This document shows positions 1 to 64,000 of a stretch of DNA of 64,000 nucleotides, in pieces. The number at the start of each line of letters is the position of its first letter. Within the stretch, counting starts at the first letter, position 1. The notes beneath the pieces are model-generated. The model was given only the letters and a program-made list of their open reading frames with translations, made no database searches and was not told where the DNA came from. The position numbers and the translations under genes were made by a program. This DNA is from Hyunsoonleella pacifica (GTDB lineage Bacteria; Bacteroidota; Bacteroidia; Flavobacteriales; Flavobacteriaceae): the NCBI RefSeq assembly GCF_004310335.1, contig NZ_SIRS01000004.1:186001-250000 (forward strand), written 5' to 3'.

Positions 1-130
1 CAGTGCTATCATTGAATATTTAACTGACAGCAGTAAACCTTGGGGACTTGTTGTAGTAAGTAGTAGCAGTGCATGGATTAATAAATGTACTGAGATTATT
101 ACCCTAGAAAAAGGTTCTATTAAAATTTAA
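1..130 (+). CDS. ABC transporter ATPase, C-terminal fragment (type I secretion)
   Basis: The window opens inside a reading frame (first full codon at base 2) that runs 42 codons to a TAA at 128-130. The residues include VVVSSSSAWINKCTEIITLE, which resembles the H-loop/last-strand end of an ABC ATPase nucleotide-binding domain. It ends 12 bp before an HlyD-type adaptor gene, which is followed by a TolC gene, so it is most likely the ABC exporter of a type I secretion system. Domains upstream of the window edge cannot be seen, including whether a C39 peptidase domain is present. Confidence 0.7.
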   Translation, partial: SAIIEYLTDSSKPWGLVVVSSSSAWINKCTEIITLEKGSIKI

Positions 131-142
131 AAACGAATAGTT

Positions 143-1501
143 ATGCTTAATATTTCACATAACCAACTAAACAAAAAAATAGACCTATCTAAATTTAAGT
201 CTGGGGAGGATATAATGAACAAAGAATACTACAAGTATTTTAATAGGTTTTTATTAGGAGCTGCCATACTTATGTTTATCGTGTTGTTTTTACCTTGGAC
301 GCAGAACATTTCTGGTAAAGGTTTGGTTACCACGCTGAAACCAAATCAGCGTCCGCAAACCATTCAATCTCAAATACCTGGACGTATAGAAGATTGGTAT
401 GTACAAGAGGGCGATACTGTAAAAGCGGGAGATACCATTCTAAGAATTTCTGAAATTAAGAGTGAGTATTTTGATGACCGATTGGTGGAACGTACCAACG
501 ACCAGATTGTAGCAAAATCATCTTCTGTTAATGCTTATGGCGGAAAGGTAGAAGCTTTAAACAGACAAATTTCTGCCTTGCAAAGCGAGCGTTCTTTAAA
601 ACTAGAGCAAACCAGAAACAAACTGCTGCAATCGCAACTTAAGGTAAAAAGCGATAGTATTGATTTAGAAGCAGCAAAAACCAATTTAAAAATTGCCGAA
701 ACGCAGTATAATCGTATTGCTACACTACAAGAAGAGGGGTTAAAGGCTGTAAAAGATGTTGAAGAAAAACGTTTAAAATTACAGGAAACCCAAGCAAAAT
801 TTATATCACAACAAAACAAGTATTTGGCAAGCCAAAACGAAGTGATAAATGCAGAATTAGAACTTTCCAGAACCAAAGCCTCGTTTGCAGATAAAATATC
901 TAAGGCACAGAGTGATATGTTTACGGCACAATCCAGTCAGTTTGATACCAGAGCACAGGTTACGAAACTAGAAAATGCTAAAACTAATTACGAACGTAGA
1001 AATAGTTTGTTATATGTAACAGCTCCTGTAAACGGCATCATCAATAAAGCCCTAAGAGGTGGTTTAGGCGTTACATTTAAAGAAGGAGAAGAATTAGTAG
1101 GCATTATGCCATTGCAATACGATTTAGCAGTTGAAACATTTGTTCGCCCTATAGATTTACCGTTAATACATATTGGAGAACATGTACGTGTACAATTTGA
1201 TGGTTGGCCTGCCATAGTTTTTAGTGGATGGCCCAATGTATCTTATGGTACTTATGGTGCAAAAGTTGTAGCTATAGAAAATTTTATAAGCGATAATGGT
1301 AAATATAGAATACTACTAGCACCAGATGAGTCAGACCATGAGTGGCCAACTGCTATTCGTGTAGGCTCTGGAGCGCAAACTATTGCCTTACTAGAAGATG
1401 TCCCAATTTGGTTTGAGCTATGGCGACAAATTAACAGTTTCCCTCCTAACTATTACCAACCTGAAGGAAACAAAACAGCCTCAAAAAAAGATAAAAAATG
1501 A
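143..1501 (+). CDS. HlyD-family periplasmic adaptor (membrane fusion protein)
   Basis: This 452-residue protein links an inner-membrane exporter to an outer-membrane channel. A cytosolic N-terminus of about 35 residues precedes one membrane helix (about 36-52). A biotinyl-lipoyl half-motif follows (about 78-104, with VQEGDTVKAGDTIL), then a long coiled coil (about 115-290). The second lipoyl half (LYVTAPVNGIINKA, about 293-306) and a C-terminal beta-barrel region complete the usual HlyD layout. The first ATG (143) is preferred over the internal one at 215 because the preceding residues look like the short cytosolic leader common in flavobacterial HlyD proteins. The 3' end overlaps the TolC gene by four bases (ATGA), which indicates translational coupling. 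Confidence 0.9.
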   Translation: MLNISHNQLNKKIDLSKFKSGEDIMNKEYYKYFNRFLLGAAILMFIVLFLPWTQNISGKGLVTTLKPNQRPQTIQSQIPGRIEDWYVQEGDTVKAGDTILRISEIKSEYFDDRLVERTNDQIVAKSSSVNAYGGKVEALNRQISALQSERSLKLEQTRNKLLQSQLKVKSDSIDLEAAKTNLKIAETQYNRIATLQEEGLKAVKDVEEKRLKLQETQAKFISQQNKYLASQNEVINAELELSRTKASFADKISKAQSDMFTAQSSQFDTRAQVTKLENAKTNYERRNSLLYVTAPVNGIINKALRGGLGVTFKEGEELVGIMPLQYDLAVETFVRPIDLPLIHIGEHVRVQFDGWPAIVFSGWPNVSYGTYGAKVVAIENFISDNGKYRILLAPDESDHEWPTAIRVGSGAQTIALLEDVPIWFELWRQINSFPPNYYQPEGNKTASKKDKK

Positions 1502-2901
1502 GAATAACCATAGTAAGTATACTAATTTTCTTTAGTGGTTTAGCCTCAGCCCAAGATTCTACTTCGGTAATTTCCTTAGCTGAATATTTAGGGTATGTTA
1601 AATCGTTTCACCCTATTGTAAAACAAGCTAATTTGGTCATAAACGAAAGTGAAGCCAAATTAATGAAGGCTCGTGGTGCATTCGATCCTAAGCTTGAAGT
1701 GGATTACGACAGAAAGAAATTTAAAAATACGGAGTATTTTGATAAGCTAAATGCTACTTTTAAAATCCCAACATGGTTTGGCATTGAGTTTAAAGGCAAC
1801 TTTGAAGAAAACACTGGGGAATTCCTTAATCGAGAAGCCGACGTTCCGCTGGATGGCTTATACAGCGCGGGGGTTTCTATACCAGTAGCTCGTGGCTTAC
1901 TTACCAACAAACGTATGGCTATGTTAAGGCAATCGCGTTTGTATATAAAACAAGCACAGGCAGATAGGCAAATACTTGTTAATAATATTATATACGAAGC
2001 TACTGTAACCTATTTTAACTGGCTACGACGCTATAATGAAAAACGTGTTTATGAGGATTTTTTAGAAAATGCCGAAATACGCTTCAATGGCATAAAAAAG
2101 AGTCATGAAGTTGGAGATATGCCTGCTATTGATACTTTAGAAGCTAGAATTGCACTTAATAATAGAAAATTAAATTTAGAGAAATCTAGAATAAAATTTA
2201 TTAAAGCCTCATTAGAGCTATCTAATTTTATATGGTTGGATAACAATACTCCTGTTGAACTGGAGACTGGTGTTGTTCCTGATGTAGATACGTTTTTATC
2301 TGTTGATGAGACCTTGAACACTTCTGGCCTTGATGTTGAAAGTTTTGATATTGAAAACCATCCAAAACTACAATCCCTAGATTATAAAATTAAGAGTTTA
2401 AATATTGAAAAACGTTTAAAGGCAAACAATCTATTACCTCAAATAGATTTACAGTATAACTTTTTATCAGAAACACCAGAAGTAGCCAGATCGTTTAGTA
2501 CCTCAGCTTATAAAAGTGGATTAAACATCAATTTTCCGTTATTTTTAAGGAAAGAACGTGGCGATTTAAGGTTAGCTAAATTGAAGTTGCAAGATACTAG
2601 ATTTGAAGTACAAGATACTAGAGTTAGCCTTAGAAATAAGATTGATGCCATTGATCAAGAATTAGATTCTTATCTCATACAGAGTGATTTTACTGAGGTT
2701 ATTGTTAGTGACTATGCCACCATGCTCTCTGCTGAAGAACGTAAGTTTTTCTTAGGAGAAAGCTCATTATTCTTGGTAAACTCGCGAGAATCTAAACTTA
2801 TTGATGCAAAGTTAAAAGCAATTGAAATTGAAAATGATTTCTTAAAAACCAAAGCGAACTTATTTAATGTACTAGCGATACCTGAAGGGCCAGCGAATTA
2901 A
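1498..2901 (+). CDS. TolC-family outer membrane efflux/secretion channel
   Basis: This 467-residue protein has a signal peptide (cleavage near ...GLASAQDS, about residue 19). Two repeats rich in long amphipathic helices follow, as expected for the alpha-barrel of TolC-type outer membrane factors. The start codon lies in the ATGA overlap with the hlyD-type gene, so ATPase, adaptor and channel form one operon for one-step export. The substrate is not visible: no RTX or GG-leader protein lies within this window, and it may be encoded upstream. Confidence 0.88.
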   Translation: MRITIVSILIFFSGLASAQDSTSVISLAEYLGYVKSFHPIVKQANLVINESEAKLMKARGAFDPKLEVDYDRKKFKNTEYFDKLNATFKIPTWFGIEFKGNFEENTGEFLNREADVPLDGLYSAGVSIPVARGLLTNKRMAMLRQSRLYIKQAQADRQILVNNIIYEATVTYFNWLRRYNEKRVYEDFLENAEIRFNGIKKSHEVGDMPAIDTLEARIALNNRKLNLEKSRIKFIKASLELSNFIWLDNNTPVELETGVVPDVDTFLSVDETLNTSGLDVESFDIENHPKLQSLDYKIKSLNIEKRLKANNLLPQIDLQYNFLSETPEVARSFSTSAYKSGLNINFPLFLRKERGDLRLAKLKLQDTRFEVQDTRVSLRNKIDAIDQELDSYLIQSDFTEVIVSDYATMLSAEERKFFLGESSLFLVNSRESKLIDAKLKAIEIENDFLKTKANLFNVLAIPEGPAN

Positions 2902-3021
2902 ATTTTTAAACGAGGGTTGCCTCATCAAAGAGACTCCTAAGTTTATTTTTATGCCTATGTAATAATTCTAAAAACTAAACGACTCATACTTTTAATTAGT
3001 TAAAATTTAAGCTATTTTAAA

Positions 3022-3705
3022 ATGTTGAGCCGAAAAACTGCTTTATTAATCTTTTCTCGTTCTATCGAAGAAGAGCTTAGGCATAAACCCTTTTTAGCTC
3101 AAAAATCCCTTGTAAATTCATTATACAAACACACCACAGATATTGCTAAACAAAGTGGATTAGATGTAATTTTTTATGATGAATCTAAGCAATATGGAAT
3201 TAATTTTGGTTCCCGTTTTTCAAATGCACTAGAAAATATTTTTGATAATGGTTATCAGAATATTATAGCTATAGGAAATGATTGTCCTCAATTACAGGTT
3301 GAGCATATTTTACAAGCCCAAAAGTCCCTACTTAAAAATGAAACAATAATTGGAGGCACCTATGATGGTGGGTTCTATCTTCTAGGAATCTCCAAGGAGA
3401 ATTTTAATAAGGATACTTTTTTAACTTTTAGCTGGAATAAAAAAACCTTGTATAATGAAGTAATCGAGTCTATTTCCAGTAAGTCATTAAACTACAAAAC
3501 ACTTCAAAAATTAAGAGATATTGACTTTTATTCAGATTTAGAAAGTCTGTCACTTAATACTATCAGCAATAATATATTGCGCAGTTGCATTACATCAATT
3601 ACGCAAAAGAGAATAAAAATCGTTTTACCTAAAAAACTAAAAGATTCACTTCTCTCACAACAAGTTACTCTAAATAAGGGGTCTCCACGAGCATTTTCAC
3701 TTTAA
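3022..3705 (+). CDS. DUF2064 / TIGR04282 glycosyltransferase-like protein
   Basis: This 227-residue cytosolic protein has no signal or membrane segment. It carries the hallmark stretches of the DUF2064 family, a GT-A nucleotidyl/glycosyltransferase-like fold: an N-terminal KTALLIFSR, GNDCPQL near residues 86-91, and GGTYDGGFYLLGI near 111-123. In this family the D-C-P region corresponds to a nucleotide-sugar or metal-binding loop. The actual reaction is not established. It stands alone between the secretion operon and the TonB receptor gene, 120 bp and 103 bp from its neighbours. I am confident of the family and make no claim about its substrate. Confidence 0.8.
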   Translation: MLSRKTALLIFSRSIEEELRHKPFLAQKSLVNSLYKHTTDIAKQSGLDVIFYDESKQYGINFGSRFSNALENIFDNGYQNIIAIGNDCPQLQVEHILQAQKSLLKNETIIGGTYDGGFYLLGISKENFNKDTFLTFSWNKKTLYNEVIESISSKSLNYKTLQKLRDIDFYSDLESLSLNTISNNILRSCITSITQKRIKIVLPKKLKDSLLSQQVTLNKGSPRAFSL

Positions 3706-3808
3706 AACATAGAGCGCAACTTAAATCTTTACCCGTTCACTCTTTTCATTTTTTCCAAGTAATAAAATGTAAGATTACTGTCTTACAATCACACACCTTT
3801 TATCTAGA

Positions 3809-6800
3809 ATGAAATATATTCTAACTACACTATTTATAACACTATTTAGCACAATAATATTAGGGCAAGAAACAACAGGAAGCCTTCAAGGCAACTTAAA
3901 AGATAATCAAAACAGTCCTGTATCGTTTGCAAATATTCTGTTAACTGATACAGAAACTAATTTTACTTATGGGGCAATCTCTCAAGAAAACGGGTTTTAT
4001 AGACTTAATAATATTCCACCAGGAAATACTTATAAAATCACAATATCTTTTTTGGGCTATAAAACTATTGAAGAAAATAACCTTACCATAAACCTTGGTA
4101 GTGCTACGCTAAAAGATTTTGTATTACAAGAGGAAAGCACAGCATTACAAGAAGTGGTTATAACAGGAGCATCTACTCCAAAAAAGAATGGTAATGAAAC
4201 CCTATTAAGCAAAAAAAGTATTAAAGCTACACCAACTATTAATAGAAGCATTCAAGATCTTACTAAAAATTTACCAGAGAACAACCTCAATTCTTTTGGT
4301 GGAGCCAGTAACAGATTTAATAACTTAAATATAGATGGAATTGCCAACAACGATATTATTGGTTTTCAAGAACCCGCAAGTGGTGCTTCAGGGTCATCAG
4401 CAAACGGTACACCTGGAAGTCTTTCCAGAAGTCAGCCTATTGGTCTAGGAGCTGTAAAACAGGTAAGTATAAAACTATCTCCTTTTGATGTAAGTATTGG
4501 AAATTTTAATGGAGCAAGTATCAACTTAGTAACTAAAAATGGTACAAATGTTACTAAAACCGAAGTGTATAGTTATGGTAACAACCAAAATTTAATAGGT
4601 AGGTTTGCAGGTGGAGACGAACAAGATGTACAATCTTTCTATGATGTGCAATTTGGTGGTGGCATAGGTGGTGCCATAATAAAAGACAAGTTGTTTTATT
4701 ATGTGAATTTTGAACAGGCTTTATCGAACTTCCCAGTACTAAATGCACCTGGCAGCAGTACTTCTGATATTTCGTTAGATGATGTTACAGCTATTAGAGA
4801 TAGATTATTAAACGAGTATAGCTACGACCCCGGTGCTTTTCAAAGTGCAGACCTACAAACAGCCAGCACTAAATTATTTACACGATTAGACTATGACTTG
4901 TCTAGCATTCATAAATTAACATTACGAAACAACTATGTAAATAGCTTTGCTGACAATTTAGAATGGAACAGTGCTTTTTTCAATTTTGGCAATCAGGGAT
5001 ATCGACATAATAGCGTGGCCAATAGCTTGGCAGTAGAATTAAAATCAAACTTCAAACCAGGAAATACTAATAAGTTATCCATTGGGTATAATATTGTAAA
5101 GGAACACAGAGATTTTGATGGTCGTGTTTTTCCTCATATCCAAATAGCTACTTCATCTGCTAGTCGCATATTTGCGGGTACTTATCGAGAAGCGTCTGTG
5201 TATAACACAGATTTTTCAACTTTACAAATAGCAGACACCTATACATTTGATGTTGGTAACCATCACTTTACCGCAGGTATATTTGGGCAATTACACGATG
5301 TAGACTACGGATTCCTCTCTGCCTGGAATGGACGCTGGGAATATCGTTCTGTGGATGATTTTTTAAATGATAGTCCTGCTAGAATACGTGGAGTTTATAA
5401 TGTAAACAATAATGACTTTGGCTTTGTAAGTAACCAGCCCTCTGCTACTATTGGTGTTTTTGAAGGCGCTGTATTTTTTCAAGATGCCTTTCGTATAAGC
5501 GAAAAGCTAGAAATCACAACAGGACTAAGGATTGATGGACAATATTTAACACAACGCCTTCCTGTAAGTGATGAAGTACGTAATACTCCAGAGTTTTCAC
5601 AGTTTGACAATACGATTTCTAAAACACCACAGTTAAATCCAAGATTTGGATTCAATTACAAAATTGATGATGCTGGAAAATATACTCTAAGGGGAGGAAC
5701 CGGATTGTTTTCAGGTCGTATTCCTTATTTATGGTTTGCTTATGCAGAATATATTTCTGGTACTGATTATTTTAATATTGACTTAAGACCTGATGAAGCT
5801 GTTGCTCTTACCGAAAATTTGGAAGATCTTAGAAGTAGACAACCTAACTTAACTGAGATTAATCTGTTAGATCCTAATTTTAGTTTACCTAGAGACTGGA
5901 AAACTAATGTTGCTTTTAAAGCTAAATTACCTCATCGGTGGACGTTAGATATAGAAGGAACTTATACTAAAGTTGTAAACGGACTACTTTTTCAGTCCAT
6001 CAATAGACAAAATAATATAGGGAATTTTAGTGGTGCTGATAATCGCCCATACTTTCTAGAAACGGGTAATGCTATTAAAATTAACCCCAATTTTACTAAT
6101 GTTTTTTTATTGACAAATACTGATAAGGGCTTTAGGTATAACCTTACTCTTGGTTTAAGTAAACAAGCTGGCAATTATAGTGGATACTTGGGTTACACCT
6201 ATGGTATGAGCAAAGATATATCGAGTACAGTACGTAGTTCGCCAGCAGCTAATTTTGAATGGAACCAAGCACTGGTGGCTAATAACCCCTCTCTATCATT
6301 TTCAAATTTTGACCTAAGACATAAATTTGTAAGTAGCCATTCTTATAATTTTAACATTGGTAAAAGTGGAACTGGCTTTATCTCTTTCTTGTACAACGGT
6401 AGAGCAGGAAGTCCTTTTTCTTATGTATATCGAGGTGATGTTAACAGGGACGGTTCTTCTAGAAATGATATAATTTATGTCCCTAGAGATGTTTCTGAAA
6501 TTCATCTTATAGATATTACTGATGCATCTGGTAATGTTACTGTAACCGCTAATGAACAATGGCAGCGCTTAAATGCATTTATAGAAAGTGACCCTTACCT
6601 GAGAGAAAGAAGAGGACAAGTAGCTGAACGCAATGGAGCACGCACACCGTGGAATCATGAATTGGATATGAAACTAGAATATGGATTACAATTAAAGAAT
6701 GGTAATGCTATATCGCTCTCTTTTGACATGCTTAATGTTTTTAATTTTATTAATAAAGACTGGGGACGTTTGGTATTTGTACCTAATGTAGTAAACTCCA

Positions 6801-6943
6801 GTTTTAGTCTTTTAGATTTTAGGGGAATAGAGAATAATGAGCCTCAATTTCAATTTAACATTCCTGATGGTACAACTCCTTATGTAACTGATTTATTTAA
6901 CTCGCGCTGGCGTGCTCAATTAGGAGTAAAATACAGTTTTTAA
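3809..6943 (+). CDS. TonB-dependent receptor with carboxypeptidase-regulatory-like N-domain (Oar type)
   Basis: This 1044-residue outer-membrane receptor has a signal peptide ending near residue 20. A carboxypeptidase-regulatory-like beta-sandwich follows (about 22-108, with the pattern GAISQENGFYRLNNIPPG). Next come a plug domain (about 115-240) and a long TonB barrel that ends in the aromatic-terminated strand ...GVKYSF. It belongs to the Oar/SusC-like receptors used for TonB/ExbBD-driven uptake of large ligands. No SusD-like lipoprotein gene adjoins it, which argues against a standard polysaccharide-utilisation pair and in favour of a solo Oar-type receptor. The ligand cannot be inferred from the neighbours. 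Confidence 0.9.
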   Translation: MKYILTTLFITLFSTIILGQETTGSLQGNLKDNQNSPVSFANILLTDTETNFTYGAISQENGFYRLNNIPPGNTYKITISFLGYKTIEENNLTINLGSATLKDFVLQEESTALQEVVITGASTPKKNGNETLLSKKSIKATPTINRSIQDLTKNLPENNLNSFGGASNRFNNLNIDGIANNDIIGFQEPASGASGSSANGTPGSLSRSQPIGLGAVKQVSIKLSPFDVSIGNFNGASINLVTKNGTNVTKTEVYSYGNNQNLIGRFAGGDEQDVQSFYDVQFGGGIGGAIIKDKLFYYVNFEQALSNFPVLNAPGSSTSDISLDDVTAIRDRLLNEYSYDPGAFQSADLQTASTKLFTRLDYDLSSIHKLTLRNNYVNSFADNLEWNSAFFNFGNQGYRHNSVANSLAVELKSNFKPGNTNKLSIGYNIVKEHRDFDGRVFPHIQIATSSASRIFAGTYREASVYNTDFSTLQIADTYTFDVGNHHFTAGIFGQLHDVDYGFLSAWNGRWEYRSVDDFLNDSPARIRGVYNVNNNDFGFVSNQPSATIGVFEGAVFFQDAFRISEKLEITTGLRIDGQYLTQRLPVSDEVRNTPEFSQFDNTISKTPQLNPRFGFNYKIDDAGKYTLRGGTGLFSGRIPYLWFAYAEYISGTDYFNIDLRPDEAVALTENLEDLRSRQPNLTEINLLDPNFSLPRDWKTNVAFKAKLPHRWTLDIEGTYTKVVNGLLFQSINRQNNIGNFSGADNRPYFLETGNAIKINPNFTNVFLLTNTDKGFRYNLTLGLSKQAGNYSGYLGYTYGMSKDISSTVRSSPAANFEWNQALVANNPSLSFSNFDLRHKFVSSHSYNFNIGKSGTGFISFLYNGRAGSPFSYVYRGDVNRDGSSRNDIIYVPRDVSEIHLIDITDASGNVTVTANEQWQRLNAFIESDPYLRERRGQVAERNGARTPWNHELDMKLEYGLQLKNGNAISLSFDMLNVFNFINKDWGRLVFVPNVVNSSFSLLDFRGIENNEPQFQFNIPDGTTPYVTDLFNSRWRAQLGVKYSF

Positions 6944-7011
6944 TAAATTATTGAGCAAACACACCTAGTAAAATAACACAAAGTTGAGTATAAGAATATA
7001 AGCTTGCAAAC

Positions 7012-7108
7012 TAGCTGCGTTAGGGATAGTAGTGAAAAGCCCACAGCGACGAAGGAGCGAGGACTTGCAGCGGATAGCCCGACCGCGCCTTAGCGTGGTA
7101 AAGCCCAA
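7012..7108 (+). repeat. Dispersed intergenic repeat, copy A
   Basis: This GC-richer stretch in an AT-rich intergenic gap contains GCGTTAGGGATAGTAGTG, GCCCACAGCGACGAAGGAGC, GAGGACTTGCAGCGGATAGC and CCCGACC. The same blocks in the same order, on the opposite strand, occur at 33450-33541, and a shortened version occurs at 60517-60600. It lies between the convergent 3' ends of the TonB receptor and usp genes. It has no coding potential and no transposase. It looks like a non-autonomous, REP-like genomic repeat. Confidence 0.75.
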
Positions 7109-7149
7109 AATAACTTTATTACAATTATTTTTGTATCTAGTTTTACTTT

Positions 7150-7983
7150 TTAAATCTTAAACGTCATAACAGGAAGTGTTGCATGATTTGCTACATCTTC
7201 TCCAATACTGCCCTCAAAGAAATGTGCTAAACCTTTTCTTCCATGAGTAGGAATAGCAATAAGATCTGCTCCTATTTTGTTTGCACAGTTTAGTAAACCG
7301 TCTTCTACTGTGTAATCTGCAACATAGCAAACATCTTCCATCTTGTCCAGATGTCTATCTGCTTTAGTAAAAAAGTTTACAACGCTACGTTCTATTTCTA
7401 GAGAACTTTTAAATCGATTATTAGGTAAATTAACATGTACTAAATACATTTTTGCACCAATTTTTTCGAAGATCTGCTTGGCTTTAAGGTAGGACGTAAT
7501 ACCTTCTTCTGAAAAATCGCAAGCAAAAGCTACTACATCAAAATGAATATTTGGTAATTCTTTTTTTACTACCAGCACAGGAATTTCTGCATGTCGTACC
7601 ACGCGCTCTGTGTTAGAACCAACAAAATACTCCTTAAGTCCAGATGTACCATGAGACCCCATTATAATTAAATCTGCATTGGTTTTAACAGCTACATCAT
7701 TTACTTCGCTAAAAATTTTAAAGTGCTTTACCAAAGGGATTACCTTTACATCTTGCAAAAAATCCTTTTTTAAAAATGCTTTAAACTTCTTTTCTGCTAG
7801 TTTTAAAAAGAATGCTGTTTTTTCATGTTGCAAACCATCTGAAGACGAAAGCATGATATCAGACATCTCTAACATGTGTAGTGCTACTACTTCTGCTTTA
7901 TATTCTCTAGCTAATTTTGCTGCTGTTTTAAGAGCATATTCTGAGTGATTTGAAAAATCTATGGGTACAATAATTTTTTTCAT
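7150..7983 (-). CDS. Universal stress protein, tandem UspA domains
   Basis: This 277-residue cytosolic protein has two Usp domains (about 1-140 and 148-277). Both carry the ATP-binding G-x2-G-x9-G-S pattern: GSHGTSGLKEYFVGSN in the first and THGRKGLAHFFEGS in the second. Tandem Usp proteins bind ATP and commonly accumulate under oxygen limitation or stasis. The gene starts 62 bp after the hemN stop on the same strand, with no terminator seen between them. It is probably cotranscribed with hemN under the palindromic site at 9456-9473, which fits an anaerobic or microaerobic role. Confidence 0.9.
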   Translation of the reverse strand: MKKIIVPIDFSNHSEYALKTAAKLAREYKAEVVALHMLEMSDIMLSSSDGLQHEKTAFFLKLAEKKFKAFLKKDFLQDVKVIPLVKHFKIFSEVNDVAVKTNADLIIMGSHGTSGLKEYFVGSNTERVVRHAEIPVLVVKKELPNIHFDVVAFACDFSEEGITSYLKAKQIFEKIGAKMYLVHVNLPNNRFKSSLEIERSVVNFFTKADRHLDKMEDVCYVADYTVEDGLLNCANKIGADLIAIPTHGRKGLAHFFEGSIGEDVANHATLPVMTFKI

Positions 7984-8045
7984 CTTGTTAATTTTTTAAG
8001 TAGTTAATACTTATAAGAGCATAATGGTAAACTTGGAGCTTGCAG

Positions 8046-9410
8046 TTATACCGTCATTGAAAATAACTGTGCATTTGGTTGTTTTCTTTTCAAGAACACA
8101 TCAAAAGCCATACAAACATTACGTACAAAAGGTTTGCCTTTTGCTGTAACTATTACGCTATTGGCATGAATTGCAATCAAACCGTCTCTTTCCATTTCTT
8201 TAAGCTGAATCAAGGCATCTGGCAGTTGCTTAAAATAGAGACTATTCTTGCTCCAAGATGTTTTAAAACGACACATCAAATTTAAAATGTGTTGCCTTAT
8301 AATTAAATCTTCTGCGTTTAATATATGTCCTCTAAATACCGGTAAATTATTGGTTTTTAATATCTCATAATAAGATTTAATGTCTTTTATATTTTGAGCA
8401 AAACCATACCAAGCATCACTAATGGACGATACGCCTAACCCAATCATAGTCTGTGTTTTAGAAGCGGTATAGCCCATAAAATTCCTGTGCAACTTTCCAC
8501 TCTCCATAGATTGATACAAAACATCTGTTTTAAGAGCAAAATGGTCCATCCCAATTTCTTCATAACCTACTTCTGCTAATAGTTGTTTACCCATTTCGTA
8601 CTGTGCTCTTTTAAGGCTTGCACTTGGTAAATCCTTATCTTGAAACCCACGCTGTCCGTTACCTTTAATCCAAGGCACATGCGCATAACTATAAAATGCT
8701 AAACGATCTGGCAGTAATGCTTTAGTTTTCAATATGGTTTCTTTTACATGTGCTAATGTCTGAAATGGGAGTCCAAAAATAATATCATGACCGACTGAAG
8801 TATAACCAATTTCCCTAGCTATTTCTGTTGCTTTTTTTACATTTTTATATGGCTGGATACGATGAATAGCTTTTTGTACAGTTTCATTATAGTCCTGAAC
8901 TCCAAAACTAACACGCCTAAAACCGACATCATACAAAGCTTGTAAATGTTCCCGAGTTGTATTATTAGGATGTCCTTCAAAACTAAACTCGTAACCTAAA
9001 GCCAGTTGCGAAGTGTTTAGTATTTCAGAAATTAAGTACTTTAAATTTTCGGGGCTAAAAAAGGTTGGGGTACCTCCACCAAGATGTAGCTCTTTCAGTA
9101 AAGGCTTCTCATCAAATAATTCCAAATATAAATACCACTCTTTTATTACTGCTTTTATATATGATAATTCTACAGCATGCTGTTTTGTAATACGCTTATT
9201 ACAACCACAAAATGTGCATAAACTTTCGCAAAACGGCAAGTGAATGTATATGCTTATACCCTCTTTAGCATTACTTTCCTTTAACGAACACCTCAAGGAA
9301 GCTTTCCACTTTTGAGTAGAAAATGTTGAGTCGTCCCAATAAGGCACAGTTGGGTAACTTGTATAACGAGGACCTACTATGTTATACTTATTTACTAATG
9401 ATGTTGACAT
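8046..9410 (-). CDS. hemN: Oxygen-independent coproporphyrinogen III oxidase
   Basis: This 454-residue radical-SAM enzyme decarboxylates coproporphyrinogen III to protoporphyrinogen IX without oxygen, in heme synthesis. Cys61, Cys65 and Cys68 form the CxxxCxxC cluster motif (HLPFCESLCTFCGCNKR). Cys70 follows, as in E. coli HemN. LGGGTPTFF is the usual SAM-binding stretch, and the length matches the true HemN family rather than the shorter HemW. The first gene of a probable hemN-usp operon, it has a consensus TAATTTTG promoter box and an FNR/CRP-like palindrome directly upstream, as expected for an enzyme needed when oxygen is scarce. Confidence 0.95.
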   Translation of the reverse strand: MSTSLVNKYNIVGPRYTSYPTVPYWDDSTFSTQKWKASLRCSLKESNAKEGISIYIHLPFCESLCTFCGCNKRITKQHAVELSYIKAVIKEWYLYLELFDEKPLLKELHLGGGTPTFFSPENLKYLISEILNTSQLALGYEFSFEGHPNNTTREHLQALYDVGFRRVSFGVQDYNETVQKAIHRIQPYKNVKKATEIAREIGYTSVGHDIIFGLPFQTLAHVKETILKTKALLPDRLAFYSYAHVPWIKGNGQRGFQDKDLPSASLKRAQYEMGKQLLAEVGYEEIGMDHFALKTDVLYQSMESGKLHRNFMGYTASKTQTMIGLGVSSISDAWYGFAQNIKDIKSYYEILKTNNLPVFRGHILNAEDLIIRQHILNLMCRFKTSWSKNSLYFKQLPDALIQLKEMERDGLIAIHANSVIVTAKGKPFVRNVCMAFDVFLKRKQPNAQLFSMTV

Positions 9411-9427
9411 ACCTGATAATTATACAT

Positions 9428-9435
9428 CAAAATTA
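9428..9435 (-). promoter_or_regulatory. Bacteroidota -7 promoter box for hemN
   Basis: Read on the minus strand this is TAATTTTG, a perfect match to the Bacteroidota TAnnTTTG element. The start site would fall near 9424, leaving a leader of about 14 nt before the hemN ATG. No TTG-type -33 box lies at the usual distance, as often seen at activator-dependent promoters. Confidence 0.6.
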
Positions 9436-9455
9436 GAAGATTGAAAAGTGAAAAA

Positions 9456-9473
9456 ATATGACATAAGTCATAT
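9456..9473. promoter_or_regulatory. FNR/CRP-type palindrome upstream of hemN
   Basis: Arms ATATGAC and GTCATAT are separated by four bases (ATAA), giving an 18-bp inverted repeat of the TGAC-N4-GTCA type bound by CRP/FNR-superfamily dimers. Its centre (9464.5) lies about 40 bp upstream of the inferred hemN start site, the classic class II activator position. It also lies about 53 bp upstream of the inferred start of the divergent YceI gene, so it could act on both. Confidence 0.6.
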
Positions 9474-9480
9474 CATAATG

Positions 9481-9511
9481 TTGCAATTCAAGTAATATTG
9501 GCTTAACTTTA
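9481..9511 (+). promoter_or_regulatory. Probable promoter of the YceI/SOD-like lipoprotein pair
   Basis: TTG at 9481 is followed 20 bases later by TAACTTTA (9504-9511), one mismatch from TAnnTTTG and with the spacing typical of Bacteroidota promoters. The YceI ATG follows 24 bp further on. Confidence 0.4.
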
Positions 9512-9535
9512 TGGTTATCTAAAAAATCACTGAAA

Positions 9536-10156
9536 ATGAAAAAATTAAATATCTTATTTCTTGCTTTAGCGTTGAGTTTTGCTGCTTGTAAAAACGAAAA
9601 AAAAGAAGAAAAAACAGATACATCTGCCGATGTTAAAACTGAAAAATTTGTAGTAAAACCTGAAGCGACATCAGTAAAATGGACTGCTTATAAAACCACT
9701 GAAAAGAAAGGTGTTGGTGGCGAATTTAAGGTGTTAAATTTTGAAAATAAAGAAGGGGGCTCTGTTGAAGAAGCGCTTAACAATCTTGAGTTCTCAATAC
9801 CTATTAGTAGCTTGTTTACTAAAGATGAAGGTAGAGACGCAAAAATAAAAACGTTTTTCTTTGGAAAAATGCTGAATACCGAACTTTTAAAAGGTACTAT
9901 AAAATACAATGGCACAGATTACAGTGCGGCTTTAACTATGAATAGCGTTACTAAAGATTTACCACTACAGGTAACTGTTACTGACCAAAGACGTGTTACC
10001 ATGACTGGCACTATAAATTTAGCAGATTGGAATGCATTAGAGGCTTTAGCTTCTTTAAATAAAATATGCTACGAGTTACACAAAGGTCCTGATGGTATTA
10101 GTAAAACTTGGGAGGATGTTGCTCTTGAAGTATCTACTTACTTACGCAAAGGTTAA
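9536..10156 (+). CDS. YceI-family lipoprotein
   Basis: This 206-residue protein has a lipoprotein signal (lipobox SFAAC, Cys18) and a charged linker rich in Glu and Lys. A YceI-like lipocalin-type domain runs from about residue 40 to the end, with the conserved opening SVKWTAYKTTEKKGVGGEF. YceI proteins bind long polyprenyl or lipid molecules in a beta-barrel. The role in Bacteroidota is unclear. Only three bases separate its stop from the next lipoprotein gene, so the two are cotranscribed. It diverges from hemN and may share the palindrome at 9456-9473. Confidence 0.88.
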   Translation: MKKLNILFLALALSFAACKNEKKEEKTDTSADVKTEKFVVKPEATSVKWTAYKTTEKKGVGGEFKVLNFENKEGGSVEEALNNLEFSIPISSLFTKDEGRDAKIKTFFFGKMLNTELLKGTIKYNGTDYSAALTMNSVTKDLPLQVTVTDQRRVTMTGTINLADWNALEALASLNKICYELHKGPDGISKTWEDVALEVSTYLRKG

Positions 10157-10159
10157 AAA

Positions 10160-10648
10160 TTGGTATTTATTAAAAATCATACCATCCTGCTGTTACTTAC
10201 TCTGTTTGTATTTACCTCGTGTAAAAAGAATAATGAAGAAGAAAAAACTGTAGAACCAGATGTTAAGGTTGCAATTGTAAAGCCTAGAAAGATAAAAGTC
10301 GTTCTTAGTCCTGAAAGTAATACGAATGCCTCAGGTAAAGTTATGCTTAAAACTGAAAATAATAGTGTAACAATAACTGCTATTGTAAGTGGACTTACCC
10401 CAGGAGAACACGCTTTATACATCCAAGACAATACAAAAGAGATTGATAATAACTCTAAATTTATTGGAAAGCTTATTGCAGATGAAAGTGGTAACGGTAC
10501 ACTCTCTAAAACTACTGAAGATTGGTGTGTAGGTTGTGATAACGTAACAAAAGATATATTAGGGAAACATATTGTGGTTTACACCAAGATAAACGATTCA
10601 TCAAATGCCTTAGAAACGAGTGTAAATTGCTCAGGATTTATAAAATAA
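10160..10648 (+). CDS. Cu/Zn-superoxide-dismutase-fold lipoprotein lacking copper ligands
   Basis: This 162-residue lipoprotein (lipobox VFTSC, Cys21) starts at a TTG. An in-frame stop directly upstream excludes an earlier ATG. The sequence follows the SodC fold (SGKVMLKTENNSVTITAIVS, then GLTPGEHA, then DILGKHIVVY). The copper-binding HxH that normally follows GxHGF is Tyr87-x-Gln89 here, and the later VVH ligand is VVY. All recognisable copper His are therefore replaced and dismutase activity is unlikely. The WCVGC segment retains two Cys. It is cotranscribed with the YceI gene. The fold is recognised; the function is unknown. Confidence 0.75.
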   Translation: MVFIKNHTILLLLTLFVFTSCKKNNEEEKTVEPDVKVAIVKPRKIKVVLSPESNTNASGKVMLKTENNSVTITAIVSGLTPGEHALYIQDNTKEIDNNSKFIGKLIADESGNGTLSKTTEDWCVGCDNVTKDILGKHIVVYTKINDSSNALETSVNCSGFIK

Positions 10649-10669
10649 AAACGTCTTCGTATCCTATAG

Positions 10670-10697
10670 AAAAGCTGCCTTTTTGGTAGCTTTTTTA
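10670..10697 (+). terminator. Rho-independent terminator after the YceI/SOD-like pair
   Basis: Stem AAAGCTGCC / GGTAGCTTT (one mismatch) with a T5 loop is followed by a T run. It lies 22 bp after the stop at 10648. Confidence 0.8.
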
Positions 10698-10775
10698 TTA
10701 TAAAAAATTAATAAACCTATCAAACATCTTACTATTTTCATTTAATAGTGAACATGTTTAATTAAAACTGATTTT

Positions 10776-10783
10776 TACCTTTG
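10776..10783 (+). promoter_or_regulatory. -7 promoter box for the AraC-family gene
   Basis: TACCTTTG matches TAnnTTTG exactly and lies 20 bp before the GTG start at 10804. The identical octamer precedes the ohr gene (11717-11724). Confidence 0.5.
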
Positions 10784-10803
10784 TCTTATAAGTTATATTT
10801 CCT

Positions 10804-11667
10804 GTGAAAAAAATCCCAATAAAACACTTAAATCATTTTCATAAATCCTCCAATAAACAGGAAGTTTTTAAAATTAGAAAATTAGAAGATTTATTCGAGG
10901 GTAAAAACATGATTATAAAACATCATAGACATGATTTCTACTTTATTCTAGCAATGAAAAAAGGTTATGGAAGTCATGAAATAGATTTTACTAGTTATAA
11001 AGTTTCAGATTATTCATTTTTTATTGTTCGACCTGGTCAAATACACAAACTAAATTTAAGAAAAGATGGTATTGGATTCATTATACAATTTGATCCTGAA
11101 TTCTATTATTCAAATGAAAGAAGAATAAATACTTTATTACAAAAAATTGGTGCTAATAACTTTTATCAGTGTAATCAAGATATCTTTTCCAGACTAAATA
11201 CATTGCTAAATACTGTCTTTAGTGAATATCAAAACAAACCTGAACAATATATTGAGGTTATAAAATCTAATTTAAAGATTTTGTTCATAGAATTAACAAG
11301 ATTAAAAAGTACAACTATACAAAGTCAAAACACAAAAGACATATACATTCAAGATCGCCTCGAAGAATTTTTAAAACTTTTAGAAATCAATATTTCAACC
11401 CATAAACAAGTATCTCAATATGCCGATATGTTACATTTATCTGGCTATCAATTAAATTCTATAACAAAACAAACATTAGCTAAAACAGCCTCAAAACTTA
11501 TAAATGAACAAATTATCTTAGAATCCAAAAGATATCTTTTAGCCACAACAAATCAGATAAACCATATCGCTCATTATTTAGGGTATGAAGATGTTTCATA
11601 TTTTATAAGATTCTTTAAAAAACATACAGGGCTTTCCCCCAGAGTATTTAGAGAAAACTTTAAATAA
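10804..11667 (+). CDS. AraC-family transcriptional regulator
   Basis: This 287-residue protein has an N-terminal cupin-like effector domain (about 25-105, with HHRHDFYFILAMKKGYGSH and VRPGQIHKL). A C-terminal AraC double helix-turn-helix (about 185-287) ends in the family signature HYLGYEDVSYFIRFFKKHTG followed by LSPRVFR. GTG is used as start, 20 bp after a consensus -7 box. It lies directly upstream of ohr and an MFS exporter gene on the same strand and is the natural candidate to regulate them. The effector is not known. Confidence 0.9.
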   Translation: MKKIPIKHLNHFHKSSNKQEVFKIRKLEDLFEGKNMIIKHHRHDFYFILAMKKGYGSHEIDFTSYKVSDYSFFIVRPGQIHKLNLRKDGIGFIIQFDPEFYYSNERRINTLLQKIGANNFYQCNQDIFSRLNTLLNTVFSEYQNKPEQYIEVIKSNLKILFIELTRLKSTTIQSQNTKDIYIQDRLEEFLKLLEINISTHKQVSQYADMLHLSGYQLNSITKQTLAKTASKLINEQIILESKRYLLATTNQINHIAHYLGYEDVSYFIRFFKKHTGLSPRVFRENFK

Positions 11668-11716
11668 GTCCTATTTTACTTTACTTCTGTCTTACTTCCT
11701 TAATAATGTACCAAAA

Positions 11717-11724
11717 TACCTTTG
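11717..11724 (+). promoter_or_regulatory. -7 promoter box for ohr
   Basis: TACCTTTG, identical to the box before the AraC gene, lies 23 bp before the ohr ATG. A good -33 element is not apparent, which is compatible with activation by the neighbouring AraC protein. Confidence 0.45.
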
Positions 11725-11747
11725 AAGGGTAATTTAAATACATAATA

Positions 11748-12170
11748 ATGAAGACAATTTACAGTACTAATGTCAGAGCTATAGGAGGTAGAAATGGTCA
11801 TGTTAAGAGTAAAAATGGTGTTTTGGATATTCAAGTTAGATTCCCTAAAGCATTTGGAGGTATAAATGATGACTTTATAAATCCTGAAATGCTATTTGCA
11901 GCAGGATATTCCGCTTGTTTTGATGGTGCCCTAAATTTAGTTATTCAAAACTCAAAAATAACTACTGGAACTACTTCGGTTGATGCAAAAGTGTGCATTG
12001 GCCAAATAGAAAATGGCGGCTATCAATTGGCTGTAGAATTACATATTAACATTCCAAATGTTTCTGTTGAGAAAGCAAAATCTCTTGCAGAAGAGGCTCA
12101 TCAAATATGTCCTTATTCCAATGCTACAAGGGGAAATATTGAGGTGGTTTTAAAAACAACAAATCGCTAA
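11748..12170 (+). CDS. Organic hydroperoxide resistance protein (Ohr/OsmC family)
   Basis: This 140-residue cytosolic thiol peroxidase would reduce organic hydroperoxides. Both catalytic Cys are present: Cys57 in AAGYSACF and Cys121 in HQICPYSNATRGN. The latter is the Ohr-type signature that separates Ohr from OsmC. Length and spacing match the Ohr subfamily. It lies 80 bp after the AraC gene and 34 bp before an MFS exporter gene. In many bacteria ohr is controlled by OhrR (MarR type); here no MarR gene is present and the AraC protein may take that role. Confidence 0.93.
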   Translation: MKTIYSTNVRAIGGRNGHVKSKNGVLDIQVRFPKAFGGINDDFINPEMLFAAGYSACFDGALNLVIQNSKITTGTTSVDAKVCIGQIENGGYQLAVELHINIPNVSVEKAKSLAEEAHQICPYSNATRGNIEVVLKTTNR

Positions 12171-12204
12171 CCTCTGGCACTTCTAATAGAAACTTGCTTT
12201 CAAA

Positions 12205-13587
12205 ATGAATGAGCAAACAAATAGATGGGTGCTAGCGAGTCTTTCGTTATCCACCTTAATGGGGTCATTAGGCATAAGCATAGCCAATGTAGCATTACCT
12301 ACATTGACCGAAGCATTTGATACTACTTTTCAATCTGTTCAATGGATAGTTATTTCATATCTATTAACTATTACCGTAACAATTGTAAGCATTGGTAAAA
12401 TAGGTGATGTTTTTGGTCTTAGAAGAGTGTTAATGATTGGTGTTCTCCTATATACAATAGCTTCGCTATTCTGCGGTATTGCGTCTACACTTTGGGTTCT
12501 CATTTTAGCAAGAGGATTTCAAGGCCTTGGGGCTGCGATTTTAATAGCCTTAAGTTTAGCCAATGTAAAAGAATCTGTTTCGAAAAAAAGAATTGGAGCA
12601 GCCATGGGGTTGTTAGGCACTATGTCTGCAATTGGTACAGCTTCGGGGCCTACACTTGGCGGGGTTTTAATAGAAGCCTTTAGTTGGAGAGCTATTTTTT
12701 TGATTCTGATTCCATTAGGAATTGTAAACCTAATATTAATAAAAAAACACATACCAATTCGTAACATCAATGTACAATTCAACATTAAAAAAATTGACTG
12801 GATAGGTACACTTTTTCTAGCACTCACGCTAGCATGTTATACGTTGGCTATGACAATTGAAAATGAGTTTTTTAATAAAGGAATAACTTTATTATTATTG
12901 TTGACAGCAGTTATTGGATCTTGTTTATTCCTGTACTCTCAAACAAAAGTCCAAGCTCCTTTAATTCAATTAAAACTATTTAAAGACAGAAACTTAAATA
13001 GTAGTTTAATCATTAACGCTTTTGTGTCTAATATAATGATGGCAACGTTGGTCATTGGTCCATTTTATCTCTCATTAGGGTTGGGGCTTGGTGAAATACT
13101 TGTTGGCATTGTTCTTTCTATAGGCCCAATAATATCTATTATTTCAGGTATCCCATCGGGTAAAATTGTGGATGGCTTTGGTACTAAGAAAATTATCACT
13201 ATTGGATTGCTGTTAATGACATTGGGTGCTTTTGCTCTATCTATATTGCCCAATAAATACGGTGTTGTGGGTTACATAATTGCAATTGCAATTCTAACAC
13301 TTGGATACCAATTATTTCAAGCATCAAATAACACATTAGTTATGATGAATGCCAATGATAATCAACGTGGTATTATATCAGGAATACTAAATCTTTCTCG
13401 CAATTTAGGTCTCATCACAGGAGCATCTGTTATGGGCGCCCTATTTGCTTGTGCAGTAGGCAAAAGTGATTTTGAAATGGCTGAAGTGAATGATATTTCA
13501 AAGGGAATGAATATTACTTTCATAATTGCTGGAATATTGATGTTAATGGCGGTATTAATTTCTCTAACTATAAACAAGAAAAATTAG
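12205..13587 (+). CDS. MFS drug:H+ antiporter, DHA2-like
   Basis: This 460-residue integral membrane protein has about 14 hydrophobic segments. The first helices carry the DHA2 pattern NVALPTLTEAF and then VQWIVISYLL, followed by the MFS motif A region GKIGDVFGLRRVL. RGFQGLGAAILIA and the motif-C-like GTASGPTLGGVL are also present. Such proteins export lipophilic drugs or biocides in exchange for protons. It sits directly after ohr, so the cluster may respond to a toxic organic compound. One base separates it from the next gene. Confidence 0.88.
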   Translation: MNEQTNRWVLASLSLSTLMGSLGISIANVALPTLTEAFDTTFQSVQWIVISYLLTITVTIVSIGKIGDVFGLRRVLMIGVLLYTIASLFCGIASTLWVLILARGFQGLGAAILIALSLANVKESVSKKRIGAAMGLLGTMSAIGTASGPTLGGVLIEAFSWRAIFLILIPLGIVNLILIKKHIPIRNINVQFNIKKIDWIGTLFLALTLACYTLAMTIENEFFNKGITLLLLLTAVIGSCLFLYSQTKVQAPLIQLKLFKDRNLNSSLIINAFVSNIMMATLVIGPFYLSLGLGLGEILVGIVLSIGPIISIISGIPSGKIVDGFGTKKIITIGLLLMTLGAFALSILPNKYGVVGYIIAIAILTLGYQLFQASNNTLVMMNANDNQRGIISGILNLSRNLGLITGASVMGALFACAVGKSDFEMAEVNDISKGMNITFIIAGILMLMAVLISLTINKKN

Positions 13588-13588
13588 T

Positions 13589-14326
13589 ATGCTAATGTAT
13601 TTCAGGAGCAAAAAAAGAATCTTACTCTTCTTTTTCTTGTTTCTTTTTAATTCAAGTGTAAAAGCCCAAAAAGCTAATCAATTCAACTCATGGTGGTACT
13701 ATTCTGGGAAGTATCAATTATCTAAAAAAATCAATATCAGAACACTTTTATCTTGGGCAAGACACGATTTTGCTAAAAACTGGCAACAATCCAATGTAAG
13801 AATAGGTGGTAATTATGTTGTTTCAAAAAAAGTCAATTTCGGTGTTGGTTATGAGTGGGTTGTACTTTTTCCTTATGGAGAACACCCTGTACTAGAAAAG
13901 AGACCAGAGCATAGAATTTATGAGCAAATAACTGTAAAAAATAAGCTTAATAGGATTTCTTTTAGATCTAGTGCTTTATTAGAACATCGAATCAGAAAAG
14001 ATATTACCAGACACAGGTTAAGAGTAAGGTTAGGTATGAAAACACCTATTATTCGTTCTAATGACGGCATAACAAAATTAGGAGTATCCTTTTTTAATGA
14101 ATTCTTTTTTAATATTGATAAATATGCCGGTAATAACGTATACGGACAAAACAGATTTTATGCAGGATTTGATATCCCTATCACTACTAATTTCATTTTA
14201 GGCTTGGGCTATTTGAATCAGTACATATCAATAAACGAACGTCGAAAAGAGAACAACTATACATTAATGGTTGGAATTTTTCATAAAGTCGATTTTAGAA
14301 ATAAAAAATTAGTACAAGTAAAATGA
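13589..14326 (+). CDS. DUF2490 family protein (predicted outer-membrane barrel)
   Basis: This 245-residue protein has a signal peptide (cleavage near ...SSVKAQKA, about residue 26). Alternating beta-strand patterns rich in aromatic and charged residues (FNSWWYYSGKYQLSKKIN, HRIYEQITVK, EHRIRKDITRHRLRVRLG) match DUF2490, a small barrel-like outer-membrane family of Bacteroidota. The stop overlaps the next ATG in an ATGA. An alternative start lies two codons downstream at 13595. Its function is unknown; cotranscription with the MFS exporter suggests an envelope role in the same response. Confidence 0.8.
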   Translation: MLMYFRSKKRILLFFFLFLFNSSVKAQKANQFNSWWYYSGKYQLSKKINIRTLLSWARHDFAKNWQQSNVRIGGNYVVSKKVNFGVGYEWVVLFPYGEHPVLEKRPEHRIYEQITVKNKLNRISFRSSALLEHRIRKDITRHRLRVRLGMKTPIIRSNDGITKLGVSFFNEFFFNIDKYAGNNVYGQNRFYAGFDIPITTNFILGLGYLNQYISINERRKENNYTLMVGIFHKVDFRNKKLVQVK

Positions 14327-15102
14327 AAGCAAAAGAACATTACGAAAAACATTTGTCAAATTTCTATTCATGGATGTTAGGAGATATTCAATTAAAATCA
14401 ATTGAGTTCCAAAACTTTTTAAAATCTCACGAAATTGAACCAAAAAATACTAAAACAGCGATCGACTTAGGTGCTGGCAATGGAATTCAGAGTATCGCTC
14501 TTAAAGAATTAGGTTATAGAGTAACTGCTATAGATTTTAATAGACAATTACTGGACGAATTAAAATCAAATCCTAATGCTAAAGGAGTAAACACTAAATT
14601 AGATGATATTACAAATGTGTCGCAATTTGCTTATCTAAAACCAGAATTGATAACTTGTTGCGGAGATACAATTACGCATCTTGATAGCAAAAATCAGATA
14701 GTAAAATTAATAAAAGACGTAAGTCGCATTCTAGAAAATAAAGGATATCTAATCCTGACATTTAGAGATTATTCAAAAGAACTTGATGATAAACTAAGAT
14801 TTATTCCTGTAAAAAGTTCAAGCAATCGAATTTTAACTTGCATACTTGAGTACGGAATTGAAACAATTAAAGTAACAGATTTATTGTACGAAAAAATAAA
14901 TGAAGAATGGTCTCAAAAGGTAAGTAGTTATAAAAAAGTTCGTTTATACCCGAATGTTGTTACGCAAATACTTAAAGAGAACAGAATGGAGGTTATTTTT
15001 AATAAACCAATTAATCTAATGCAGACAGTAATCGCAAAGAAAAGTGAGCTAAAAAACACCTGCAAACATCCAGGAGCTAAACAAATTGTAACATGTTATT
15101 AA
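14323..15102 (+). CDS. Class I SAM-dependent methyltransferase
   Basis: This 259-residue soluble protein has SAM-binding motif I DLGAGNGIQSIAL (about 48-60) followed by VTAIDFN (motif II). A motif IV-like LITCCGDTITHLD follows. It is translationally coupled to the DUF2490 gene by an ATGA overlap and is the last gene of the AraC-ohr-MFS group. The substrate cannot be named. The pairing with an efflux pump and peroxidase suggests modification of a small toxic molecule, which is inference only. Confidence 0.8.
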   Translation: MKAKEHYEKHLSNFYSWMLGDIQLKSIEFQNFLKSHEIEPKNTKTAIDLGAGNGIQSIALKELGYRVTAIDFNRQLLDELKSNPNAKGVNTKLDDITNVSQFAYLKPELITCCGDTITHLDSKNQIVKLIKDVSRILENKGYLILTFRDYSKELDDKLRFIPVKSSSNRILTCILEYGIETIKVTDLLYEKINEEWSQKVSSYKKVRLYPNVVTQILKENRMEVIFNKPINLMQTVIAKKSELKNTCKHPGAKQIVTCY

Positions 15103-15179
15103 ACAAGCAAAAGCTTATAAAATTAACACACTATTTTCTCGTATTAAACAAATAACATCTTCCTAAATAACAACTTGTA

Positions 15180-15980
15180 TTATATCTTTCTCGCCTTCAA
15201 ACAAAACAACAAAGGATATAATTTATCTTTAGTAACATACATCCCAGAATCTGTCTTTACCAAATTAGGCAACACATTATATGGACTTTCATTGTACTCC
15301 TTTAAATATTCTATATGCAAACCTGCTTCAGTTAACGCAGAAACCACTTCGCCTAAGCCATGATTCCAACAGTATTCTTTACTTATCATTTTTGAATTTT
15401 CATCGGCATAAGTACCTTCATATTCCTCATAAATTACCTCGTTTTGCATATAACCATATTTCATAATGGGTGTATCTTCTAAGTAATCAAACATCCAAAC
15501 CATAGGATGGAATTCTGCTATAAAAAATATTCCACCTTGTTTTAAACGTTCTGCAATCATTCGTCCCCATGGTTTTAAATCTGGCAACCAACCAATCACA
15601 CCATAACTCGTAAAAACAATATCAAATTCATCTTTAATATATTTAGAAGTATCTAATACATTACAACACATAAACTCAGCATCCAAATTCAATTCTTCAT
15701 TTAGTTGTTTTGCTAAGTTTACACCTTCATCACTCAAATCTACTCCAGTACACTTAGCACCTAACCTACTCCAACTTAAAGTATCTTGACCAAAATGACA
15801 TTGCAAATGCAGCAGAGATTTCCCAGAAACATCGCCTAAAGCTTCTAACTCATAGGACATTAAAGATGATTTTCCTTTTTTAAATCCTTCCATATTGTAC
15901 ATACTACTTTGGGAGTGCACTTTTACCTTTTGATTCCATGTGATTTTGTTAGTTTTAAAAAAATTGCTATTTCGGCTCAT
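15180..15980 (-). CDS. Class I SAM-dependent methyltransferase (second, unrelated group)
   Basis: This 266-residue protein is read on the minus strand, convergent with the previous methyltransferase. Motif I is LLHLQCHFGQDTLSWSRLG with Gln-Cys-His in place of the usual Gly-x-Gly, a pattern seen in a defined group of small-molecule methyltransferases. TGVDLSDEGVNLAK and DIVFTSYGVIGWLPDL follow. The start lies 2 bp after the stop of the AraC gene, so it is the third gene of an SDR-AraC-methyltransferase operon. The substrate is unknown. Confidence 0.82.
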   Translation of the reverse strand: MSRNSNFFKTNKITWNQKVKVHSQSSMYNMEGFKKGKSSLMSYELEALGDVSGKSLLHLQCHFGQDTLSWSRLGAKCTGVDLSDEGVNLAKQLNEELNLDAEFMCCNVLDTSKYIKDEFDIVFTSYGVIGWLPDLKPWGRMIAERLKQGGIFFIAEFHPMVWMFDYLEDTPIMKYGYMQNEVIYEEYEGTYADENSKMISKEYCWNHGLGEVVSALTEAGLHIEYLKEYNESPYNVLPNLVKTDSGMYVTKDKLYPLLFCLKARKI

Positions 15981-15982
15981 TG

Positions 15983-16897
15983 CTAGTTAAATGTTTTTCT
16001 AAACTCCAAAGGAGACATTTCAGTTTTATTTTTAAAAAGTTTAGTAAACGATGCCGGTCGTTCAAACCCTAAACCATAGGCTATTTCACTAACAGACAAA
16101 TAAGTAGTAGATAACTGCTCTTTGGCTTTTTCTATCAACTTAGCATGTATATGTTGTTGGGTACTTCTCCCCGACACCTGTTTTAATACACTAGTAAGGT
16201 AATTAGGTGATAAATTTAAAAATTCTGCCATCCATTGTACTGTTGGTAAACCATTATCTATTAAAGAATCCTCATTAAAAGCAATGGTTAGAGCTTCTTC
16301 TACTTTCCCTAAAATTTCATGATTGCTTACATTTCGGGTAATAAATTGTCGCTCGTAAAAACGTTCAACATAACTAAATAATAACTCCAATTGTGCAACT
16401 ACAATTTTCTGGCTAAACTTATCGATATTAGATGTATACTCACGTTCTATACCCTTAAGGATATCAATTATCATGTGTTCTTCTTTTTCAGAAAGAAATA
16501 ACGCTTCATTGATGGTGTAACCAAAAAATGCATAGTGTTTTATCTGTTTTGCTAAAGCTGTATTCCAAAAAAAGTCGGGATGTACAAGTAACAACCACCC
16601 CGAAGGTTTTTTCTTTAAATTAGGATTATTAGCTAAACTCATTACTTGATTAGGTGCAACAAAAGTCATTAGCCCCTCATCAAAATCGTATTCCTGTTGC
16701 CCATAAAAAAATTTATAAGCCACATTTCGTTTTAAACCGATAACATAGTAATCTTGAATCCATGTTATGCCATCAATATCTTGCGGATATTGTATTTGTG
16801 CATAATCCACCACACTAATAAGCGGGTGCTCTGGTTGAGATAAATTTGCAAACCTATGGTAATCGCTAATCTTTCTAAAACGTAAAATATTTTTCAT
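15983..16897 (-). CDS. AraC-family transcriptional regulator
   Basis: This 304-residue regulator has an N-terminal cupin-type domain (about 25-110) and a C-terminal AraC DNA-binding domain (about 200-304). The C-terminal domain contains QWMAEFLNLSPNYLTSVLKQ and AYGLGFERPASFTKLFKNKT. It is encoded between an SDR and a methyltransferase on the same strand. The promoter region of this operon carries a 12-bp direct repeat with 21-bp spacing (17757-17789), the geometry expected of an AraC-type operator, so autoregulation is likely. Confidence 0.92.
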   Translation of the reverse strand: MKNILRFRKISDYHRFANLSQPEHPLISVVDYAQIQYPQDIDGITWIQDYYVIGLKRNVAYKFFYGQQEYDFDEGLMTFVAPNQVMSLANNPNLKKKPSGWLLLVHPDFFWNTALAKQIKHYAFFGYTINEALFLSEKEEHMIIDILKGIEREYTSNIDKFSQKIVVAQLELLFSYVERFYERQFITRNVSNHEILGKVEEALTIAFNEDSLIDNGLPTVQWMAEFLNLSPNYLTSVLKQVSGRSTQQHIHAKLIEKAKEQLSTTYLSVSEIAYGLGFERPASFTKLFKNKTEMSPLEFRKTFN

Positions 16898-16938
16898 CCA
16901 TATAAATTTAGGAAAAAGAATAATGAAACATGTATTTT

Positions 16939-17697
16939 TTAAACTAACATACCTCCTGAGACTTCAATACGCTGGCCATTAATCCAACTTGCTTTATCAG
17001 AACATAAAAAAGCAACTACACCTCCAATATCCTCTGCTTCTCCAACTCTACCTAAAGCGGTAATGCTTGCTATAACATTTCGTTTTTCTTCATTATCCCT
17101 ATTTACACCACCAGCAAAATCAGTAGCAATCGCACCAGGCGCTACAACATTAGCTGTAATTTTTCGATCCCCCAATTCTTTGGCTAAATATCTAGTAAAA
17201 ACTTCAATTGCCCCTTTCATGATAGCATAGGCCGACATTCCAGGAAAACTAAAACGAGATAGTCCACTTGAAACATTTATTATTTTACCTCCTTCATTAA
17301 TATGTGATAATGCGGCTTGGGTTAAAAAATAAATACTTTTTAAATGTATATTCAACATATCATCAAATTGTGCTTCTGTGGTATCAGCTATTGTATTATA
17401 GGTGCCTGTGCCCGCATTATTAATTAAAAAGTCAAAATTAGGACTTCCATTGACCTGCTTTAAATGCTGACCTACTTTATCTATAAATTGTCTGGCACTT
17501 TCAACATTATTGGCATCATACTTAATAGCTATAGCTTTTTGTCCTAAAGCTTCTATATCCTTAACAACCTCATTTGCTTTCTCAATATTGCTATGATAAG
17601 ATAGTATGATATTAATACCTTCTTTAGCTAAATTTAAAGCCATATCTCTTCCTAAACCTCTACTTCCACCTGTAACAATTGCAGTTTTTGTATTCAT
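16939..17697 (-). CDS. SDR-family NAD(P)-dependent oxidoreductase
   Basis: This 252-residue classical short-chain dehydrogenase has a Rossmann nucleotide site TGGSRGLGRDMA (about 9-20), the structural NNAG, catalytic Ser in INVSSGLS and a YxxxK dyad (SAYAIMKGA). The C-terminal part follows the family (NVVAPGAIATDF, SGGM). It is the first gene of an operon with the AraC regulator 41 bp downstream, an arrangement common in flavobacteria for stress- or substrate-induced SDRs. The substrate is not known. Confidence 0.92.
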   Translation of the reverse strand: MNTKTAIVTGGSRGLGRDMALNLAKEGINIILSYHSNIEKANEVVKDIEALGQKAIAIKYDANNVESARQFIDKVGQHLKQVNGSPNFDFLINNAGTGTYNTIADTTEAQFDDMLNIHLKSIYFLTQAALSHINEGGKIINVSSGLSRFSFPGMSAYAIMKGAIEVFTRYLAKELGDRKITANVVAPGAIATDFAGGVNRDNEEKRNVIASITALGRVGEAEDIGGVVAFLCSDKASWINGQRIEVSGGMLV

Positions 17698-17756
17698 AAT
17701 GTCATTAATTTAAAAATTATGATACAAAGTTGGGACTTTATAAACAGCTGTTTTTT

Positions 17757-17789
17757 TCCAAATCAATGACTTTCTTATCCAAATCAATG
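17757..17789. promoter_or_regulatory. Direct repeat with 21-bp period, probable AraC operator
   Basis: TCCAAATCAATG occurs twice, at 17757-17768 and 17778-17789, exactly two helical turns apart. It lies 60-92 bp upstream of the SDR start on the minus strand. AraC-family monomers bind direct half-sites with about 21-bp spacing, and the downstream operon encodes such a protein. The palindrome AAACAGCTGTTT (17742-17753) lies between this repeat and the gene. Confidence 0.6.
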
Positions 17790-17926
17790 GAAAGTTATAA
17801 ATTTTGGCATAACATTTGAATTTAAATTTTTGAAGACATAGTGAAAGGAAGTTGCTTACTCTACGACCAAGTTTTTATATAAAACATTTATTTTAGTTTT
17901 TTCCGCATACGCGTCTATATATATCT

Positions 17927-17958
17927 AAAGCGCTTCAATATTAATATTGAAGCGCTTT
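17927..17958. terminator. Perfect 32-bp inverted repeat, probable terminator of the CDGSH gene
   Basis: The arms AAAGCGCTTCAATATT and AATATTGAAGCGCTTT are exact reverse complements with no spacer. It lies 21 bp after the stop of the minus-strand Fe-S gene. On that strand the following bases are not a strong T run, so it may be a bidirectional terminator, an mRNA-stabilising hairpin or a protein-binding palindrome. Confidence 0.5.
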
Positions 17959-17979
17959 ATCTTTTCTAGTAATTATTGT

Positions 17980-18399
17980 TTAGCCTTTAAATTCAGTCTT
18001 TACATGTGCACCATCACAATAAGGTTTATTATCAGACTTTCCACATCTACAAAAGGCAGTAGTTTTATTTTTTGTTTCAGAAGAACCATCTTTCGCAACA
18101 ACATTTAAAGTACCATAAATTAATAAAGGGCCATTTTCCAAAACCTCAACTTTGGTTTCCATAGTTTCTGAGGTTTTATCTTTTTCATCATTCATATAAA
18201 AACTCAAAGCTCCTGAAGGACATTGTTTTACTTGATTAATGATAGTCTTAGTTTCTGCTTCATCCATTTTAATCCAAGGTCTTAATCGTGGTCGAAACAC
18301 TTTAGGTAAACCCTTAGCACAAATCGCAGAATGGATACACTTTTCTGGTTCCCAAACCACGGTAGTTTCGCCATTGGAATATTCTTTTATTTTCCCCAT
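17980..18399 (-). CDS. Fused YjdI-type ferredoxin / CDGSH iron-sulfur protein
   Basis: This 139-residue cytosolic protein has two iron-sulfur modules. The N-terminal part (about 8-68) is a divergent 4Fe-4S mono-cluster domain of the YjdI type, with Cys21, Cys27 and Cys60 in CIHSAICAKG and QCPSGALSF. The C-terminal part (about 85-139) is a CDGSH domain with Cys117, Cys119, Cys128 and His132 (FCRCGKSDNKPYCDGAH), the 3Cys-1His 2Fe-2S ligand set of mitoNEET-like proteins. CDGSH proteins transfer electrons or clusters. The gene stands alone and diverges from kynU. Confidence 0.9.
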   Translation of the reverse strand: MGKIKEYSNGETTVVWEPEKCIHSAICAKGLPKVFRPRLRPWIKMDEAETKTIINQVKQCPSGALSFYMNDEKDKTSETMETKVEVLENGPLLIYGTLNVVAKDGSSETKNKTTAFCRCGKSDNKPYCDGAHVKTEFKG

Positions 18400-18484
18400 A
18401 ACTTTATGTTTTTACTAAAGATACAAAAATTTCAAATCATGTTAATGAGCTATTTTAGGTCTTCTTTTCTAAGCTTATATTGCT

Positions 18485-18492
18485 TATTTTTG
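18485..18492 (+). promoter_or_regulatory. -7 promoter box for the kynurenine operon
   Basis: TATTTTTG is an exact TAnnTTTG match. The start site would lie near 18497, about 20 bp before the TTG start of kynU. No clear -33 box is seen. Confidence 0.5.
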
Positions 18493-18516
18493 TTAGAAAC
18501 CGAAAATCAATAGCCA

Positions 18517-19788
18517 TTGTCCGATTACAAATTAGGTCCTGAATATGCTTTACAACAGGACCAAAATGATATTTTAAAATCATACAGAAATCAATTTCAC
18601 ATCCCAAAAGATAAAAAAGGAAACGACTTGATTTACATGACAGGCAACTCTTTGGGACTGCAACCTAAACAAACAAAATCTTATGTAAATCAAGAGCTTG
18701 ACGATTGGGCAAAATTAGGTGTAGAAGGACACTTTGGAGCCAAAAACCCCTGGCTACCCTATCATGAATTCCTAACAGAAAACATGGCTAAAATTGTTGG
18801 TGCTAAGCCTATTGAAGTTATTATAATGAATACCCTTACGGCTAACCTCCATTTTATGATGGCTTCATTTTACCAACCTACTGCATCTCGCTATAAAATC
18901 TTAATTGAAAGTGATGCATTTCCATCTGATAAATATGCTGTAGAATCGCAATTACGTCATCATGGATTTAATCATGAAGATGGCGTAGTGCTTTGGAAAC
19001 CACGACAAGGGGAAGAGTTATTAAATTACGAAGACTTAGAGGACATATTAGATGAGCAAGGAAAAGAAATTGCTTTAATTATGATTGGTGGAGTTAACTA
19101 CTACACTGGCCAGTTTTTCGATTTAAAGCGCATTACTGATTTAGGACATAAACATGGATGTATTGTTGGTTTTGATTGTGCGCACGGCGCAGGTAATGTA
19201 CAACTGAATTTACATGATTCTGGAGCAGATTTTGCAGCGTGGTGCACTTACAAATATTTAAATTCTGGTCCCGGAAGCTTAGCAGGGTGTTTTGTACATG
19301 AAAGACATGCCTATAGAAAAGATTTAAATCGATTTGCTGGATGGTGGAGTCATAATAAAGAAACACGTTTTAATATGCGTGGCGAATTCGATCAACTACC
19401 TGGAGCAGAAGGTTGGCAATTAAGTAATCCACCTATTTTATCTATGGCAGCCATAAAATCGTCTTTAGATATTTTTACTGAAGTTGGTATTGTAGCACTA
19501 ACAGAAAAGTCTAGAAAATTAACAGGCTATTTTGAGTTTTTGCTAAAATCCTTAGGAGAAGACATTATCAGAATTATTACACCAAGCAATCCTGAAGAAC
19601 GCGGTTGCCAATTATCCATCCAAGTAAAAAATGCAGATAAGTTATTACATCAAAAATTAACCGAAGCCGGCGTTATTAGTGATTGGCGAGAACCCGATGT
19701 GATTCGTTGTGCACCTGTACCTCTTTATAATTCGTTTGAAGATGTTTATAGGTTGGTTGAAAAATTGAGAGCTATTTTAAATGATTAA
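18517..19788 (+). CDS. kynU: Kynureninase
   Basis: This 423-residue PLP enzyme cleaves kynurenine or 3-hydroxykynurenine to (3-hydroxy)anthranilate and alanine. Recognisable features are MTGNSLGLQPKQ near residue 41, GFDCAHGAGNVQL (the PLP-binding Asp region) and CTYKYLNSGPGS with the Schiff-base Lys. The C-terminal small domain contains EERGCQLSIQ and the substrate-binding SDWREPDVIRCAPVPLYN. The start is TTG at 18517, giving SDYKLGPEYAL as the next residues, as in flavobacterial kynureninases. It is the first gene of the kynurenine cluster and overlaps the following small gene by 8 bp. Confidence 0.95.
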   Translation: MSDYKLGPEYALQQDQNDILKSYRNQFHIPKDKKGNDLIYMTGNSLGLQPKQTKSYVNQELDDWAKLGVEGHFGAKNPWLPYHEFLTENMAKIVGAKPIEVIIMNTLTANLHFMMASFYQPTASRYKILIESDAFPSDKYAVESQLRHHGFNHEDGVVLWKPRQGEELLNYEDLEDILDEQGKEIALIMIGGVNYYTGQFFDLKRITDLGHKHGCIVGFDCAHGAGNVQLNLHDSGADFAAWCTYKYLNSGPGSLAGCFVHERHAYRKDLNRFAGWWSHNKETRFNMRGEFDQLPGAEGWQLSNPPILSMAAIKSSLDIFTEVGIVALTEKSRKLTGYFEFLLKSLGEDIIRIITPSNPEERGCQLSIQVKNADKLLHQKLTEAGVISDWREPDVIRCAPVPLYNSFEDVYRLVEKLRAILND

Positions 19789-20185
19789 AAAAGCATTCAT
19801 ATTAGCACTAGTATTGCTACTAACAATTTGTTGTAATTCTGGCACTTATGATAATGATCCTAAATCATGGGAAAAAGTATTTGGAGAAGACAGTCCTAAA
19901 GAAATAGAAGTAATTCAATCCAGGTTTTGGAAATCTGCTCATTGGTCATATGAATTTGAGTTTTATTGCGAAATGAATGCAACCAAAGACTTCTTAACTT
20001 ATTATTTTATTGACCATTTTAAAATGAAAAGTCAAAAGGAAAAAGTTGTTTTCTATTCAAATAGTAAGCCTAATTGGTTTATTAATAATATAGAAAATTA
20101 TGAAGTTTGGGAAAAAGAACATTCAATTACTCTATATTTAAATAAAGAATCTAGTAAGGCTTATCTACATTGTATTCAATTTTAG
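19781..20185 (+). CDS. Small lipoprotein of unknown function in the kynurenine operon
   Basis: This 134-residue protein has a lipoprotein signal (hydrophobic 5-16, Cys17/Cys18 in LLTICCN). The rest is a soluble domain rich in aromatic and charged residues with no family I recognise. Its ATG overlaps the end of kynU by 8 bp and its stop lies 3 bp before the kmo ATG, so it is tightly cotranscribed between two enzymes of the pathway. An envelope lipoprotein in a tryptophan-catabolism operon is unexpected. The context gives no direct clue to function. Confidence 0.7.
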   Translation: MIKKAFILALVLLLTICCNSGTYDNDPKSWEKVFGEDSPKEIEVIQSRFWKSAHWSYEFEFYCEMNATKDFLTYYFIDHFKMKSQKEKVVFYSNSKPNWFINNIENYEVWEKEHSITLYLNKESSKAYLHCIQF

Positions 20186-20188
20186 CAA

Positions 20189-21589
20189 ATGAAAGAGAAA
20201 CAACAAAACATACTCATTATAGGTGCAGGACTTTGTGGCTCGCTTTTAGCACTTAGGCTAGCCCAAAGAGGCTACAATGTTTCTATATACGAAAAACGTC
20301 CTGATTTACGAAAAGTAGATATCAGTGCTGGTCGTTCTATTAATCTCGCATTTTCAGATCGTGGTAATAAAGCCATGAAATTAGTAGGTATAGAACACAA
20401 AGTAAAAACACTTTGTATTCCTATGCATGGACGTATGATACATGATGTACACGGTAATACGTTTCAATCTAATTACAGCGGAAGAGCAAACGAATACATC
20501 AATTCTATTTCTCGAGGAGCACTTAACTCCTTACTTTTAGACGAAGCTGAAAAACATAAAAACGTTAATATATATTTCAATAAAAAATGTAAATCAGTTG
20601 ATTTTGAAAAAACTACCGCGCTTTTTAAAGACCACCACACTAAAGACGAATTTGTGGAAGATGCAGACGTGATTATTGCCACAGATGGTGCAGGTTCTGT
20701 AATGCGTAAAAGTTATTACTTAGCTAAAAAGTTCTTGTTTAGTTTTTCACAAAACTATTTAACTCATGGTTATAAAGAACTCTCTATCTTACCTAAAGAA
20801 AATAGTGATTATAAAATTCATAAAAATGCATTACACATCTGGCCTCGTAAAAGTTTTATGTTAATTGCATTACCAAATTTAGATGGAAGTTTTACTGTTA
20901 CACTGTTTCTAAGTTATAATGAAGGCGAGTACAATTTTAATAATTTAACTAGTGAAGCTAGAGTTTTAGAATTCTTTCAAAAAGAATTCCCAGATGCCTT
21001 AGCAGTTATGCCCAATTTATTAGACGATTTCTTTTCAAACCCAACATCACCATCAGGTACTATAAAATGCTCACCTTGGCACTATAAAGGCAATACGCTT
21101 TTAATGGGAGATGCGGCCCATGCTATTGTGCCATTTTATGGGCAAGGGATGAACGCTTCTTTTGAAGATGTTGTAGAATTTGATGCTATTTTAAACAAAT
21201 ACAAAGGTAACTGGGAAACTGTATTTTCTGAATATGAAAAAACAAGAAAGAAAGATACCGATGCCATTGCTGATCTAGCTATTGATAATTTCCATGAGAT
21301 GAAAGATCATGTGGCAAACCCTATATTCCAAGAAAAACGAAAAATTGAAATGGCACTAGAAAAAGAGTTTCCAAATGATTATTCGTCTAAGTATAGTTTA
21401 GTTACCTTTAATGAAAATATTGGTTACCATGAAGCTATGCTACAAGGTCGTGCCCAAGACAAAGCAATATTGAATATGCTTTCAGATGGTGAAATTTCAC
21501 TTTCCGATGATATGAAAAGTATCTTAAAAAAAGTAAAAACAGAAACTACTACTATTTTAGAAAATAATAGAATAGCTGGGTTACAGTAA
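20189..21589 (+). CDS. kmo: Kynurenine 3-monooxygenase
   Basis: This 466-residue FAD-dependent aromatic hydroxylase converts kynurenine to 3-hydroxykynurenine with NADPH and O2. The N-terminal GAGLCGSLLALRLAQRG (about 9-25) is the dinucleotide-binding motif, GRSINLAFSDRG matches the KMO substrate region, and DVIIATDGAGSVMR is the DG motif. MGDAAHAIVPFYGQGMNASF (about 307-326) is the FAD GD motif in its KMO form. The C-terminal segment corresponds to the membrane-associated helix of the eukaryotic enzyme but is not clearly transmembrane here. It is cotranscribed with kynU. Confidence 0.94.
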   Translation: MKEKQQNILIIGAGLCGSLLALRLAQRGYNVSIYEKRPDLRKVDISAGRSINLAFSDRGNKAMKLVGIEHKVKTLCIPMHGRMIHDVHGNTFQSNYSGRANEYINSISRGALNSLLLDEAEKHKNVNIYFNKKCKSVDFEKTTALFKDHHTKDEFVEDADVIIATDGAGSVMRKSYYLAKKFLFSFSQNYLTHGYKELSILPKENSDYKIHKNALHIWPRKSFMLIALPNLDGSFTVTLFLSYNEGEYNFNNLTSEARVLEFFQKEFPDALAVMPNLLDDFFSNPTSPSGTIKCSPWHYKGNTLLMGDAAHAIVPFYGQGMNASFEDVVEFDAILNKYKGNWETVFSEYEKTRKKDTDAIADLAIDNFHEMKDHVANPIFQEKRKIEMALEKEFPNDYSSKYSLVTFNENIGYHEAMLQGRAQDKAILNMLSDGEISLSDDMKSILKKVKTETTTILENNRIAGLQ

Positions 21590-21643
21590 AAAATTATTCG
21601 GTCAAAAAGAACGATACTAATTGATTATATAATATAGGAAACC

Positions 21644-22339
21644 ATGTTTAAAAAATTAATCTTTCTTATTTACGCTATATTACCAATTACCACCATTGCT
21701 CAGGATAATATTTGGTACAAGGCTGACTTTGAATTTCAGGATAGAATTCTAAAAAACAACGACAGTATTGTGCATGAAAGATATAAAACCTATGGTGTAG
21801 AAAAACCGTATTGGAAGCACGACAAGGTTTTAAATATAACAGACATCAAAAAAGTAAAAAACACCAGCTATATACTTTTTAAACTAGATAAGGATGCAAC
21901 CGCAGGAGGTGTATTTACCAAAATTGAAGATAAATTTTTATTAGCTCATATTCCTAGAAAAAAACACTCCTCTATTGAAGCATTAGAAGCATTACCTGGA
22001 AATGATATCCCTCATAAATTATATGTATCGGAAAGTGTTGTTACAAACATTTCAGAATATAAATCGCTTGAGAAACTCACTAAAGAAGATTTAGTTACTG
22101 CAATTAAGTTTGTGCAATCTTACAGTAAGGTATTTGAGGATATATTAAATGCAAATCCAGAAATAAAACAGTTTAGTTTATTTAAAATGGCAGAAAACTT
22201 ATATCATCTTAAACTATATCAACTTAGATATAATCCTTTTGATCTTCCTGATGAAGGAAACTATTTAGATAAGTTTAAAGATGACAATGAACTTAAATCC
22301 CTTTTTGAAGGAAAACAGTATTTTAAACTTAGATTGTAA
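21644..22339 (+). CDS. Secreted protein of unknown function in the kynurenine cluster
   Basis: This 231-residue protein has a signal peptide (hydrophobic 4-18, cleavage near TTIAQDN). The mature part is mixed alpha/beta with no motif I recognise: a Lys/Asp-rich first half and a helical second half. It lies 54 bp after kmo and 20 bp before an SDR gene on the same strand. It is unlikely to be an enzyme of the cytosolic pathway. It could be an unrelated passenger. Confidence 0.6.
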   Translation: MFKKLIFLIYAILPITTIAQDNIWYKADFEFQDRILKNNDSIVHERYKTYGVEKPYWKHDKVLNITDIKKVKNTSYILFKLDKDATAGGVFTKIEDKFLLAHIPRKKHSSIEALEALPGNDIPHKLYVSESVVTNISEYKSLEKLTKEDLVTAIKFVQSYSKVFEDILNANPEIKQFSLFKMAENLYHLKLYQLRYNPFDLPDEGNYLDKFKDDNELKSLFEGKQYFKLRL

Positions 22340-22359
22340 ATTAACCAACCCCATTATAA

Positions 22360-23142
22360 ATGAATCTTAATTTAAACAATAAAAATGCTTTAGTTTGTGG
22401 AAGCACTCAAGGTATAGGAAAAGCTACAGCTATTGCCTTAGCTCAAGAAGGGGTTAACGTTACTTTAGTTGCTAGAGATAGAGAAAAACTAAAAAGCGTT
22501 TTAGCAGAATTACCGCAACATAGAAATCACAGTTATATAGTGGCTGATTTCTTGAATCCAAGGGATTTACAAGAACAAGTTATTAAGTTTATAGAAAAAC
22601 AACACGGTTTTCATATCGTAGTTAACAATACTGGTGGGCCAGCTAGTGGTGAAATTGTAAATGCGAGCCTTGAGGCGTTTGAAAATGCATTTACTATGCA
22701 TGTAAAATGTAATCATCTATTAGCACAATCTACCGTACCTTTTATGAAAGCAGAAGGTTTTGGTAGGATAGTTAATGTTATTTCAACATCTGTAAAAGAA
22801 CCTATTCCGCAACTTGGTGTGAGCAATACTATTAGAGGTGCAGTTGGTAATTGGAGTAAAACATTAAGTATGGAAGTTGCAAAATTTGGTATTACGGTAA
22901 ATAATGTACTCCCCGGATTTACTGATACTGAACGCTTGGCAGAAATTATTAAAATAAAAGCTAAGTTAGAAGATAAATCTATTGATAAGATGACTGAAAT
23001 CATGAAAAACTATACACCTGCTAAACGGTTTGCCCAACCCGAAGAAACTGCAAATGCTATAGTATTTTTAGCTAGTGAAGCTGCTAGCTATATTAATGGA
23101 ATTAATATTCCTGTAGATGGTGGCAGAACAAAATCCTTGTAA
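22360..23142 (+). CDS. SDR-family protein lacking the YxxxK dyad
   Basis: This 260-residue short-chain dehydrogenase/reductase-fold protein has an N-terminal dinucleotide site VCGSTQGIGKATA (about 12-24) and the motif VNNTGGP in place of NNAG. The ISTS segment aligns with the catalytic Ser. Where classical SDRs have YxxxK, the sequence reads LGVSNTIRGA, so both Tyr and Lys are replaced. This LSNT/VSNT-R subgroup is widespread and often annotated 3-oxoacyl-ACP reductase, but its chemistry is not established. Its position in the cluster suggests action on a kynurenine-pathway intermediate. Confidence 0.85.
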   Translation: MNLNLNNKNALVCGSTQGIGKATAIALAQEGVNVTLVARDREKLKSVLAELPQHRNHSYIVADFLNPRDLQEQVIKFIEKQHGFHIVVNNTGGPASGEIVNASLEAFENAFTMHVKCNHLLAQSTVPFMKAEGFGRIVNVISTSVKEPIPQLGVSNTIRGAVGNWSKTLSMEVAKFGITVNNVLPGFTDTERLAEIIKIKAKLEDKSIDKMTEIMKNYTPAKRFAQPEETANAIVFLASEAASYINGINIPVDGGRTKSL

Positions 23143-23291
23143 ATAAGCTCTTCTTTACCCATCACTATAAAAAGTAGAAATTAGTGTAATACTAAGATGT
23201 TTTTTATCTTTAAGATTGAATTAAATAATAATTAAAACTCAGATCTGTATTTTGAGTTTGTCTCCCCTTGGAGAAAAAGAGAAACTTTTCT

Positions 23292-23825
23292 ATGAGTAAT
23301 TTAACATCCCCTATAAACTTTAAAGCTTGGATTGAAGAAAACCGTCATCTGCTTAAACCGCCAGTAGGCAATAAAGTAGTTTGGAAAGACGGGGACTTTA
23401 TAGTGATGGTTGTTGGCGGGCCTAATAACAGAAAAGATTATCACTACAATGAAACACCAGAATTTTTCTACCAAGTAGAAGGGGATATTGTTTTAAAAAT
23501 AATTGATAAAGGCACACCAAAAGATATACATATAAAAGAAGGAGATATTTATTTATTACCTCCAAAGGTACCACACTCACCGCAACGTGGAGCCAATACC
23601 GTTGGATTGGTTATTGAATATAAGCGTCCAAAAGGTATGAAAGATGCTTTACTTTGGTTTTGCGAAAACTGCGTCACAAAACTATACGAAGAAGACTTTA
23701 CTTTAGATAATATTGAAACTGATATGCCTAAAATTTTTGATAAATATTACGGCGATACAACAAAACGTAGTTGTCCAAACTGTGGAGAAATAATGCAGCC
23801 TCCTAAAAAAGTTAAGATTGAATAA
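23292..23825 (+). CDS. 3-hydroxyanthranilate 3,4-dioxygenase
   Basis: This 177-residue cupin dioxygenase opens 3-hydroxyanthranilate to 2-amino-3-carboxymuconate semialdehyde. The catalytic iron ligands His51, Glu57 and His95 are present (DYHYNETPEFFYQ; KVPHSPQR). They sit at the same positions I recall for the characterised bacterial enzyme. The second, rubredoxin-like iron site of bacterial homologues is also intact: Cys124/Cys127 (FCENC) and Cys161/Cys164 (SCPNCG). I place the start at the ATG at 23292 rather than an in-frame TTG 24 bp upstream, because the family begins with this short N-terminus. The usual gene symbols differ between species (nbaC, haao), so none is assigned. Confidence 0.94.
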   Translation: MSNLTSPINFKAWIEENRHLLKPPVGNKVVWKDGDFIVMVVGGPNNRKDYHYNETPEFFYQVEGDIVLKIIDKGTPKDIHIKEGDIYLLPPKVPHSPQRGANTVGLVIEYKRPKGMKDALLWFCENCVTKLYEEDFTLDNIETDMPKIFDKYYGDTTKRSCPNCGEIMQPPKKVKIE

Positions 23826-23861
23826 ATAACTTAAAGATTCCTGACCTCTCAGGACTTGAAT

Positions 23862-24944
23862 ATGAAACGCAAACTTCGAATAAATGGTCATTCTCACTTA
23901 CTACCATACCCTGAAGAAATACCAGAATTTATGCGTGAAAAAGGTATTTTTTGGGTAGACAAAGATCGAAAATTCATGCTTCAAAAAGGATGGAAACGTC
24001 CTGTAACAGACTCCAGCTTCTTTTTAAATGAAAAGTTAGAATGGATGGAACGCAATAAGTTAGACCATGCGGTGGTGTTGAACTTATCCCAACTTTATGG
24101 TAACGGCTTGCGTGTAGAAGAAATGAAAAAAGCATTACGCTTTCAAAATGATTTTAATGCTAGAATTCAGCATGAACACCCACATAAATTCACTTGTGGC
24201 TTTGTGGTACACCCCGGTTTTATAAGAAGTGCCGGTTGGGAAATAGAACGTTGTGTGGAAACTTTAGGGATGCGCTTATTATGTTTACCAACGCATTACA
24301 TGGACACTATTGGTACGTGGCGTTGTATTTTTGATGAGGAAAACGAACCTCTTTTTGAGTTAGCTAATAAATATAATTTAGCAGTTGAAATCCACCCTTA
24401 TGATGGGGAAAAATTTATAAACCTTGAAAATACTGCATGGAGGTTTCACCTAATTTGGATGTTGGCCCAGTGTGCAGATGCTTATCATTTTTTAACATTA
24501 AATGGTTATCAAGAAAAGTTCCCAAACATGCGTACATGCTTTGCTCATGGCGGACAATTGGCACAAATTAATTTAGGTAGACGTATTCAAGGGTTTGATG
24601 GTAGACCTGATTTGTTTGAAGGCAAGCATCACCCCAGAAAAGCAGTTGGTCATAAAAATATTTTCTTTGACACTCTTGTTCATGATACTGGAGGTTTAGA
24701 TTTATTAATTAGAAATCACGGGGCTAAACAAGTTATTATGGGGCTAGACGACCCTTATCCTTTAGGAGAAATGGAAAGTGAACCGCAATCTTCATATCCT
24801 GGCAAACTTCTAGACTTAGCTATTGAACGAGATATCATTACAGAAACCGAATATAATGCTATTTGGGAAGATAACGTTTTACAATGGTTATATGGTGATG
24901 ATGAAAATGGCAAAAAAGAATTGGTTAATAGAATTCTATCCTAA
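23862..24944 (+). CDS. ACMSD-like amidohydrolase
   Basis: This 360-residue TIM-barrel metal-dependent hydrolase is probably 2-amino-3-carboxymuconate-6-semialdehyde decarboxylase. The metal ligands are visible: His10-x-His12 (NGHSHLLPYP), His in AVEIHPYDG, His in CFAHGG and Asp in MGLDDPYPLGE. The protein follows the dioxygenase gene by 36 bp, and its predicted substrate is that enzyme's product. ATG at 23862 is chosen over a TTG six bases upstream. The protein is somewhat longer than the roughly 330-residue ACMSD, with extra N-terminal sequence around residues 18-50. Confidence 0.88.
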   Translation: MKRKLRINGHSHLLPYPEEIPEFMREKGIFWVDKDRKFMLQKGWKRPVTDSSFFLNEKLEWMERNKLDHAVVLNLSQLYGNGLRVEEMKKALRFQNDFNARIQHEHPHKFTCGFVVHPGFIRSAGWEIERCVETLGMRLLCLPTHYMDTIGTWRCIFDEENEPLFELANKYNLAVEIHPYDGEKFINLENTAWRFHLIWMLAQCADAYHFLTLNGYQEKFPNMRTCFAHGGQLAQINLGRRIQGFDGRPDLFEGKHHPRKAVGHKNIFFDTLVHDTGGLDLLIRNHGAKQVIMGLDDPYPLGEMESEPQSSYPGKLLDLAIERDIITETEYNAIWEDNVLQWLYGDDENGKKELVNRILS

Positions 24945-25002
24945 AAAATGCTATTAAGTTTACTTTTCTTTCATATATTTAAACAATCAACAAACTAAAA
25001 TT

Positions 25003-25242
25003 ATGAGAAAAATAGGTTCTTACATGGTCTTTTTTGGACTCTTTGCAATTGTTTTGAATTTTATAGATAGAGTACCAACCATATTAATGTGGATATACAG
25101 TTGGGGAGATACTACAGCTTGGATAATAAAAATAGCATTAGTCGTTGTAGGAGCCATACTCTTTATAATGGGAGGAAAAGCTGAAGGGACTGAAACTGGA
25201 AACCCTACTAGTGATAATGCTGCTCCAAAAGTAGAAGAATAA
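25003..25242 (+). CDS. Small membrane protein
   Basis: This 79-residue protein has two predicted membrane helices (about 5-22 and 42-60) and a short acidic, Thr/Asn-rich C-terminal tail. It has no catalytic motif. Its first helix and Trp-rich loop (ILMWIYSWGDTTAW) resemble small flavobacterial membrane proteins of unknown role. It lies 58 bp downstream of the ACMSD-like gene and 65 bp upstream of the O-methyltransferase gene, all on the same strand. Confidence 0.7.
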   Translation: MRKIGSYMVFFGLFAIVLNFIDRVPTILMWIYSWGDTTAWIIKIALVVVGAILFIMGGKAEGTETGNPTSDNAAPKVEE

Positions 25243-25307
25243 TAATCGTACTTTTTAGTGATTACCCTAAATTTGTTTTCTATTTTTAGAACTCAAACAG
25301 GTAACTT

Positions 25308-25958
25308 ATGCATTTTATTCCTGAAGATTTAGATGATTATGTTGTGGCACACTCTGAAAATGAGCCTGAATTACTACAACAACTTACAAGAGAAACTTAC
25401 CAAAAAATTTTGCAGCCACGCATGTTAAGTGGGCCCTACCAAGGTAGAGTTTTAAGTATGATATCTAAATTAGTAAATCCAAAAAATATTTTAGAAATTG
25501 GAACATATACTGGCTATTCTGCACTATGCCTAGCTGAAGGTATGCAACCTGATGGCGAATTACATACTATTGATATTAATGAGGAGCTTATGGATTTCCA
25601 GAGGAAGTACTTTGATTTGTCTGAATACGGTTCCCGCATTCATCAACATTTAGGAAATGCTTTAGATATTATTCCCGGTTTAGATGTAACTTTTGATTTG
25701 GTATTTATTGACGCAGATAAAGAAAACTATTCCAATTATTTCAACATTGTGATAGATAAATTGAGTTCTGGAGGTATTATTTTATCTGATAATGTACTTT
25801 GGAGTGGTAAGGTTTTAAACACTTCATTAAAAAAAGAAGACATTTCTACTCCAGCACTAATTGCATATAACAAACTTTTAAAAGAAGATTCTCGTATCGA
25901 AACTGTTGTATTACCTATTAGAGATGGGTTAACCATAAGTAGAAAAAAGGATTCTTAA
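25308..25958 (+). CDS. O-methyltransferase (COMT-like, SAM-dependent)
   Basis: This 216-residue cytosolic methyltransferase is of the small O-methyltransferase family. Motif I is ILEIGTYTGYSALCLAEGM (about 63-81), followed by LHTIDINEE. The catalytic-metal region is DLVFIDADKENYSNY, and LSDNVLWSGKVL matches the D-N-x-L-W-x-G element of cation-dependent catechol/caffeoyl-CoA-type enzymes. Related bacterial proteins methylate catechols or tRNA 5-hydroxyuridine (TrmR). The position after a 3-hydroxyanthranilate pathway makes either role possible. The gene ends 12 bp before the esterase gene. Confidence 0.88.
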   Translation: MHFIPEDLDDYVVAHSENEPELLQQLTRETYQKILQPRMLSGPYQGRVLSMISKLVNPKNILEIGTYTGYSALCLAEGMQPDGELHTIDINEELMDFQRKYFDLSEYGSRIHQHLGNALDIIPGLDVTFDLVFIDADKENYSNYFNIVIDKLSSGGIILSDNVLWSGKVLNTSLKKEDISTPALIAYNKLLKEDSRIETVVLPIRDGLTISRKKDS

Positions 25959-25970
25959 ACACAAAAAGAT

Positions 25971-26756
25971 ATGACTTTATTAAATTTTAAGCTATTAAGC
26001 GCAGTTTTAATTATCTCTAGTTTTAGCGTAGTAAATTCTCAATCTACTTCATCACTTTTCAGTTATGAAGAATATGTAAATACACAAGGAGACACCTTAA
26101 AATACAGGCAGTTAGTTTGTGATTATGCTGATGACACTAAAAAATATCCATTAGTAATTTTTTTACACGGAATGGGCGAGAGAGGTAATAATAATGAAGC
26201 CCAGTTAAAATGGGGTGTTAGAAATTTTGCAACAAGCGAAAACATGTCTCAAAACCCATGTATAGTAATTGCGCCGCAGTGTCCTGATAATAGTGTATGG
26301 GGAAGTTATAATAGAAACATGGAACTTCAACCTGAACCTACTAAACCAATGAAACTTCTTAGAGAACTTATAAATGAACTGATAAAAAAATCTCCCGTAG
26401 ACCCTAATAGAATATACATTACAGGACTTTCAATGGGCGGTTTTGGAACCTATGATGCCATTTCAAGGTATCCAGACTTATTTGCTGCAGCAGTTCCTGT
26501 TTGCGGAGGAGGCGATATTTCTAAAGCTAAAGACTTTGCGCATATGCCAATTTGGATATTTCATGGAGCAATAGATAGTATAGTAAAACCCATTTTATCA
26601 ATAAACATGCTAAATGCTCTAATAGAAGCTGGTGCTACACCTGGTTACACACAATATCCAGAAGTGGGGCACTTTTCTTGGATTATGGCTTATAGCGATA
26701 AAAATATGATGACTTGGTTATTTAAGCGACGCAAAGAAAGTAAACTTACGAATTAA
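25971..26756 (+). CDS. Secreted alpha/beta-hydrolase (prolyl-oligopeptidase-like / esterase)
   Basis: This 261-residue protein has a signal peptide (about 1-23, ...SVVNSQS). The alpha/beta-hydrolase fold is complete: the oxyanion-region HG in FLHGMGERGNNNE, the nucleophile elbow GLSMGGFG (Ser near 155), and Asp in IFHGAIDSIV. The catalytic His lies in EVGHFSWIMAY. The family, annotated as dienelactone hydrolase-like or predicted peptidase, acts in the periplasm or outside the cell. It is probably cotranscribed with the O-methyltransferase gene. The substrate is unknown. Confidence 0.88.
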   Translation: MTLLNFKLLSAVLIISSFSVVNSQSTSSLFSYEEYVNTQGDTLKYRQLVCDYADDTKKYPLVIFLHGMGERGNNNEAQLKWGVRNFATSENMSQNPCIVIAPQCPDNSVWGSYNRNMELQPEPTKPMKLLRELINELIKKSPVDPNRIYITGLSMGGFGTYDAISRYPDLFAAAVPVCGGGDISKAKDFAHMPIWIFHGAIDSIVKPILSINMLNALIEAGATPGYTQYPEVGHFSWIMAYSDKNMMTWLFKRRKESKLTN

Positions 26757-26769
26757 GCTTTTAAATATT

Positions 26770-27057
26770 TTATAATTTGCGTTTGACTGATCCTGTAAAG
26801 TCCTCTAAATCTTCTTTTACCTTATCGATTTCGTGCTTCACATCTTTGGTTACACTGGTATCTATACCATTATTTTCGGCAGTTTTTGTGATTTCGTGCT
26901 TTATGTCGTTAGTGGCATCTTTTAGCGTACGCATACCTTTACCCAAACCACGTGCAATTTCAGGTAACTTATCTGCACCAAACACCATAATTGCTATAAA
27001 AAGGATAAAAGCGATTTCCGTACCGCTAATAAATAAAAATGTTGAAGTTTGTATCAC
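26770..27057 (-). CDS. tatA: Twin-arginine translocase subunit TatA/TatE family
   Basis: This 95-residue protein has an N-terminal membrane helix (about 10-25) followed by FGADKLPEIARGLGKGMR, the conserved Phe-Gly hinge and amphipathic helix of TatA-type Sec-independent translocase subunits. A charged helical tail of about 50 residues ends in KRKL. TatA oligomers form the passage for folded proteins in the inner membrane. No tatC is present in the window. Assignment as TatA rather than TatB is by family resemblance and is not certain. Confidence 0.9.
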   Translation of the reverse strand: MIQTSTFLFISGTEIAFILFIAIMVFGADKLPEIARGLGKGMRTLKDATNDIKHEITKTAENNGIDTSVTKDVKHEIDKVKEDLEDFTGSVKRKL

Positions 27058-27090
27058 AGTACAAATATAGTGAGTTGTTTTGAGAGCATA

Positions 27091-27122
27091 AAAAAAAGCC
27101 GATTTTAAAAAATCGGCTTTTT
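27091..27122 (-). terminator. Rho-independent terminator after the M1 peptidase gene
   Basis: On the minus strand the stem AAAAAGCCGATTTT pairs with AAAATCGGCTTTTT and ends in a run of eight Ts. It begins 19 bp after the peptidase stop codon and separates it from tatA. Confidence 0.85.
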
Positions 27123-27140
27123 AAGGATAATGCAATTATT

Positions 27141-29453
27141 TTATCCTTTTATACCTTGTTTAAAGTTTTCAAACTCTCCTTTTTCTTCTTTTTTAGGCCA
27201 ATAATTATTTGTTGTATCAACATCAGCAGTTTCCTCATTAGGATCTATGGCAATGTTTACAATCTCCTTGTCACTTGCTATTGCTTTGCTTACTTCATTA
27301 TCATTAAGCCTCCATATTTGTGCTGGGTATTTTTCTGTTTTCTTAGTACCATCAGCGTAGGTATACTCTACAATAATTGGCATTACTAAACCTCCTGGTT
27401 TTTCAAAGGTAATATTATAAAAATATTTTGGTGCTTTTATATGTTGACGCTCTTCTTCAGAGAAATTATCCATTAGATATTCCTTTACTGTTTTAACGTC
27501 TTTAGGGTCTTGATCTTTCATTGATTTCTTAAAATCCTCACTACCCTCTTCTACCATATATACTAAAGGTCGCAATTGTTTTTTCTTAATACCTCTTTCT
27601 TTCATTATATTCTTCATATAAGCATTAGGTTCAGAGGATACATAATACTTTTTAACATCCTTAAGCCCTATATCTACCCAATCTGTAGTATAAAACCAGC
27701 CTCTCCAATACCAATCTAAATCAAATGCTGAAGCATCTTCCATAGTTCTAAAGAAATCTTCTGGTGTTGGGTGCTTAAACATCCATCTGTTAGCATATTC
27801 CTTAAATGCATAATCAAATAAATCTCTACCCATAACCGTTTCCCTCAAAATATTTAGAGCTGTTGCAGGCTTGCCATATGCATTATTCCCAAACTGGTAA
27901 GTGTTAATACCTTTAGTCATAATTGGTGCTATGTAATCTTGATTTCCACTCATGTAAGGCACAATCTTTTTTGCAGGCCCTCTTCTATGAGGAAATTCTG
28001 TATCACCCTTAGCTAATGCATCAGGATAAGCCTTAGCAAAATCTACTTGGGCAACGTACTGCACAAAACTGTTTAAGCCTTCATCCATCCATGTCCATTG
28101 GCGCTCGTCACTATTTACAATCATTGGAAAAAAGTTATGTCCTACCTCATGGATAATAACTCCCATCATACCATAACGTACACGATCACTATACGAGCCA
28201 TCTTCCTTTGGGCGTCCATAGTTCCAACAAATCATAGGATATTCCATACCTTGTTGCTTTGCATGAACAGAAATTGCTTTATGGTAAGGATAATCAAACG
28301 TCATTCTAGAATAAGTCTTTAAAGTACTTGCCACCGCTTTTGTAGACCAATCCTCCCAAAGTGGATTACCTTCTTTTGGGTACATAGATACAGCCATTAC
28401 ATCCTTGTCCCCTATCTTAACCGCCATCATGTCCCAAATAAATTTACGTGAAGTTGCAAAACCAAAATCTCTAACATTCTCTGCTTTTAATTTCCAAGTT
28501 TTTGTTGCTGTTGAAAATCCCTTTTCTGCAGCCTCAGCTTCGTCTTGGGTAACAATTAAAACTGGTTCATCATAAGATTTTTTTGCTTGCTCATAACGTT
28601 CCATCATTGTTTTAGAAAACACTTCTGCTCTATTTGTCAATACACCTGTACCATCTAAAATATGGTCTGCCGGAACAGTAATGTTAACTTCGTAATCCCC
28701 AAACGCTAATGCAAACTCATCACATCCCCAGAATTGTGAATTTTGCCATCCTTCAACATCGCTATACACTGCCATTCTTGGAAAAAACTGAGCAATAACA
28801 TAGGCTCTGTTCCCATCTTTAGGAAAAAATTCATACCCTGAACGACCATCTTGTTTTACATGGTCATTAATATTGTACCACCACTTTACTGAAAATGAAA
28901 ACTTATCTCCCGTCGTCATAGGTTTAGGGAGTTCAATACGCATCATAGTGCGGTTAATCATGTGAGGTAGAGGTTTTCCATCAACATCTGTAACAGCTTC
29001 AATATTAAAACCACCATCAAAAGATGCCGCTAAATAATCATCTGTAAATTGGCTTGGATACATTACCGGTTCTACCTTATTCCCTTCTATCAAGGGGCTC
29101 TTAGAATCTTTAGCCCTAACATTCTGGTCTAACTGCACCCAAAGGTATTTTAGTACATCTGGGGAATTATTGGTATAAGTAATGGTTTCAAAACCTGATA
29201 ACTTTGCATTTTTATCATCTAAAACTATATCCATTTTGTAATCTGCCTGTTGCTGGTAGTAGGCATGCCCAGGCGCACCAGATGCAGCTCTGTAGACATT
29301 AGGCGTAGAAAACTCATCATAAAGTTGCTTGAATTTATTAGTATTGGTATGGCCTGTTTTAGGAGCTGAATTTTCTTGCTCTTGTGCACAAATACCTGAA
29401 GAAATAAAAATTAAAGACAGAAAATAATACAGAAGGTGTTTCATATGGTACAT
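27141..29453 (-). CDS. Secreted M1-family zinc metallopeptidase
   Basis: This 770-residue protein has a signal peptide (cleavage near GICAQEQ). An aminopeptidase N-like beta domain precedes the gluzincin active site HEVGH (435-439), with third zinc ligand Glu458 in WMDEGLNSF. The classical GAMEN exopeptidase motif is replaced by QGMEYPMICW (401-410), a form common in the Bacteroidota M1 subgroup. It probably trims peptides in the periplasm or at the cell surface. An alternative start (29444) gives an equally good signal peptide. The DUF6702 gene lies 100 bp upstream on the same strand, a pairing I regard as conserved in flavobacteria. Confidence 0.93.
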   Translation of the reverse strand: MYHMKHLLYYFLSLIFISSGICAQEQENSAPKTGHTNTNKFKQLYDEFSTPNVYRAASGAPGHAYYQQQADYKMDIVLDDKNAKLSGFETITYTNNSPDVLKYLWVQLDQNVRAKDSKSPLIEGNKVEPVMYPSQFTDDYLAASFDGGFNIEAVTDVDGKPLPHMINRTMMRIELPKPMTTGDKFSFSVKWWYNINDHVKQDGRSGYEFFPKDGNRAYVIAQFFPRMAVYSDVEGWQNSQFWGCDEFALAFGDYEVNITVPADHILDGTGVLTNRAEVFSKTMMERYEQAKKSYDEPVLIVTQDEAEAAEKGFSTATKTWKLKAENVRDFGFATSRKFIWDMMAVKIGDKDVMAVSMYPKEGNPLWEDWSTKAVASTLKTYSRMTFDYPYHKAISVHAKQQGMEYPMICWNYGRPKEDGSYSDRVRYGMMGVIIHEVGHNFFPMIVNSDERQWTWMDEGLNSFVQYVAQVDFAKAYPDALAKGDTEFPHRRGPAKKIVPYMSGNQDYIAPIMTKGINTYQFGNNAYGKPATALNILRETVMGRDLFDYAFKEYANRWMFKHPTPEDFFRTMEDASAFDLDWYWRGWFYTTDWVDIGLKDVKKYYVSSEPNAYMKNIMKERGIKKKQLRPLVYMVEEGSEDFKKSMKDQDPKDVKTVKEYLMDNFSEEERQHIKAPKYFYNITFEKPGGLVMPIIVEYTYADGTKKTEKYPAQIWRLNDNEVSKAIASDKEIVNIAIDPNEETADVDTTNNYWPKKEEKGEFENFKQGIKG

Positions 29454-29553
29454 TATAATTTTTTAAAAAAATTGTCAATTCTGGTAACACTTTTTTAGAA
29501 ATGTCACGTAATGCGCGCTAAAATATGACTTTAAAGAAGTTTTACCCTTTAAT

Positions 29554-30054
29554 TTAATTAAAATTTAACACTGCTTTAGCATTTTGTTTTGTTAAAATAA
29601 AACTCTTTCTATTGGAGTTGATATTGAGTTTTGTAATATTCTGTTGGGTAGTATATAAATCAAATAAGGTTTCGTTAGAGACTTCGATGTTTTCTATTTG
29701 TGGGACATCTTGAATTTCAAAGTAACATTTTACAATTCCTGCCTCAATTTCCTTACCTATATAATTCATACTTTTTTCAGAGTTATCTATCTTTATTCTT
29801 AACTTTTCACTAAGGTACTTGTCTACATAAAAATCTATATTACTTTGCGCATCATCAAATGTTAAACCTTCATCATATCGTTCTTTGAGCACATCCTCGA
29901 AATCATCAATAAATAGACGGGATATTATTTGAACGGATGCTTTATCTTTAACATACTCAATTTGTGTATTACTAATGTAGTACTTATGTTCTAGAGTAAA
30001 AGAGGACACAGTAAAAACGAAAAGAAATAGAATAATAACTTTTAGGAACCTCAT
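29554..30054 (-). CDS. DUF6702 family secreted protein
   Basis: This 166-residue protein has a signal peptide (hydrophobic 5-17, then SFTLEHKYYISNTQIEY). The HKYY...QIEYV...LQIISRLFIDDFE pattern matches the DUF6702 family of Bacteroidota, which commonly adjoins M1 peptidase genes. The start is taken as the ATG at 30054. A longer frame from 30108 would place 18 charged residues before the signal sequence. The function is unknown; linkage suggests a partner of the adjacent peptidase. Confidence 0.8.
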   Translation of the reverse strand: MRFLKVIILFLFVFTVSSFTLEHKYYISNTQIEYVKDKASVQIISRLFIDDFEDVLKERYDEGLTFDDAQSNIDFYVDKYLSEKLRIKIDNSEKSMNYIGKEIEAGIVKCYFEIQDVPQIENIEVSNETLFDLYTTQQNITKLNINSNRKSFILTKQNAKAVLNFN

Positions 30055-30117
30055 AACATTTATAAATTTTTTGCTAATGTAATTATTTTGTAAGGTTTCA
30101 AAAAGCATTCCAAAAAA

Positions 30118-30915
30118 TCAATCCTTGTCCTTCTGGTTTGCTTTATATTGTTTAAGCTTTTGCTTTAAAAATTCTAGAATTTCTAAATCTGACTTTCCAT
30201 TACATACTTCATAAAAATTCTCATCCATCTCACAGAAATAAAAGAAATCTATTCTAAATTCTTCTTCAAGTGAAATTATACTAAACAACGTCTCTGAAAA
30301 TGTCTCTCTTATTTTAACAATCAACGCTTCATTACGTTCATGTTTTACGCGTTGTTTTAGCATTTTTGTTCTGCCTGTTATTCCATTAAGTATTGGATTA
30401 AGTGGAATAGATCCTGTTAACGCTCCAAGTAACATTTTAGGTTTAAACTCACCTGCTTCAGCAAGCCTTCGTTCACTTTGTGTAGCAATCTTACCTGTAT
30501 AACCAGGAATACCTACATCATAAAAATTAACTGGTGCACTACCTTCCATACTTTCAATATCTGAACTTAAATTACCAGACAATACCTTACCAACAGTCAC
30601 TAAATTTAATGCATTAACCTGTTCAACTAAAATAACAGAAACCGTTCTTGAATCAAGAATAGTTTTAGAAATTATAACATCTTTTACTTCATGTTGTACC
30701 GAAGAAAAACTTAAAGTATCATTTATACTTACAGGAATTGTAAAATTTCCCCATTTATCAGTTATAGTAAACTTTTTTGCTGTTTTATTAATTACATGTA
30801 TATTTTCTACATCGGCTTTACTTTCAACTTTACCAGTAATTTCAATAGATTGAGCTTTGATTATTTTCCCACAAAGCAACACAAATAAAAAAATGTAGAA
30901 TTTATTTTTTACCAT
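30118..30915 (-). CDS. Carboxypeptidase-regulatory-like domain protein, paralogue 3
   Basis: This 265-residue secreted protein has a signal peptide ending near IIKAQSIEI. A transthyretin-like/CarboxypepD_reg-like domain follows (about 22-100, with KFTITDKWGNFTIPVSINDT and LSFSSVQHEVKDVII). An unassigned C-terminal domain of about 160 residues completes it. The N-terminal half is nearly identical to that of the next gene upstream (30902-31687) at DNA level, while the C-terminal halves differ. The start at 30915 overlaps the end of that gene by 14 bp; an ATG at 30933 is also possible. It looks like the N-terminal domain of a SusC-type receptor without the barrel. Confidence 0.75.
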   Translation of the reverse strand: MVKNKFYIFLFVLLCGKIIKAQSIEITGKVESKADVENIHVINKTAKKFTITDKWGNFTIPVSINDTLSFSSVQHEVKDVIISKTILDSRTVSVILVEQVNALNLVTVGKVLSGNLSSDIESMEGSAPVNFYDVGIPGYTGKIATQSERRLAEAGEFKPKMLLGALTGSIPLNPILNGITGRTKMLKQRVKHERNEALIVKIRETFSETLFSIISLEEEFRIDFFYFCEMDENFYEVCNGKSDLEILEFLKQKLKQYKANQKDKD

Positions 30916-31687
30916 CTCTATTAAATACTTCACTACTATTCATTAAAAATTCCACTAATAAAAACATATTTTCTGGCTCTAATAATGAAGATTCAAAACC
31001 CTTTTTTTCTATGTATAATAGAAAATCATCTACTTTATCCATTGGAACATTAAAATCCTTACTAATCCTCTCTCTATTGTAAATCTCTAATAAAGTTTTA
31101 GGTTTAACCTTTGTTTTATCTTTTAAAATTCCAGATCTAATAGTCATATCTATCTTAAGAACAGATTCTATAATCTTTATAATATCAGGCTGATAAAACC
31201 TTGTATCTGGATTCAAAATATATTTATAATGATCCAAGGTTTCTTTCTTTTCTAAAGCCAGGTTATCTAAACGTATTGATGACATATCAACTTCATTTAA
31301 ATGAAGAGCCGTAGGTTTTACTAGTTTAACAGCAGTCATATCAGACGTTAAATCTCCTGATAGCCCGTCTCGTAAAGTAATTTTTTCTAGTTCATTGATT
31401 TGTTCTTCTAAAATCACTAAAACAGTTTTAGATTCTAATATTTCCTGTGAAACGATAATTATTTTGGGTTGATACTGTACCGAAGAAAAACTTAAAGTAT
31501 CATTTAAACTTACTGGAATTGTAAACTTACCTCTAGAATCAGTGACGGTAAATTTTTGTGCTGTTTTATTAATGACATGAATATTTTCTACATCAACATT
31601 ACTTTTAACTACACCAGTAATTTCAGTAGATTGTGCTATCCCAAACTGAATAGAAAAAAGAATTATAAAAAGTAATATTAACTTCAA
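30902..31687 (-). CDS. Carboxypeptidase-regulatory-like domain protein, paralogue 2
   Basis: This 261-residue secreted protein has a signal peptide near 1-18 (FGIAQSTEITG). The same regulatory-like beta-sandwich (KFTVTDSRGKFTIPVSLNDT; LSFSSVQYQPKIII) is followed by EEQINELEKITLRDGLSGDL, the stretch that precedes a TonB plug in receptors. No plug or barrel follows. Instead there is a helical C-terminal domain with VDDFLLYIEKKGFE and NMFLLVEFL. It is translationally overlapped with paralogue 3 and separated by 95 bp from paralogue 1. The function is unknown. Confidence 0.75.
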   Translation of the reverse strand: MKLILLFIILFSIQFGIAQSTEITGVVKSNVDVENIHVINKTAQKFTVTDSRGKFTIPVSLNDTLSFSSVQYQPKIIIVSQEILESKTVLVILEEQINELEKITLRDGLSGDLTSDMTAVKLVKPTALHLNEVDMSSIRLDNLALEKKETLDHYKYILNPDTRFYQPDIIKIIESVLKIDMTIRSGILKDKTKVKPKTLLEIYNRERISKDFNVPMDKVDDFLLYIEKKGFESSLLEPENMFLLVEFLMNSSEVFNRDGKK

Positions 31688-31782
31688 AAAATGAGGATAT
31701 TAAAAACCTCAATAACGGAAGTAAAGTCTTAAACAAAATAAAAAATGCATCTAAAATTTTGTTAAATAAGAAGTTACTCTCT

Positions 31783-32580
31783 TTAACCCTTCTTCAAGAA
31801 CTCTATGCTTTTTTGATTTAAAATCTCTAAAAACTCCAATTCTCGCCCATAATTAAGCAGAGTAAAATCAAAATCATCACTTTCAACAAAAGCAATAAAA
31901 TCTTCTACTCGATGTTCAGGAATTTTAAAATTATCTACTAAAAACTCAGAAGCAAAATAGTATTTAATAGCCTTTGTAGGAACTTCAGGAATATCTGAAA
32001 CCTTTTTTTCTTTGGCTTCAGATCTAAAAATAGGTAGTAATAATTGGTCTACTACATTTACAACATTCAAGCCATTATAGAGTCTATTTCGTTGAACATC
32101 ATCACCAATATTCGTTACTTCAGTTTTATAATCGGTTTCAAAGTTATATTCACTACTATGTTTCACACCAAAATAAAGAGCATCAAGTTTAGGGTTAAAC
32201 GTTTTAGAACCATCAATATCAGTAATTAAATTACCACTTAGTCCTTTTGATTTTACTATAATCTCATCAAGCTTATTAATTTCTTCAATCAAAAAGATTT
32301 TCATGCTTTTAGATGCAACGATATCTGCATTCACTTTAAAATTCAAATTTTGAAACTGTATAGCACTAACTTCAATAATATCATTTTCAGCAATGGCTAT
32401 AGTAAATTCCCCATTATCATCGGTAACAGTACCTTTGTTAGAAGACGAATTAAAAATAGTTATTCCAGAGATATCATTATGCTCCACTACAATTTTACCT
32501 TTAACATCAACTCTTGTAATATTTTGGGCACTTAAGTTTACGGTAGCAAAAATCAGTAATACGTATAAAATCTTTTTCAT
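31783..32580 (-). CDS. Carboxypeptidase-regulatory-like domain protein, paralogue 1
   Basis: This 265-residue secreted protein has a signal peptide near 1-18 (TVNLSAQNI). Its regulatory-like domain (about 22-100, GTVTDDNGEFTIAIAENDII; VSAIQFQNLNFKV) ends in EEINKLDEIIVKSKGLSGNL. The C-terminal helical domain has VEDFIAFVESDDFDF and LEFLEILNQKSIEFL, the same plan as paralogues 2 and 3 but more diverged. It is the promoter-proximal member of the three-gene array. The shared Leu-Ser-Gly-(N/D)-Leu at the domain junction is a useful family mark. Confidence 0.75.
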   Translation of the reverse strand: MKKILYVLLIFATVNLSAQNITRVDVKGKIVVEHNDISGITIFNSSSNKGTVTDDNGEFTIAIAENDIIEVSAIQFQNLNFKVNADIVASKSMKIFLIEEINKLDEIIVKSKGLSGNLITDIDGSKTFNPKLDALYFGVKHSSEYNFETDYKTEVTNIGDDVQRNRLYNGLNVVNVVDQLLLPIFRSEAKEKKVSDIPEVPTKAIKYYFASEFLVDNFKIPEHRVEDFIAFVESDDFDFTLLNYGRELEFLEILNQKSIEFLKKG

Positions 32581-32733
32581 AGGTTAGGTTTTTTAGTCAA
32601 AAAAAGTATTGGTATTTTCAACTAAGCAATTCTTTCTTTTCTTAAAAATACAACTTAAAAATCATTCCCAAAAATATGCTTCCCATAATATTTGTTAAAA
32701 AAATAGTTAGTTTTATCTAATATTATAACAAAA

Positions 32734-33441
32734 ATGAAAAATGCAATTATAGCAAGTACTTCCACGATACATGGAAGTGGGTATTTAGAATATATTTTAG
32801 AAGAACTATCTCTTCTCTTTAAAGATGTAGAAACCATAGTTTTTATTCCATACGCAAGGCCTAGTGGTATTTCTCATGATGATTATACTGAAATTGCTAG
32901 TAAAGCATTTTCTAAAATAGGAAAAGCTGTAATTGGCTTACACACTTTTACAAATCCAAAACAAGCTATAAAAAATGCAAAAGGCATCTTTACTGGCGGG
33001 GGTAACACCTTTGTTTTAGTAAACCAGTTATATAAAAATAACCTAATAGATACTCTTAAAGAAGCAATTAATACAGGCACACCCTATTTAGGTACAAGTG
33101 CTGGCAGCAATATTTGCGGGCTCACAGTAAAAACCACTAACGATATGCCAATTGTATATCCACCAAGCTTTAATGCCTTAGGTGTGGTTCCCTTCAATAT
33201 AAATCCACATTATTTAGATCCAGATAAAAATAGCAAACACATGGGAGAAACCCGAGAAACCAGAATTAAAGAGTTTCATTATTACAACACGCAACCCGTT
33301 GTTGGACTACGCGAAGGTAGCTGGCTTAAGGTAGAAAACGAGAGCATAATACTAAAAGGAACATTAAAAGCAAGAATTTTTGAGTATAACAAACCACCTT
33401 ACGAAATAAGTAAAGATACCCAACTAAATCAACTAAATTAA
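32734..33441 (+). CDS. pepE: Dipeptidase E (Asp-specific, family S51)
   Basis: This 235-residue cytosolic serine peptidase hydrolyses dipeptides with N-terminal aspartate. The nucleophile is Ser122 in LGTSAGSNICG, and His159 in NINPHYLDPD is the expected catalytic His. FTGGGNTFVLVNQLY (about 87-101) is a family signature, and the length matches the roughly 230-residue family. It stands alone, upstream of a dispersed repeat and the tRNA gene. Confidence 0.93.
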   Translation: MKNAIIASTSTIHGSGYLEYILEELSLLFKDVETIVFIPYARPSGISHDDYTEIASKAFSKIGKAVIGLHTFTNPKQAIKNAKGIFTGGGNTFVLVNQLYKNNLIDTLKEAINTGTPYLGTSAGSNICGLTVKTTNDMPIVYPPSFNALGVVPFNINPHYLDPDKNSKHMGETRETRIKEFHYYNTQPVVGLREGSWLKVENESIILKGTLKARIFEYNKPPYEISKDTQLNQLN

Positions 33442-33449
33442 AATTATTT

Positions 33450-33541
33450 GGGCGTGTCCCTAAAGGGTCGGGCTATCCGTTACAAGTCCTCGCTCGTACC
33501 TCGCTGTGGGCTTTCCTCTACTATCCCTCACGCACCCATCT
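33450..33541 (-). repeat. Dispersed intergenic repeat, copy B
   Basis: The reverse complement reads GTGAGGGATAGTAGAGGAAA, GCCCACAGCGAGGTACGAGC, GAGGACTTGTAACGGATAGC, CCGACCCTTTAGGGACACGC. It aligns block for block with copy A at 7012-7108. It starts 8 bp after the pepE stop. The rest of the 33442-33747 gap holds a terminator and a tRNA and no other feature that I can see. Confidence 0.75.
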
Positions 33542-33593
33542 GCTAGCATAGTAGCAACAACAGCAAATCGCTTATTTGCAAAAGTTAAAGCAT

Positions 33594-33623
33594 AAAAAAG
33601 GCCTCATAAAACATGAGACCTTT
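33594..33623 (-). terminator. Rho-independent terminator after tRNA-Gly
   Basis: On the minus strand the stem AAAGGTCTCAT / ATGAGGCCTTT (one mismatch) has an AT-rich loop and ends in a T run. It begins just downstream of the tRNA. Confidence 0.75.
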
Positions 33624-33627
33624 AAAG

Positions 33628-33700
33628 AGCGGGAGACCAGGTTCGAACTGGCGACATTCAGCTTGGAAGGCTGACGCTCTACCAACTGAGCTACTCCCGC
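33628..33700 (-). tRNA. tRNA-Gly (anticodon UCC)
   Basis: The minus strand folds into a full cloverleaf: acceptor GCGGGAG/CTCCCGC, D stem GCTC/GAGC, and anticodon stem TCAGC/GCTGA around loop CTTCCAA (anticodon TCC). The T arm is GCCAG-TTCGAAC-CTGGT, with discriminator T. The 3' CCA is not encoded. Confidence 0.96.
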
Positions 33701-33747
33701 ATTAATGGCTGCAAATATATAATACTTCCTAAACCCACCAAAAAAAA

Positions 33748-34173
33748 TTAAAACTTCTTTAAAAAATGATAGCCTAAAATTTTAAAATCCTCGTTATAAT
33801 AAAACTTATGAGAAGCATGATTGCTTACATATGTATTCAACTCTACAGCTTCACATCCTTTTTTAATCACATAATTATAAATCCATTTAAAAAACTGTTT
33901 TCCAACACCTTTACCTCTGTAGTTTTCATCAATATAAACATGATCTACCTCAACACTTTTTCCAGCATAATGTCGTGTACAAAACCATAAACCACAAACA
34001 CCAATAATAATATCATCATGGTAAATTACCGCACATTCATAATTTTGTGTAGCCATTTCTAAAAAACGTGCTTCTAAAGTAGGCTTCGATATTTTAAAAT
34101 CATTTAATTTCTCAACTAAAGGAACAACCTTAAGTATATCAGTCTTTTCAAGTATGCCAAAACTAAAGTTCAT
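33748..34173 (-). CDS. GNAT-family N-acetyltransferase
   Basis: This 141-residue single-domain acetyltransferase has the acetyl-CoA pyrophosphate loop YRGKGVGKQFFKWIYNY (about 90-106; motif A R-G-x-G-x-G/A). It is preceded by VEVDHVYIDENY and followed by AVELNTYVSNHASHKFYYNE. It diverges from a second GNAT gene at 34257. The substrate is unknown. Confidence 0.88.
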   Translation of the reverse strand: MNFSFGILEKTDILKVVPLVEKLNDFKISKPTLEARFLEMATQNYECAVIYHDDIIIGVCGLWFCTRHYAGKSVEVDHVYIDENYRGKGVGKQFFKWIYNYVIKKGCEAVELNTYVSNHASHKFYYNEDFKILGYHFLKKF

Positions 34174-34204
34174 CTATAATTTTAGTGTGAAGATAATAAG
34201 TAAA

Positions 34205-34232
34205 TTGGTTACAGCTAAATTTTATAAGTTTG
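34205..34232 (+). promoter_or_regulatory. Promoter of the plus-strand GNAT gene
   Basis: TTGG at 34205 and TAAGTTTG at 34225-34232 (exact TAnnTTTG) are 17-18 bases apart. The box overlaps an in-frame TTG at 34230, which rules that codon out as start and supports the ATG at 34257. Confidence 0.5.
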
Positions 34233-34256
34233 AATACAGTACTAAAATTTAATAAA

Positions 34257-34718
34257 ATGCTGTTAAAACAAGACTATCGAGTAAAAGAAATACTGGCCGA
34301 AGAAACACACCTAGTAAGACATCCTGTTTTAAGAACTGGAAAACCTGTAAACACCTGTATTTTTAATGGAGACGATTTACCATCAACCATTCATTTAGGT
34401 CTTTTTAATAACAACAATTTAGTAGGAGTAGTATCATTTATGCAAGTTAAACATGAAGCTTTTATTGAGACACCACAATACCAGCTTAGAGGAATGGCAA
34501 TTTTAAAAACCTATCAAGGTAAAGGCCTAGGTAATATACTATTAGAATACGGAGAAACGCTACTGAAACAAAAAAACATAGATTTAATTTGGTGTAATGC
34601 CAGAAAAATTGCCGTAAATTTTTATAAGAGAAGAGGATATAAAATAAAAGGCACATCATTAAATATTTCAGATATTGGAGAGCATTTTATGATGTACAAA
34701 GTTTTGGTAGAACACTAA
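34257..34718 (+). CDS. GNAT-family N-acetyltransferase
   Basis: This 153-residue acetyltransferase has beta strands LVGVVSFMQV and QYQLRGMAILKTYQGKGLGN (motif A Q-G-K-G-L-G) and a C-terminal WCNARKIAVNFYKRRGYKI (motif B), all typical of GNAT enzymes. The start is set to the ATG at 34257 because the upstream in-frame TTG lies inside a consensus -7 promoter box. It is divergent from the other GNAT gene and followed 78 bp later by the M48 protease gene. The substrate is unknown. Confidence 0.88.
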   Translation: MLLKQDYRVKEILAEETHLVRHPVLRTGKPVNTCIFNGDDLPSTIHLGLFNNNNLVGVVSFMQVKHEAFIETPQYQLRGMAILKTYQGKGLGNILLEYGETLLKQKNIDLIWCNARKIAVNFYKRRGYKIKGTSLNISDIGEHFMMYKVLVEH

Positions 34719-34796
34719 AATGTGACGTTCTCGTGTAAACAGTGTCCTAAAGATATACACCAAATTTTGTAATTTACTACCCTAAAACCATCAAAA

Positions 34797-35564
34797 ATGA
34801 GAGGAAGAAATTTAAAAGTCAGACTACTTATAGGGGCAGCTATTGCCATATTCTTCGTTTTAAAACGCTGTAGCGAACGTGAAGAAAACCCTTATACTGG
34901 AAGAATGCAAACCATATCCATGACTCCAGATAAAGAAATTGCTATTGGCTTACAAAGCGCACCTCAAATGGCACAACAACATGGAGGGTTACACCCTAAT
35001 AATGAATATCAAGCATTAGTAGACAATGTAGGAAACAAGCTTGTAAATAATAGTATTGCAAAAAATACCCCTTACAGATACGAATTTCATTTATTAAACG
35101 ACCCCAGAACAATAAATGCATTCGCACTTCCAGGAGGTCAAATATTTATAACACAAGCCTTATTCGCAAAACTAAAAAACGAAGACCAACTAGCGGGGGT
35201 TTTAGGGCATGAAATAGGACATGTTTTAGGAAGACATAGCGCAGAACGTATTGCAGAAAGTGAATATTGGCAAGGGTTAGCTACTGCAGGTTCTGTAGGT
35301 GCAGACATGGGAGGACTAGTAAGTGGAATTGGACAACAAACTTTACTAACAAATGGTAGAGATGATGAATTAGAGAGTGACGATCTAGGTGTGAGGTTTA
35401 TGATTATGGCAGGATATGACCCTAATGAAATGATTGGAGTTATGAAAATTTTAAAAGAAGCAGCAGGTCCAAATCGTGTACCTGAATTTCAAAGCACACA
35501 TCCCGATCCTGATAATAGGATGGAAAAAATTAGAGAATCTATAGAGAAATACCAAAATTTATAA
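34797..35564 (+). CDS. M48-family zinc metalloprotease
   Basis: This 255-residue protein has one N-terminal hydrophobic anchor (about 9-22). The protease domain has zinc motif HEIGH at 138-142 and the downstream Glu in DDELESDDLGVRFM (about 193-206). INAFALPGGQIFITQALFAK is the conserved strand before the active-site helix. It resembles BepA/LoiP-type M48 proteins that maintain envelope proteins. A Cys at 25 follows the hydrophobic segment, but the context VLKRC is not a good lipobox, so a membrane anchor is preferred. Confidence 0.9.
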   Translation: MRGRNLKVRLLIGAAIAIFFVLKRCSEREENPYTGRMQTISMTPDKEIAIGLQSAPQMAQQHGGLHPNNEYQALVDNVGNKLVNNSIAKNTPYRYEFHLLNDPRTINAFALPGGQIFITQALFAKLKNEDQLAGVLGHEIGHVLGRHSAERIAESEYWQGLATAGSVGADMGGLVSGIGQQTLLTNGRDDELESDDLGVRFMIMAGYDPNEMIGVMKILKEAAGPNRVPEFQSTHPDPDNRMEKIRESIEKYQNL

Positions 35565-35660
35565 TTTAGATATATAGGTTAAATAATATAATTAGAATAG
35601 CACATAATATTATTTTTTTTCAGCCGTTAAAATTATTACTTAACCTATAAATAAATTAAA

Positions 35661-36149
35661 ATGTTAAAAACAAACAGAAAAACAAAAAAACAAGGCCTCA
35701 TTACCATCAATCTCTTTAGAGTATGTATTGCACTTTTAATTTGTGGTTTTACACTTACAAGTTGTGATAGTGATGATTCCCCAAAAAATGACCTAGAAGA
35801 AATAGACGACACACAAAATGAATTAATCATTCTTAGTTCTTACAGTGTTGATTTCGGTAATGTTAAAAGTAATGCAAGCACTTCAAAGAGCAATAACGAT
35901 ACTGTTATTCCTGTAACTCTCACCAATAATTCTAACGAAGATTTAGTAGGCTTAAGTAGTTCTATTAACTTCCCTGGAAAAGCTGCCGTACAATTTGAAT
36001 TCAAACTACTTAAACCGGGAGAATCAATGGTTGTTAATTTCACATTTGGCCCATCTAACTTGGGACCTGGCGAGTATACAGGAGAAGCTATTTTAACGCC
36101 ATCTATTGGAGACGAAATTAAAATTGACTTAAAAGCTACAGTTATTTAA
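35661..36149 (+). CDS. Lipoprotein with Ig-like / DUF1573-type domain
   Basis: This 162-residue protein has a positively charged leader, a hydrophobic stretch and a lipobox (TLTSC, Cys35). An acidic linker is followed by a beta-sandwich (about 60-162). The pattern SVDFGNVKSNAS, then VIPVTLTNNSNEDL, then LKPGESMVVNFTFGPSNLGP, resembles DUF1573 or ASPM-SPD2-Hydin domains, which mediate protein contacts. No catalytic residues are seen. It is monocistronic, with a strong terminator 55 bp downstream. Confidence 0.75.
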   Translation: MLKTNRKTKKQGLITINLFRVCIALLICGFTLTSCDSDDSPKNDLEEIDDTQNELIILSSYSVDFGNVKSNASTSKSNNDTVIPVTLTNNSNEDLVGLSSSINFPGKAAVQFEFKLLKPGESMVVNFTFGPSNLGPGEYTGEAILTPSIGDEIKIDLKATVI

Positions 36150-36204
36150 CAAATAATGTAAGTATCAGAAATGACACGAATAATAATAAAACTAAGATAA
36201 ATAA

Positions 36205-36231
36205 CAAAAGCCCTCTAATCGAGGGCTTTTT
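36205..36231 (+). terminator. Rho-independent terminator
   Basis: Stem AAAAGCCCTC, loop TAAT(C), stem GAGGGCTTTT, then a T run. It serves the lipoprotein gene. Its symmetry would also allow termination of the convergent ankyrin gene. Confidence 0.88.
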
Positions 36232-36269
36232 TCGTGACTAACTCAAAATAATTATATAGCTTTTGATAA

Positions 36270-36665
36270 TTATTTTTTCTTTTTAGATAATGCATCTTTT
36301 AAAACCTTTTCGGCATCAACAGCTTTGTGTAATTTTGCATATTTCATTGCTGTCAAACCTTTTGCAGATTTTACTTTTAATTTAGCACCATTTGCTATTA
36401 AAAGTTTTAAAATATCACATCTATTAAATTTTGCGGCATACATCGCAGGCGTCATACCATTAGACTTTTCATTTACATTGGTACCAAGCTCAATTAATTT
36501 TTTAACAGTCTCTAAATCACCTTTGGCAATGGAAATACAAAAAGGACTTACCTCTGTACTAGTTACAGCTTTTTGTACTTTGATTGGCTCAAATGAAGTT
36601 TTAGCATTAACTGTAATAATTGAAAAACATAATGCGATTGCGGAAATAATGATTGTTTTTTTCAT
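36270..36665 (-). CDS. Secreted ankyrin-repeat protein
   Basis: This 131-residue protein has a signal peptide (about 1-21, ITVNAKTS). Two to three ankyrin repeats follow (about 40-120), recognisable by ISIAKGDLETVKKLIELGTN, MTPAMYAAKFNRCDILKLLI and LTAMKYAKLHKAVDAEKVL. The protein ends in a Lys-rich tail. Such small periplasmic ankyrin proteins act in protein binding. The gene is convergent with the DUF1573-like lipoprotein gene and divergent from gpmI, with about 250 bp of AT-rich sequence between them. Confidence 0.85.
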   Translation of the reverse strand: MKKTIIISAIALCFSIITVNAKTSFEPIKVQKAVTSTEVSPFCISIAKGDLETVKKLIELGTNVNEKSNGMTPAMYAAKFNRCDILKLLIANGAKLKVKSAKGLTAMKYAKLHKAVDAEKVLKDALSKKKK

Positions 36666-36883
36666 GATGAAAGAATTTAAATTTGATTAATGATTGTTTT
36701 TTGATTATAATAAAGAGACGACATAAAAATTGATTTGTTACACTAAAAAATCTTAAATAACATTTTTTTAACGTTTTACTTATATCTCTTTAAAGAATAG
36801 AAGAACTAAAAATTACCTAAAGATGAAATATAGCATCACTTGTTTTTAGTAATATCTTCCTCTACTAATCCCTTTAAATTCTA

Positions 36884-36891
36884 TATATTTG
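36884..36891 (+). promoter_or_regulatory. -7 promoter box for gpmI
   Basis: TATATTTG, an exact TAnnTTTG match, lies 22 bp upstream of the gpmI ATG. No clear -33 element is seen. Confidence 0.5.
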
Positions 36892-36913
36892 CCGCTTAAT
36901 TAAACATTCAAAA

Positions 36914-38431
36914 ATGAACAAGAAAGTCATCCTTATGATACTTGATGGCTGGGGAAAATCTCCTGATCCAAAAGTTTCTGCAATTGATAATGCAAATACA
37001 CCTTTTATAGATAATTTATATAAAAAATACCCAAGTGCATCCTTAAGAACGGATGGTTTACACGTAGGTTTACCTGAAGGCCAAATGGGTAATAGTGAGG
37101 TAGGGCACATGAATTTAGGTGCTGGTAGAATTGTATATCAAGACCTAGTTAAAATTAACTTAGCCGTAGAAAACAAAAGCTTAAATAATGAGCAAGTATT
37201 AGTTAATGCATTTAACTATGCAAAAGAAAATAATAAGGATGTTCACTTTTTAGGGTTGTTAAGTAATGGTGGTGTTCACTCGCATATCAACCACTTAAAA
37301 GGCTTAATAGATGCAGCACAAGAAGCTGGTGTTAAAAGTTCCTATGTACACGGATTTACAGATGGACGCGATGTAGACCCAAAATCTGGTGCTGGCTTTA
37401 TAAAAGATTTAGAAGAACACATTGCCAATACAAATACTAAAATAGCAACTATTTCTGGGCGTTATTATGCCATGGATAGAGATAAGCGTTGGGAACGTAT
37501 AAAGTTAGTTTATGATGCACTGGTAAATACTCAAGGAGAGCGCTCTAAAAATATTGTTGCTTCAATAGAAGAAAACTATGCCAATGACATAACAGATGAA
37601 TTTATAAAGCCAATTATTGCAGTTGATGAAAACAATATAGCCATAACAAAAGTTAAGCCTGATGATGTTATTATCTTCTTCAACTTTAGAACAGATAGAG
37701 GGCGTGAGCTAACTGAAGTATTATCGCAACAAGATTTTCCTGAATACAATATGAAGGCTCTCGATTTACATTATGTTACGCTAACCAACTATAACGACGA
37801 TTATAAAAACATAAACGTAATATTCAACAAAGATAACTTGAGTGAAACTTTAGGTGAGGTTCTAGAGAAAAATAATAAAAAACAAATTAGAATAGCTGAA
37901 ACAGAAAAATATCCGCACGTTACATTTTTCTTTTCTGGGGGACGTGAAGAACCATTTAAAGGAGAACAACGTATTTTAAGAAATTCCCCTAAAGTTGCGA
38001 CATACGACTTAAAACCTGAAATGAGTGCTTACGAACTAAAAGATGCATTGATACCAGAATTGCAAAAAGGAGAGGTTGATTTTGTATGCTTAAACTTTGC
38101 CAACGGAGATATGGTTGGACACACTGGAGTAATGGCAGCCGCTATAAAAGCATGTGAAGCCGTAGATAAATGTGTAGAAGAAGTGGTCAATACTGCCTTA
38201 AACAACAATTACACTACATTATTAATTGCAGATCACGGCAACTGTGAAACTATGGTAAACCCAGACGGCACGCCAAATACTGCACATACAACAAACCCAG
38301 TTCCAATTATTTTAATTGATAATGATTTAAAAGAAATTAAAGATGGAATTCTTGGCGATTTAGCACCTACCATTTTAAAACTTATTGGTGTTCAGCAACC
38401 TAAAGCTATGACGCAACACCCATTGATTTAA
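36914..38431 (+). CDS. gpmI: 2,3-bisphosphoglycerate-independent phosphoglycerate mutase
   Basis: This 505-residue cytosolic enzyme interconverts 3- and 2-phosphoglycerate in glycolysis and gluconeogenesis. The alkaline-phosphatase-type metal site is complete: Asp11 in LMILDGWG, nucleophile Ser61 in MGNSEVGHMNLGAG, VCLNFANGDMVGHTG and LIADHGNCE. The insert domain contains HFLGLLSNGGVHSHINHL and GFTDGRDVDPKSG. Its length matches the family. It is transcribed with the HAD and map genes downstream (51 bp gap, then overlap). Confidence 0.96.
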   Translation: MNKKVILMILDGWGKSPDPKVSAIDNANTPFIDNLYKKYPSASLRTDGLHVGLPEGQMGNSEVGHMNLGAGRIVYQDLVKINLAVENKSLNNEQVLVNAFNYAKENNKDVHFLGLLSNGGVHSHINHLKGLIDAAQEAGVKSSYVHGFTDGRDVDPKSGAGFIKDLEEHIANTNTKIATISGRYYAMDRDKRWERIKLVYDALVNTQGERSKNIVASIEENYANDITDEFIKPIIAVDENNIAITKVKPDDVIIFFNFRTDRGRELTEVLSQQDFPEYNMKALDLHYVTLTNYNDDYKNINVIFNKDNLSETLGEVLEKNNKKQIRIAETEKYPHVTFFFSGGREEPFKGEQRILRNSPKVATYDLKPEMSAYELKDALIPELQKGEVDFVCLNFANGDMVGHTGVMAAAIKACEAVDKCVEEVVNTALNNNYTTLLIADHGNCETMVNPDGTPNTAHTTNPVPIILIDNDLKEIKDGILGDLAPTILKLIGVQQPKAMTQHPLI

Positions 38432-38481
38432 TGAGATAAAGAAAAAAACTTAACTTTACGAAAAACAAACCCCTAAGCTGA

Positions 38482-38895
38482 ATGAATTTTACAGATACGC
38501 TCATCATAGCTGTTGATTTTGATGGTACTATTGTAGAAGATGCCTACCCTAGAATAGGAAAACCACAAATGTTTGCTTTTGAAACTTTAAAAAAGCTTCA
38601 AGAAGAAGGACATAGGCTAATTTTATGGACTTACAGGTGTGGAGATAAACTAGATGAAGCTGTAAAGTTTTGTGAAGATAACGATATTCGCTTTTATGCA
38701 ATAAACAAAAGCTTTCCTGAAGAAGAATACACTAACGACATTAGTAGAAAAATAAATGCTGATTTATTTATTGACGACAGAAATATTGGAGGGTTTTACG
38801 GTTGGGGAGAAATTTATCAATTATTAACCAAAAGTGATGCTAAACCTTTAGAATATAAAAAGAAAAAAGGCCTTTTAGATTTTTTTAGAAAATGA
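38482..38895 (+). CDS. HAD-type phosphatase, BT0820 family
   Basis: This 137-residue single-domain protein of the HAD superfamily has motif I IAVDFDGTIVEDA (nucleophile and general-acid Asp about 10/12), motif II-like LILWTYR and motif IV DLFIDDRNIGG. It lacks a cap domain, which suits proteinaceous or bulky substrates. Related Bacteroidetes proteins are labelled BT0820 hydrolases, without a fixed substrate. Its stop overlaps the map start by four bases (ATGA). Confidence 0.85.
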   Translation: MNFTDTLIIAVDFDGTIVEDAYPRIGKPQMFAFETLKKLQEEGHRLILWTYRCGDKLDEAVKFCEDNDIRFYAINKSFPEEEYTNDISRKINADLFIDDRNIGGFYGWGEIYQLLTKSDAKPLEYKKKKGLLDFFRK

Positions 38896-39710
38896 TTAAA
38901 GTAAAAACTAGAGAAGAGATTGAATTAATGCGCGAAAGTGCATTAATAGTATCTAAAACATTAGGAGAAGTTGCAAAGGCCATAAAACCTGGAGTTACAA
39001 CCTTACAACTTGATAAAATTGCAGAAGAGTACATAAGAGACCAAGGCGCAGTACCAGGTTTTTTAGGACTTTATGATTTTCCAAATACATTATGTATGAG
39101 TCCTAATTCACAAGTAGTTCATGGTATCCCTAATAACGAACCTTTAGTAGAAGGCGATATTATTTCTATTGATTGTGGTGCGCTTAAAAATGGATTTTAT
39201 GGAGATCATGCCTATACCTTTCCGGTTGGAGAAATTTCTCCTGATATTGAAAAACTTTTAAAAGTTACCAAAGCATCTCTTTATCTAGGTATTAAAGAAT
39301 TCAAATTAAATAACCGCGTAGGTGATGTAGGTTATGCTATTCAGCAGTATTGCGAATCGCATGGTTATGGAGTAGTTAGAGAATTAGTTGGTCATGGCCT
39401 AGGTAAAAAAATGCACGAAGCGCCAGAAATGCCAAATTATGGCCGCAGAGGCCGAGGTAAAAAATTTATAGAAGGCATGGTTGTAGCTATTGAACCTATG
39501 ATAAATATGGGTACACAACGTATAAAACAACACAGAGATGGTTGGACAATTACTACATTAGATAATTTACCATCAGCCCATTTTGAACATGATGTTGCCT
39601 TAGTTAATGGTAAACCCGAACTACTTTCTACGTTCGCTTACATTTATGATGCCTTGGGCATAAAAAGCAATGAAGAAGATGAATTTAGACAAGAAGCTCT
39701 TGTTTTATAA
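38892..39710 (+). CDS. map: Type I methionine aminopeptidase
   Basis: This 272-residue enzyme removes the initiator Met from nascent proteins. The five metal ligands appear in the standard order: Asp in ISIDCGALKNGFYGDHAYTF (two Asp), His in GHGLGKKMHEAPEMPNYG, Glu in AIEPMINMG and Glu in HFEHDVALV. It is a type I enzyme without an N-terminal extension. Translation is coupled to the HAD gene through an ATGA overlap. The 134 bp after it contain a weak TTGATG/CATCAA hairpin. Confidence 0.95.
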   Translation: MIKVKTREEIELMRESALIVSKTLGEVAKAIKPGVTTLQLDKIAEEYIRDQGAVPGFLGLYDFPNTLCMSPNSQVVHGIPNNEPLVEGDIISIDCGALKNGFYGDHAYTFPVGEISPDIEKLLKVTKASLYLGIKEFKLNNRVGDVGYAIQQYCESHGYGVVRELVGHGLGKKMHEAPEMPNYGRRGRGKKFIEGMVVAIEPMINMGTQRIKQHRDGWTITTLDNLPSAHFEHDVALVNGKPELLSTFAYIYDALGIKSNEEDEFRQEALVL

Positions 39711-39844
39711 AAATAGGACTTGATGTATTTAAAGCATCAATTAAAATCATACATCTACCTAACACTCTATCTAGTTCAAAAGCATTAGCAGATTAATCAG
39801 TTATTAATTAATTTTTACCTAATCAGGAAGATTCAATAGTCTCG

Positions 39845-40615
39845 TTGAAAAAACTTTTCAAAACCATACTAAATATAGTTCCAAGACCCTTATTAATAAG
39901 GTTAAGTTATATTATACGTCCGATTTTAGCCTTTTTTTTAAGAGGAGATAACTATACTGACCCTATAGATAGTAAAAGTTTTAAAACATTTCTACCCTAT
40001 GGCTATGGAGAACAACGCAATAACGTACTATCTCCTTCTACCCTATCTTTAGAACGCCACCGCTTACTTTGGTTATATCTAAAAAACGAAACTAACTTCT
40101 TCTCCGAAAAATTAAAAGTATTACACTTTGCTCCAGAACAAGCGTTTTATAAGCGTTTTAAAAAGATGAATAATCTAGACTACGTTACCACAGATTTAAA
40201 CTCACCTTTAGCAGATGTAAAAGCAGATATTTGTAACTTACCTTTTGATGAAAATGAATTTGATGTGATTTTATGCAATCATGTATTAGAACACATTCCT
40301 GACGACACAAAAGCCATACAAGAACTATATCGTGTTATGAAACCAAATGGTTGGGGTGTATTTCAAATTCCGCAAGATTTAAATAGGGTAACAACTTTTG
40401 AGGATAACACCATTACTGATAAAAAAGAGCGTGCTAAAATTTTTGGACAATATGATCATGTTCGCGTTTATGGGAGAGATTTTTTCAACAAACTTCATTC
40501 ACTCGGTTTTAAAGTTGATGAAGTAATTTACTCAAAAACACTGTCAAAAGATCTTGTAGAGAGATACCGTTTAGCAGAAGAAGAAATTATCCCAGTTGTT
40601 TCTAAACCAGCTTAA
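39845..40615 (+). CDS. Class I SAM-dependent methyltransferase (Methyltransf_11)
   Basis: This 256-residue protein starts at TTG (39845), the only plausible start because the next in-frame ATG is about 110 codons in. The N-terminal 40 residues are basic and hydrophobic and may associate with the membrane. The methyltransferase domain has an unusual motif I (VLHFAPEQAFYKRFKKM) in place of E/DxGxGxG. Motif II YVTTDLN, then DICNLPFDENEFDVILCNHV and LEHIPDD, are clear. The altered motif I recurs in this flavobacterial family. The substrate is unknown. Confidence 0.83.
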   Translation: MKKLFKTILNIVPRPLLIRLSYIIRPILAFFLRGDNYTDPIDSKSFKTFLPYGYGEQRNNVLSPSTLSLERHRLLWLYLKNETNFFSEKLKVLHFAPEQAFYKRFKKMNNLDYVTTDLNSPLADVKADICNLPFDENEFDVILCNHVLEHIPDDTKAIQELYRVMKPNGWGVFQIPQDLNRVTTFEDNTITDKKERAKIFGQYDHVRVYGRDFFNKLHSLGFKVDEVIYSKTLSKDLVERYRLAEEEIIPVVSKPA

Positions 40616-40677
40616 ATTCTTGAAATTCAAAAAATAGTATCTTAATCAACTAAAATTCCAATAGATACTAATTACTT

Positions 40678-42117
40678 ATGGCGAATAATTCTTTATCTAA
40701 ACGTATAGGGCTCTTTATAGGTCCACTTCTTTTTTTTATTTTATATTTTTTGCCTTTTCAATTTATTTCAAACAAAGGAGATTTGGTTTTAGCTACTGCA
40801 CTTTGGATGATTGTTTGGTGGATTACTGAAGCTGTTTCAATATCGGTTACGGCACTTTTACCTATACTGCTATTTCCCTTACTAAATATAATGCCGTTAC
40901 CAGATGTTGGTGCTAATTACGGAAGCCCAATTATATTTTTATTTTTTGGTGGATTTGTACTAGCCTTGGCCCTAGAAAAAGTAAATCTGCATAAAAGAAT
41001 TGCACTTAATATTATTAAAAAAACTGGTACCTCTCCAAATAAAGTTATTCTTGGTTTTATGATCGCTACTGCTTTTATGAGTATGTGGATAAGCAATACG
41101 GCTAGCACAGTGGTTATGTTACCAATTGCTCTATCAGTAATAAAACTACTAACTAATGATAATGACGGCTTTACAAAAAAAGACAGAAATTTTGCATTAA
41201 GTGTTATGTTAGGCATTGCTTTTTCTGCAAATGCAGGAGGCATTTCTACTATTATTGGAACACCTCCAAACTCTGTATTAGTAGGGTTATTAGAAAATGA
41301 ATATAAAATTGAAATCTCCTTTTTAAAATGGATGCTTTTAGGCCTACCGTTTTCAATTATACTTATTACTATTATTTATTTCGTTTTAGTTAAATGGTTG
41401 TTTCCAAATACTGGATTAAATTTTAATACATCCAACACAATTATCAATAACGAACTTCAAAAACTAGGAAAGGTATCTCCAAAAGAAAAACAGGTTTTAA
41501 TAGTGTTTGTCCTAATGGTTTTTCTTTGGATTTTTAGAAGTACCATAAACACATTGCTACCTCAGCTACTATTATCTGATACAACTATAAGTATTGCTGG
41601 AGCAATAGCACTATTTGCTATTCCTCATAACATAAAAAAAGGCGATTTTATTTTAAAATGGGAAGACACAAAACATTTGGCTTGGGGCATACTAATTCTT
41701 TTTGGTGGTGGTTTAGCGTTAGCAAAAGGAATGTCAGCAACAGGTATTGTAGCAATTGTAGCAGATACTATAGCAAATGCAGATATTAGCATTATCTTAA
41801 TAGCAACTTTACTAATTATACTTATGCTTTTTATGACGGAATTAATGAGTAACGTTGCTTTAGTTGCTGTATTAGCACCTGTTGTGGCTGGTATAGCAAT
41901 TGGTTTAGAACTACCTATACTGTATCTATTAATACCAGTAACCATGGCTAGTAGCTGTGCTTTCATGCTTCCAATGGCTACACCTCCAAATGCCATAGTA
42001 TTTGCAAGTGGTTACGTTAAAGTACATGAAATGGCTAAAGTGGGTATAATAATCAATCTTATCGCTGTTGTTTTACTAATAGGAGTTTTTAAATTTTTTG
42101 TTCCTTTAATCTTTTAG
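40678..42117 (+). CDS. SLC13-family sodium:dicarboxylate symporter (DASS)
   Basis: This 479-residue inner-membrane transporter has about 12-14 hydrophobic segments. Both Na+/carboxylate motifs of the family are present: ISNTAST (SNT, about 138-144) with GGISTIIGTPPN, and in the second half MSNVALVAVLAP with MATPPNAIVFASGY. It imports C4-dicarboxylates, citrate or sulfate using the Na+ gradient, which fits a cell that also runs Na+-NQR. The 3' end is 9 bp from the convergent apbE gene. Confidence 0.93.
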   Translation: MANNSLSKRIGLFIGPLLFFILYFLPFQFISNKGDLVLATALWMIVWWITEAVSISVTALLPILLFPLLNIMPLPDVGANYGSPIIFLFFGGFVLALALEKVNLHKRIALNIIKKTGTSPNKVILGFMIATAFMSMWISNTASTVVMLPIALSVIKLLTNDNDGFTKKDRNFALSVMLGIAFSANAGGISTIIGTPPNSVLVGLLENEYKIEISFLKWMLLGLPFSIILITIIYFVLVKWLFPNTGLNFNTSNTIINNELQKLGKVSPKEKQVLIVFVLMVFLWIFRSTINTLLPQLLLSDTTISIAGAIALFAIPHNIKKGDFILKWEDTKHLAWGILILFGGGLALAKGMSATGIVAIVADTIANADISIILIATLLIILMLFMTELMSNVALVAVLAPVVAGIAIGLELPILYLLIPVTMASSCAFMLPMATPPNAIVFASGYVKVHEMAKVGIIINLIAVVLLIGVFKFFVPLIF

Positions 42118-42125
42118 TAAAACCA

Positions 42126-43133
42126 TTAACCCTCTGGAAACCCGTTTAATGCTAAAGTCTCTAGTTCATTAGCCTTGTTTTCAAAAATTAAAAACACCTT
42201 TAATTCAGGGTAAGATTTTAAAAAAGTAGTTACACCATCAATACCCATAGCTTGAAAAGCAGTAGCATAACCATCAGCAGTCATACAATCTTTTGCTATT
42301 ACAGAGACACTCAAAATATTAGTTTTTGAAGGATATCCTGTTTTAGTATCAATAATATGTGCAAATCTATTTCCGTTTTCATCTACTTTAAACTTACGGT
42401 AAGTCCCAGATGTAGCCATAGCTTCGTCTTTTAAGCTTATCGCCTTAAAAACAGTTTGCCCTCCATCAAATCTAGGTTCATCTAAACCAACTCGCCAAGG
42501 TTTATGTTTCTCTTTATTCTTACCTTTTACTCTAAGCTCGCCACCTATTTCAACCAAGTAGTTATTGATATTTTTACTTTCTAAAAATTCACTAATTGCA
42601 TCAACCCCATACCCTTTTGCAATGGCATTAAATTCTAAATAGGTATTGGGGAGCTTTACAACTTTACTCTCCTCTAATTTTACGTTATCAAACCCAACAT
42701 ACTCCATTAATCCATCAATAGTCGTGCTATCAGTTAAAAACTTGTTTTCCTCCGCTCCAAAACTCCAAGCATTTACAACATCTCCAATTGTAGGGTCAAA
42801 AACACCTTGAGTCGCTTTGTATATCATTTTTGAAGCTGAAAATACATTTTTAAAATGTTGATCTACCTCAACTAGTTCATTTCTGTTTAATTTAGAAATA
42901 TCTGAATTTGGTATGTATGTTGACAATGATGCATTAATTGCAGCAAACAAGCTATCAAACTGAATGATATAATTTACTTCATCATCATAAATAATGCTAT
43001 AACTGGTCCCAAAAACAGTACCAGAAAGTGACGTGTTTTTTTCTAAGTTATCATCTTTTTTTGAAACATCCTGCTTACATGAAAAAACGAGGAAAGGCAA
43101 CAGTGCAATGCATAAAACTAGTACTTTTTTCAT
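42126..43133 (-). CDS. apbE: FAD:protein FMN transferase (flavin transferase, lipoprotein)
   Basis: This 335-residue lipoprotein (lipobox LVFSC, Cys19) attaches FMN covalently to Thr in NqrB/NqrC-type proteins on the periplasmic side, using FAD. Recognisable features are GTSYSIIY near 43, FDPTIGDVVNAWSFG, EFNAIAKGYGVDAISE, YLVEIGGELRVKG and the Mg-binding HIIDTKTGYPS. Its gene directly follows, without a spacer, a small conserved gene. The complete nqr operon whose products need it lies 10 kb downstream. Confidence 0.95.
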   Translation of the reverse strand: MKKVLVLCIALLPFLVFSCKQDVSKKDDNLEKNTSLSGTVFGTSYSIIYDDEVNYIIQFDSLFAAINASLSTYIPNSDISKLNRNELVEVDQHFKNVFSASKMIYKATQGVFDPTIGDVVNAWSFGAEENKFLTDSTTIDGLMEYVGFDNVKLEESKVVKLPNTYLEFNAIAKGYGVDAISEFLESKNINNYLVEIGGELRVKGKNKEKHKPWRVGLDEPRFDGGQTVFKAISLKDEAMATSGTYRKFKVDENGNRFAHIIDTKTGYPSKTNILSVSVIAKDCMTADGYATAFQAMGIDGVTTFLKSYPELKVFLIFENKANELETLALNGFPEG

Positions 43134-43511
43134 CTAATTTAAGTTTGATTCTATATATTGAATGCCATTATATTCTATTAAGTAATCTTTATTGAGATAA
43201 ACAGGTAAATCTTTACCATCTGGATTACCTAAACCAACCCCTGCATAAAGCACTTTTGCGTCTTTCTCAAAAGCATGCTTTTTAAAAGATTCCATCCACA
43301 CAATATCATAATTATTAGGATTCTCAGGTAAAAGAACGGCACGTACTATTACAAAATAATATTGACTGTTTTTATCAATACAGACAAATTGTGGATGTTT
43401 TTTAAGTTGACTATTTATTGCAATAAACTCAAAACCACGCTGCTCTAAATCCTTACCAACATGGTTCATCGCCAAATTGTGAAGCTCTTGTTTTGATAAG
43501 GGTTTATTCAT
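43134..43511 (-). CDS. Small conserved flavobacterial protein adjoining apbE
   Basis: This 125-residue soluble protein has no signal peptide or Cys cluster. Its pattern (an N-terminal helix, then VCIDKNSQYYFVIVRAVLLP and VLYAGVGLGNPDG) resembles an alpha/beta domain of the restriction-endonuclease-like or SH3-like kind. Homologues, as I recall, are often labelled NqrF by automated annotation, but there is no ferredoxin, FAD or NADH motif, so I do not use that name. Its stop codon directly abuts the apbE ATG, which implies strict cotranscription and possibly a role in NQR maturation. Confidence 0.65.
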   Translation of the reverse strand: MNKPLSKQELHNLAMNHVGKDLEQRGFEFIAINSQLKKHPQFVCIDKNSQYYFVIVRAVLLPENPNNYDIVWMESFKKHAFEKDAKVLYAGVGLGNPDGKDLPVYLNKDYLIEYNGIQYIESNLN

Positions 43512-43515
43512 GTCA

Positions 43516-43523
43516 CAAAAATA
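43516..43523 (-). promoter_or_regulatory. -7 promoter box for the small gene/apbE operon
   Basis: On the minus strand this reads TATTTTTG, an exact TAnnTTTG match, only 5 bp upstream of the ATG at 43511. If used, the transcript would have almost no leader. Confidence 0.4.
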
Positions 43524-43538
43524 CTAAAAGTAAATAGT

Positions 43539-43579
43539 ATGATGACATTTTTAAACACTTTCGATGCATTATTAAATTT
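43539..43579 (+). promoter_or_regulatory. Shared 5' element, copy 1 (possible ECF promoter)
   Basis: ATGATGACATTTTTAA (43539-43554) is followed after 7 bases by CGATGCATT and a TAAA-containing tail. The same two blocks with identical spacing occur at 44771. It lies 30-70 bp upstream of the lipoprotein gene at 43609. Two-block geometry of this kind is what an alternative sigma factor would read. Confidence 0.5.
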
Positions 43580-43608
43580 TTAGTATTCACCCTATTAAAG
43601 ACCTTATT

Positions 43609-44769
43609 ATGAAAACCGCATTGTATTTATTAACCACATTTACCCTTCTGCTTTTTTCTTGTGGACAAAACAGAACAAGCTCTAATGAGTTTGCTGATTT
43701 TGATTATGATACTGAAGCTTTTCTAGAACAAGATATAACACCTGATGAATTTAAAGACTCCAAATACAAACATACCGCAAACGAAAGCAGTAAATTAAAA
43801 GGGTATAAAGTAATGAGCAAACAATTTAATATGCCTGTTGGGATAATGCCAATTCCAATAAATTGGGAAATACTAAACAATAACAAGGAAGGTATCCTAT
43901 TCCAATCAAAAGACAACGTAAAAGTTTATAAGGAACGATTTATCTCCTATTTCTTTTCAAACAATCAACAACTAAACTACATGAACCAACAAAGTGGCAG
44001 ACCTGTAGCACCACCCAAAAATATTAATCAAATTATACAAGAGGATATAGTTCCCAATGTTAAGGCTCAAGGGTTAAAATTAGTAAACCAGTTTGCTTTA
44101 CCAAAATTGGCACAATTTGATAAACATTTTGACAGCTATTTGTTTAAAGGCATACCTGAAAACAAACAATTTCAATGTGTTGCAACAGAATGGATAAATA
44201 ACAAAGGAGAAAAGTCTATAGGTATAATTCGTTATTTCACTAATCAATATACAACCATAGGAGGTATGGATTGGGGGTATACTTTAAATATTATGGAAGC
44301 TCCAGCAAACATCTATGAAAACGCTAAAAAGTATTTTATAAACTCCTTGGTTAACTTTCAAATAAACCCTCAATGGGTGCAAACATCCAATAGTTATTAC
44401 TCACAAAAATCAAGACAAAGTACTGCTAATCATCAAAAGCGTATGGCTGCAATCAATGCACAAGGACAAACCATAAGAAATATTGGTAATACGTACAGCT
44501 CAATTTCAGACAGTAATTTTGAGAGTTGGAAACGCAGGAATGATATGAACAGCGCAGGTCATTCAAATTCAATAAATAATGGTATTTGGGAACGCACAAC
44601 TGTATCTAACCCAAATTCTGGACAACAGTACTATGTTGAAGGACAAAACAATTATTATTGGATGAATCAAAATAATGAATATGTAGAAACTGACAATTCG
44701 CTCTACAACCCCAATATTGATAATTCTATGAACAATCAAAATTGGACACAATATAATATTGAGAACTAA
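43609..44769 (+). CDS. Lipoprotein of unknown function, Asn/Gln-rich C-terminus
   Basis: This 386-residue lipoprotein (lipobox LLFSC, Cys18) has an acidic linker and a folded domain (about 60-260, with SKQFNMPVGIMPIPINWEIL; SYLFKGIPENKQFQCVATEW; IIRYFTNQYTTIGGMDWGYT). The C-terminal 120 residues are low-complexity and rich in Asn, Gln, Tyr and Ser. I recognise no family. The tail resembles that of surface-exposed or matrix proteins but has no T9SS sorting domain. It is preceded by the 5' element that also precedes the next gene. Confidence 0.7.
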   Translation: MKTALYLLTTFTLLLFSCGQNRTSSNEFADFDYDTEAFLEQDITPDEFKDSKYKHTANESSKLKGYKVMSKQFNMPVGIMPIPINWEILNNNKEGILFQSKDNVKVYKERFISYFFSNNQQLNYMNQQSGRPVAPPKNINQIIQEDIVPNVKAQGLKLVNQFALPKLAQFDKHFDSYLFKGIPENKQFQCVATEWINNKGEKSIGIIRYFTNQYTTIGGMDWGYTLNIMEAPANIYENAKKYFINSLVNFQINPQWVQTSNSYYSQKSRQSTANHQKRMAAINAQGQTIRNIGNTYSSISDSNFESWKRRNDMNSAGHSNSINNGIWERTTVSNPNSGQQYYVEGQNNYYWMNQNNEYVETDNSLYNPNIDNSMNNQNWTQYNIEN

Positions 44770-44770
44770 A

Positions 44771-44809
44771 ATGATGACATTTTTAAGTTACTCCGATGTA
44801 TTTATAAAC
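44771..44809 (+). promoter_or_regulatory. Shared 5' element, copy 2 (possible ECF promoter)
   Basis: ATGATGACATTTTTAA (44771-44786), 7 bases, then CGATGTATT and TATAAA. The first block is identical to copy 1 (43539) and CGATG is at the same distance (23 bp from the start of the first block). It begins 2 bp after the stop of the preceding gene and ends 26 bp before the ATG at 44835. Confidence 0.5.
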
Positions 44810-44834
44810 CAAGATTAATTAAAAGATAGCATTT

Positions 44835-45629
44835 ATGAAAGCATTTAAGTTATATAGCTTCTTAGCCATTATTATTCTATTATCGTCATGTAGTTCAAAT
44901 GACGATAATGATAACAACAATGCAAATAGCTTAGCAGGATTTACAACAAGGGATAACTGTCCCGAACTCCCAATTGGACCAACATCCGCATATTGGGAAT
45001 ATGCTAAAGGTAATCCTATCCCTTTAAATCAATTACCTGTACTCCAAAATCCTCAAGCTGCGTTTTCCTATGCTCATAGTAATAGAAATCTCCCTCCATT
45101 AACCTTAACACCTCCACAAGGTTACCAAGCTATTGACTACATAAACCCAAACACAAACCCTTTTGGAGTTAATATGATTAGAAACGATGGTGCTGTAGTA
45201 TGGAGATATGTACCTATTTCAACATATCCTGTTAATTTTTCAGACTCAAATATTTTAGATACCGAGGTAAATAATGTTACAAGTGCTTTTGGTTTCAATG
45301 GAAACTACAATGTACTTTGTGAGGCAACTCCAATAGTATTTAGTGAAAATGGTATCACAAGAATTTTTAGAGCTAGAATGATAGAGTTCAATAATACAAT
45401 CGCGCTCATCTGGATTGCGGCTACCTATGTTGAAAGCTTATTTACTGTAAGTGTAGCATCATCGGTATCTGCAGGTCCAAGTAACGAATATGCTAGCCTA
45501 GTTATGGATATATTCTTACCAATGAGTTTTCAATTATATCCATCAGGTAGTAGTCCATTATCCGATAGAGATAATGATGGCACACCAGATATTTTTGATC
45601 CTGAACCAGATAATCCTAATGTAAAATAA
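44835..45629 (+). CDS. Lipoprotein with C-terminal calcium-binding-like Asp repeat
   Basis: This 264-residue lipoprotein (lipobox LLSSC, Cys19) begins with an Asp/Asn-rich linker (SSNDDNDNNN). The middle is an unrecognised beta-rich domain. The C-terminus DRDNDGTPDIFDPEPDNPN matches the thrombospondin type 3 / calcium-binding loop (DxDxDGxxD) common in flavobacterial surface proteins. The gene is followed after 17 bp by the propeller lipoprotein gene, so the two form an operon behind the shared 5' element. Confidence 0.72.
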   Translation: MKAFKLYSFLAIIILLSSCSSNDDNDNNNANSLAGFTTRDNCPELPIGPTSAYWEYAKGNPIPLNQLPVLQNPQAAFSYAHSNRNLPPLTLTPPQGYQAIDYINPNTNPFGVNMIRNDGAVVWRYVPISTYPVNFSDSNILDTEVNNVTSAFGFNGNYNVLCEATPIVFSENGITRIFRARMIEFNNTIALIWIAATYVESLFTVSVASSVSAGPSNEYASLVMDIFLPMSFQLYPSGSSPLSDRDNDGTPDIFDPEPDNPNVK

Positions 45630-45646
45630 AATCTACTCTTATAATT

Positions 45647-46702
45647 ATGAAAGCAAATAATCATTTTAACACCCTTTTTATAACTCTTTTAGTTATCTCA
45701 TTTTTTACAATTAGCTGTAGCCAAAATGATGATAGTGAAAAGATAGAACAGGACACAACTGGCCTAAATGTGTACGTAGCAGGTATAAAATCCATAGACG
45801 AATTAACATCAGTAGCTGAATTATGGGTAAATAATTCCCCAAGAAATATAGCTAAAAGTAACGGCACTGGAACTGCCAGTTCTGTATTTGTTGATGGTAA
45901 TGACGTGTATGTTACTGGGCACGAATCTAACGGTTCACTTAATATCGCTACTGTTTGGAAAAATGGCACAGCAACAACACTTACAGATGGCAGTAAAAAC
46001 TCTACATCTGCATCAATCTTTGTAGATAACGGCGACGTTTATGTTGCTGGCGATGAAATAGAAAATATAGGGTTTAATGCTAGGGTATGGAAAAACGGCA
46101 TTGCAACCGATTTATCGGATGGTTTTCAATCCAGAGCAACTTCTGTTTTTGTATCAGGAGGCAATGTTTATGCTTCAGGTTGGCAATACATACAGTCGGA
46201 ATTTAGAGCTGTAGTTTGGAAAAATGGTATCGCAACACAACTTACTGATGGAACTAAGTTTGCAACAGCTAATTCAGTATATGTAGATGGCGACGATGTT
46301 TATGTTGGAGGTTCAGAGTATAACAATGCTACAGACAAAATATTAATTGCTAAAATTTGGAAAAACGGGGTACCTATAGATCTAACAGATGGGACAAATA
46401 GTGCTTTAGTTGAAGCTGTTTTAATTTCAGGAAATGATGTATACGCTGTTGGTATGGAAAATCTGGGTAATCAATCTGAAGACGCTGCTGCCATGTGGAA
46501 AAACGGAGTTATAACATATTTAACTGATGGCAATAATTACGCAAGAGCACATTCAATTTTCGTACATGAAGATGATGTCTACATAGCGGGTACAGAAAGA
46601 GGAGAAAACAACGAAGCTGCAACAATTTGGAAAAACGGTATTGCTACAAACTTAACCGATGGTAAAAATTTTGCCAGAGCACTTTCGGTTTTTGTTAAAT
46701 AA
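45647..46702 (+). CDS. Lipoprotein with predicted seven-bladed beta-propeller
   Basis: This 351-residue lipoprotein has a lipobox-like FTISC (Cys24). From about residue 40 to the end the sequence consists of seven repeats of 43-47 residues. Each has the pattern (D/N)VYVxGxE, a variable loop, then xxWKNGxATxLTDG, then a variable (A)xSVFVxG. The first repeat is the most degenerate (ELWVNNSPRNI). Seven repeats of this size suggest a closed seven-bladed propeller, a binding platform. DNA-level similarity between repeats is visible (for example GTTTGGAAAAATGG in several blades). It is probably cotranscribed with the preceding lipoprotein gene. Confidence 0.75.
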   Translation: MKANNHFNTLFITLLVISFFTISCSQNDDSEKIEQDTTGLNVYVAGIKSIDELTSVAELWVNNSPRNIAKSNGTGTASSVFVDGNDVYVTGHESNGSLNIATVWKNGTATTLTDGSKNSTSASIFVDNGDVYVAGDEIENIGFNARVWKNGIATDLSDGFQSRATSVFVSGGNVYASGWQYIQSEFRAVVWKNGIATQLTDGTKFATANSVYVDGDDVYVGGSEYNNATDKILIAKIWKNGVPIDLTDGTNSALVEAVLISGNDVYAVGMENLGNQSEDAAAMWKNGVITYLTDGNNYARAHSIFVHEDDVYIAGTERGENNEAATIWKNGIATNLTDGKNFARALSVFVK

Positions 46703-46757
46703 TAAAAATAAAACATGAAGTTAATAATCGAAATAATAGTCATTTAATAGTTTAGTA

Positions 46758-46788
46758 TTTGCAACAAAATGAAATAATTGTATATTTC
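46758..46788 (+). promoter_or_regulatory. Housekeeping-type promoter of the sigma/anti-sigma pair
   Basis: TTTG (46758-46761) and TATATTTC (46781-46788) are 19 bases apart, close to the ideal Bacteroidota TTTG-N19-TAnnTTTG. It lies 17 bp before the ATG at 46805 and overlaps an in-frame TTG at 46778, which supports the shorter start. Confidence 0.5.
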
Positions 46789-46804
46789 CTGTAGCTATTA
46801 TTTC

Positions 46805-47371
46805 ATGGGGAAAAAAATACACTTATTAAGTCAGTCTCAACTAGTTGATGCAATCAAAGAAAATGATGCTAAAATTCTGAAAGAACTATATACATCTAAC
46901 TATCCTAAAGTTGAAGCTTTAGTTTTAAAAAATAGTGGTTCTTCAGCACACGCAAAAGATGTTTATCAAGAGGCATTTATTACAGTTTGGACACATGTAA
47001 AACAAAATAAATTTACACCTCAAAATGATAGTGCCTTACAAGGTTATCTGTACAGGATTTGTAAAAACAAATGGACAGATGTTCTAAGATCTAAATCCTT
47101 TAGAGACGTTAAACCATTGAATACTGATACTATAAAAGTAGTGAAAGCAGAAGAAACACATAACAACCTAGAGGACAAAAAGTTAAAATTAACTATGACA
47201 GCTTTTGAAAACTTAGGACAGCCATGTAAGCAGCTACTAAAAACATTTTATTTTGAAAAGAAATCATTAAAAGAAATCTCAAAAGAATTGAATATAGAAG
47301 AAAACACAGCACGCAATAAAAAATATAGGTGCATGCAAAAATTAAGAGCTGTGGTTTTAGCCTCAAAATAG
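46805..47371 (+). CDS. ECF-type RNA polymerase sigma factor
   Basis: This 188-residue sigma-70 family protein has only regions 2 and 4. Region 2 (about 22-90) includes AKDVYQEAFITVWTHVKQNK, LQGYLYRICKNKWTDVLRSK. Region 4 (about 133-180) has the helix-turn-helix FEKKSLKEISKELNIEENTA. It directs RNA polymerase to a dedicated promoter set. The start is the ATG at 46805; an upstream TTG lies within the promoter. The next gene, a membrane protein of anti-sigma type, begins five bases after the stop, the usual sigma/anti-sigma arrangement. Confidence 0.92.
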   Translation: MGKKIHLLSQSQLVDAIKENDAKILKELYTSNYPKVEALVLKNSGSSAHAKDVYQEAFITVWTHVKQNKFTPQNDSALQGYLYRICKNKWTDVLRSKSFRDVKPLNTDTIKVVKAEETHNNLEDKKLKLTMTAFENLGQPCKQLLKTFYFEKKSLKEISKELNIEENTARNKKYRCMQKLRAVVLASK

Positions 47372-47376
47372 CAAAA

Positions 47377-48117
47377 TTGAAAGAAAAGAACAACATATCA
47401 GAAGAATTATTAGAAACGATAGAGCGGTATCTAAATGGCACTTTAAATGCTCAAGAACTAAAGGACTTTAATAGACTCTTAGATATTGATGAAGATTTTA
47501 AGACTCAAGTTGAAGATGTTCGTGCTATGCTATTTGGCATAGAAGCACAATCTTTAAAAGAACAATTAGACGAATTTCATGATGAAATCCCTAAAACAAA
47601 TACGGAAGATATCTCAAAACAAAAAATTCGTTTCTTAAGATACAGTAAAATTGCAGCAGCAGCAGCTATTATTATTGCTGTAGGAAGTATTTGGTTTTTT
47701 AGTGGAGAACCTAATGAAAAACTATACGCCAAATATTTTAAACCAGATCCTGGTTTACCCACTACTATGAGTAGCACTAATAATTTCGAGTTTTATGATG
47801 CTATGGTAAGCTATAAACATGGCGATTATAAAATTGCCATTGATAAATGGACATTATTAAATAAACAAAAACCTGAAAACGATACTTTAAATTACTTTTT
47901 AGGCGTTGCTTATTTAGCAACAAAAAATACAGAAGAAGCCATACCTTACTTGGAACGTGCAAGTGAAGCCGATGATAATTTTGAGTTTTTAAATGAAGCC
48001 TATTTCTACTTGGGACTTGCTTATATAAAAGAAGGTAATCTTGAACTTGCAAAAGAGAATTTAAGTTTAAGTGATATAGAAACAAGTAAAACTGTATTAG
48101 AAGAACTAGGCAAATAG
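47377..48117 (+). CDS. Membrane anti-sigma-like protein with periplasmic TPR domain
   Basis: This 246-residue protein starts at TTG 47377, five bases after the sigma gene. Earlier starts would overlap the sigma gene and add non-conserved sequence. Residues 1-88 are cytosolic, helical and acidic (ISEELLETIERYLNGTLNAQ, QELKDFNRLLDIDEDFKTQV), as in Bacteroidota anti-sigma factors. One membrane helix lies at about 92-108. The extracytoplasmic part has the conserved stretch YAKYFKPDPGLPTTMS, followed by two to three TPR units (about 138-235). I infer that it holds the sigma factor at the membrane until its periplasmic part is cleaved or bound. Confidence 0.8.
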   Translation: MKEKNNISEELLETIERYLNGTLNAQELKDFNRLLDIDEDFKTQVEDVRAMLFGIEAQSLKEQLDEFHDEIPKTNTEDISKQKIRFLRYSKIAAAAAIIIAVGSIWFFSGEPNEKLYAKYFKPDPGLPTTMSSTNNFEFYDAMVSYKHGDYKIAIDKWTLLNKQKPENDTLNYFLGVAYLATKNTEEAIPYLERASEADDNFEFLNEAYFYLGLAYIKEGNLELAKENLSLSDIETSKTVLEELGK

Positions 48118-48233
48118 TCTTTTTATGTATCAATTAAACAAGAAGAAAGATAATATCTAGTAATAATATTCTACAGTACTTATGATAACTGTAGTAAAGA
48201 GTCTCTAAAAGACATAAAACTTATAGCTTCATA

Positions 48234-51098
48234 ATGTTTATGAAACACATCAGAGTCATATTAGTCTTTATTTCTATTTTATGCATTTTACCAATTGAAG
48301 CGCAATCGCTTAAAAATGATACCTTTTCAATAAAATACAATTCTGCTGACAGTCTTTATAAAACAAGAGCTTATAAAAGCTCTGAAGTTATACTCCATAA
48401 ACTCATAAAGTTATTTGACGACAACAATCAAAACCAAATAGATTTAAAATATAAGTCTTACAACCTTTTGGGTTTGGTAAATGTTAAACTCCAAAAACTA
48501 GATAGCTCCAATTACTATCTCAATAAGTCTCTAAATTATATTGAAAACCCCATATTTAAAGATGAAGATAAAAATTATAATTTAGGGTTAACAAAAAATG
48601 CTATAGCATTGAATTTTTTCAATACAGGCCAAGTAGATAGTTCAATTTCTACACTACATGAAGCCATAAAACACCTTCACGATTATACTTCAAAAATAGA
48701 AGATGAAGAGAAAAAATTAAAGGCTATTAAAAAAAGGTTAGCTTGTATTGATAATCTAGCTGGTTTTTATAGAGGTGTTGGAGATAATGAGCGTGCTATA
48801 AGTTTAGCAACGTACTCCTACAAGAAAAAACAGAAAATTTTACCTGAAGATGATACAGCTCTCATCATTTCGCAATTAATCCTGGGGCATCTTCATCTTA
48901 TTGCCAGAAATTATAATAAAGCAGGAAATATTATTGACCAAGGTATTAAGAATATTAATAGAATTCCTTTTGCAAAAAGTTATGCTTATCTAGTTAGAGC
49001 TTCAATTTATGAGAACATTAAAGACTTTGAAAACGCAAAAAAATTTTATGAGATGTGTGAAGACGCGTATAGAGAAAATTTTAATGGTGTTTACTCAGGC
49101 TCGTTTTTAGATGGACTAGTAGAAATGTCTAATTTTTACACAAAGGTTGGCATGAATGAAAAGGCTTTATCTTTAGCAAAAGAAGGCTATAATTTTACGC
49201 AGCTAGACACATATAAAAATGAATTATTAGCCTATTACCAAGTACAAAATTTAGCAAATATTTACTTTGGCATAAAAGATTATAAAAATGCTATAAAGCT
49301 TAGCAATGAAGCGCTTTCCTTTTTTGACAGAGGACACTTAAAGATAAATAGCTTACTAGATTCTATTCAAAACGAAACAAGAAAACCAATATCGCTTTTA
49401 ATTAAATCTAAATCAGAATATTTGTCAAAAAAGCAACATACTGTTTATAGCTTAGATAGTATTTTAAAACAAACAAAAAAAGCGCTGAATATCTTAGAAA
49501 AAAAGAGAACTATTATAAAAACCCCTTCAGACCTTGAAACCCTTCTTTTTGAAAATAACGAGCTGATAGATTTTAGAAAACAATTACTTCTAGACTTATA
49601 TAATAAAACTAAAAGTGAGGACTATTTAACCAAACTTATCAGCCTTCACGAATCAAATCTATATAACAGAATCAGATCTAGATTAAATCTTAAAAAGGTT
49701 AGTTTTTCAAACATTCCTAAATCTATAATTACACGGGAGCAGTTTTTAAAAAATGAAATGATTAATGCTTTAAATGCAACAAATACCACTATTGAATCAT
49801 TTTTCGAAGCAAATCATCAATGGGATACATTCTTAGACTCATTGAAACATAAGTATCCTAAGTATTATAAAATGCGTTATGCTACCTTGGAAGAACCAAT
49901 AGATAATCTTCAAAAAAACATTCCACAAAACACATCTTTGGTTAGGTATCTTTACATAAGAGACACATTATATACTGCTGTAATAACTAAAACTGACAAA
50001 AAACTATTTAAACTAGAAACTAAAAATTTAAAGGAGCATATTTCTGTACTCTCCAATGATATCTTAGATATAAAAACAACAGCTAGTACATTACATAAAC
50101 TTTATGACTATTTATGGAAACCTATTGCACCGGAAATTACAACTAAAAGTGTAGTGGTTATACCCGATGGGGACTTATTTAACCTAAGTTTTGAAAGTTT
50201 AACAAGCTCAAAAATCTCTTCATTTAAAGAGCTTACTACTAAGAGCTTACTTTCTAAACACATTATTTCATACAACTATAGTCTTTTACTCATAGAACCG
50301 TCTAAAACTATTATTAATTATCCTAAAGATTTTATTGCATTCGCACCAGAATTCAATGAAAATATGAAAAAAAAATATAGTGTATCAATTAGCGACTCTC
50401 TTTCTGTGGATAAAACATATTTAAGCCTTCTACCTCAGCCATTCAGCGTAGATCTAGCCAAAGAGTATTCACGTTTATTTGATGGCGATTATTTTATAAA
50501 TGAAAATGCCTCAAAGCAAATTTTTAAAGATGAAGCTAACGAGCATAAAATAATCCATATTGGTACTCATGCTGAGTCTAATAATGTTTCTCCAGAACTA
50601 TCTCGTTTAATCTTTGCAAAAAATAGTGAAAATGATGATAACTCGCTTTACACTTATGAAATTTACAATGAAAACTTAAACTCTAATTTAGCTATTTTAA
50701 CAGCCTGTGAAACAGGGAAACCTACCTACCAAGCTGGAGAAGGTATGATATCATTAGCACACGCTTTTAATTATGCAGGGAGTGAGAGTATTTTAACAAG
50801 TCTTTGGAAGATTGATGAAAAATCAAGTTCAGAAATTATTGAGTTTTTCTTTGATAATATCAAAAAAGGAATACCTAAGGATGAAGCTTTACAACTAGCA
50901 AAACTTAATTATTTATCGCAAGCAGAAGGTAGAACAATAGCACCTAATTATTGGGCAGGTTTGGTTCTTATAGGAGACACTACTCCAATACATTTACAAT
51001 CTTCAAAAAATTTAATATGGTATTTTGTAGTAGCTGTATTGCTTGTTCTAATATCTTACTTAATCTTAAAGAGAAGAAAAACAAAACATACTACTTAA
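48234..51098 (+). CDS. Secreted, membrane-anchored TPR-CHAT protease
   Basis: This 954-residue protein has a signal peptide (about 1-23, ILPIEAQS). An array of TPR units (about 35-420) and a linker helical region lead into a CHAT (caspase-HetF-associated with TPRs) domain (about 630-915). The catalytic dyad is intact: His779 in IHIGTHAES and Cys825 in ILTACETGK. C-terminal features are GAGEGMISLAHAF-type (here QAGEGMISLAHAF) and NYWAGLVLIGD. A single helix at about 926-945 followed by KRRKTKH anchors the C-terminus, placing the protease in the periplasm. It follows the sigma/anti-sigma genes by 116 bp and probably acts on that pathway. An ATG two codons in (48240) is also possible. Confidence 0.9.
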   Translation: MFMKHIRVILVFISILCILPIEAQSLKNDTFSIKYNSADSLYKTRAYKSSEVILHKLIKLFDDNNQNQIDLKYKSYNLLGLVNVKLQKLDSSNYYLNKSLNYIENPIFKDEDKNYNLGLTKNAIALNFFNTGQVDSSISTLHEAIKHLHDYTSKIEDEEKKLKAIKKRLACIDNLAGFYRGVGDNERAISLATYSYKKKQKILPEDDTALIISQLILGHLHLIARNYNKAGNIIDQGIKNINRIPFAKSYAYLVRASIYENIKDFENAKKFYEMCEDAYRENFNGVYSGSFLDGLVEMSNFYTKVGMNEKALSLAKEGYNFTQLDTYKNELLAYYQVQNLANIYFGIKDYKNAIKLSNEALSFFDRGHLKINSLLDSIQNETRKPISLLIKSKSEYLSKKQHTVYSLDSILKQTKKALNILEKKRTIIKTPSDLETLLFENNELIDFRKQLLLDLYNKTKSEDYLTKLISLHESNLYNRIRSRLNLKKVSFSNIPKSIITREQFLKNEMINALNATNTTIESFFEANHQWDTFLDSLKHKYPKYYKMRYATLEEPIDNLQKNIPQNTSLVRYLYIRDTLYTAVITKTDKKLFKLETKNLKEHISVLSNDILDIKTTASTLHKLYDYLWKPIAPEITTKSVVVIPDGDLFNLSFESLTSSKISSFKELTTKSLLSKHIISYNYSLLLIEPSKTIINYPKDFIAFAPEFNENMKKKYSVSISDSLSVDKTYLSLLPQPFSVDLAKEYSRLFDGDYFINENASKQIFKDEANEHKIIHIGTHAESNNVSPELSRLIFAKNSENDDNSLYTYEIYNENLNSNLAILTACETGKPTYQAGEGMISLAHAFNYAGSESILTSLWKIDEKSSSEIIEFFFDNIKKGIPKDEALQLAKLNYLSQAEGRTIAPNYWAGLVLIGDTTPIHLQSSKNLIWYFVVAVLLVLISYLILKRRKTKHTT

Positions 51099-51960
51099 AC
51101 CTTACAAACTTAGAATTGTAGAATGTATAGTTAGACACAGGTATAACAGCATCTTTTTCTAAATGATACCAAGGTGAGAAACGGGTGTCTTCTAGATTTT
51201 TAACTAAATGCACACTTTGCGCAGGAGTATTACCTTGAAACAATAAATATATTTTGTCTCCCCTCGCATTCACAGCCTCATCACATATCATAACAATATG
51301 TCCTGGAGATCCACCTTTAATAAGCATATCGCCTAACTTTATATTTTTAACGTTATTAATTTTAGGAAGTTCGTTGTATAAGGACAACGTACCAGAATAC
51401 ATATAGATGAGATTAAGATATTTATAAAAATTGGCTTTAGAAGAATTCGCTGATGTAGTTTTCTGAAACATTACTTTATTTCCATTAATTTTTGGTCTAA
51501 AGCCTTCAGCGTATTTTTTCCAAGAGCAATAATGACCGCTTGTGAAATTAAATCCTATCTCATCTTTTCTATTATTATCCCACAAATATTCACTTCGTAT
51601 TCTAATTAATGCATCTGCACATTGTTGTAATCCGTTTTTAGGCACTGGAATATCTAAAACTCCAATATGTCCGCGTTGCCAAAAGTATTCAGTATCATCA
51701 TAATTAATAATTTTAGTCCCAAATGGTTTTAACTCATAGTTTCTCAAATACTCTTGAAACGAACCCTTTGGATAAGAGACCCTTGTGTATCCTTTTGGTA
51801 GATTTACTCTAGACTTAATCGTTAAACTGTCCTTATCTAAAAGATCAGTAGACACATTAGATACAAACGCAGTAGTAACTATATTCTGATGAGGAATAAT
51901 CAAAATAAATAATGTGATAAGAACAACAATAAAACCTGCAAAAAATAAAATTTTCTTCAT
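51091..51960 (-). CDS. DUF4846 domain protein
   Basis: This 289-residue protein has an N-terminal membrane anchor or signal (about 4-22) and a DUF4846 domain. Family marks include LPKGYTRVSYPKGSFQEYLR, LQQCADALIRIRSEYLW, YMYSGTLSLYNEL, IKGGSPGHIVMICDEA and LLFQGNTPAQSVHLVKN. The conserved Gly-His and Gln-Cys-Ala-Asp stretches suggest a cysteine-type fold related to NlpC-like enzymes, but activity is unproven. The start is placed at 51960; a longer frame to 51999 adds an Arg-rich stretch. The 3' end overlaps the CHAT gene by 8 bp, in convergent orientation. Confidence 0.83.
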   Translation of the reverse strand: MKKILFFAGFIVVLITLFILIIPHQNIVTTAFVSNVSTDLLDKDSLTIKSRVNLPKGYTRVSYPKGSFQEYLRNYELKPFGTKIINYDDTEYFWQRGHIGVLDIPVPKNGLQQCADALIRIRSEYLWDNNRKDEIGFNFTSGHYCSWKKYAEGFRPKINGNKVMFQKTTSANSSKANFYKYLNLIYMYSGTLSLYNELPKINNVKNIKLGDMLIKGGSPGHIVMICDEAVNARGDKIYLLFQGNTPAQSVHLVKNLEDTRFSPWYHLEKDAVIPVSNYTFYNSKFVRFK

Positions 51961-52069
51961 ATTTAAACAACGCTGCAGAGCTTTTCTTCGTATAGGCATA
52001 GTTAAAATTTAAGAGTAATTTTACATCTATAATTGATAATTTTAGTAATTTAATGTCAAAATTGTTTTT

Positions 52070-52519
52070 ATGGAAACTTCGCCTCGTTTAGAATCTGCAA
52101 TAAAAAAATTATATACTGCATTTCATAACAATACCTTAAATCCTGAATGTTGTCAACAATGTGCAGTAGGTAATATTTTAGACAATAGAGATAGCTGGAA
52201 GCACCTTTCAGATCGCCATGGCAGTTTAGTATTAAATTACGTTGGTAAAGTTCATCAAACTTTAGGCAGAACATTTAATGGCTATACCCCTCTTGAATTG
52301 CTTCAAATTGAACATGCTTTTTTAAGTACATGTGGCTTTCAAGTCCCCTTACACCATGGAAACACTAAACCTAAAGATCCAACTGATAAAGATGTGTTGT
52401 TTGAAGGTTTGTGTGCTGTAATAAGTTATTTGTGTGAATTAGAGGGCGTAGAAAATATTATGAATTACACTAAATTATTTGAAGTAGAAAACGATAAGCC
52501 AAAATACATGTTTTCTTAA
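52070..52519 (+). CDS. Small conserved flavobacterial protein next to the nqr operon
   Basis: This 149-residue soluble protein is rich in His and Cys. NPECCQQCAVGNILDNRDSW, a downstream His pair (FQVPLHHGNTKP) and Cys residues at LSTCGF suggest metal binding. Homologues, as I recall, are common in flavobacteria beside nqr genes and carry an automated NqrF label, although no flavin or ferredoxin motif exists. It is convergent with nqrF across a shared terminator. The function is unknown. Confidence 0.7.
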   Translation: METSPRLESAIKKLYTAFHNNTLNPECCQQCAVGNILDNRDSWKHLSDRHGSLVLNYVGKVHQTLGRTFNGYTPLELLQIEHAFLSTCGFQVPLHHGNTKPKDPTDKDVLFEGLCAVISYLCELEGVENIMNYTKLFEVENDKPKYMFS

Positions 52520-52536
52520 AACCTGTTTTTTCGACA

Positions 52537-52568
52537 AAAAAAACCAACTCTAATTGAGTTGGTTTTTT
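52537..52568. terminator. Bidirectional terminator between the small gene and nqrF
   Basis: Stem AAAACCAACTC / GAGTTGGTTTT with loop TAATT is flanked by A and T runs on both sides. It can serve both the plus-strand small gene and the minus-strand nqr operon. Confidence 0.88.
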
Positions 52569-52586
52569 ATTATCATAAATTGAAGA

Positions 52587-53897
52587 TTATCCTCCAAAGT
52601 CATCAAATCGAATATGCTCATCTGGGATACCGAAATCTTCTCCCATTTTTTGAACCGCTTTATTCATTAAAGGAGGTCCACAGAAATACAATTCTATATC
52701 TTCTGGCGACTCATGCTTGCTTAAATAGTTATCTATTACACAATTGTGAATAAACCCAACAAAACCGTCTCCAGGAGCATCTAAATCTTCTTTTACTTTC
52801 CAATTATCTTCTTCTAAAGGTTCAGATAAAGCTAAATAGAATTTAAAGTTAGGGAAGTTCTTTTCTAAGTCGTAGAAATGATCTAAGTAGAACAATTCAC
52901 GTTTAGAACGTCCTCCATACCAATACGTTACTTTTCTTCCTGTCTCTAAGGTTTTAAATAAGTGATATAAGTGAGAACGCATTGGTGCCATACCTGCTCC
53001 ACCTCCTACATAAAGCATTTCGCTTTCAGATTCATTGATAAAGAATTCTCCATAAGGTCCGGAAATAGTTACTTTATCTCCAGGTTTTTGAGCGAAAATA
53101 TAAGATGATGCTACTCCAGGATTTACATCCATCCATCCGTTTTTAGCGCGATCCCATGGCGGAGTTGCAATACGTACATTTAACATAATATCCCGCCCTT
53201 CTGCTGGGTAAGAAGCCATAGAATAAGCTCTCTCAACTATCTCATCATTTTTCATCACTAAAGGCCATAACCCAAACTTATCCCACTCAGCTTGAAACTT
53301 ATCTGGAGTTTCATGCTCTTCTGGATGTGCCGTAATGTCAATATCTGCATATTTAATTTCACACTGTGGTATTTCTATTTGAATATATCCACCTGCTTTG
53401 TAATTCATATCTTCTGGAATTCTTACTACAAATTCCTTAATAAAAGAAGCTACGTTGTAATTACGCACAACTTCAGCTTCCCATTTTTTAATACCAAATA
53501 CTTCCTCAGGAATTGTGATATCCATGTCTTGCTTCACTTTAACCTGACATGCTAAACGTGCTCCGTGTTGCAATTCTTTTCTTGAAAAATGAGGTGTTTC
53601 TGTAGGTAGAGCTTCTCCACCTCCAGAATTTACATGACATTCACATTGAATACAAGTTCCACCACCACCACAAGCAGATGGTAAAAATATTTTATTTCCT
53701 CCTAGTGTAGATAATAATGTACCACCAGAAGCTACTTCAATTTCCTTCTCTCCATTTATCGTAATTTTTACTGGACCTGAAGGTGATAATTTTTGTTTTA
53801 CAAAAAGTAATAAGCTTACTAGCAGTAATGTAATTAATAAAAATGCTGCGACCGTAGCTATAACTGTACCTGTTGTTCCTGCTGCTAAAATCATCAT
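52587..53897 (-). CDS. nqrF: Na+-translocating NADH:quinone reductase subunit F
   Basis: This 436-residue electron-input subunit oxidises NADH and passes electrons through FAD and a 2Fe-2S centre. An N-terminal membrane helix (about 8-28) precedes a plant-type ferredoxin domain with CGGGGTCIQCECHV and ARLACQV (four Cys). The reductase part has FAD-binding RAYSMASYPAEG and NADH-binding YVGGGAGMAPMRSHLYHL, EDIELYFCGPPLMNKAV. It is the last gene of the nqrA-F operon, with one base between it and nqrE and a terminator 18 bp beyond its stop. Confidence 0.97.
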   Translation of the reverse strand: MMILAAGTTGTVIATVAAFLLITLLLVSLLLFVKQKLSPSGPVKITINGEKEIEVASGGTLLSTLGGNKIFLPSACGGGGTCIQCECHVNSGGGEALPTETPHFSRKELQHGARLACQVKVKQDMDITIPEEVFGIKKWEAEVVRNYNVASFIKEFVVRIPEDMNYKAGGYIQIEIPQCEIKYADIDITAHPEEHETPDKFQAEWDKFGLWPLVMKNDEIVERAYSMASYPAEGRDIMLNVRIATPPWDRAKNGWMDVNPGVASSYIFAQKPGDKVTISGPYGEFFINESESEMLYVGGGAGMAPMRSHLYHLFKTLETGRKVTYWYGGRSKRELFYLDHFYDLEKNFPNFKFYLALSEPLEEDNWKVKEDLDAPGDGFVGFIHNCVIDNYLSKHESPEDIELYFCGPPLMNKAVQKMGEDFGIPDEHIRFDDFGG

Positions 53898-53898
53898 A

Positions 53899-54618
53899 CT
53901 ACTTTATAGTTTTAGTGTTTTCAGCTAATTCTTTAGCCTTTTCAGTTTCAATTTTTATATTTTCTATTGCGGTTTCAGTAGCTGGTTTCTCTTCTTCATC
54001 TCCTCCTGTTAGCATTCCACCAAAACTTAAAAACCCAATACCCATTAACCCGGTTATAATAAATGTAATCCCTAAACCTCTTAACGGCGCTGGTACATTA
54101 CTATATCTTATTTTTTCACGAATTGCAGCAATAGCTAAAATGGCTAGAAACCATCCTATACCAGAAGAAACACCATAATTAAAAGCTAATCCAAGTGTTT
54201 CAATCTCACGAGCTTGCATAAATAAAGACCCTCCCAAAATTGCACAGTTTACAGCTATTAATGGTAAAAAGATACCTAATGAATTATATAAAGATGGTGA
54301 GAATTTTTCAACGACTATTTCAACAAGTTGAACCATAGTTGCAATAGTTGCAATAAACATGATGAATGATAAGAAACTTAAATCGTAATCTACATATTCA
54401 TCTCCTAACCAAGACAATGCTCCTGGTTGTAATAAGTATTGATCTAACAACCAGTTTAAAGGTACTGTTATCGCTAATACAAATATTACTGCTGCACCTA
54501 GACCTACTGCAGTTGCAACTTTCTTAGAAACGGCAAGGTAAGAGCACATCCCTAAGAATACTGCGAATACCATATTATCAACAAAAATTGATTTGAAAAA
54601 TAATTCTAAATGTTCCAT
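53899..54618 (-). CDS. nqrE: Na+-translocating NADH:quinone reductase subunit E
   Basis: This 239-residue integral membrane subunit has six predicted helices. Helix 1 carries FAVFLGMCSYLAV and helix 4 VNCAILGGSLF, the two Cys-containing half-helix motifs that bind an intramembrane iron centre with NqrD. It is about 40 residues longer than the typical 200-residue NqrE. The extra part is a highly charged C-terminal tail (EEEKPATETAIENIK and beyond) typical of Bacteroidota forms. Separated from nqrD by 52 bp. Confidence 0.95.
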   Translation of the reverse strand: MEHLELFFKSIFVDNMVFAVFLGMCSYLAVSKKVATAVGLGAAVIFVLAITVPLNWLLDQYLLQPGALSWLGDEYVDYDLSFLSFIMFIATIATMVQLVEIVVEKFSPSLYNSLGIFLPLIAVNCAILGGSLFMQAREIETLGLAFNYGVSSGIGWFLAILAIAAIREKIRYSNVPAPLRGLGITFIITGLMGIGFLSFGGMLTGGDEEEKPATETAIENIKIETEKAKELAENTKTIK

Positions 54619-54670
54619 ATTTTTTAATTTTCAGTATTGGCTAGCAGTAAGTACTGCTTACTGTAACTGA

Positions 54671-55315
54671 TTAATCTTCTATTAATGCTTTATTTCTACT
54701 ACGTTGTACCCAAATAATTAATCCCACAACAATTAAGGCCATTGGTGGCATTAACATAAATCCGTTATTTTCATAACCTATAGAGTATACGCCAGTTTTC
54801 TCAATAGGATCTCCTAACACGGGAATTCCGAAAAGCGTCCCAGAACCTAGTAGTTCTCTAAAGAAACCAACTATTAATAAAATAACTGCATACCCAGCAG
54901 CATTACCAATACCATCTAAAAATGATTTCCAAGGGCCATTACCTAAAGCAAAAGCTTCAAAACGCCCCATGATAATGCAATTTGTTATAATTAATCCTAC
55001 GAACACTGCTAACGTTTTACTTAACTCATAAGCAAAAGCTTTTAACACCTGATCTACAATAATTACTAAAGAGGCAACTACGATAAGTTGTACAATAATT
55101 CTAATTTTTGAAGGAATGATATTTCTCATTAAAGAGATAACAACATTACCAATACCTAAAACAAAAAGTACCGCAACTCCCATTACCAGAGAAGCTTTTA
55201 ACTCTGCAGTAATTGCTAGGGCAGAACAAATACCTAATACCTGAATAGTAATTGGGTTATTGTCTGCTAACGGGTCTGTAATTAACTTTGCATCTTTTTT
55301 TGAAAGTAGTCCCAT
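54671..55315 (-). CDS. nqrD: Na+-translocating NADH:quinone reductase subunit D
   Basis: This 214-residue integral membrane subunit has six predicted helices and is paralogous to NqrE. The Cys-bearing half-helix motifs are present (VLGICSALAI near residue 28 and LIITNCIIMGRFEAF near 113). They provide the other half of the iron site at the NqrD/E interface. Its ATG lies 1 bp after the nqrC stop. The operon order is conserved. Confidence 0.95.
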   Translation of the reverse strand: MGLLSKKDAKLITDPLADNNPITIQVLGICSALAITAELKASLVMGVAVLFVLGIGNVVISLMRNIIPSKIRIIVQLIVVASLVIIVDQVLKAFAYELSKTLAVFVGLIITNCIIMGRFEAFALGNGPWKSFLDGIGNAAGYAVILLIVGFFRELLGSGTLFGIPVLGDPIEKTGVYSIGYENNGFMLMPPMALIVVGLIIWVQRSRNKALIED

Positions 55316-55316
55316 A

Positions 55317-56063
55317 TTATTTTAACGTTTTAAAGTAAGGTAAATATAATTTTAAATCTTTCTTAATCATGGCAGTAACACCATCACCAGTAATAGTTGC
55401 TCCAGCTAAAGCATCAACTTCATAATCATCTTTTATTTCATTTTTAGGGTCTGCATTTCCTTTAGCTACGGTAATACCTTTAAAGACACCTGCTTCAGTT
55501 AATAGCTGTTCTCCCTCAAAATCATCCATAAAATAACGTTGCTTGATATTCGCTCCTAAACCTGGTGTTTCTCCTGCATGATCAAAAAAAGCACCTTGAA
55601 CTACCATATCTTTATCTAGGGCTACGTATCCCCAAATAGCATCCCATAAACCTTTGCCTCTAATTGGAGCTATATAAAATGTTTTACCATCTTTCTCTCC
55701 AACAAATAAAGGTAATCTTCTAATTTCTCCATTTTTGGCTTTTGCTTGTTCTTTCTTAATATCTATTAAATAAGCTTCTTTATCTTCTTTAGCAACACCA
55801 TTTTCAATTACTAATTGTTTTTTGATGTACTTAGAAAATTCATCTGCCACCACATCTGTACCTACAAAAGTAATATCTCCTGTCCCTTCGTTTCCATTAA
55901 CACCCATAGCGTATAGAATATTTTGCTGCTTTTCCATACGTTTATTCTCATCAATATTTGGCCTCAAAGATGATGCTGTAAACGCCAATAATGAGCCTAC
56001 AACCACTACCATGGCTATAGCAAATATTATTGTATACGAATTTTTATCTGTATCCATTGCCAT
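55317..56063 (-). CDS. nqrC: Na+-translocating NADH:quinone reductase subunit C
   Basis: This 248-residue subunit has one N-terminal helix (about 10-30) and a periplasmic FMN-binding domain. The covalent flavin site is DALAGATITG, with Thr223 the likely FMN-bearing residue (consensus Dxx-S/A-G-A-T) modified by ApbE, whose gene lies at 42126. Family stretches include LWDAIWGYVALD and FDHAGETPGLG. The spacing to nqrB is 2 bp. Confidence 0.95.
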   Translation of the reverse strand: MAMDTDKNSYTIIFAIAMVVVVGSLLAFTASSLRPNIDENKRMEKQQNILYAMGVNGNEGTGDITFVGTDVVADEFSKYIKKQLVIENGVAKEDKEAYLIDIKKEQAKAKNGEIRRLPLFVGEKDGKTFYIAPIRGKGLWDAIWGYVALDKDMVVQGAFFDHAGETPGLGANIKQRYFMDDFEGEQLLTEAGVFKGITVAKGNADPKNEIKDDYEVDALAGATITGDGVTAMIKKDLKLYLPYFKTLK

Positions 56064-56065
56064 AA

Positions 56066-57289
56066 CTAAGCTGTTTTAACTTTTAAACGTTTCATTCTTT
56101 TCTTCACGTTACCTTGTACTACATAGTGATCAATAGTTGGTGCAAATACATTCATTAATAGAATTGCTAAAAATACACCTTCTGGATATGCAGGATTAAA
56201 TACACGAATCATAATTGAAATAAAACCAATTAAGAAACCGTAAATCCATTTTCCTTTATTTGTTTGAGAGGCTGTAACTGGATCTGTAGCCATATAAACT
56301 GCACCAAACAAAATACTACCAATAATTAAATGTTGCCAAAATGGAACACTCATCAACCTGTAGAATTTACTTGATTCTCCAATCCAACCTGCATCAACAA
56401 CACCGTTGAAAATTAATCCCATAGCTAGAGCTCCTATTAGTGTTGAAACGATAATTCTCCAACTACCAATTTTGGTAAAGATTAAAAATAAAGCTCCTAT
56501 AATAATTAAGAATTTTGAAGTCTCCCCTACAGAGCCTGGTATTAATCCCCAAAACATGTCCCAATAACTGTAATCAACTGGGTTATTTGCCGCATAGGTA
56601 CCTAGGATAGTTTCACCTGATATGGCATCTAAGTTCTGACCGGCAGCAATCATTTGGTCACGTTCAACAGCACCATGTACCCAAACTTTATCTCCAGACA
56701 TCCAAGTTGGATAGGCAAAGAATAAAAATGCTCTAATAGTTAATGCTGGATTGAGAATATTCATTCCTGTACCTCCAAATACCTCTTTACCGATAACCAC
56801 TCCAAAAATTACAGCAACAGCCAACATCCATAATGGGATATCCACTGGAACTATAAGCGGTACTAACATACCTGTAACTAAGTAGCCTTCTTCAACTTCA
56901 TGCCCTTTGATTATAGCAAATATGAACTCTACTGCTAAACCAACACCATAGGATACAACTACTAGTGGTAGGACTTTCCAAAGACCAATAACAAGGTTAT
57001 CCCAAGTCCAAAATGAAGTTCCTAAAAACCCATTAGCAGACTCTATTAATCCTTGCGCTAGATAATGCTGATAACCAGCATTAAACATACCAAATATCAA
57101 ACATGGCACTAAAGCCATTATTACAGTATTCATAGTACGCTTTAAATCATCAGCTACCTTAATATGAGTTCCATTATGAGTAGTTTCATTGGGCATATAT
57201 AAAAATGTGAAGAGAGCATTAAACCCTGGCAACCATTTTTTATCCCTATTTTTTTCCTTAAAATTGTGTAAATTTTCTTTTAAACCCAT
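56066..57289 (-). CDS. nqrB: Na+-translocating NADH:quinone reductase subunit B
   Basis: This 407-residue subunit has about ten membrane helices and forms the Na+ pathway and quinone site. The likely FMN attachment region is DAISGETILG with Thr227. In characterised proteins the residue before the modified Thr is Ala (GAT), here it is Glu (GET). Other family marks are GKEVFGGTGMNILNPALTIR and ATDPVTASQTNKGKWIYGF. Its ATG shares one base with the nqrA stop (TAATG). Confidence 0.95.
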   Translation of the reverse strand: MGLKENLHNFKEKNRDKKWLPGFNALFTFLYMPNETTHNGTHIKVADDLKRTMNTVIMALVPCLIFGMFNAGYQHYLAQGLIESANGFLGTSFWTWDNLVIGLWKVLPLVVVSYGVGLAVEFIFAIIKGHEVEEGYLVTGMLVPLIVPVDIPLWMLAVAVIFGVVIGKEVFGGTGMNILNPALTIRAFLFFAYPTWMSGDKVWVHGAVERDQMIAAGQNLDAISGETILGTYAANNPVDYSYWDMFWGLIPGSVGETSKFLIIIGALFLIFTKIGSWRIIVSTLIGALAMGLIFNGVVDAGWIGESSKFYRLMSVPFWQHLIIGSILFGAVYMATDPVTASQTNKGKWIYGFLIGFISIMIRVFNPAYPEGVFLAILLMNVFAPTIDHYVVQGNVKKRMKRLKVKTA

Positions 57290-58644
57290 TATCCTATCTC
57301 TTTAAGCATTAAGTCTAAACCTTCTCTTATAATTTTTTGATGTGGTTGTTTTGAAACACATACAAATTCTGTTAAAGCAAAATCTTCTGGAGCAACCTCA
57401 TACATTCCTAATGCTTCCATTTCATCTAAATCCCGATACATACAAGCTTTAAGGATTTGCATCGGAAATATATCTAAAGGGAAAACTTCTTCATAAGTCC
57501 CCGTAGTTACAAAAGCCCTGTGTTCTCCATTAGTATTAGTATTTAAATCATACTTTTTCTTAGAGTTTAACCAAGAAAAAGTTAATGCTCTTGAAGTAGA
57601 AACTTTATTAAAAATTGGTTTGTTCCAACCAAAAAATTCATAATCGTCCCCTTCTGGAATAATAGAAATTACATTACTGTAATAATCTAAATAACCATCA
57701 GGTTTAATTTCTTTTCCAGACAAAACATTTCCAGAAATTATTCTAGCATTCGCATCTTTTTCAACACCTTTATCATAAATCATTGTAGCCACTTCACTAC
57801 CTAATTTTGTTTTAAAATAACGAGGTGCTTTTACTTGAGATCCTGCCAACGCTACTATACGTTCTGCATTAAATTTACCCGTTAGCAATAATTCTCCAAT
57901 AATAACTAAATCTTGCGCATTAACAGTCCAAACAATCTCCCCTTTATTTACAGGATCTACTTTGTTTATAAGTGTACCAACATTTCCAGAAGGATGCGGA
58001 CCAGATACTTTGTGTATAGTAACTCCTGATAAACCAACAAGTGGCGAATTAGATGTTTTTCCTACCGACACGTGTACTTGCCCCTCAGTTAATTTTCCTA
58101 ATGCAATAACTGCAGCTTGTAACTCAGCTTCTTTTCCTTGTAATGTAAAGTCTAAATCAGCTGCTAAAGGTGCACTGGCATATCCAGAAATAAAAATAGC
58201 TTTTGGAGCTTTTTCCGTACTAGCAATAACATCATAAGGTCTTTGCTTTACAAATGGCCATAATCCACTTGCTAATAAATGAGCCTTAACCTCTTCTGAA
58301 GTTGCAGCATCTACATCAAACTTACCATTATCTTGGTAAGTTTGCGTTTTATCAGCTTTAATCTTTACTTCTAAAATTTTACGTTTGGCACCACGAGAGA
58401 TTTCAATTACCTCTCCAGAAACTGGAGAAACAAATTTGATGTCTTCACTAGATTTATCGTAAAATACAGCTTCTCCTGCTTTTACTTGTGTACCAACTTT
58501 AGAAATTAATTTAGGAATTACGCCATGGAAGTCTTCAGGTCTTAAAACATAAAAGTTACTTAAAACCGCTGTATCAGTAGTTTTTTCGGCTTCACCTTTA
58601 AGTTTAATATCTAGACCTTTCTTAATGCGAATGTCGTTTGACAT
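57289..58644 (-). CDS. nqrA: Na+-translocating NADH:quinone reductase subunit A
   Basis: This 451-residue peripheral cytosolic subunit is the first gene of the operon. It shows the Rnf-barrel/lipoyl-like N-terminal region (GTQVKAGEAVFYDKSSEDIK, FVSPVSGEVIEISRGAKR), the middle GLWPFVKQRPYDVIAS and VSGPHPSGNVGTLI, and FPLDIFPMQILKACMYRDLD near the C-terminus. A leader of about 33 nt separates it from a consensus promoter at 58683-58716. Confidence 0.96.
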   Translation of the reverse strand: MSNDIRIKKGLDIKLKGEAEKTTDTAVLSNFYVLRPEDFHGVIPKLISKVGTQVKAGEAVFYDKSSEDIKFVSPVSGEVIEISRGAKRKILEVKIKADKTQTYQDNGKFDVDAATSEEVKAHLLASGLWPFVKQRPYDVIASTEKAPKAIFISGYASAPLAADLDFTLQGKEAELQAAVIALGKLTEGQVHVSVGKTSNSPLVGLSGVTIHKVSGPHPSGNVGTLINKVDPVNKGEIVWTVNAQDLVIIGELLLTGKFNAERIVALAGSQVKAPRYFKTKLGSEVATMIYDKGVEKDANARIISGNVLSGKEIKPDGYLDYYSNVISIIPEGDDYEFFGWNKPIFNKVSTSRALTFSWLNSKKKYDLNTNTNGEHRAFVTTGTYEEVFPLDIFPMQILKACMYRDLDEMEALGMYEVAPEDFALTEFVCVSKQPHQKIIREGLDLMLKEIG

Positions 58645-58682
58645 ATTTTCTTTGTTGAAATTAGTTGTCTAAAAAATCGGTG

Positions 58683-58716
58683 CAAAAATACGAACTAAAA
58701 TACAGTTACCACAAAA
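58683..58716 (-). promoter_or_regulatory. Promoter of the nqr operon
   Basis: On the minus strand TTTTG (58712-58716), 21 bases, then TATTTTTG (58683-58690), an exact TAnnTTTG match. The inferred start site near 58679 gives a leader of about 35 nt before nqrA. Confidence 0.6.
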
Positions 58717-58786
58717 ATTTAATAGAAATTTATAAGTATTAACTTCTGTAAAGTTTTGGGCATCAAATTTGATTATATTTACAAAA

Positions 58787-60046
58787 ATGAAAATAATGCA
58801 CAGTAAATTTCCCTTTCTTATTGGAGCGTTTTTAATTTGCTTAAACCTTCAGGCTCAAATACAAGAAGTAAATCCTCCTGATTACATCAAATCTATTACT
58901 TTTAAAAGCACAAGTAGTGATTTGGGAGAATTACCAATTTTAAAATTAGGCGAAAGATTTTATTTAGAATTTGACGCACTTGTAACCAATGAACCCGACT
59001 TTTACTATAAAATTGAGCATTATGATTATGATTGGACAGAATCTGTTTTAGTGCGTACAGAATTTTTATTGGGTGTAGATAACTTTAGAATTCAAGATTA
59101 TCGTAATTCGTTTAATACCTTTCAAATATACTCGCATTACAGGTTAACAATACCTAACGAACAAACAAGAGCATTACTTGTCTCAGGCAACTACCTCATC
59201 TCAATTTTTGATAGAGATGACAATTTAGTATTCTCAAGAAAATTGATGGTTTATGAAGACATTGTAACGCCAGGAATTAGCATTAAACGCTCACGTGATG
59301 TGAAAACAATTGATGACACACAAACTGTAGATATCGAAATTTCTACAACATCTCAAATTAACAATCCTCTACAAACCATAAAGACACTCATCATACAAAA
59401 CAGAAACTTAAATACAGCTATAAAAGATATTAAACCTCAATACACAATTGGTAATAAATTAATTTACCGTTATGTAAACGAAACTGCGTTTCCTGGCGGA
59501 AACGAATACCTGTTTTTTGAGACTAAAGACTTAAGAGCTGCAGCTATGGGAATACAATATATAGAGCTCAACGATATTTACCACAGTTATTTATTTACCA
59601 ATCAATCTAGGGCAGAATTACCATATACCTATAATCCAGATATTAATGGTCAATTTAAAATAACTGCTATAGATCGTGACGATGTTTCAGTGGAAGCAGA
59701 TTATGTTGAAGTACACTTTTCGCTATCCTATCCAGAATTACTAAATGGCGAAAATATTTATATATATGGTAATTACAACAACTATGCCTTAGAGGATTAC
59801 AACAAAATGGTGTATTACCCAGAAGGCAAAATCTACAAAGCCCATTTTAAACTAAAACAAGGGTTTTACAATTATAAATATGTTGTAGTTAATGCTGATG
59901 GCACTTTAGATGAAGGACGCATAAGCGGTAACTTTTGGCAAACCGAAAACAACTATAAAGTATTAGTGTATTATCGCGATTTAGGTGCCAGATATGACCA
60001 AATTATAGGTTTTAATGAAGTTTCATCGATAAATATTACCAATTAG
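58787..60046 (+). CDS. Type IX secretion system plug protein (DUF5103)
   Basis: This 419-residue secreted protein has a signal peptide (ICLNLQAQIQ, about 24 residues from this start). It matches the DUF5103 / T9SS plug family. The first domain (about 30-140) contains YKIEHYDYDWTES, and VLVRTEFLLGVDNFRIQDYR and NTFQIYSHYRLTIPN are the strongest family marks. A C-terminal CBM48/E-set-like domain (about 310-400) shows YGNYNNYALEDYNKMVYYPE. In Flavobacterium the Plug protein seals the SprA translocon. Starts at 58796 or a TTG at 58769 are also possible; 58787 gives the cleanest signal peptide. Confidence 0.88.
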   Translation: MKIMHSKFPFLIGAFLICLNLQAQIQEVNPPDYIKSITFKSTSSDLGELPILKLGERFYLEFDALVTNEPDFYYKIEHYDYDWTESVLVRTEFLLGVDNFRIQDYRNSFNTFQIYSHYRLTIPNEQTRALLVSGNYLISIFDRDDNLVFSRKLMVYEDIVTPGISIKRSRDVKTIDDTQTVDIEISTTSQINNPLQTIKTLIIQNRNLNTAIKDIKPQYTIGNKLIYRYVNETAFPGGNEYLFFETKDLRAAAMGIQYIELNDIYHSYLFTNQSRAELPYTYNPDINGQFKITAIDRDDVSVEADYVEVHFSLSYPELLNGENIYIYGNYNNYALEDYNKMVYYPEGKIYKAHFKLKQGFYNYKYVVVNADGTLDEGRISGNFWQTENNYKVLVYYRDLGARYDQIIGFNEVSSINITN

Positions 60047-60130
60047 TCCCTATTTAACGCTTTTTTAGACTTTCAAATTTTAAAAATCCTTATTTTAGCA
60101 TTGTAAAAGTATTGTATATCAATCCTTAAC

Positions 60131-60517
60131 ATGGTTCAACAGGTAACAAAAGGCATAAAAATTTCGGTAGAAACCAATTTTGAAGGTACATTTTATAAAA
60201 ATTATAAAATACAGTATGCTTTTGGGTACACCATTACCATTACAAACCAAAGCAAAGACTCTGTACAGTTATATGCCCGCCATTGGGAAATTCTAGATGC
60301 CTTAAATAATATTGAAACTGTAACAGGAGAAGGTATTGTTGGTAAAAAACCTGTACTTAAACCTGGTGAATCACATACATATACTTCAGGTTGTTTGCTT
60401 ACCTCACCTTTTGGTGCTATGCAGGGCCATTACAACATGATAAACTTTACCACCACTAAAAAGTTTTTGGTTACCATACCAACATTTAAATTAAGCGCCC
60501 CATTCGCTATTAACTAG
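60131..60517 (+). CDS. apaG: ApaG-domain protein
   Basis: This 128-residue soluble protein is a single ApaG (fibronectin III-like) domain, with TNFEGTFYKNYKIQYAFGYT, NQSKDSVQLYARHWEILDA and GEGIVGKKPVLKPGESHTYT. SPFGAMQGHYNMI is a family signature. ApaG binds pyrophosphate and affects Co2+/Mg2+ phenotypes in enterics. Its role in Bacteroidota is unknown. It lies 84 bp after the T9SS plug gene and ends directly before a dispersed repeat. Confidence 0.94.
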   Translation: MVQQVTKGIKISVETNFEGTFYKNYKIQYAFGYTITITNQSKDSVQLYARHWEILDALNNIETVTGEGIVGKKPVLKPGESHTYTSGCLLTSPFGAMQGHYNMINFTTTKKFLVTIPTFKLSAPFAIN

Positions 60518-60600
60518 GGCGTTACCACAAGGGTCGGGCTTTCACTACTCAATCCCTCCTACGTCGGGGATTTCAAACATGCCGTTCAATCCCTAACGCG
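60517..60600 (-). repeat. Dispersed intergenic repeat, copy C (shortened variant)
   Basis: Contains GGGCGTTACCACAAGGGTCG and GGCTTTCACTACTCAATCCC, then CAATCCCTAACGC at its far end. Compared with the reverse complement of copy A (GGGCTTTACCAC..., GGTCGGGCTATCC..., GGGCTTTTCACTACTATCC, CTAACGC), the central block with GTCCTCGCTCC is missing. GTCGGGCT is joined to TTCACTACT. It begins at the last base of the apaG stop codon. Confidence 0.65.
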
Positions 60601-60688
60601 GAAGAAAATTTTGGTTTTCTATTCCACATTTAACATATTTTAAATTAATACCTATTTTTACTTTCAATCAAGAAAACTATTATAGCTT

Positions 60689-61479
60689 TTGGAAGGTTTA
60701 TTTACAGCTTCGAATTCTAAACATTTTCTACTACTAATTATTATAGTTGGCGCAGCTTTTCTAACAACCTCTTATGTGACTTGGCATAAAAATATAGAAT
60801 TCACAAAATTCTATCCAATGCTATTATTGCTTTTTTAATAATTTATCTGCCCTTATTAGATTACTGGTCATTTTGGAAAACTTCATGGTTCTGGCCATCA
60901 GATTTTTATCATGCGAGCGGAAATATTTTATCTTATGATGACAATATTCAATTTGGGCACTATCCAATAGCCCAAATTGTATTTAATACCTTATCTATTT
61001 CATCAAGTTTTTTATTTCTATTTACAACTATCCTATTTATAAAAAACACCAACTTAAAACAACCCAACATAAACAAATTATTTAATTGGATACCACTTGT
61101 CAACAGTTTTTCCCTTGGTTACCAAATAAATAAAATGATAAATCAAAAATGGACAAACAAAGTACTCTTAGCATTTTGGGCATTTTTTTCATTTTTATTT
61201 ATATGCTACAGGTTTATTGCTGGTTGGTTATATTTTGTAGGGTTTGACAGCATAACTTTTATAGACAAAATATTATTTCCTCATGCAGAAAGTCATACTG
61301 AAGAAAACAACAATTACGACATTGGCTATACCTATGTTGCAGATATTATCAGTGTAGTAACCCCACCTTTAAAGTACATCAGTGGAATTTTAACTTTACT
61401 TGTATTAATTGTAATTAAAAAAAATACTGAGTCTGAATTAGATTCTGAAATATCTAAAATTGGAAAAAACTATACTTAG
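60689..61479 (+). pseudogene. Multi-pass membrane protein gene split by a one-base frameshift
   Basis: From TTG 60689 a frame encodes 49 residues, with a membrane helix (FLLLIIIVGAAFLTTSYV), and stops at 60836. The stop lies directly after a T6 run (60831-60836). In the neighbouring frame the sequence is open from that run to the TAA at 61477-61479. It encodes about 214 residues with further hydrophobic segments (LIIYLPLLDYWSFWKTSWFW; AQIVFNTLSISSSFLFLFTT; LLAFWAFFSFLFICYRFIAG; YISGILTLLVLIVI). One extra T would join both parts into a protein of about 263 residues with four to five helices. This could be a pseudogene, slippage-controlled gene or sequencing error. The family is not recognised. 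The end overlaps the convergent DUF6695 gene by 4 bp. Confidence 0.7.
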
Positions 61480-62468
61480 TGTAACACATTAAACCTAAAC
61501 ACTTGCTCTCCTTGCTTCACATGAATAAATTTACAATTAGAGTAATGCACAAATTCATAAGGTAAGTCATAATTAAAAGAAGTGTCATCAACCCTAAATG
61601 CCGCATCACAATCTACGTTCCCATAAGGAGAAATTCGCCTAAACCTATACGTATTATCATCTCCATTATTATAAAGCTCAAACCAAGCCCCTGCTGCTAT
61701 ACCAGATAACCATTGTGCATGATCTGCTTTTTCATTATTATATTTGGGTTTTAATGTACCTACAAGGTTTACTTTATGAGCTTTAAGCCTATCTAAAAAG
61801 TAGCGTATATTTTCACTCTTCTGTGACCCTTTAAATTCTGATATCACGCCTGTCTCAGACACCTCACACACATAGTTTTCAGTATCAGCTAAAAGCACAT
61901 TCCCCACTGTACTTGGAGTAAACCATTTTGATTTTTCAAGTGCTTTCTTAATCAACATGTCATTCACTGAAGCAATCAAACTATCAGTCACAAAACGTGC
62001 ACAATTACAAGCATTTTTTATAAAAGCAGCATAGCGGATAAAATGCTTATTTTGCATTTCGGTAATATGCGCTCTTGCTTTTTGATAATCCACAGCATTA
62101 CACACTGAAGCCACCAATTTACCATCACCATGAGTCAACTTAGGGTGGGTTCCCAAAAACTTTAAAACTTCATCTAGGTTTTTTATTTCGTCATTTTCAA
62201 TTTTCGCCACTAATGGAAAATCCAATTCGTTATCAGTATCTTTTCCACGTACACGGCCATTGGGTTCTGGTGTAATATAACGACCAAAATCATGATACTC
62301 TAAAACACCTGTAGACTTATCAATTAAAACTAATGCCGCATGTCCAGCACGTAAATAGTTTTTCTTACCAATACCTAAATACCTTAAAAAGGGAGAATAC
62401 CACTCATCAGCAACCATAACAATAGTTTCTGGATAAGCCATAGTTATAATAATGCCTGTATTACCCAT
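61476..62468 (-). CDS. DUF6695 family protein
   Basis: This 330-residue soluble protein has an N-terminal region resembling an Ntn-hydrolase or NRDE-like fold (GNTGIIITMAYPETIVMVAD, then YLRAGHAALVLIDKSTGVLEYHDFGRY). Cys-containing segments ACNCARFVTDSLIASV and DCDAAFRV are conserved-looking. I match it to DUF6695 from memory of flavobacterial genomes, where it adjoins an NRDE protein as it does here. The first 8 bp overlap the end of the NRDE gene, so the two are cotranslated. The function is unknown. Confidence 0.72.
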   Translation of the reverse strand: MGNTGIIITMAYPETIVMVADEWYSPFLRYLGIGKKNYLRAGHAALVLIDKSTGVLEYHDFGRYITPEPNGRVRGKDTDNELDFPLVAKIENDEIKNLDEVLKFLGTHPKLTHGDGKLVASVCNAVDYQKARAHITEMQNKHFIRYAAFIKNACNCARFVTDSLIASVNDMLIKKALEKSKWFTPSTVGNVLLADTENYVCEVSETGVISEFKGSQKSENIRYFLDRLKAHKVNLVGTLKPKYNNEKADHAQWLSGIAAGAWFELYNNGDDNTYRFRRISPYGNVDCDAAFRVDDTSFNYDLPYEFVHYSNCKFIHVKQGEQVFRFNVLH

Positions 62469-63186
62469 TAACCGTTTGTGGAGTATTAAAAGTAGTGGAC
62501 GTCTTTTTGTTATTTATAAAATTCTCATAATGCATCGTCACACTACCTGCATTTTTTTCTATTTGTGTAATACTAGTTGTTTTCACAAACCCTCTATCCA
62601 TAACAACACCATAATCTTCATTACCCGCTCCAGCTGTTTTATGAAACTCTAAAATAGTATCAGAATTAAGAATATGTTCTAATTTATAATCCACAAACCA
62701 TTGTTGTCTTTCAGCTCGCATGCCTTCATCATATAACGTAGAAGATGACCACATTTTTGGTTCTAAAGGAAGTTCTTCAAAATATTTCTTAACCCCATCC
62801 CAAACTAATTCGTAAAACTTTAATGTAGTATTCCAATCAGCGATAACAATAGTAAAAGGCTCAATACCATCAAAATTATAAACATCAACTAACTCCTCAA
62901 TGGAATCAGCAGCCATAAATTGTTTTGCTAAAACCCCTCTACTCAGTCGATAAGCTGTTTTGCTTTCATGAATTGCAAAACCACCATTTAACACACAAAT
63001 CACTCGTTTTTTTTCACTAACACCAATCCATGTCCCTCCAGACAATTCGTCTTTAGGAAATAAAACTTCAGTATCATCAACAGAATAAAACTCTGGAGCT
63101 AAAGACACTCTATTGGGTGACTCGTCTCGATTTGAGGTTAAAATAAAATCGTTATCACTCTTAGGAATAATTGTAACTGTACACAT
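62461..63186 (-). CDS. NRDE family protein (TANGO2-like)
   Basis: This 241-residue soluble protein starts MCTVTIIPKSDNDFILTSNR and contains the name-giving motif NRDES (19-23), followed by GGTWIGVSEKKRVICVLNGG. This is the opening of the NRDE/TANGO2 family, an Ntn-hydrolase-like fold with Cys2 as potential nucleophile. Eukaryotic TANGO2 has been linked to heme and lipid handling; bacterial roles are unclear. It is the first gene of a two-gene operon with the DUF6695 gene. Confidence 0.88.
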   Translation of the reverse strand: MCTVTIIPKSDNDFILTSNRDESPNRVSLAPEFYSVDDTEVLFPKDELSGGTWIGVSEKKRVICVLNGGFAIHESKTAYRLSRGVLAKQFMAADSIEELVDVYNFDGIEPFTIVIADWNTTLKFYELVWDGVKKYFEELPLEPKMWSSSTLYDEGMRAERQQWFVDYKLEHILNSDTILEFHKTAGAGNEDYGVVMDRGFVKTTSITQIEKNAGSVTMHYENFINNKKTSTTFNTPQTVNG

Positions 63187-63324
63187 AAAACAGTAGTCTC
63201 TTATAGAACAGCCAACTTACAAAAAATAAATAAAAAGTAAATCAAACTAAGGCACATAAAATTATAACCAAAAAGCAACTCTATTTTAAAAATTTAACGC
63301 GATTTTAAGGTATTCATGTAACAC

Positions 63325-63351
63325 TTTGTAATTTAATAATTCTTAAATTTG
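63325..63351 (+). promoter_or_regulatory. Probable promoter of pruA
   Basis: TTTG at 63325 and TAAATTTG at 63344-63351 (exact TAnnTTTG). The 15-base spacing is shorter than the usual 17-21. The pruA ATG follows 42 bp after the box. Confidence 0.45.
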
Positions 63352-63393
63352 TAGTCAATTCACTGAAAATTTTTTATCAAAAACCAATAAATT

Positions 63394-64000
63394 ATGGGAA
63401 AAGGATTTTTTAATGTACCTGTTGCAGTTAACGAACCCGTAAAATCTTATGCTCCTGGAACTCCAGAACGTGATGCTGTTTTAGAAGCTTACCAAACAAT
63501 GTACAACAGCACAGTAGATGTACCTCTTTATATTGGTGGTAAAAATATTACCACTGGAAACACAAGAACCATGTCGCCACCTCACAACCATCAACATGTG
63601 GTTGGCACTTATCATTTAGCAGAACAAAAACATATTGATGATGCCATTATAACTGCCTTAGAAGCTAGAAAAACATGGAGCAACATTCCATGGGAACAAC
63701 GTGCTGGCATCTTTTTAAAAGCTGCAGAACTTATTGCGGGCCCATATCGTACAAAAATTAATGCAGCTACAATGATAGCGCAATCTAAAACCATACACCA
63801 AGCTGAAATTGATGCTGCTTGTGAGTTGATAGATTTTTTACGTTTTAACGTACAATTCATGGCAGATATTTACATGGAACAACCTGAAAGTACAAGTGAT
63901 GCTTGGAACCGTGTAGAATATAGACCTCTAGAAGGGTTTACTTATGCTGTAACACCGTTTAACTTTACAGCCATAGCTGGCAATTTACCAGCATGCATGG
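63394..64000 (+). CDS. pruA: L-glutamate gamma-semialdehyde dehydrogenase, N-terminal part
   Basis: An ATG at 63394 opens a frame that runs off the window end after 202 codons. The protein starts MGKGFFNVPVAVNEPVKSYA, then has DVPLYIGGKNITTGNTRTM, RKTWSNIPWEQRAGIFLKAA and YRPLEGFTYAVTPFNFTAIA. These are typical of 1-pyrroline-5-carboxylate dehydrogenase (aldehyde dehydrogenase superfamily), the second step of proline catabolism. The stretch TPFNFTAIAGNLPA is the start of the NAD-binding region. The catalytic Cys lies beyond the window. The minus-strand frame at 63612-63860 is a shadow of this gene. Confidence 0.95.
   Translation, partial: MGKGFFNVPVAVNEPVKSYAPGTPERDAVLEAYQTMYNSTVDVPLYIGGKNITTGNTRTMSPPHNHQHVVGTYHLAEQKHIDDAIITALEARKTWSNIPWEQRAGIFLKAAELIAGPYRTKINAATMIAQSKTIHQAEIDAACELIDFLRFNVQFMADIYMEQPESTSDAWNRVEYRPLEGFTYAVTPFNFTAIAGNLPACM

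What the first reader, a model, noticed from the sequence alone, without database searches (positions are those of the whole stretch)
46805..51098. Protease-gated sigma module: ECF sigma, TPR anti-sigma and periplasmic TPR-CHAT protease
Seen: three consecutive same-strand genes encode an ECF sigma factor, a single-pass membrane protein (cytosolic N-part, helix about 92-108, TPR tail), and a TPR-CHAT protein. The CHAT protein has a signal peptide, an intact His779/Cys825 dyad and a C-terminal membrane anchor. Known: CHAT proteases are caspase-like, and in Craspase a TPR-CHAT protease cleaves Csx30 and thereby frees an ECF sigma factor. Inference: here a CHAT protease in the periplasm may cut the TPR tail of the anti-sigma protein as the first step of release, without any CRISPR component. 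The topology, with protease and TPR tail on the same side of the membrane, makes this mechanically consistent.
Basis: partly seen in the sequence, partly recalled or inferred. Interest (0 to 1): 0.8.

Follow-up and report, generated by a model that had tools for sequence, protein, structure and literature searches.

The report
Caspase-like trigger for a stress regulator
Marine flavobacteria carry a conserved gene trio in which a caspase-like protease outside the inner membrane probably cuts the membrane leash of a gene-switching sigma factor, a wiring that resembles one known from a CRISPR system but sits in the cell envelope.

Summary
The three genes are real and at the stated coordinates: ECF sigma, single-pass membrane protein with a periplasmic TPR domain (likely anti-sigma), and a signal-peptide TPR-CHAT protein with a C-terminal anchor. 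Its dyad His779/Cys825 is kept in 121 of 121 aligned CHAT ORFs. The trio is conserved in Flavobacteriaceae and beyond, in several gene orders: 118 of 139 anti-sigma places have a CHAT place within 12 kb, and 6 more proved to have one.

New here: a candidate cleavage site. A 16-residue loop between membrane helix and TPR domain holds DPGLPTTM|S. M[SG] is present in 39 of 39 examined proteins of this subtype with CHAT beside them and in 4 of 4 whose CHAT lies elsewhere, but in 0 of 8 from genomes without window-type CHAT. There the loop decays (31/64 conserved positions kept) while the TPR domain does not (204/224). Other subtypes carry Arg, or Lys/Gln, instead. The predicted S1 pocket of the partner CHAT changes with it: no acid for Met (0/23), an acid for Arg/Lys/Gln (86/86).

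I read this as a two-step proteolysis switch with CHAT as site-1 protease. Cleavage, sigma binding and the signal are inferred, not shown; the independent evolutionary events are few.

The parts
46758..46788 (+). Promoter-like element TTTG-N19-TATATTTC, of the Bacteroidota primary-sigma type (consensus recalled), upstream of the sigma gene
   Evidence: Pattern TTTG-N18-20-TAnnTTT[GC] upstream of 26 of 90 group A sigma genes, Markov expectation 0.86; one of 2 matches in the window (5.3 expected by shuffling, so not rare as such), the other lies just upstream of the tRNA-Gly gene
46805..47371 (+). ECF-type sigma factor, 188 aa
   Evidence: Pfam Sigma70_r2 7.6e-12, Sigma70_r4 1.1e-5; TIGR02937 sigma70-ECF 2.1e-25
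47377..48117 (+). Membrane TPR protein, likely anti-sigma, 246 aa
   Evidence: TPR; one profile finds it in all the gene orders; 18 of 64 members match NCBIfam 'anti-sigma factor' at E up to 0.01, best 2.5e-8; the window protein itself only at E 0.012, 15.6 bits against a cut-off of 100
47377..47640 (+). Cytosolic N-terminal helical domain (aa 1-88), putative sigma-binding part
   Evidence: AF2 helices 9-19, 25-37, 39-70; in CHAT-less proteins its conserved sites are kept 27/28 when sigma is kept (2 proteins) and 52/70 when sigma is lost (5 proteins)
47641..47700 (+). Membrane helix (aa 89-108) with conserved A95-A96
47737..47784 (+). Periplasmic loop aa 121-136 (KPDPGLPTTMSSTNNF) with the candidate cleavage site
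   Evidence: Coil in the AF2 model; group-specific conservation; decays when window-type CHAT is lost
47767..47772 (+). Met131-Ser132, candidate scissile bond
   Evidence: M[SG] in 39/39 examined with CHAT in cis, 4/4 with CHAT in trans, 0/8 without window-type CHAT; 66/66 scored in genome-contig loci
47785..48114 (+). Periplasmic TPR domain (aa 137-246)
   Evidence: AF2 helices 137-245; Foldseek TPR hits
48234..51098 (+). TPR-CHAT protease, 954 aa, the only CHAT match found in this genome
   Evidence: Pfam CHAT 2.3e-36; own-genome search 1 match; AF2 pLDDT 89, pTM 0.86; Foldseek hits Craspase TPR-CHAT 5.9e-13, separase, DdvA
48234..48305 (+). Signal peptide (aa 1-24, MFMKHIRVILVFISILCILPIEAQ), read by eye
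   Evidence: Sequence; a hydrophobic N-terminal segment in 111 of 115
50088..50978 (+). CHAT domain (aa 619-915)
   Evidence: Pfam
50454..50456 (+). Leu741, predicted S1-pocket position on helix alpha1
   Evidence: Largest acid difference of 370 CHAT columns between basic-P1 and Met-P1 partners: 0.95 vs 0.00; helix 736-748 of the AF2 model; S1 element in clan CD
50568..50570 (+). Catalytic His779
   Evidence: 121/121 H
50700..50702 (+). Thr823, two residues before Cys825, second predicted S1 position
   Evidence: T in the Met class, S in most of the Arg class, D in 6 of 10 of the Lys/Gln class
50706..50708 (+). Catalytic Cys825
   Evidence: 121/121 C
51009..51098 (+). C-terminal membrane anchor and basic tail
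   Evidence: AF2 helix 925-953; hydrophobic C-terminal segment in 113 of 115

Best explanation
A regulated-intramembrane-proteolysis switch. The ECF sigma is held at the inner membrane by the cytosolic N-domain of the membrane TPR protein (inferred). The inner-membrane-anchored TPR-CHAT protease stands on the periplasmic side (predicted from sequence). When its TPR domain senses an unknown envelope signal, it cuts the linker of the anti-sigma at Met131|Ser132 (Arg|Gly/Ser, or Lys/Gln|x, in sister subtypes), sheds the TPR ectodomain and leaves a stub of about 23 periplasmic residues (inferred from comparative evidence). The stub would then be cut in the membrane by an M50 site-2 protease, which this genome has, and the sigma released (inferred, by analogy with RseA/RseP, recalled).
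For: (1) Linkage: 118 of 139 anti-sigma places have a CHAT place within 12 kb, 6 more on inspection, in same-strand, convergent, divergent and spaced orders; genome co-occurrence 77 both, 5 anti only, 10 CHAT only, 107 neither of 199. (2) One-way dependence: 56 of 56 genomes with window-type CHAT have the anti-sigma, 8 have the anti-sigma without it, 332 neither. (3) Dyad 121/121. (4) Loop motif M[SG]: 39/39 with CHAT in cis, 4/4 in trans, 0/8 without window-type CHAT; loop sites kept 31/64 vs TPR 204/224 in the latter. All 8 such loci are syntenic with the window between apbE and nqr. (5) S1/P1 match: acid at 741 or 823 in 0/23 Met pairs, 86/86 Arg/Lys/Gln pairs; 741 is the top column of 370; it holds in 3 hydrophobic-P1 and 5 Arg-P1 loci of other families and 1 more Arg locus of this family. 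Positions 741 and 823 fall on alpha1 and just before Cys825, S1 elements of clan CD. (6) Published CHAT cuts in Csx30 are after L407 (Scalindua) or between residues 427 and 429, deletion of M427 abolishing cleavage (D. ishimotonii): hydrophobic, as in the Met class. (7) M50 protease present.
Against: No cleavage or binding has been measured. The P1 class changes only twice on the CHAT tree and window-type CHAT was lost about 4 times, so the independent sample is small (3-4 independent pairs, sign test cannot reach 0.05). In 5 of the 8 loci sigma is gone too (in a sixth it is broken), yet the membrane protein persists with an intact TPR domain, which a pure anti-sigma would not need. The window protein itself matches anti-sigma models only weakly (E 0.006-0.012). 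V144 and K157, outside the loop, decay like the loop (kept in 1 and 2 of 8). L182 keeps Met131 (MN). Met- and Arg-class motifs are placed at one column by one alignment and two columns apart by another. In Csx30 of D. ishimotonii no single alanine substitution abolished cleavage and loop length mattered, so CHAT enzymes need not be strict at P1. For Lys/Gln against Arg, CHAT column 901 separates better than 823.
Confidence: 0.68

Rival explanations
1. CHAT binds the loop and TPR domain of the anti-sigma without cutting it, and the release is by another site-1 protease.
For: V144 and K157 outside the loop decay with CHAT loss as well, as expected of a docking surface; both proteins carry TPRs.
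Against: Dyad conserved in 121/121; the site changes type together with the predicted S1 pocket of CHAT, which a mere dock would not require; the Met sits in a coil.
Confidence: 0.13
2. The membrane TPR protein is not an anti-sigma but a sigma co-activator or an envelope scaffold that CHAT processes; sigma is a neighbour with a separate role.
For: It outlives sigma in 5 of 8 loci without window-type CHAT, with the TPR domain intact; weak match of the window protein to anti-sigma models.
Against: Sigma and the membrane protein lie together upstream of CHAT in 60 of 80 named loci (59 by script, L276 by eye) and stay together where CHAT is elsewhere (L185, L337-L339); N-domain sites decay when sigma is lost (27/28 vs 52/70); 18 of 64 members match NCBIfam anti-sigma, best 2.5e-8.
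Confidence: 0.12
3. CHAT is an output of the sigma (a periplasmic effector in the regulon) with other substrates, for instance the neighbouring exported proteins.
For: In sister groups a subtilase-like lipoprotein or a PKD/DUF7849 protein is encoded directly upstream of CHAT (clusters of 24 loci each; 23 and 22 members at position -1).
Against: In the window group the genes run on from a vegetative-type promoter; it does not explain why the anti-sigma loop tracks CHAT presence and S1 type.
Confidence: 0.05
4. Plain hitch-hiking: three unrelated genes that happen to be neighbours.
For: The group A locus is a stable syntenic block.
Against: Several different arrangements conserve the association, and both parts persist apart in Aequorivita-type genomes with an intact site.
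Confidence: 0.01

Closest known systems
Craspase / type III-E CRISPR: Csx29 (TPR-CHAT), Csx30, CASP-sigma
   Same: TPR-CHAT cysteine protease, ECF sigma and a sigma-binding substrate encoded together, cut in a flexible loop; profile match of our CHAT domain E 1.7e-7; top Foldseek hits, E 5.9e-13 though TM-score only 0.34 on the query
   Different: Switched by target RNA through Cas7-11 and not described as exported; here signal peptide and membrane anchor, and no PADLOC hit for the three proteins; that Csx30 is no TM-TPR protein is recalled
DdvA/DdvS of Myxococcus xanthus (PDB 8rot, 8rw5)
   Same: PDB titles call DdvA a transmembrane anti-sigma factor and the chain a CHAT domain-containing protein; CHAT match E 1.9e-5 at 838-977, Foldseek 1.6e-11 with TM-score 0.23: anti-sigma and TPR-CHAT in one chain, a Rosetta-stone hint
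   Different: One chain; here two proteins, the CHAT under its own signal peptide. I saw no paper on its CHAT activity, and its dyad was not checked
RseA-DegS-RseP and RsiW-type regulated intramembrane proteolysis (recalled; named in a passage of PMC10028731)
   Same: Single-pass anti-sigma cut first on the periplasmic side; an M50 protease is present here
   Different: Site-1 protease is a caspase-like CHAT cysteine protease encoded beside its substrate; ectodomain is a TPR array
FecR-type anti-sigma/TonB surface signalling of Bacteroidota (recalled)
   Same: ECF sigma plus membrane regulator next to it
   Different: No FecR match for the window protein (for 64 relatives not among the 25 of 55 families shown) and no TonB receptor gene in the trio

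Membership tests
Regulated intramembrane proteolysis of an ECF anti-sigma | Single-pass inner-membrane anti-sigma, N-terminus in cytosol | tested here: met
   By prediction: one membrane helix in 79 of 85, more K/R on the N-side in 80 of 85; AF2
Regulated intramembrane proteolysis of an ECF anti-sigma | Cytosolic domain binds and inhibits the sigma | tested here: inconclusive
   Profile similarity of 18 of 64 members to anti-sigma models and co-decay with sigma; no binding test
Regulated intramembrane proteolysis of an ECF anti-sigma | Site-1 cut in the periplasmic juxtamembrane region | tested here: inconclusive
   Site predicted from conservation and decay; no cleavage assay
Regulated intramembrane proteolysis of an ECF anti-sigma | M50 site-2 protease acts on the stub | not testable with these tools
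   Gene present; action untested
CHAT peptidases (clan CD) | CHAT domain with His/Cys dyad | tested here: met
   Pfam 2.3e-36, dyad 121/121, fold
CHAT peptidases (clan CD) | S1 pocket on alpha1 and the loop before Cys sets P1 | tested here: inconclusive
Craspase (type III-E) | Cas7-11 effector and crRNA control the TPR-CHAT | tested here: not met
   None of the three proteins matches PADLOC; the flanking ORFs look like apbE, DUF4846 and nqr genes (apbE and nqr named by eye, DUF4846). The whole genome was not scanned for cas genes
DdvA-type CHAT anti-sigma | Anti-sigma and CHAT in one chain | tested here: not met
   Separate ORFs in the window and in the group A loci tabulated

The most novel reading that the evidence does not exclude
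Bacteroidota possess a CRISPR-independent family of envelope signalling modules, spread over several families of the class, in which caspase-like CHAT proteases are dedicated site-1 proteases, each keyed to its own anti-sigma by a matched P1 residue and S1 pocket (Met, Arg, or Lys/Gln), so that several modules can run insulated in one cell. Craspase and the fused DdvA would be derived or parallel versions of this caspase-sigma wiring.
Probability: 0.48. Interest if true: 0.87.

Novelty: new variant of a known kind. Interest (0 to 1): 0.76.

Why it matters
It would give a role, outside CRISPR, to many uncharacterised TPR-CHAT proteins of Bacteroidota, name their substrate and the bond they cut, and add a caspase-like site-1 protease to the known ways of switching ECF sigma factors. 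It also offers a family with three apparent P1 specificities next to their natural substrates, so clan CD specificity becomes testable by comparing natural pairs, and it suggests where the Craspase sigma branch may have come from.

Tried and rejected
Rejected: a Craspase-like CRISPR link of the trio (no PADLOC hit for the three proteins); an RNA element in 41000-56000 (Rfam none at gathering threshold); autoregulation by the ECF sigma itself as the shared upstream signal, because the motif found has the form of the vegetative promoter; reading the CHAT genes without a pair in the first fetch as exceptions, because in many of them the pair lay just beyond it.

Led nowhere: phmmer of the window CHAT against PDB (0 hits); the first PDB profile search was swamped by TPRs; phmmer of two other CHAT domains did not show the DdvA alignment; a script failed on sorting and was rerun; my motif regex matched nothing, so motif counts come. 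In one search I had the CHAT-less protein L327 (same as L334, G315) among the CHAT-positive rows; one search corrects this, and only 94 is quoted. My notebook entry on 146 CHAT places was a miscount; 137 places were used (a second short piece of the broken G044 gene was left out).

Rows dropped or unread: of the 137 CHAT places, 120 regions covering 121 places were fetched; L114 has no CHAT ORF by the profile. The genome searches scored only the best few candidates per genome (4, 13, 7, 2 and 9), so counts per genome are lower bounds. Of the 66 anti-sigma places (14 in genomes with window-type CHAT, plus a second copy in G277) were not read; all 8 places in genomes without it were. 'CHAT-less' means without window-type CHAT: G036, G049 and G121 have CHAT genes of other subtypes, and G315, G392 and G405 were not searched for other subtypes. 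Pair analysis: loci superseded by longer fetches, anti-sigma under 200 aa, CHAT under 300 aa, duplicates and the second anti-sigma hit of L196 left out; L215 had no clear P1 and is in no class. P1 classes were assigned by eye from the loops printed and listed in the scripts; L064, L079 and L084 (LRD) were counted as Arg. Of the 21 anti-sigma places not near CHAT, 20 were fetched; G122:C108 (broken by stops) was not. One 416-aa match (L246) was skipped.
Full report
What is there. Three genes on the + strand: an ECF sigma (46805-47371), a 246-aa membrane protein (47377-48117) and a 954-aa TPR-CHAT protein (48234-51098). The sigma gene follows a vegetative-type promoter element at 46758-46788; such an element lies upstream of 26 of 90 related sigma genes against 0.86 expected. 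The genome search found one CHAT match and 23 sigma70 region-2 matches. The closest named relative found is Hyunsoonleella ulvae (84% identity in the CHAT protein).

Topology. AlphaFold2 on my own alignments gives the membrane protein three helices before the membrane (9-70), a membrane helix (89-108), a short helix (112-120), a coil (121-136) and a TPR domain (137-245), mean pLDDT 90. The CHAT model (pLDDT 89, pTM 0.86) has an N-terminal helix at the signal peptide, a TPR superhelix, a caspase-like domain and a C-terminal helix; the loop after the catalytic Cys (829-834) is of low confidence. Simple hydropathy over 115 full-length CHAT proteins: 111 with N-terminal and 113 with C-terminal hydrophobic segment, 107 with more K/R after the latter. 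Protease and TPR ectodomain are thus predicted on the same, periplasmic, side.

Conservation of the trio. In 199 genomes of the family, CHAT relatives occur in 87 and the membrane protein in 82; both 77, anti only 5, CHAT only 10, neither 107 (Fisher 2.6e-37, not corrected for kinship). Of 139 anti-sigma places 118 have a CHAT place within 12 kb, and 6 of the remaining 21 proved to have one that the capped search had missed. Four arrangements recur: sigma-anti-CHAT on one strand (window type), CHAT convergent to sigma-anti, CHAT divergent from sigma-anti, and CHAT divergent with further genes in between. In the named collection, 59 of 80 window-type loci have sigma and anti-sigma directly upstream by script, and L276 by eye; 15 of the other 20 are titled Aequorivita, and in four genomes of that genus code the sigma/anti-sigma pair was found elsewhere (L185, L337-L339). 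This collection overlaps the first. With window-type profiles in 396 genomes of at least 95% completeness, 64 have the anti-sigma and 56 the CHAT, and all 56 are among the 64; one of them, G044, has a broken CHAT frame. The family also occurs in other families of the class (75 of 296 genomes have a match; some matches are partial; at least 9 in one genome, the scoring cap).

A candidate cleavage site. The loop just outside the membrane is strongly conserved and differs by subtype: DPGLPT[TIV]M[SG] in most of the window type, and mostly ...R[GS] in the others, with Lys or Gln in a small clade. In the named loci, M[SG] is present in 66 of 66 scored anti-sigma proteins while the residues before Met vary (PTT, ATT, PLK, ETN, ITP and others).

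A natural experiment. At the same chromosomal place (apbE - 125-aa gene - [trio] - 149-aa gene - nqr; apbE and nqr named by eye) several relatives have lost parts: CHAT frame broken with sigma and anti-sigma intact (L052); window-type CHAT gone, sigma and anti-sigma present (L182, L186); CHAT and sigma gone, anti-sigma-like gene present (L187 of the window's own genus, L188, L189, L335, L336); CHAT remnant and broken sigma (L334, same protein as L327); only a CHAT remnant, on the apbE side of the locus (L056). In the 8 anti-sigma proteins from genomes without window-type CHAT, M[SG] is absent from all 8 (L182 keeps Met but not S/G; L327 keeps G but not Met); it is present in 39 of 39 examined with CHAT beside them and in 4 of 4 whose CHAT lies elsewhere in the genome. 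Fifteen further places were not read. Conserved positions kept in the 8: loop 31/64, TPR domain 204/224 (Fisher 1e-12, sites not independent). Met131 is one of the two most often lost sites (kept in 1 of 8; Val144 likewise). The N-domain keeps 27/28 where sigma is kept (2 proteins) and 52/70 where it is lost (5 proteins; p 0.011, sites not independent). So the N-domain tracks sigma, the loop tracks CHAT, and the TPR domain tracks neither. Three of the 8 genomes (G036, G049, G121) have CHAT of another subtype. The tree puts CHAT loss at about 4 events, the loop being lost in each; 3-4 independent pairs cannot reach significance.

Matching pocket. Among 110 paired loci I classed P1 by eye as Met 23, Arg 76, Lys/Gln 10, unclear 1. 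An acid at CHAT position 741 or 823 is present in 0 of 23, 76 of 76 and 10 of 10. Over 370 CHAT columns, 741 has by far the largest acid difference between basic-P1 and Met-P1 partners (0.95 against 0.53 for the next); 823 is second for Lys/Gln against Arg (0.60; column 901 is first with 0.77). In the model, 741 lies on helix 736-748, between strands 698-704 and 752-755, and 823 just before the catalytic Cys. The passages I read in the clan CD review (PMC4357240) place the S1 acids of a metacaspase (Asp95, Asp211) and MALT1 (Asp365, Asp462) on alpha1 and L4, and give Ala47 and Val138-Gly139 for MARTX-CPD, which takes Leu at P1. In other families, DPGLITSM|S, DPGLAVVM|S and DPGLPTTL|G go with L/T, A/S and L/A at 741/823, and five Arg-type loci with E/S (L354, L355, L356, L357, L360); L346 of this family likewise. 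On the CHAT tree the P1 class needs only two changes, so this is coherent but not many independent events.

How it probably works. CHAT is the site-1 protease of its neighbour anti-sigma: activated through its TPR domain, it cuts Met131|Ser132, sheds the TPR ectodomain and leaves a short stub for the M50 protease (present). The conserved Ala95-Ala96 in the membrane helix, kept in only 3 and 4 of the 8, may be part of the second cut; that is a guess. Shown: gene content, conservation, covariation; predicted: topology and fold. Inferred: cleavage, sigma binding, signal, second cut.

Against it. The membrane protein survives without sigma at five loci, so its TPR domain must have a use of its own. 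The anti-sigma assignment rests on relatives more than on the window protein. In D. ishimotonii Csx30 no single alanine change abolished the CHAT cut, so P1 need not be decisive in this enzyme class. Nothing biochemical was available.

What is known. Csx29/TPR-CHAT of Craspase cuts Csx30, an inhibitor of an ECF sigma, in a loop at 427-429 (D. ishimotonii, passages of PMC10028731) or after L407 (Scalindua, passages of PMC9729208). DdvA of Myxococcus is entered in PDB as a transmembrane anti-sigma factor and as a CHAT-domain protein; DdvS controls an antiphage island with a type III-B CRISPR system (passage of PMC12288465), and the signal that inactivates DdvA was unknown in 2015 (passage of PMC4374960). 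Full-text searches: CHAT domain + anti-sigma + Bacteroidetes 0 papers; ECF sigma + CHAT + Bacteroidetes + TPR 0; CHAT domain + sigma factor + tetratricopeptide 3, two on Craspase and one on Leptospira; CHAT protease + sigma 5; CHAT domain + anti-sigma + cryo-EM + transmembrane since 2023 0; ECF sigma factor + anti-sigma + tetratricopeptide + Bacteroidetes 1, on PorA/SigP (listing only); CHAT domain + protease + substrate + cleavage site + bacteria 3, all Craspase. Only open-licence PMC papers were searchable, so this is weak evidence of novelty.

Verdict. A real, conserved and well-supported prediction of a CHAT-triggered sigma switch in the envelope; new variant of a known kind.

Noticed in passing
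L183, L190, L195, L211, L213, L214 and other loci: A subtilase-like protein (Peptidase_S8, Pfam-tested in L183 and L190) belongs to a cluster of 24 loci, 23 of whose members lie directly upstream of CHAT. It may be a co-effector or a second protease in the cascade.
   Followed up: partly
L219:6298-8250 and 10867-11310, and similar loci with about 860-aa CHAT: In this group CHAT is flanked by a PKD/DUF7619/DUF7849 protein (cluster of 24 loci, 22 at position -1) and a retropepsin-like aspartyl protease (20 loci, 19 at position +1); one member of each was Pfam-tested.
   Followed up: partly
L187, L188, L189, L335, L336: The membrane TPR protein persists with an intact TPR domain after loss of both sigma and window-type CHAT, so it likely has a further role.
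   Followed up: partly
G441, G696, G520, G712 (another family of the class): 7-9 matches of the TM-TPR anti-sigma family per genome, 9 being the scoring cap, suggesting parallel insulated pathways.
   Followed up: no
L046 and L340: Two CHAT genes beside one sigma/anti-sigma pair.
   Followed up: no
window 48234-48300: The window CHAT lacks about 120-130 N-terminal residues present in most orthologues (about 1080 aa); several Hyunsoonleella and an Aureisphaera relative have the same short form, while G296 of the same genus has the long one.
   Followed up: no
window 43609-46702: Three genes upstream of the sigma for exported-looking proteins (386, 264, 351 aa), without a Pfam match above cut-off; relatives of them occur at some of the syntenic loci (L032, L037, L040, L043, L334).
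   Followed up: no
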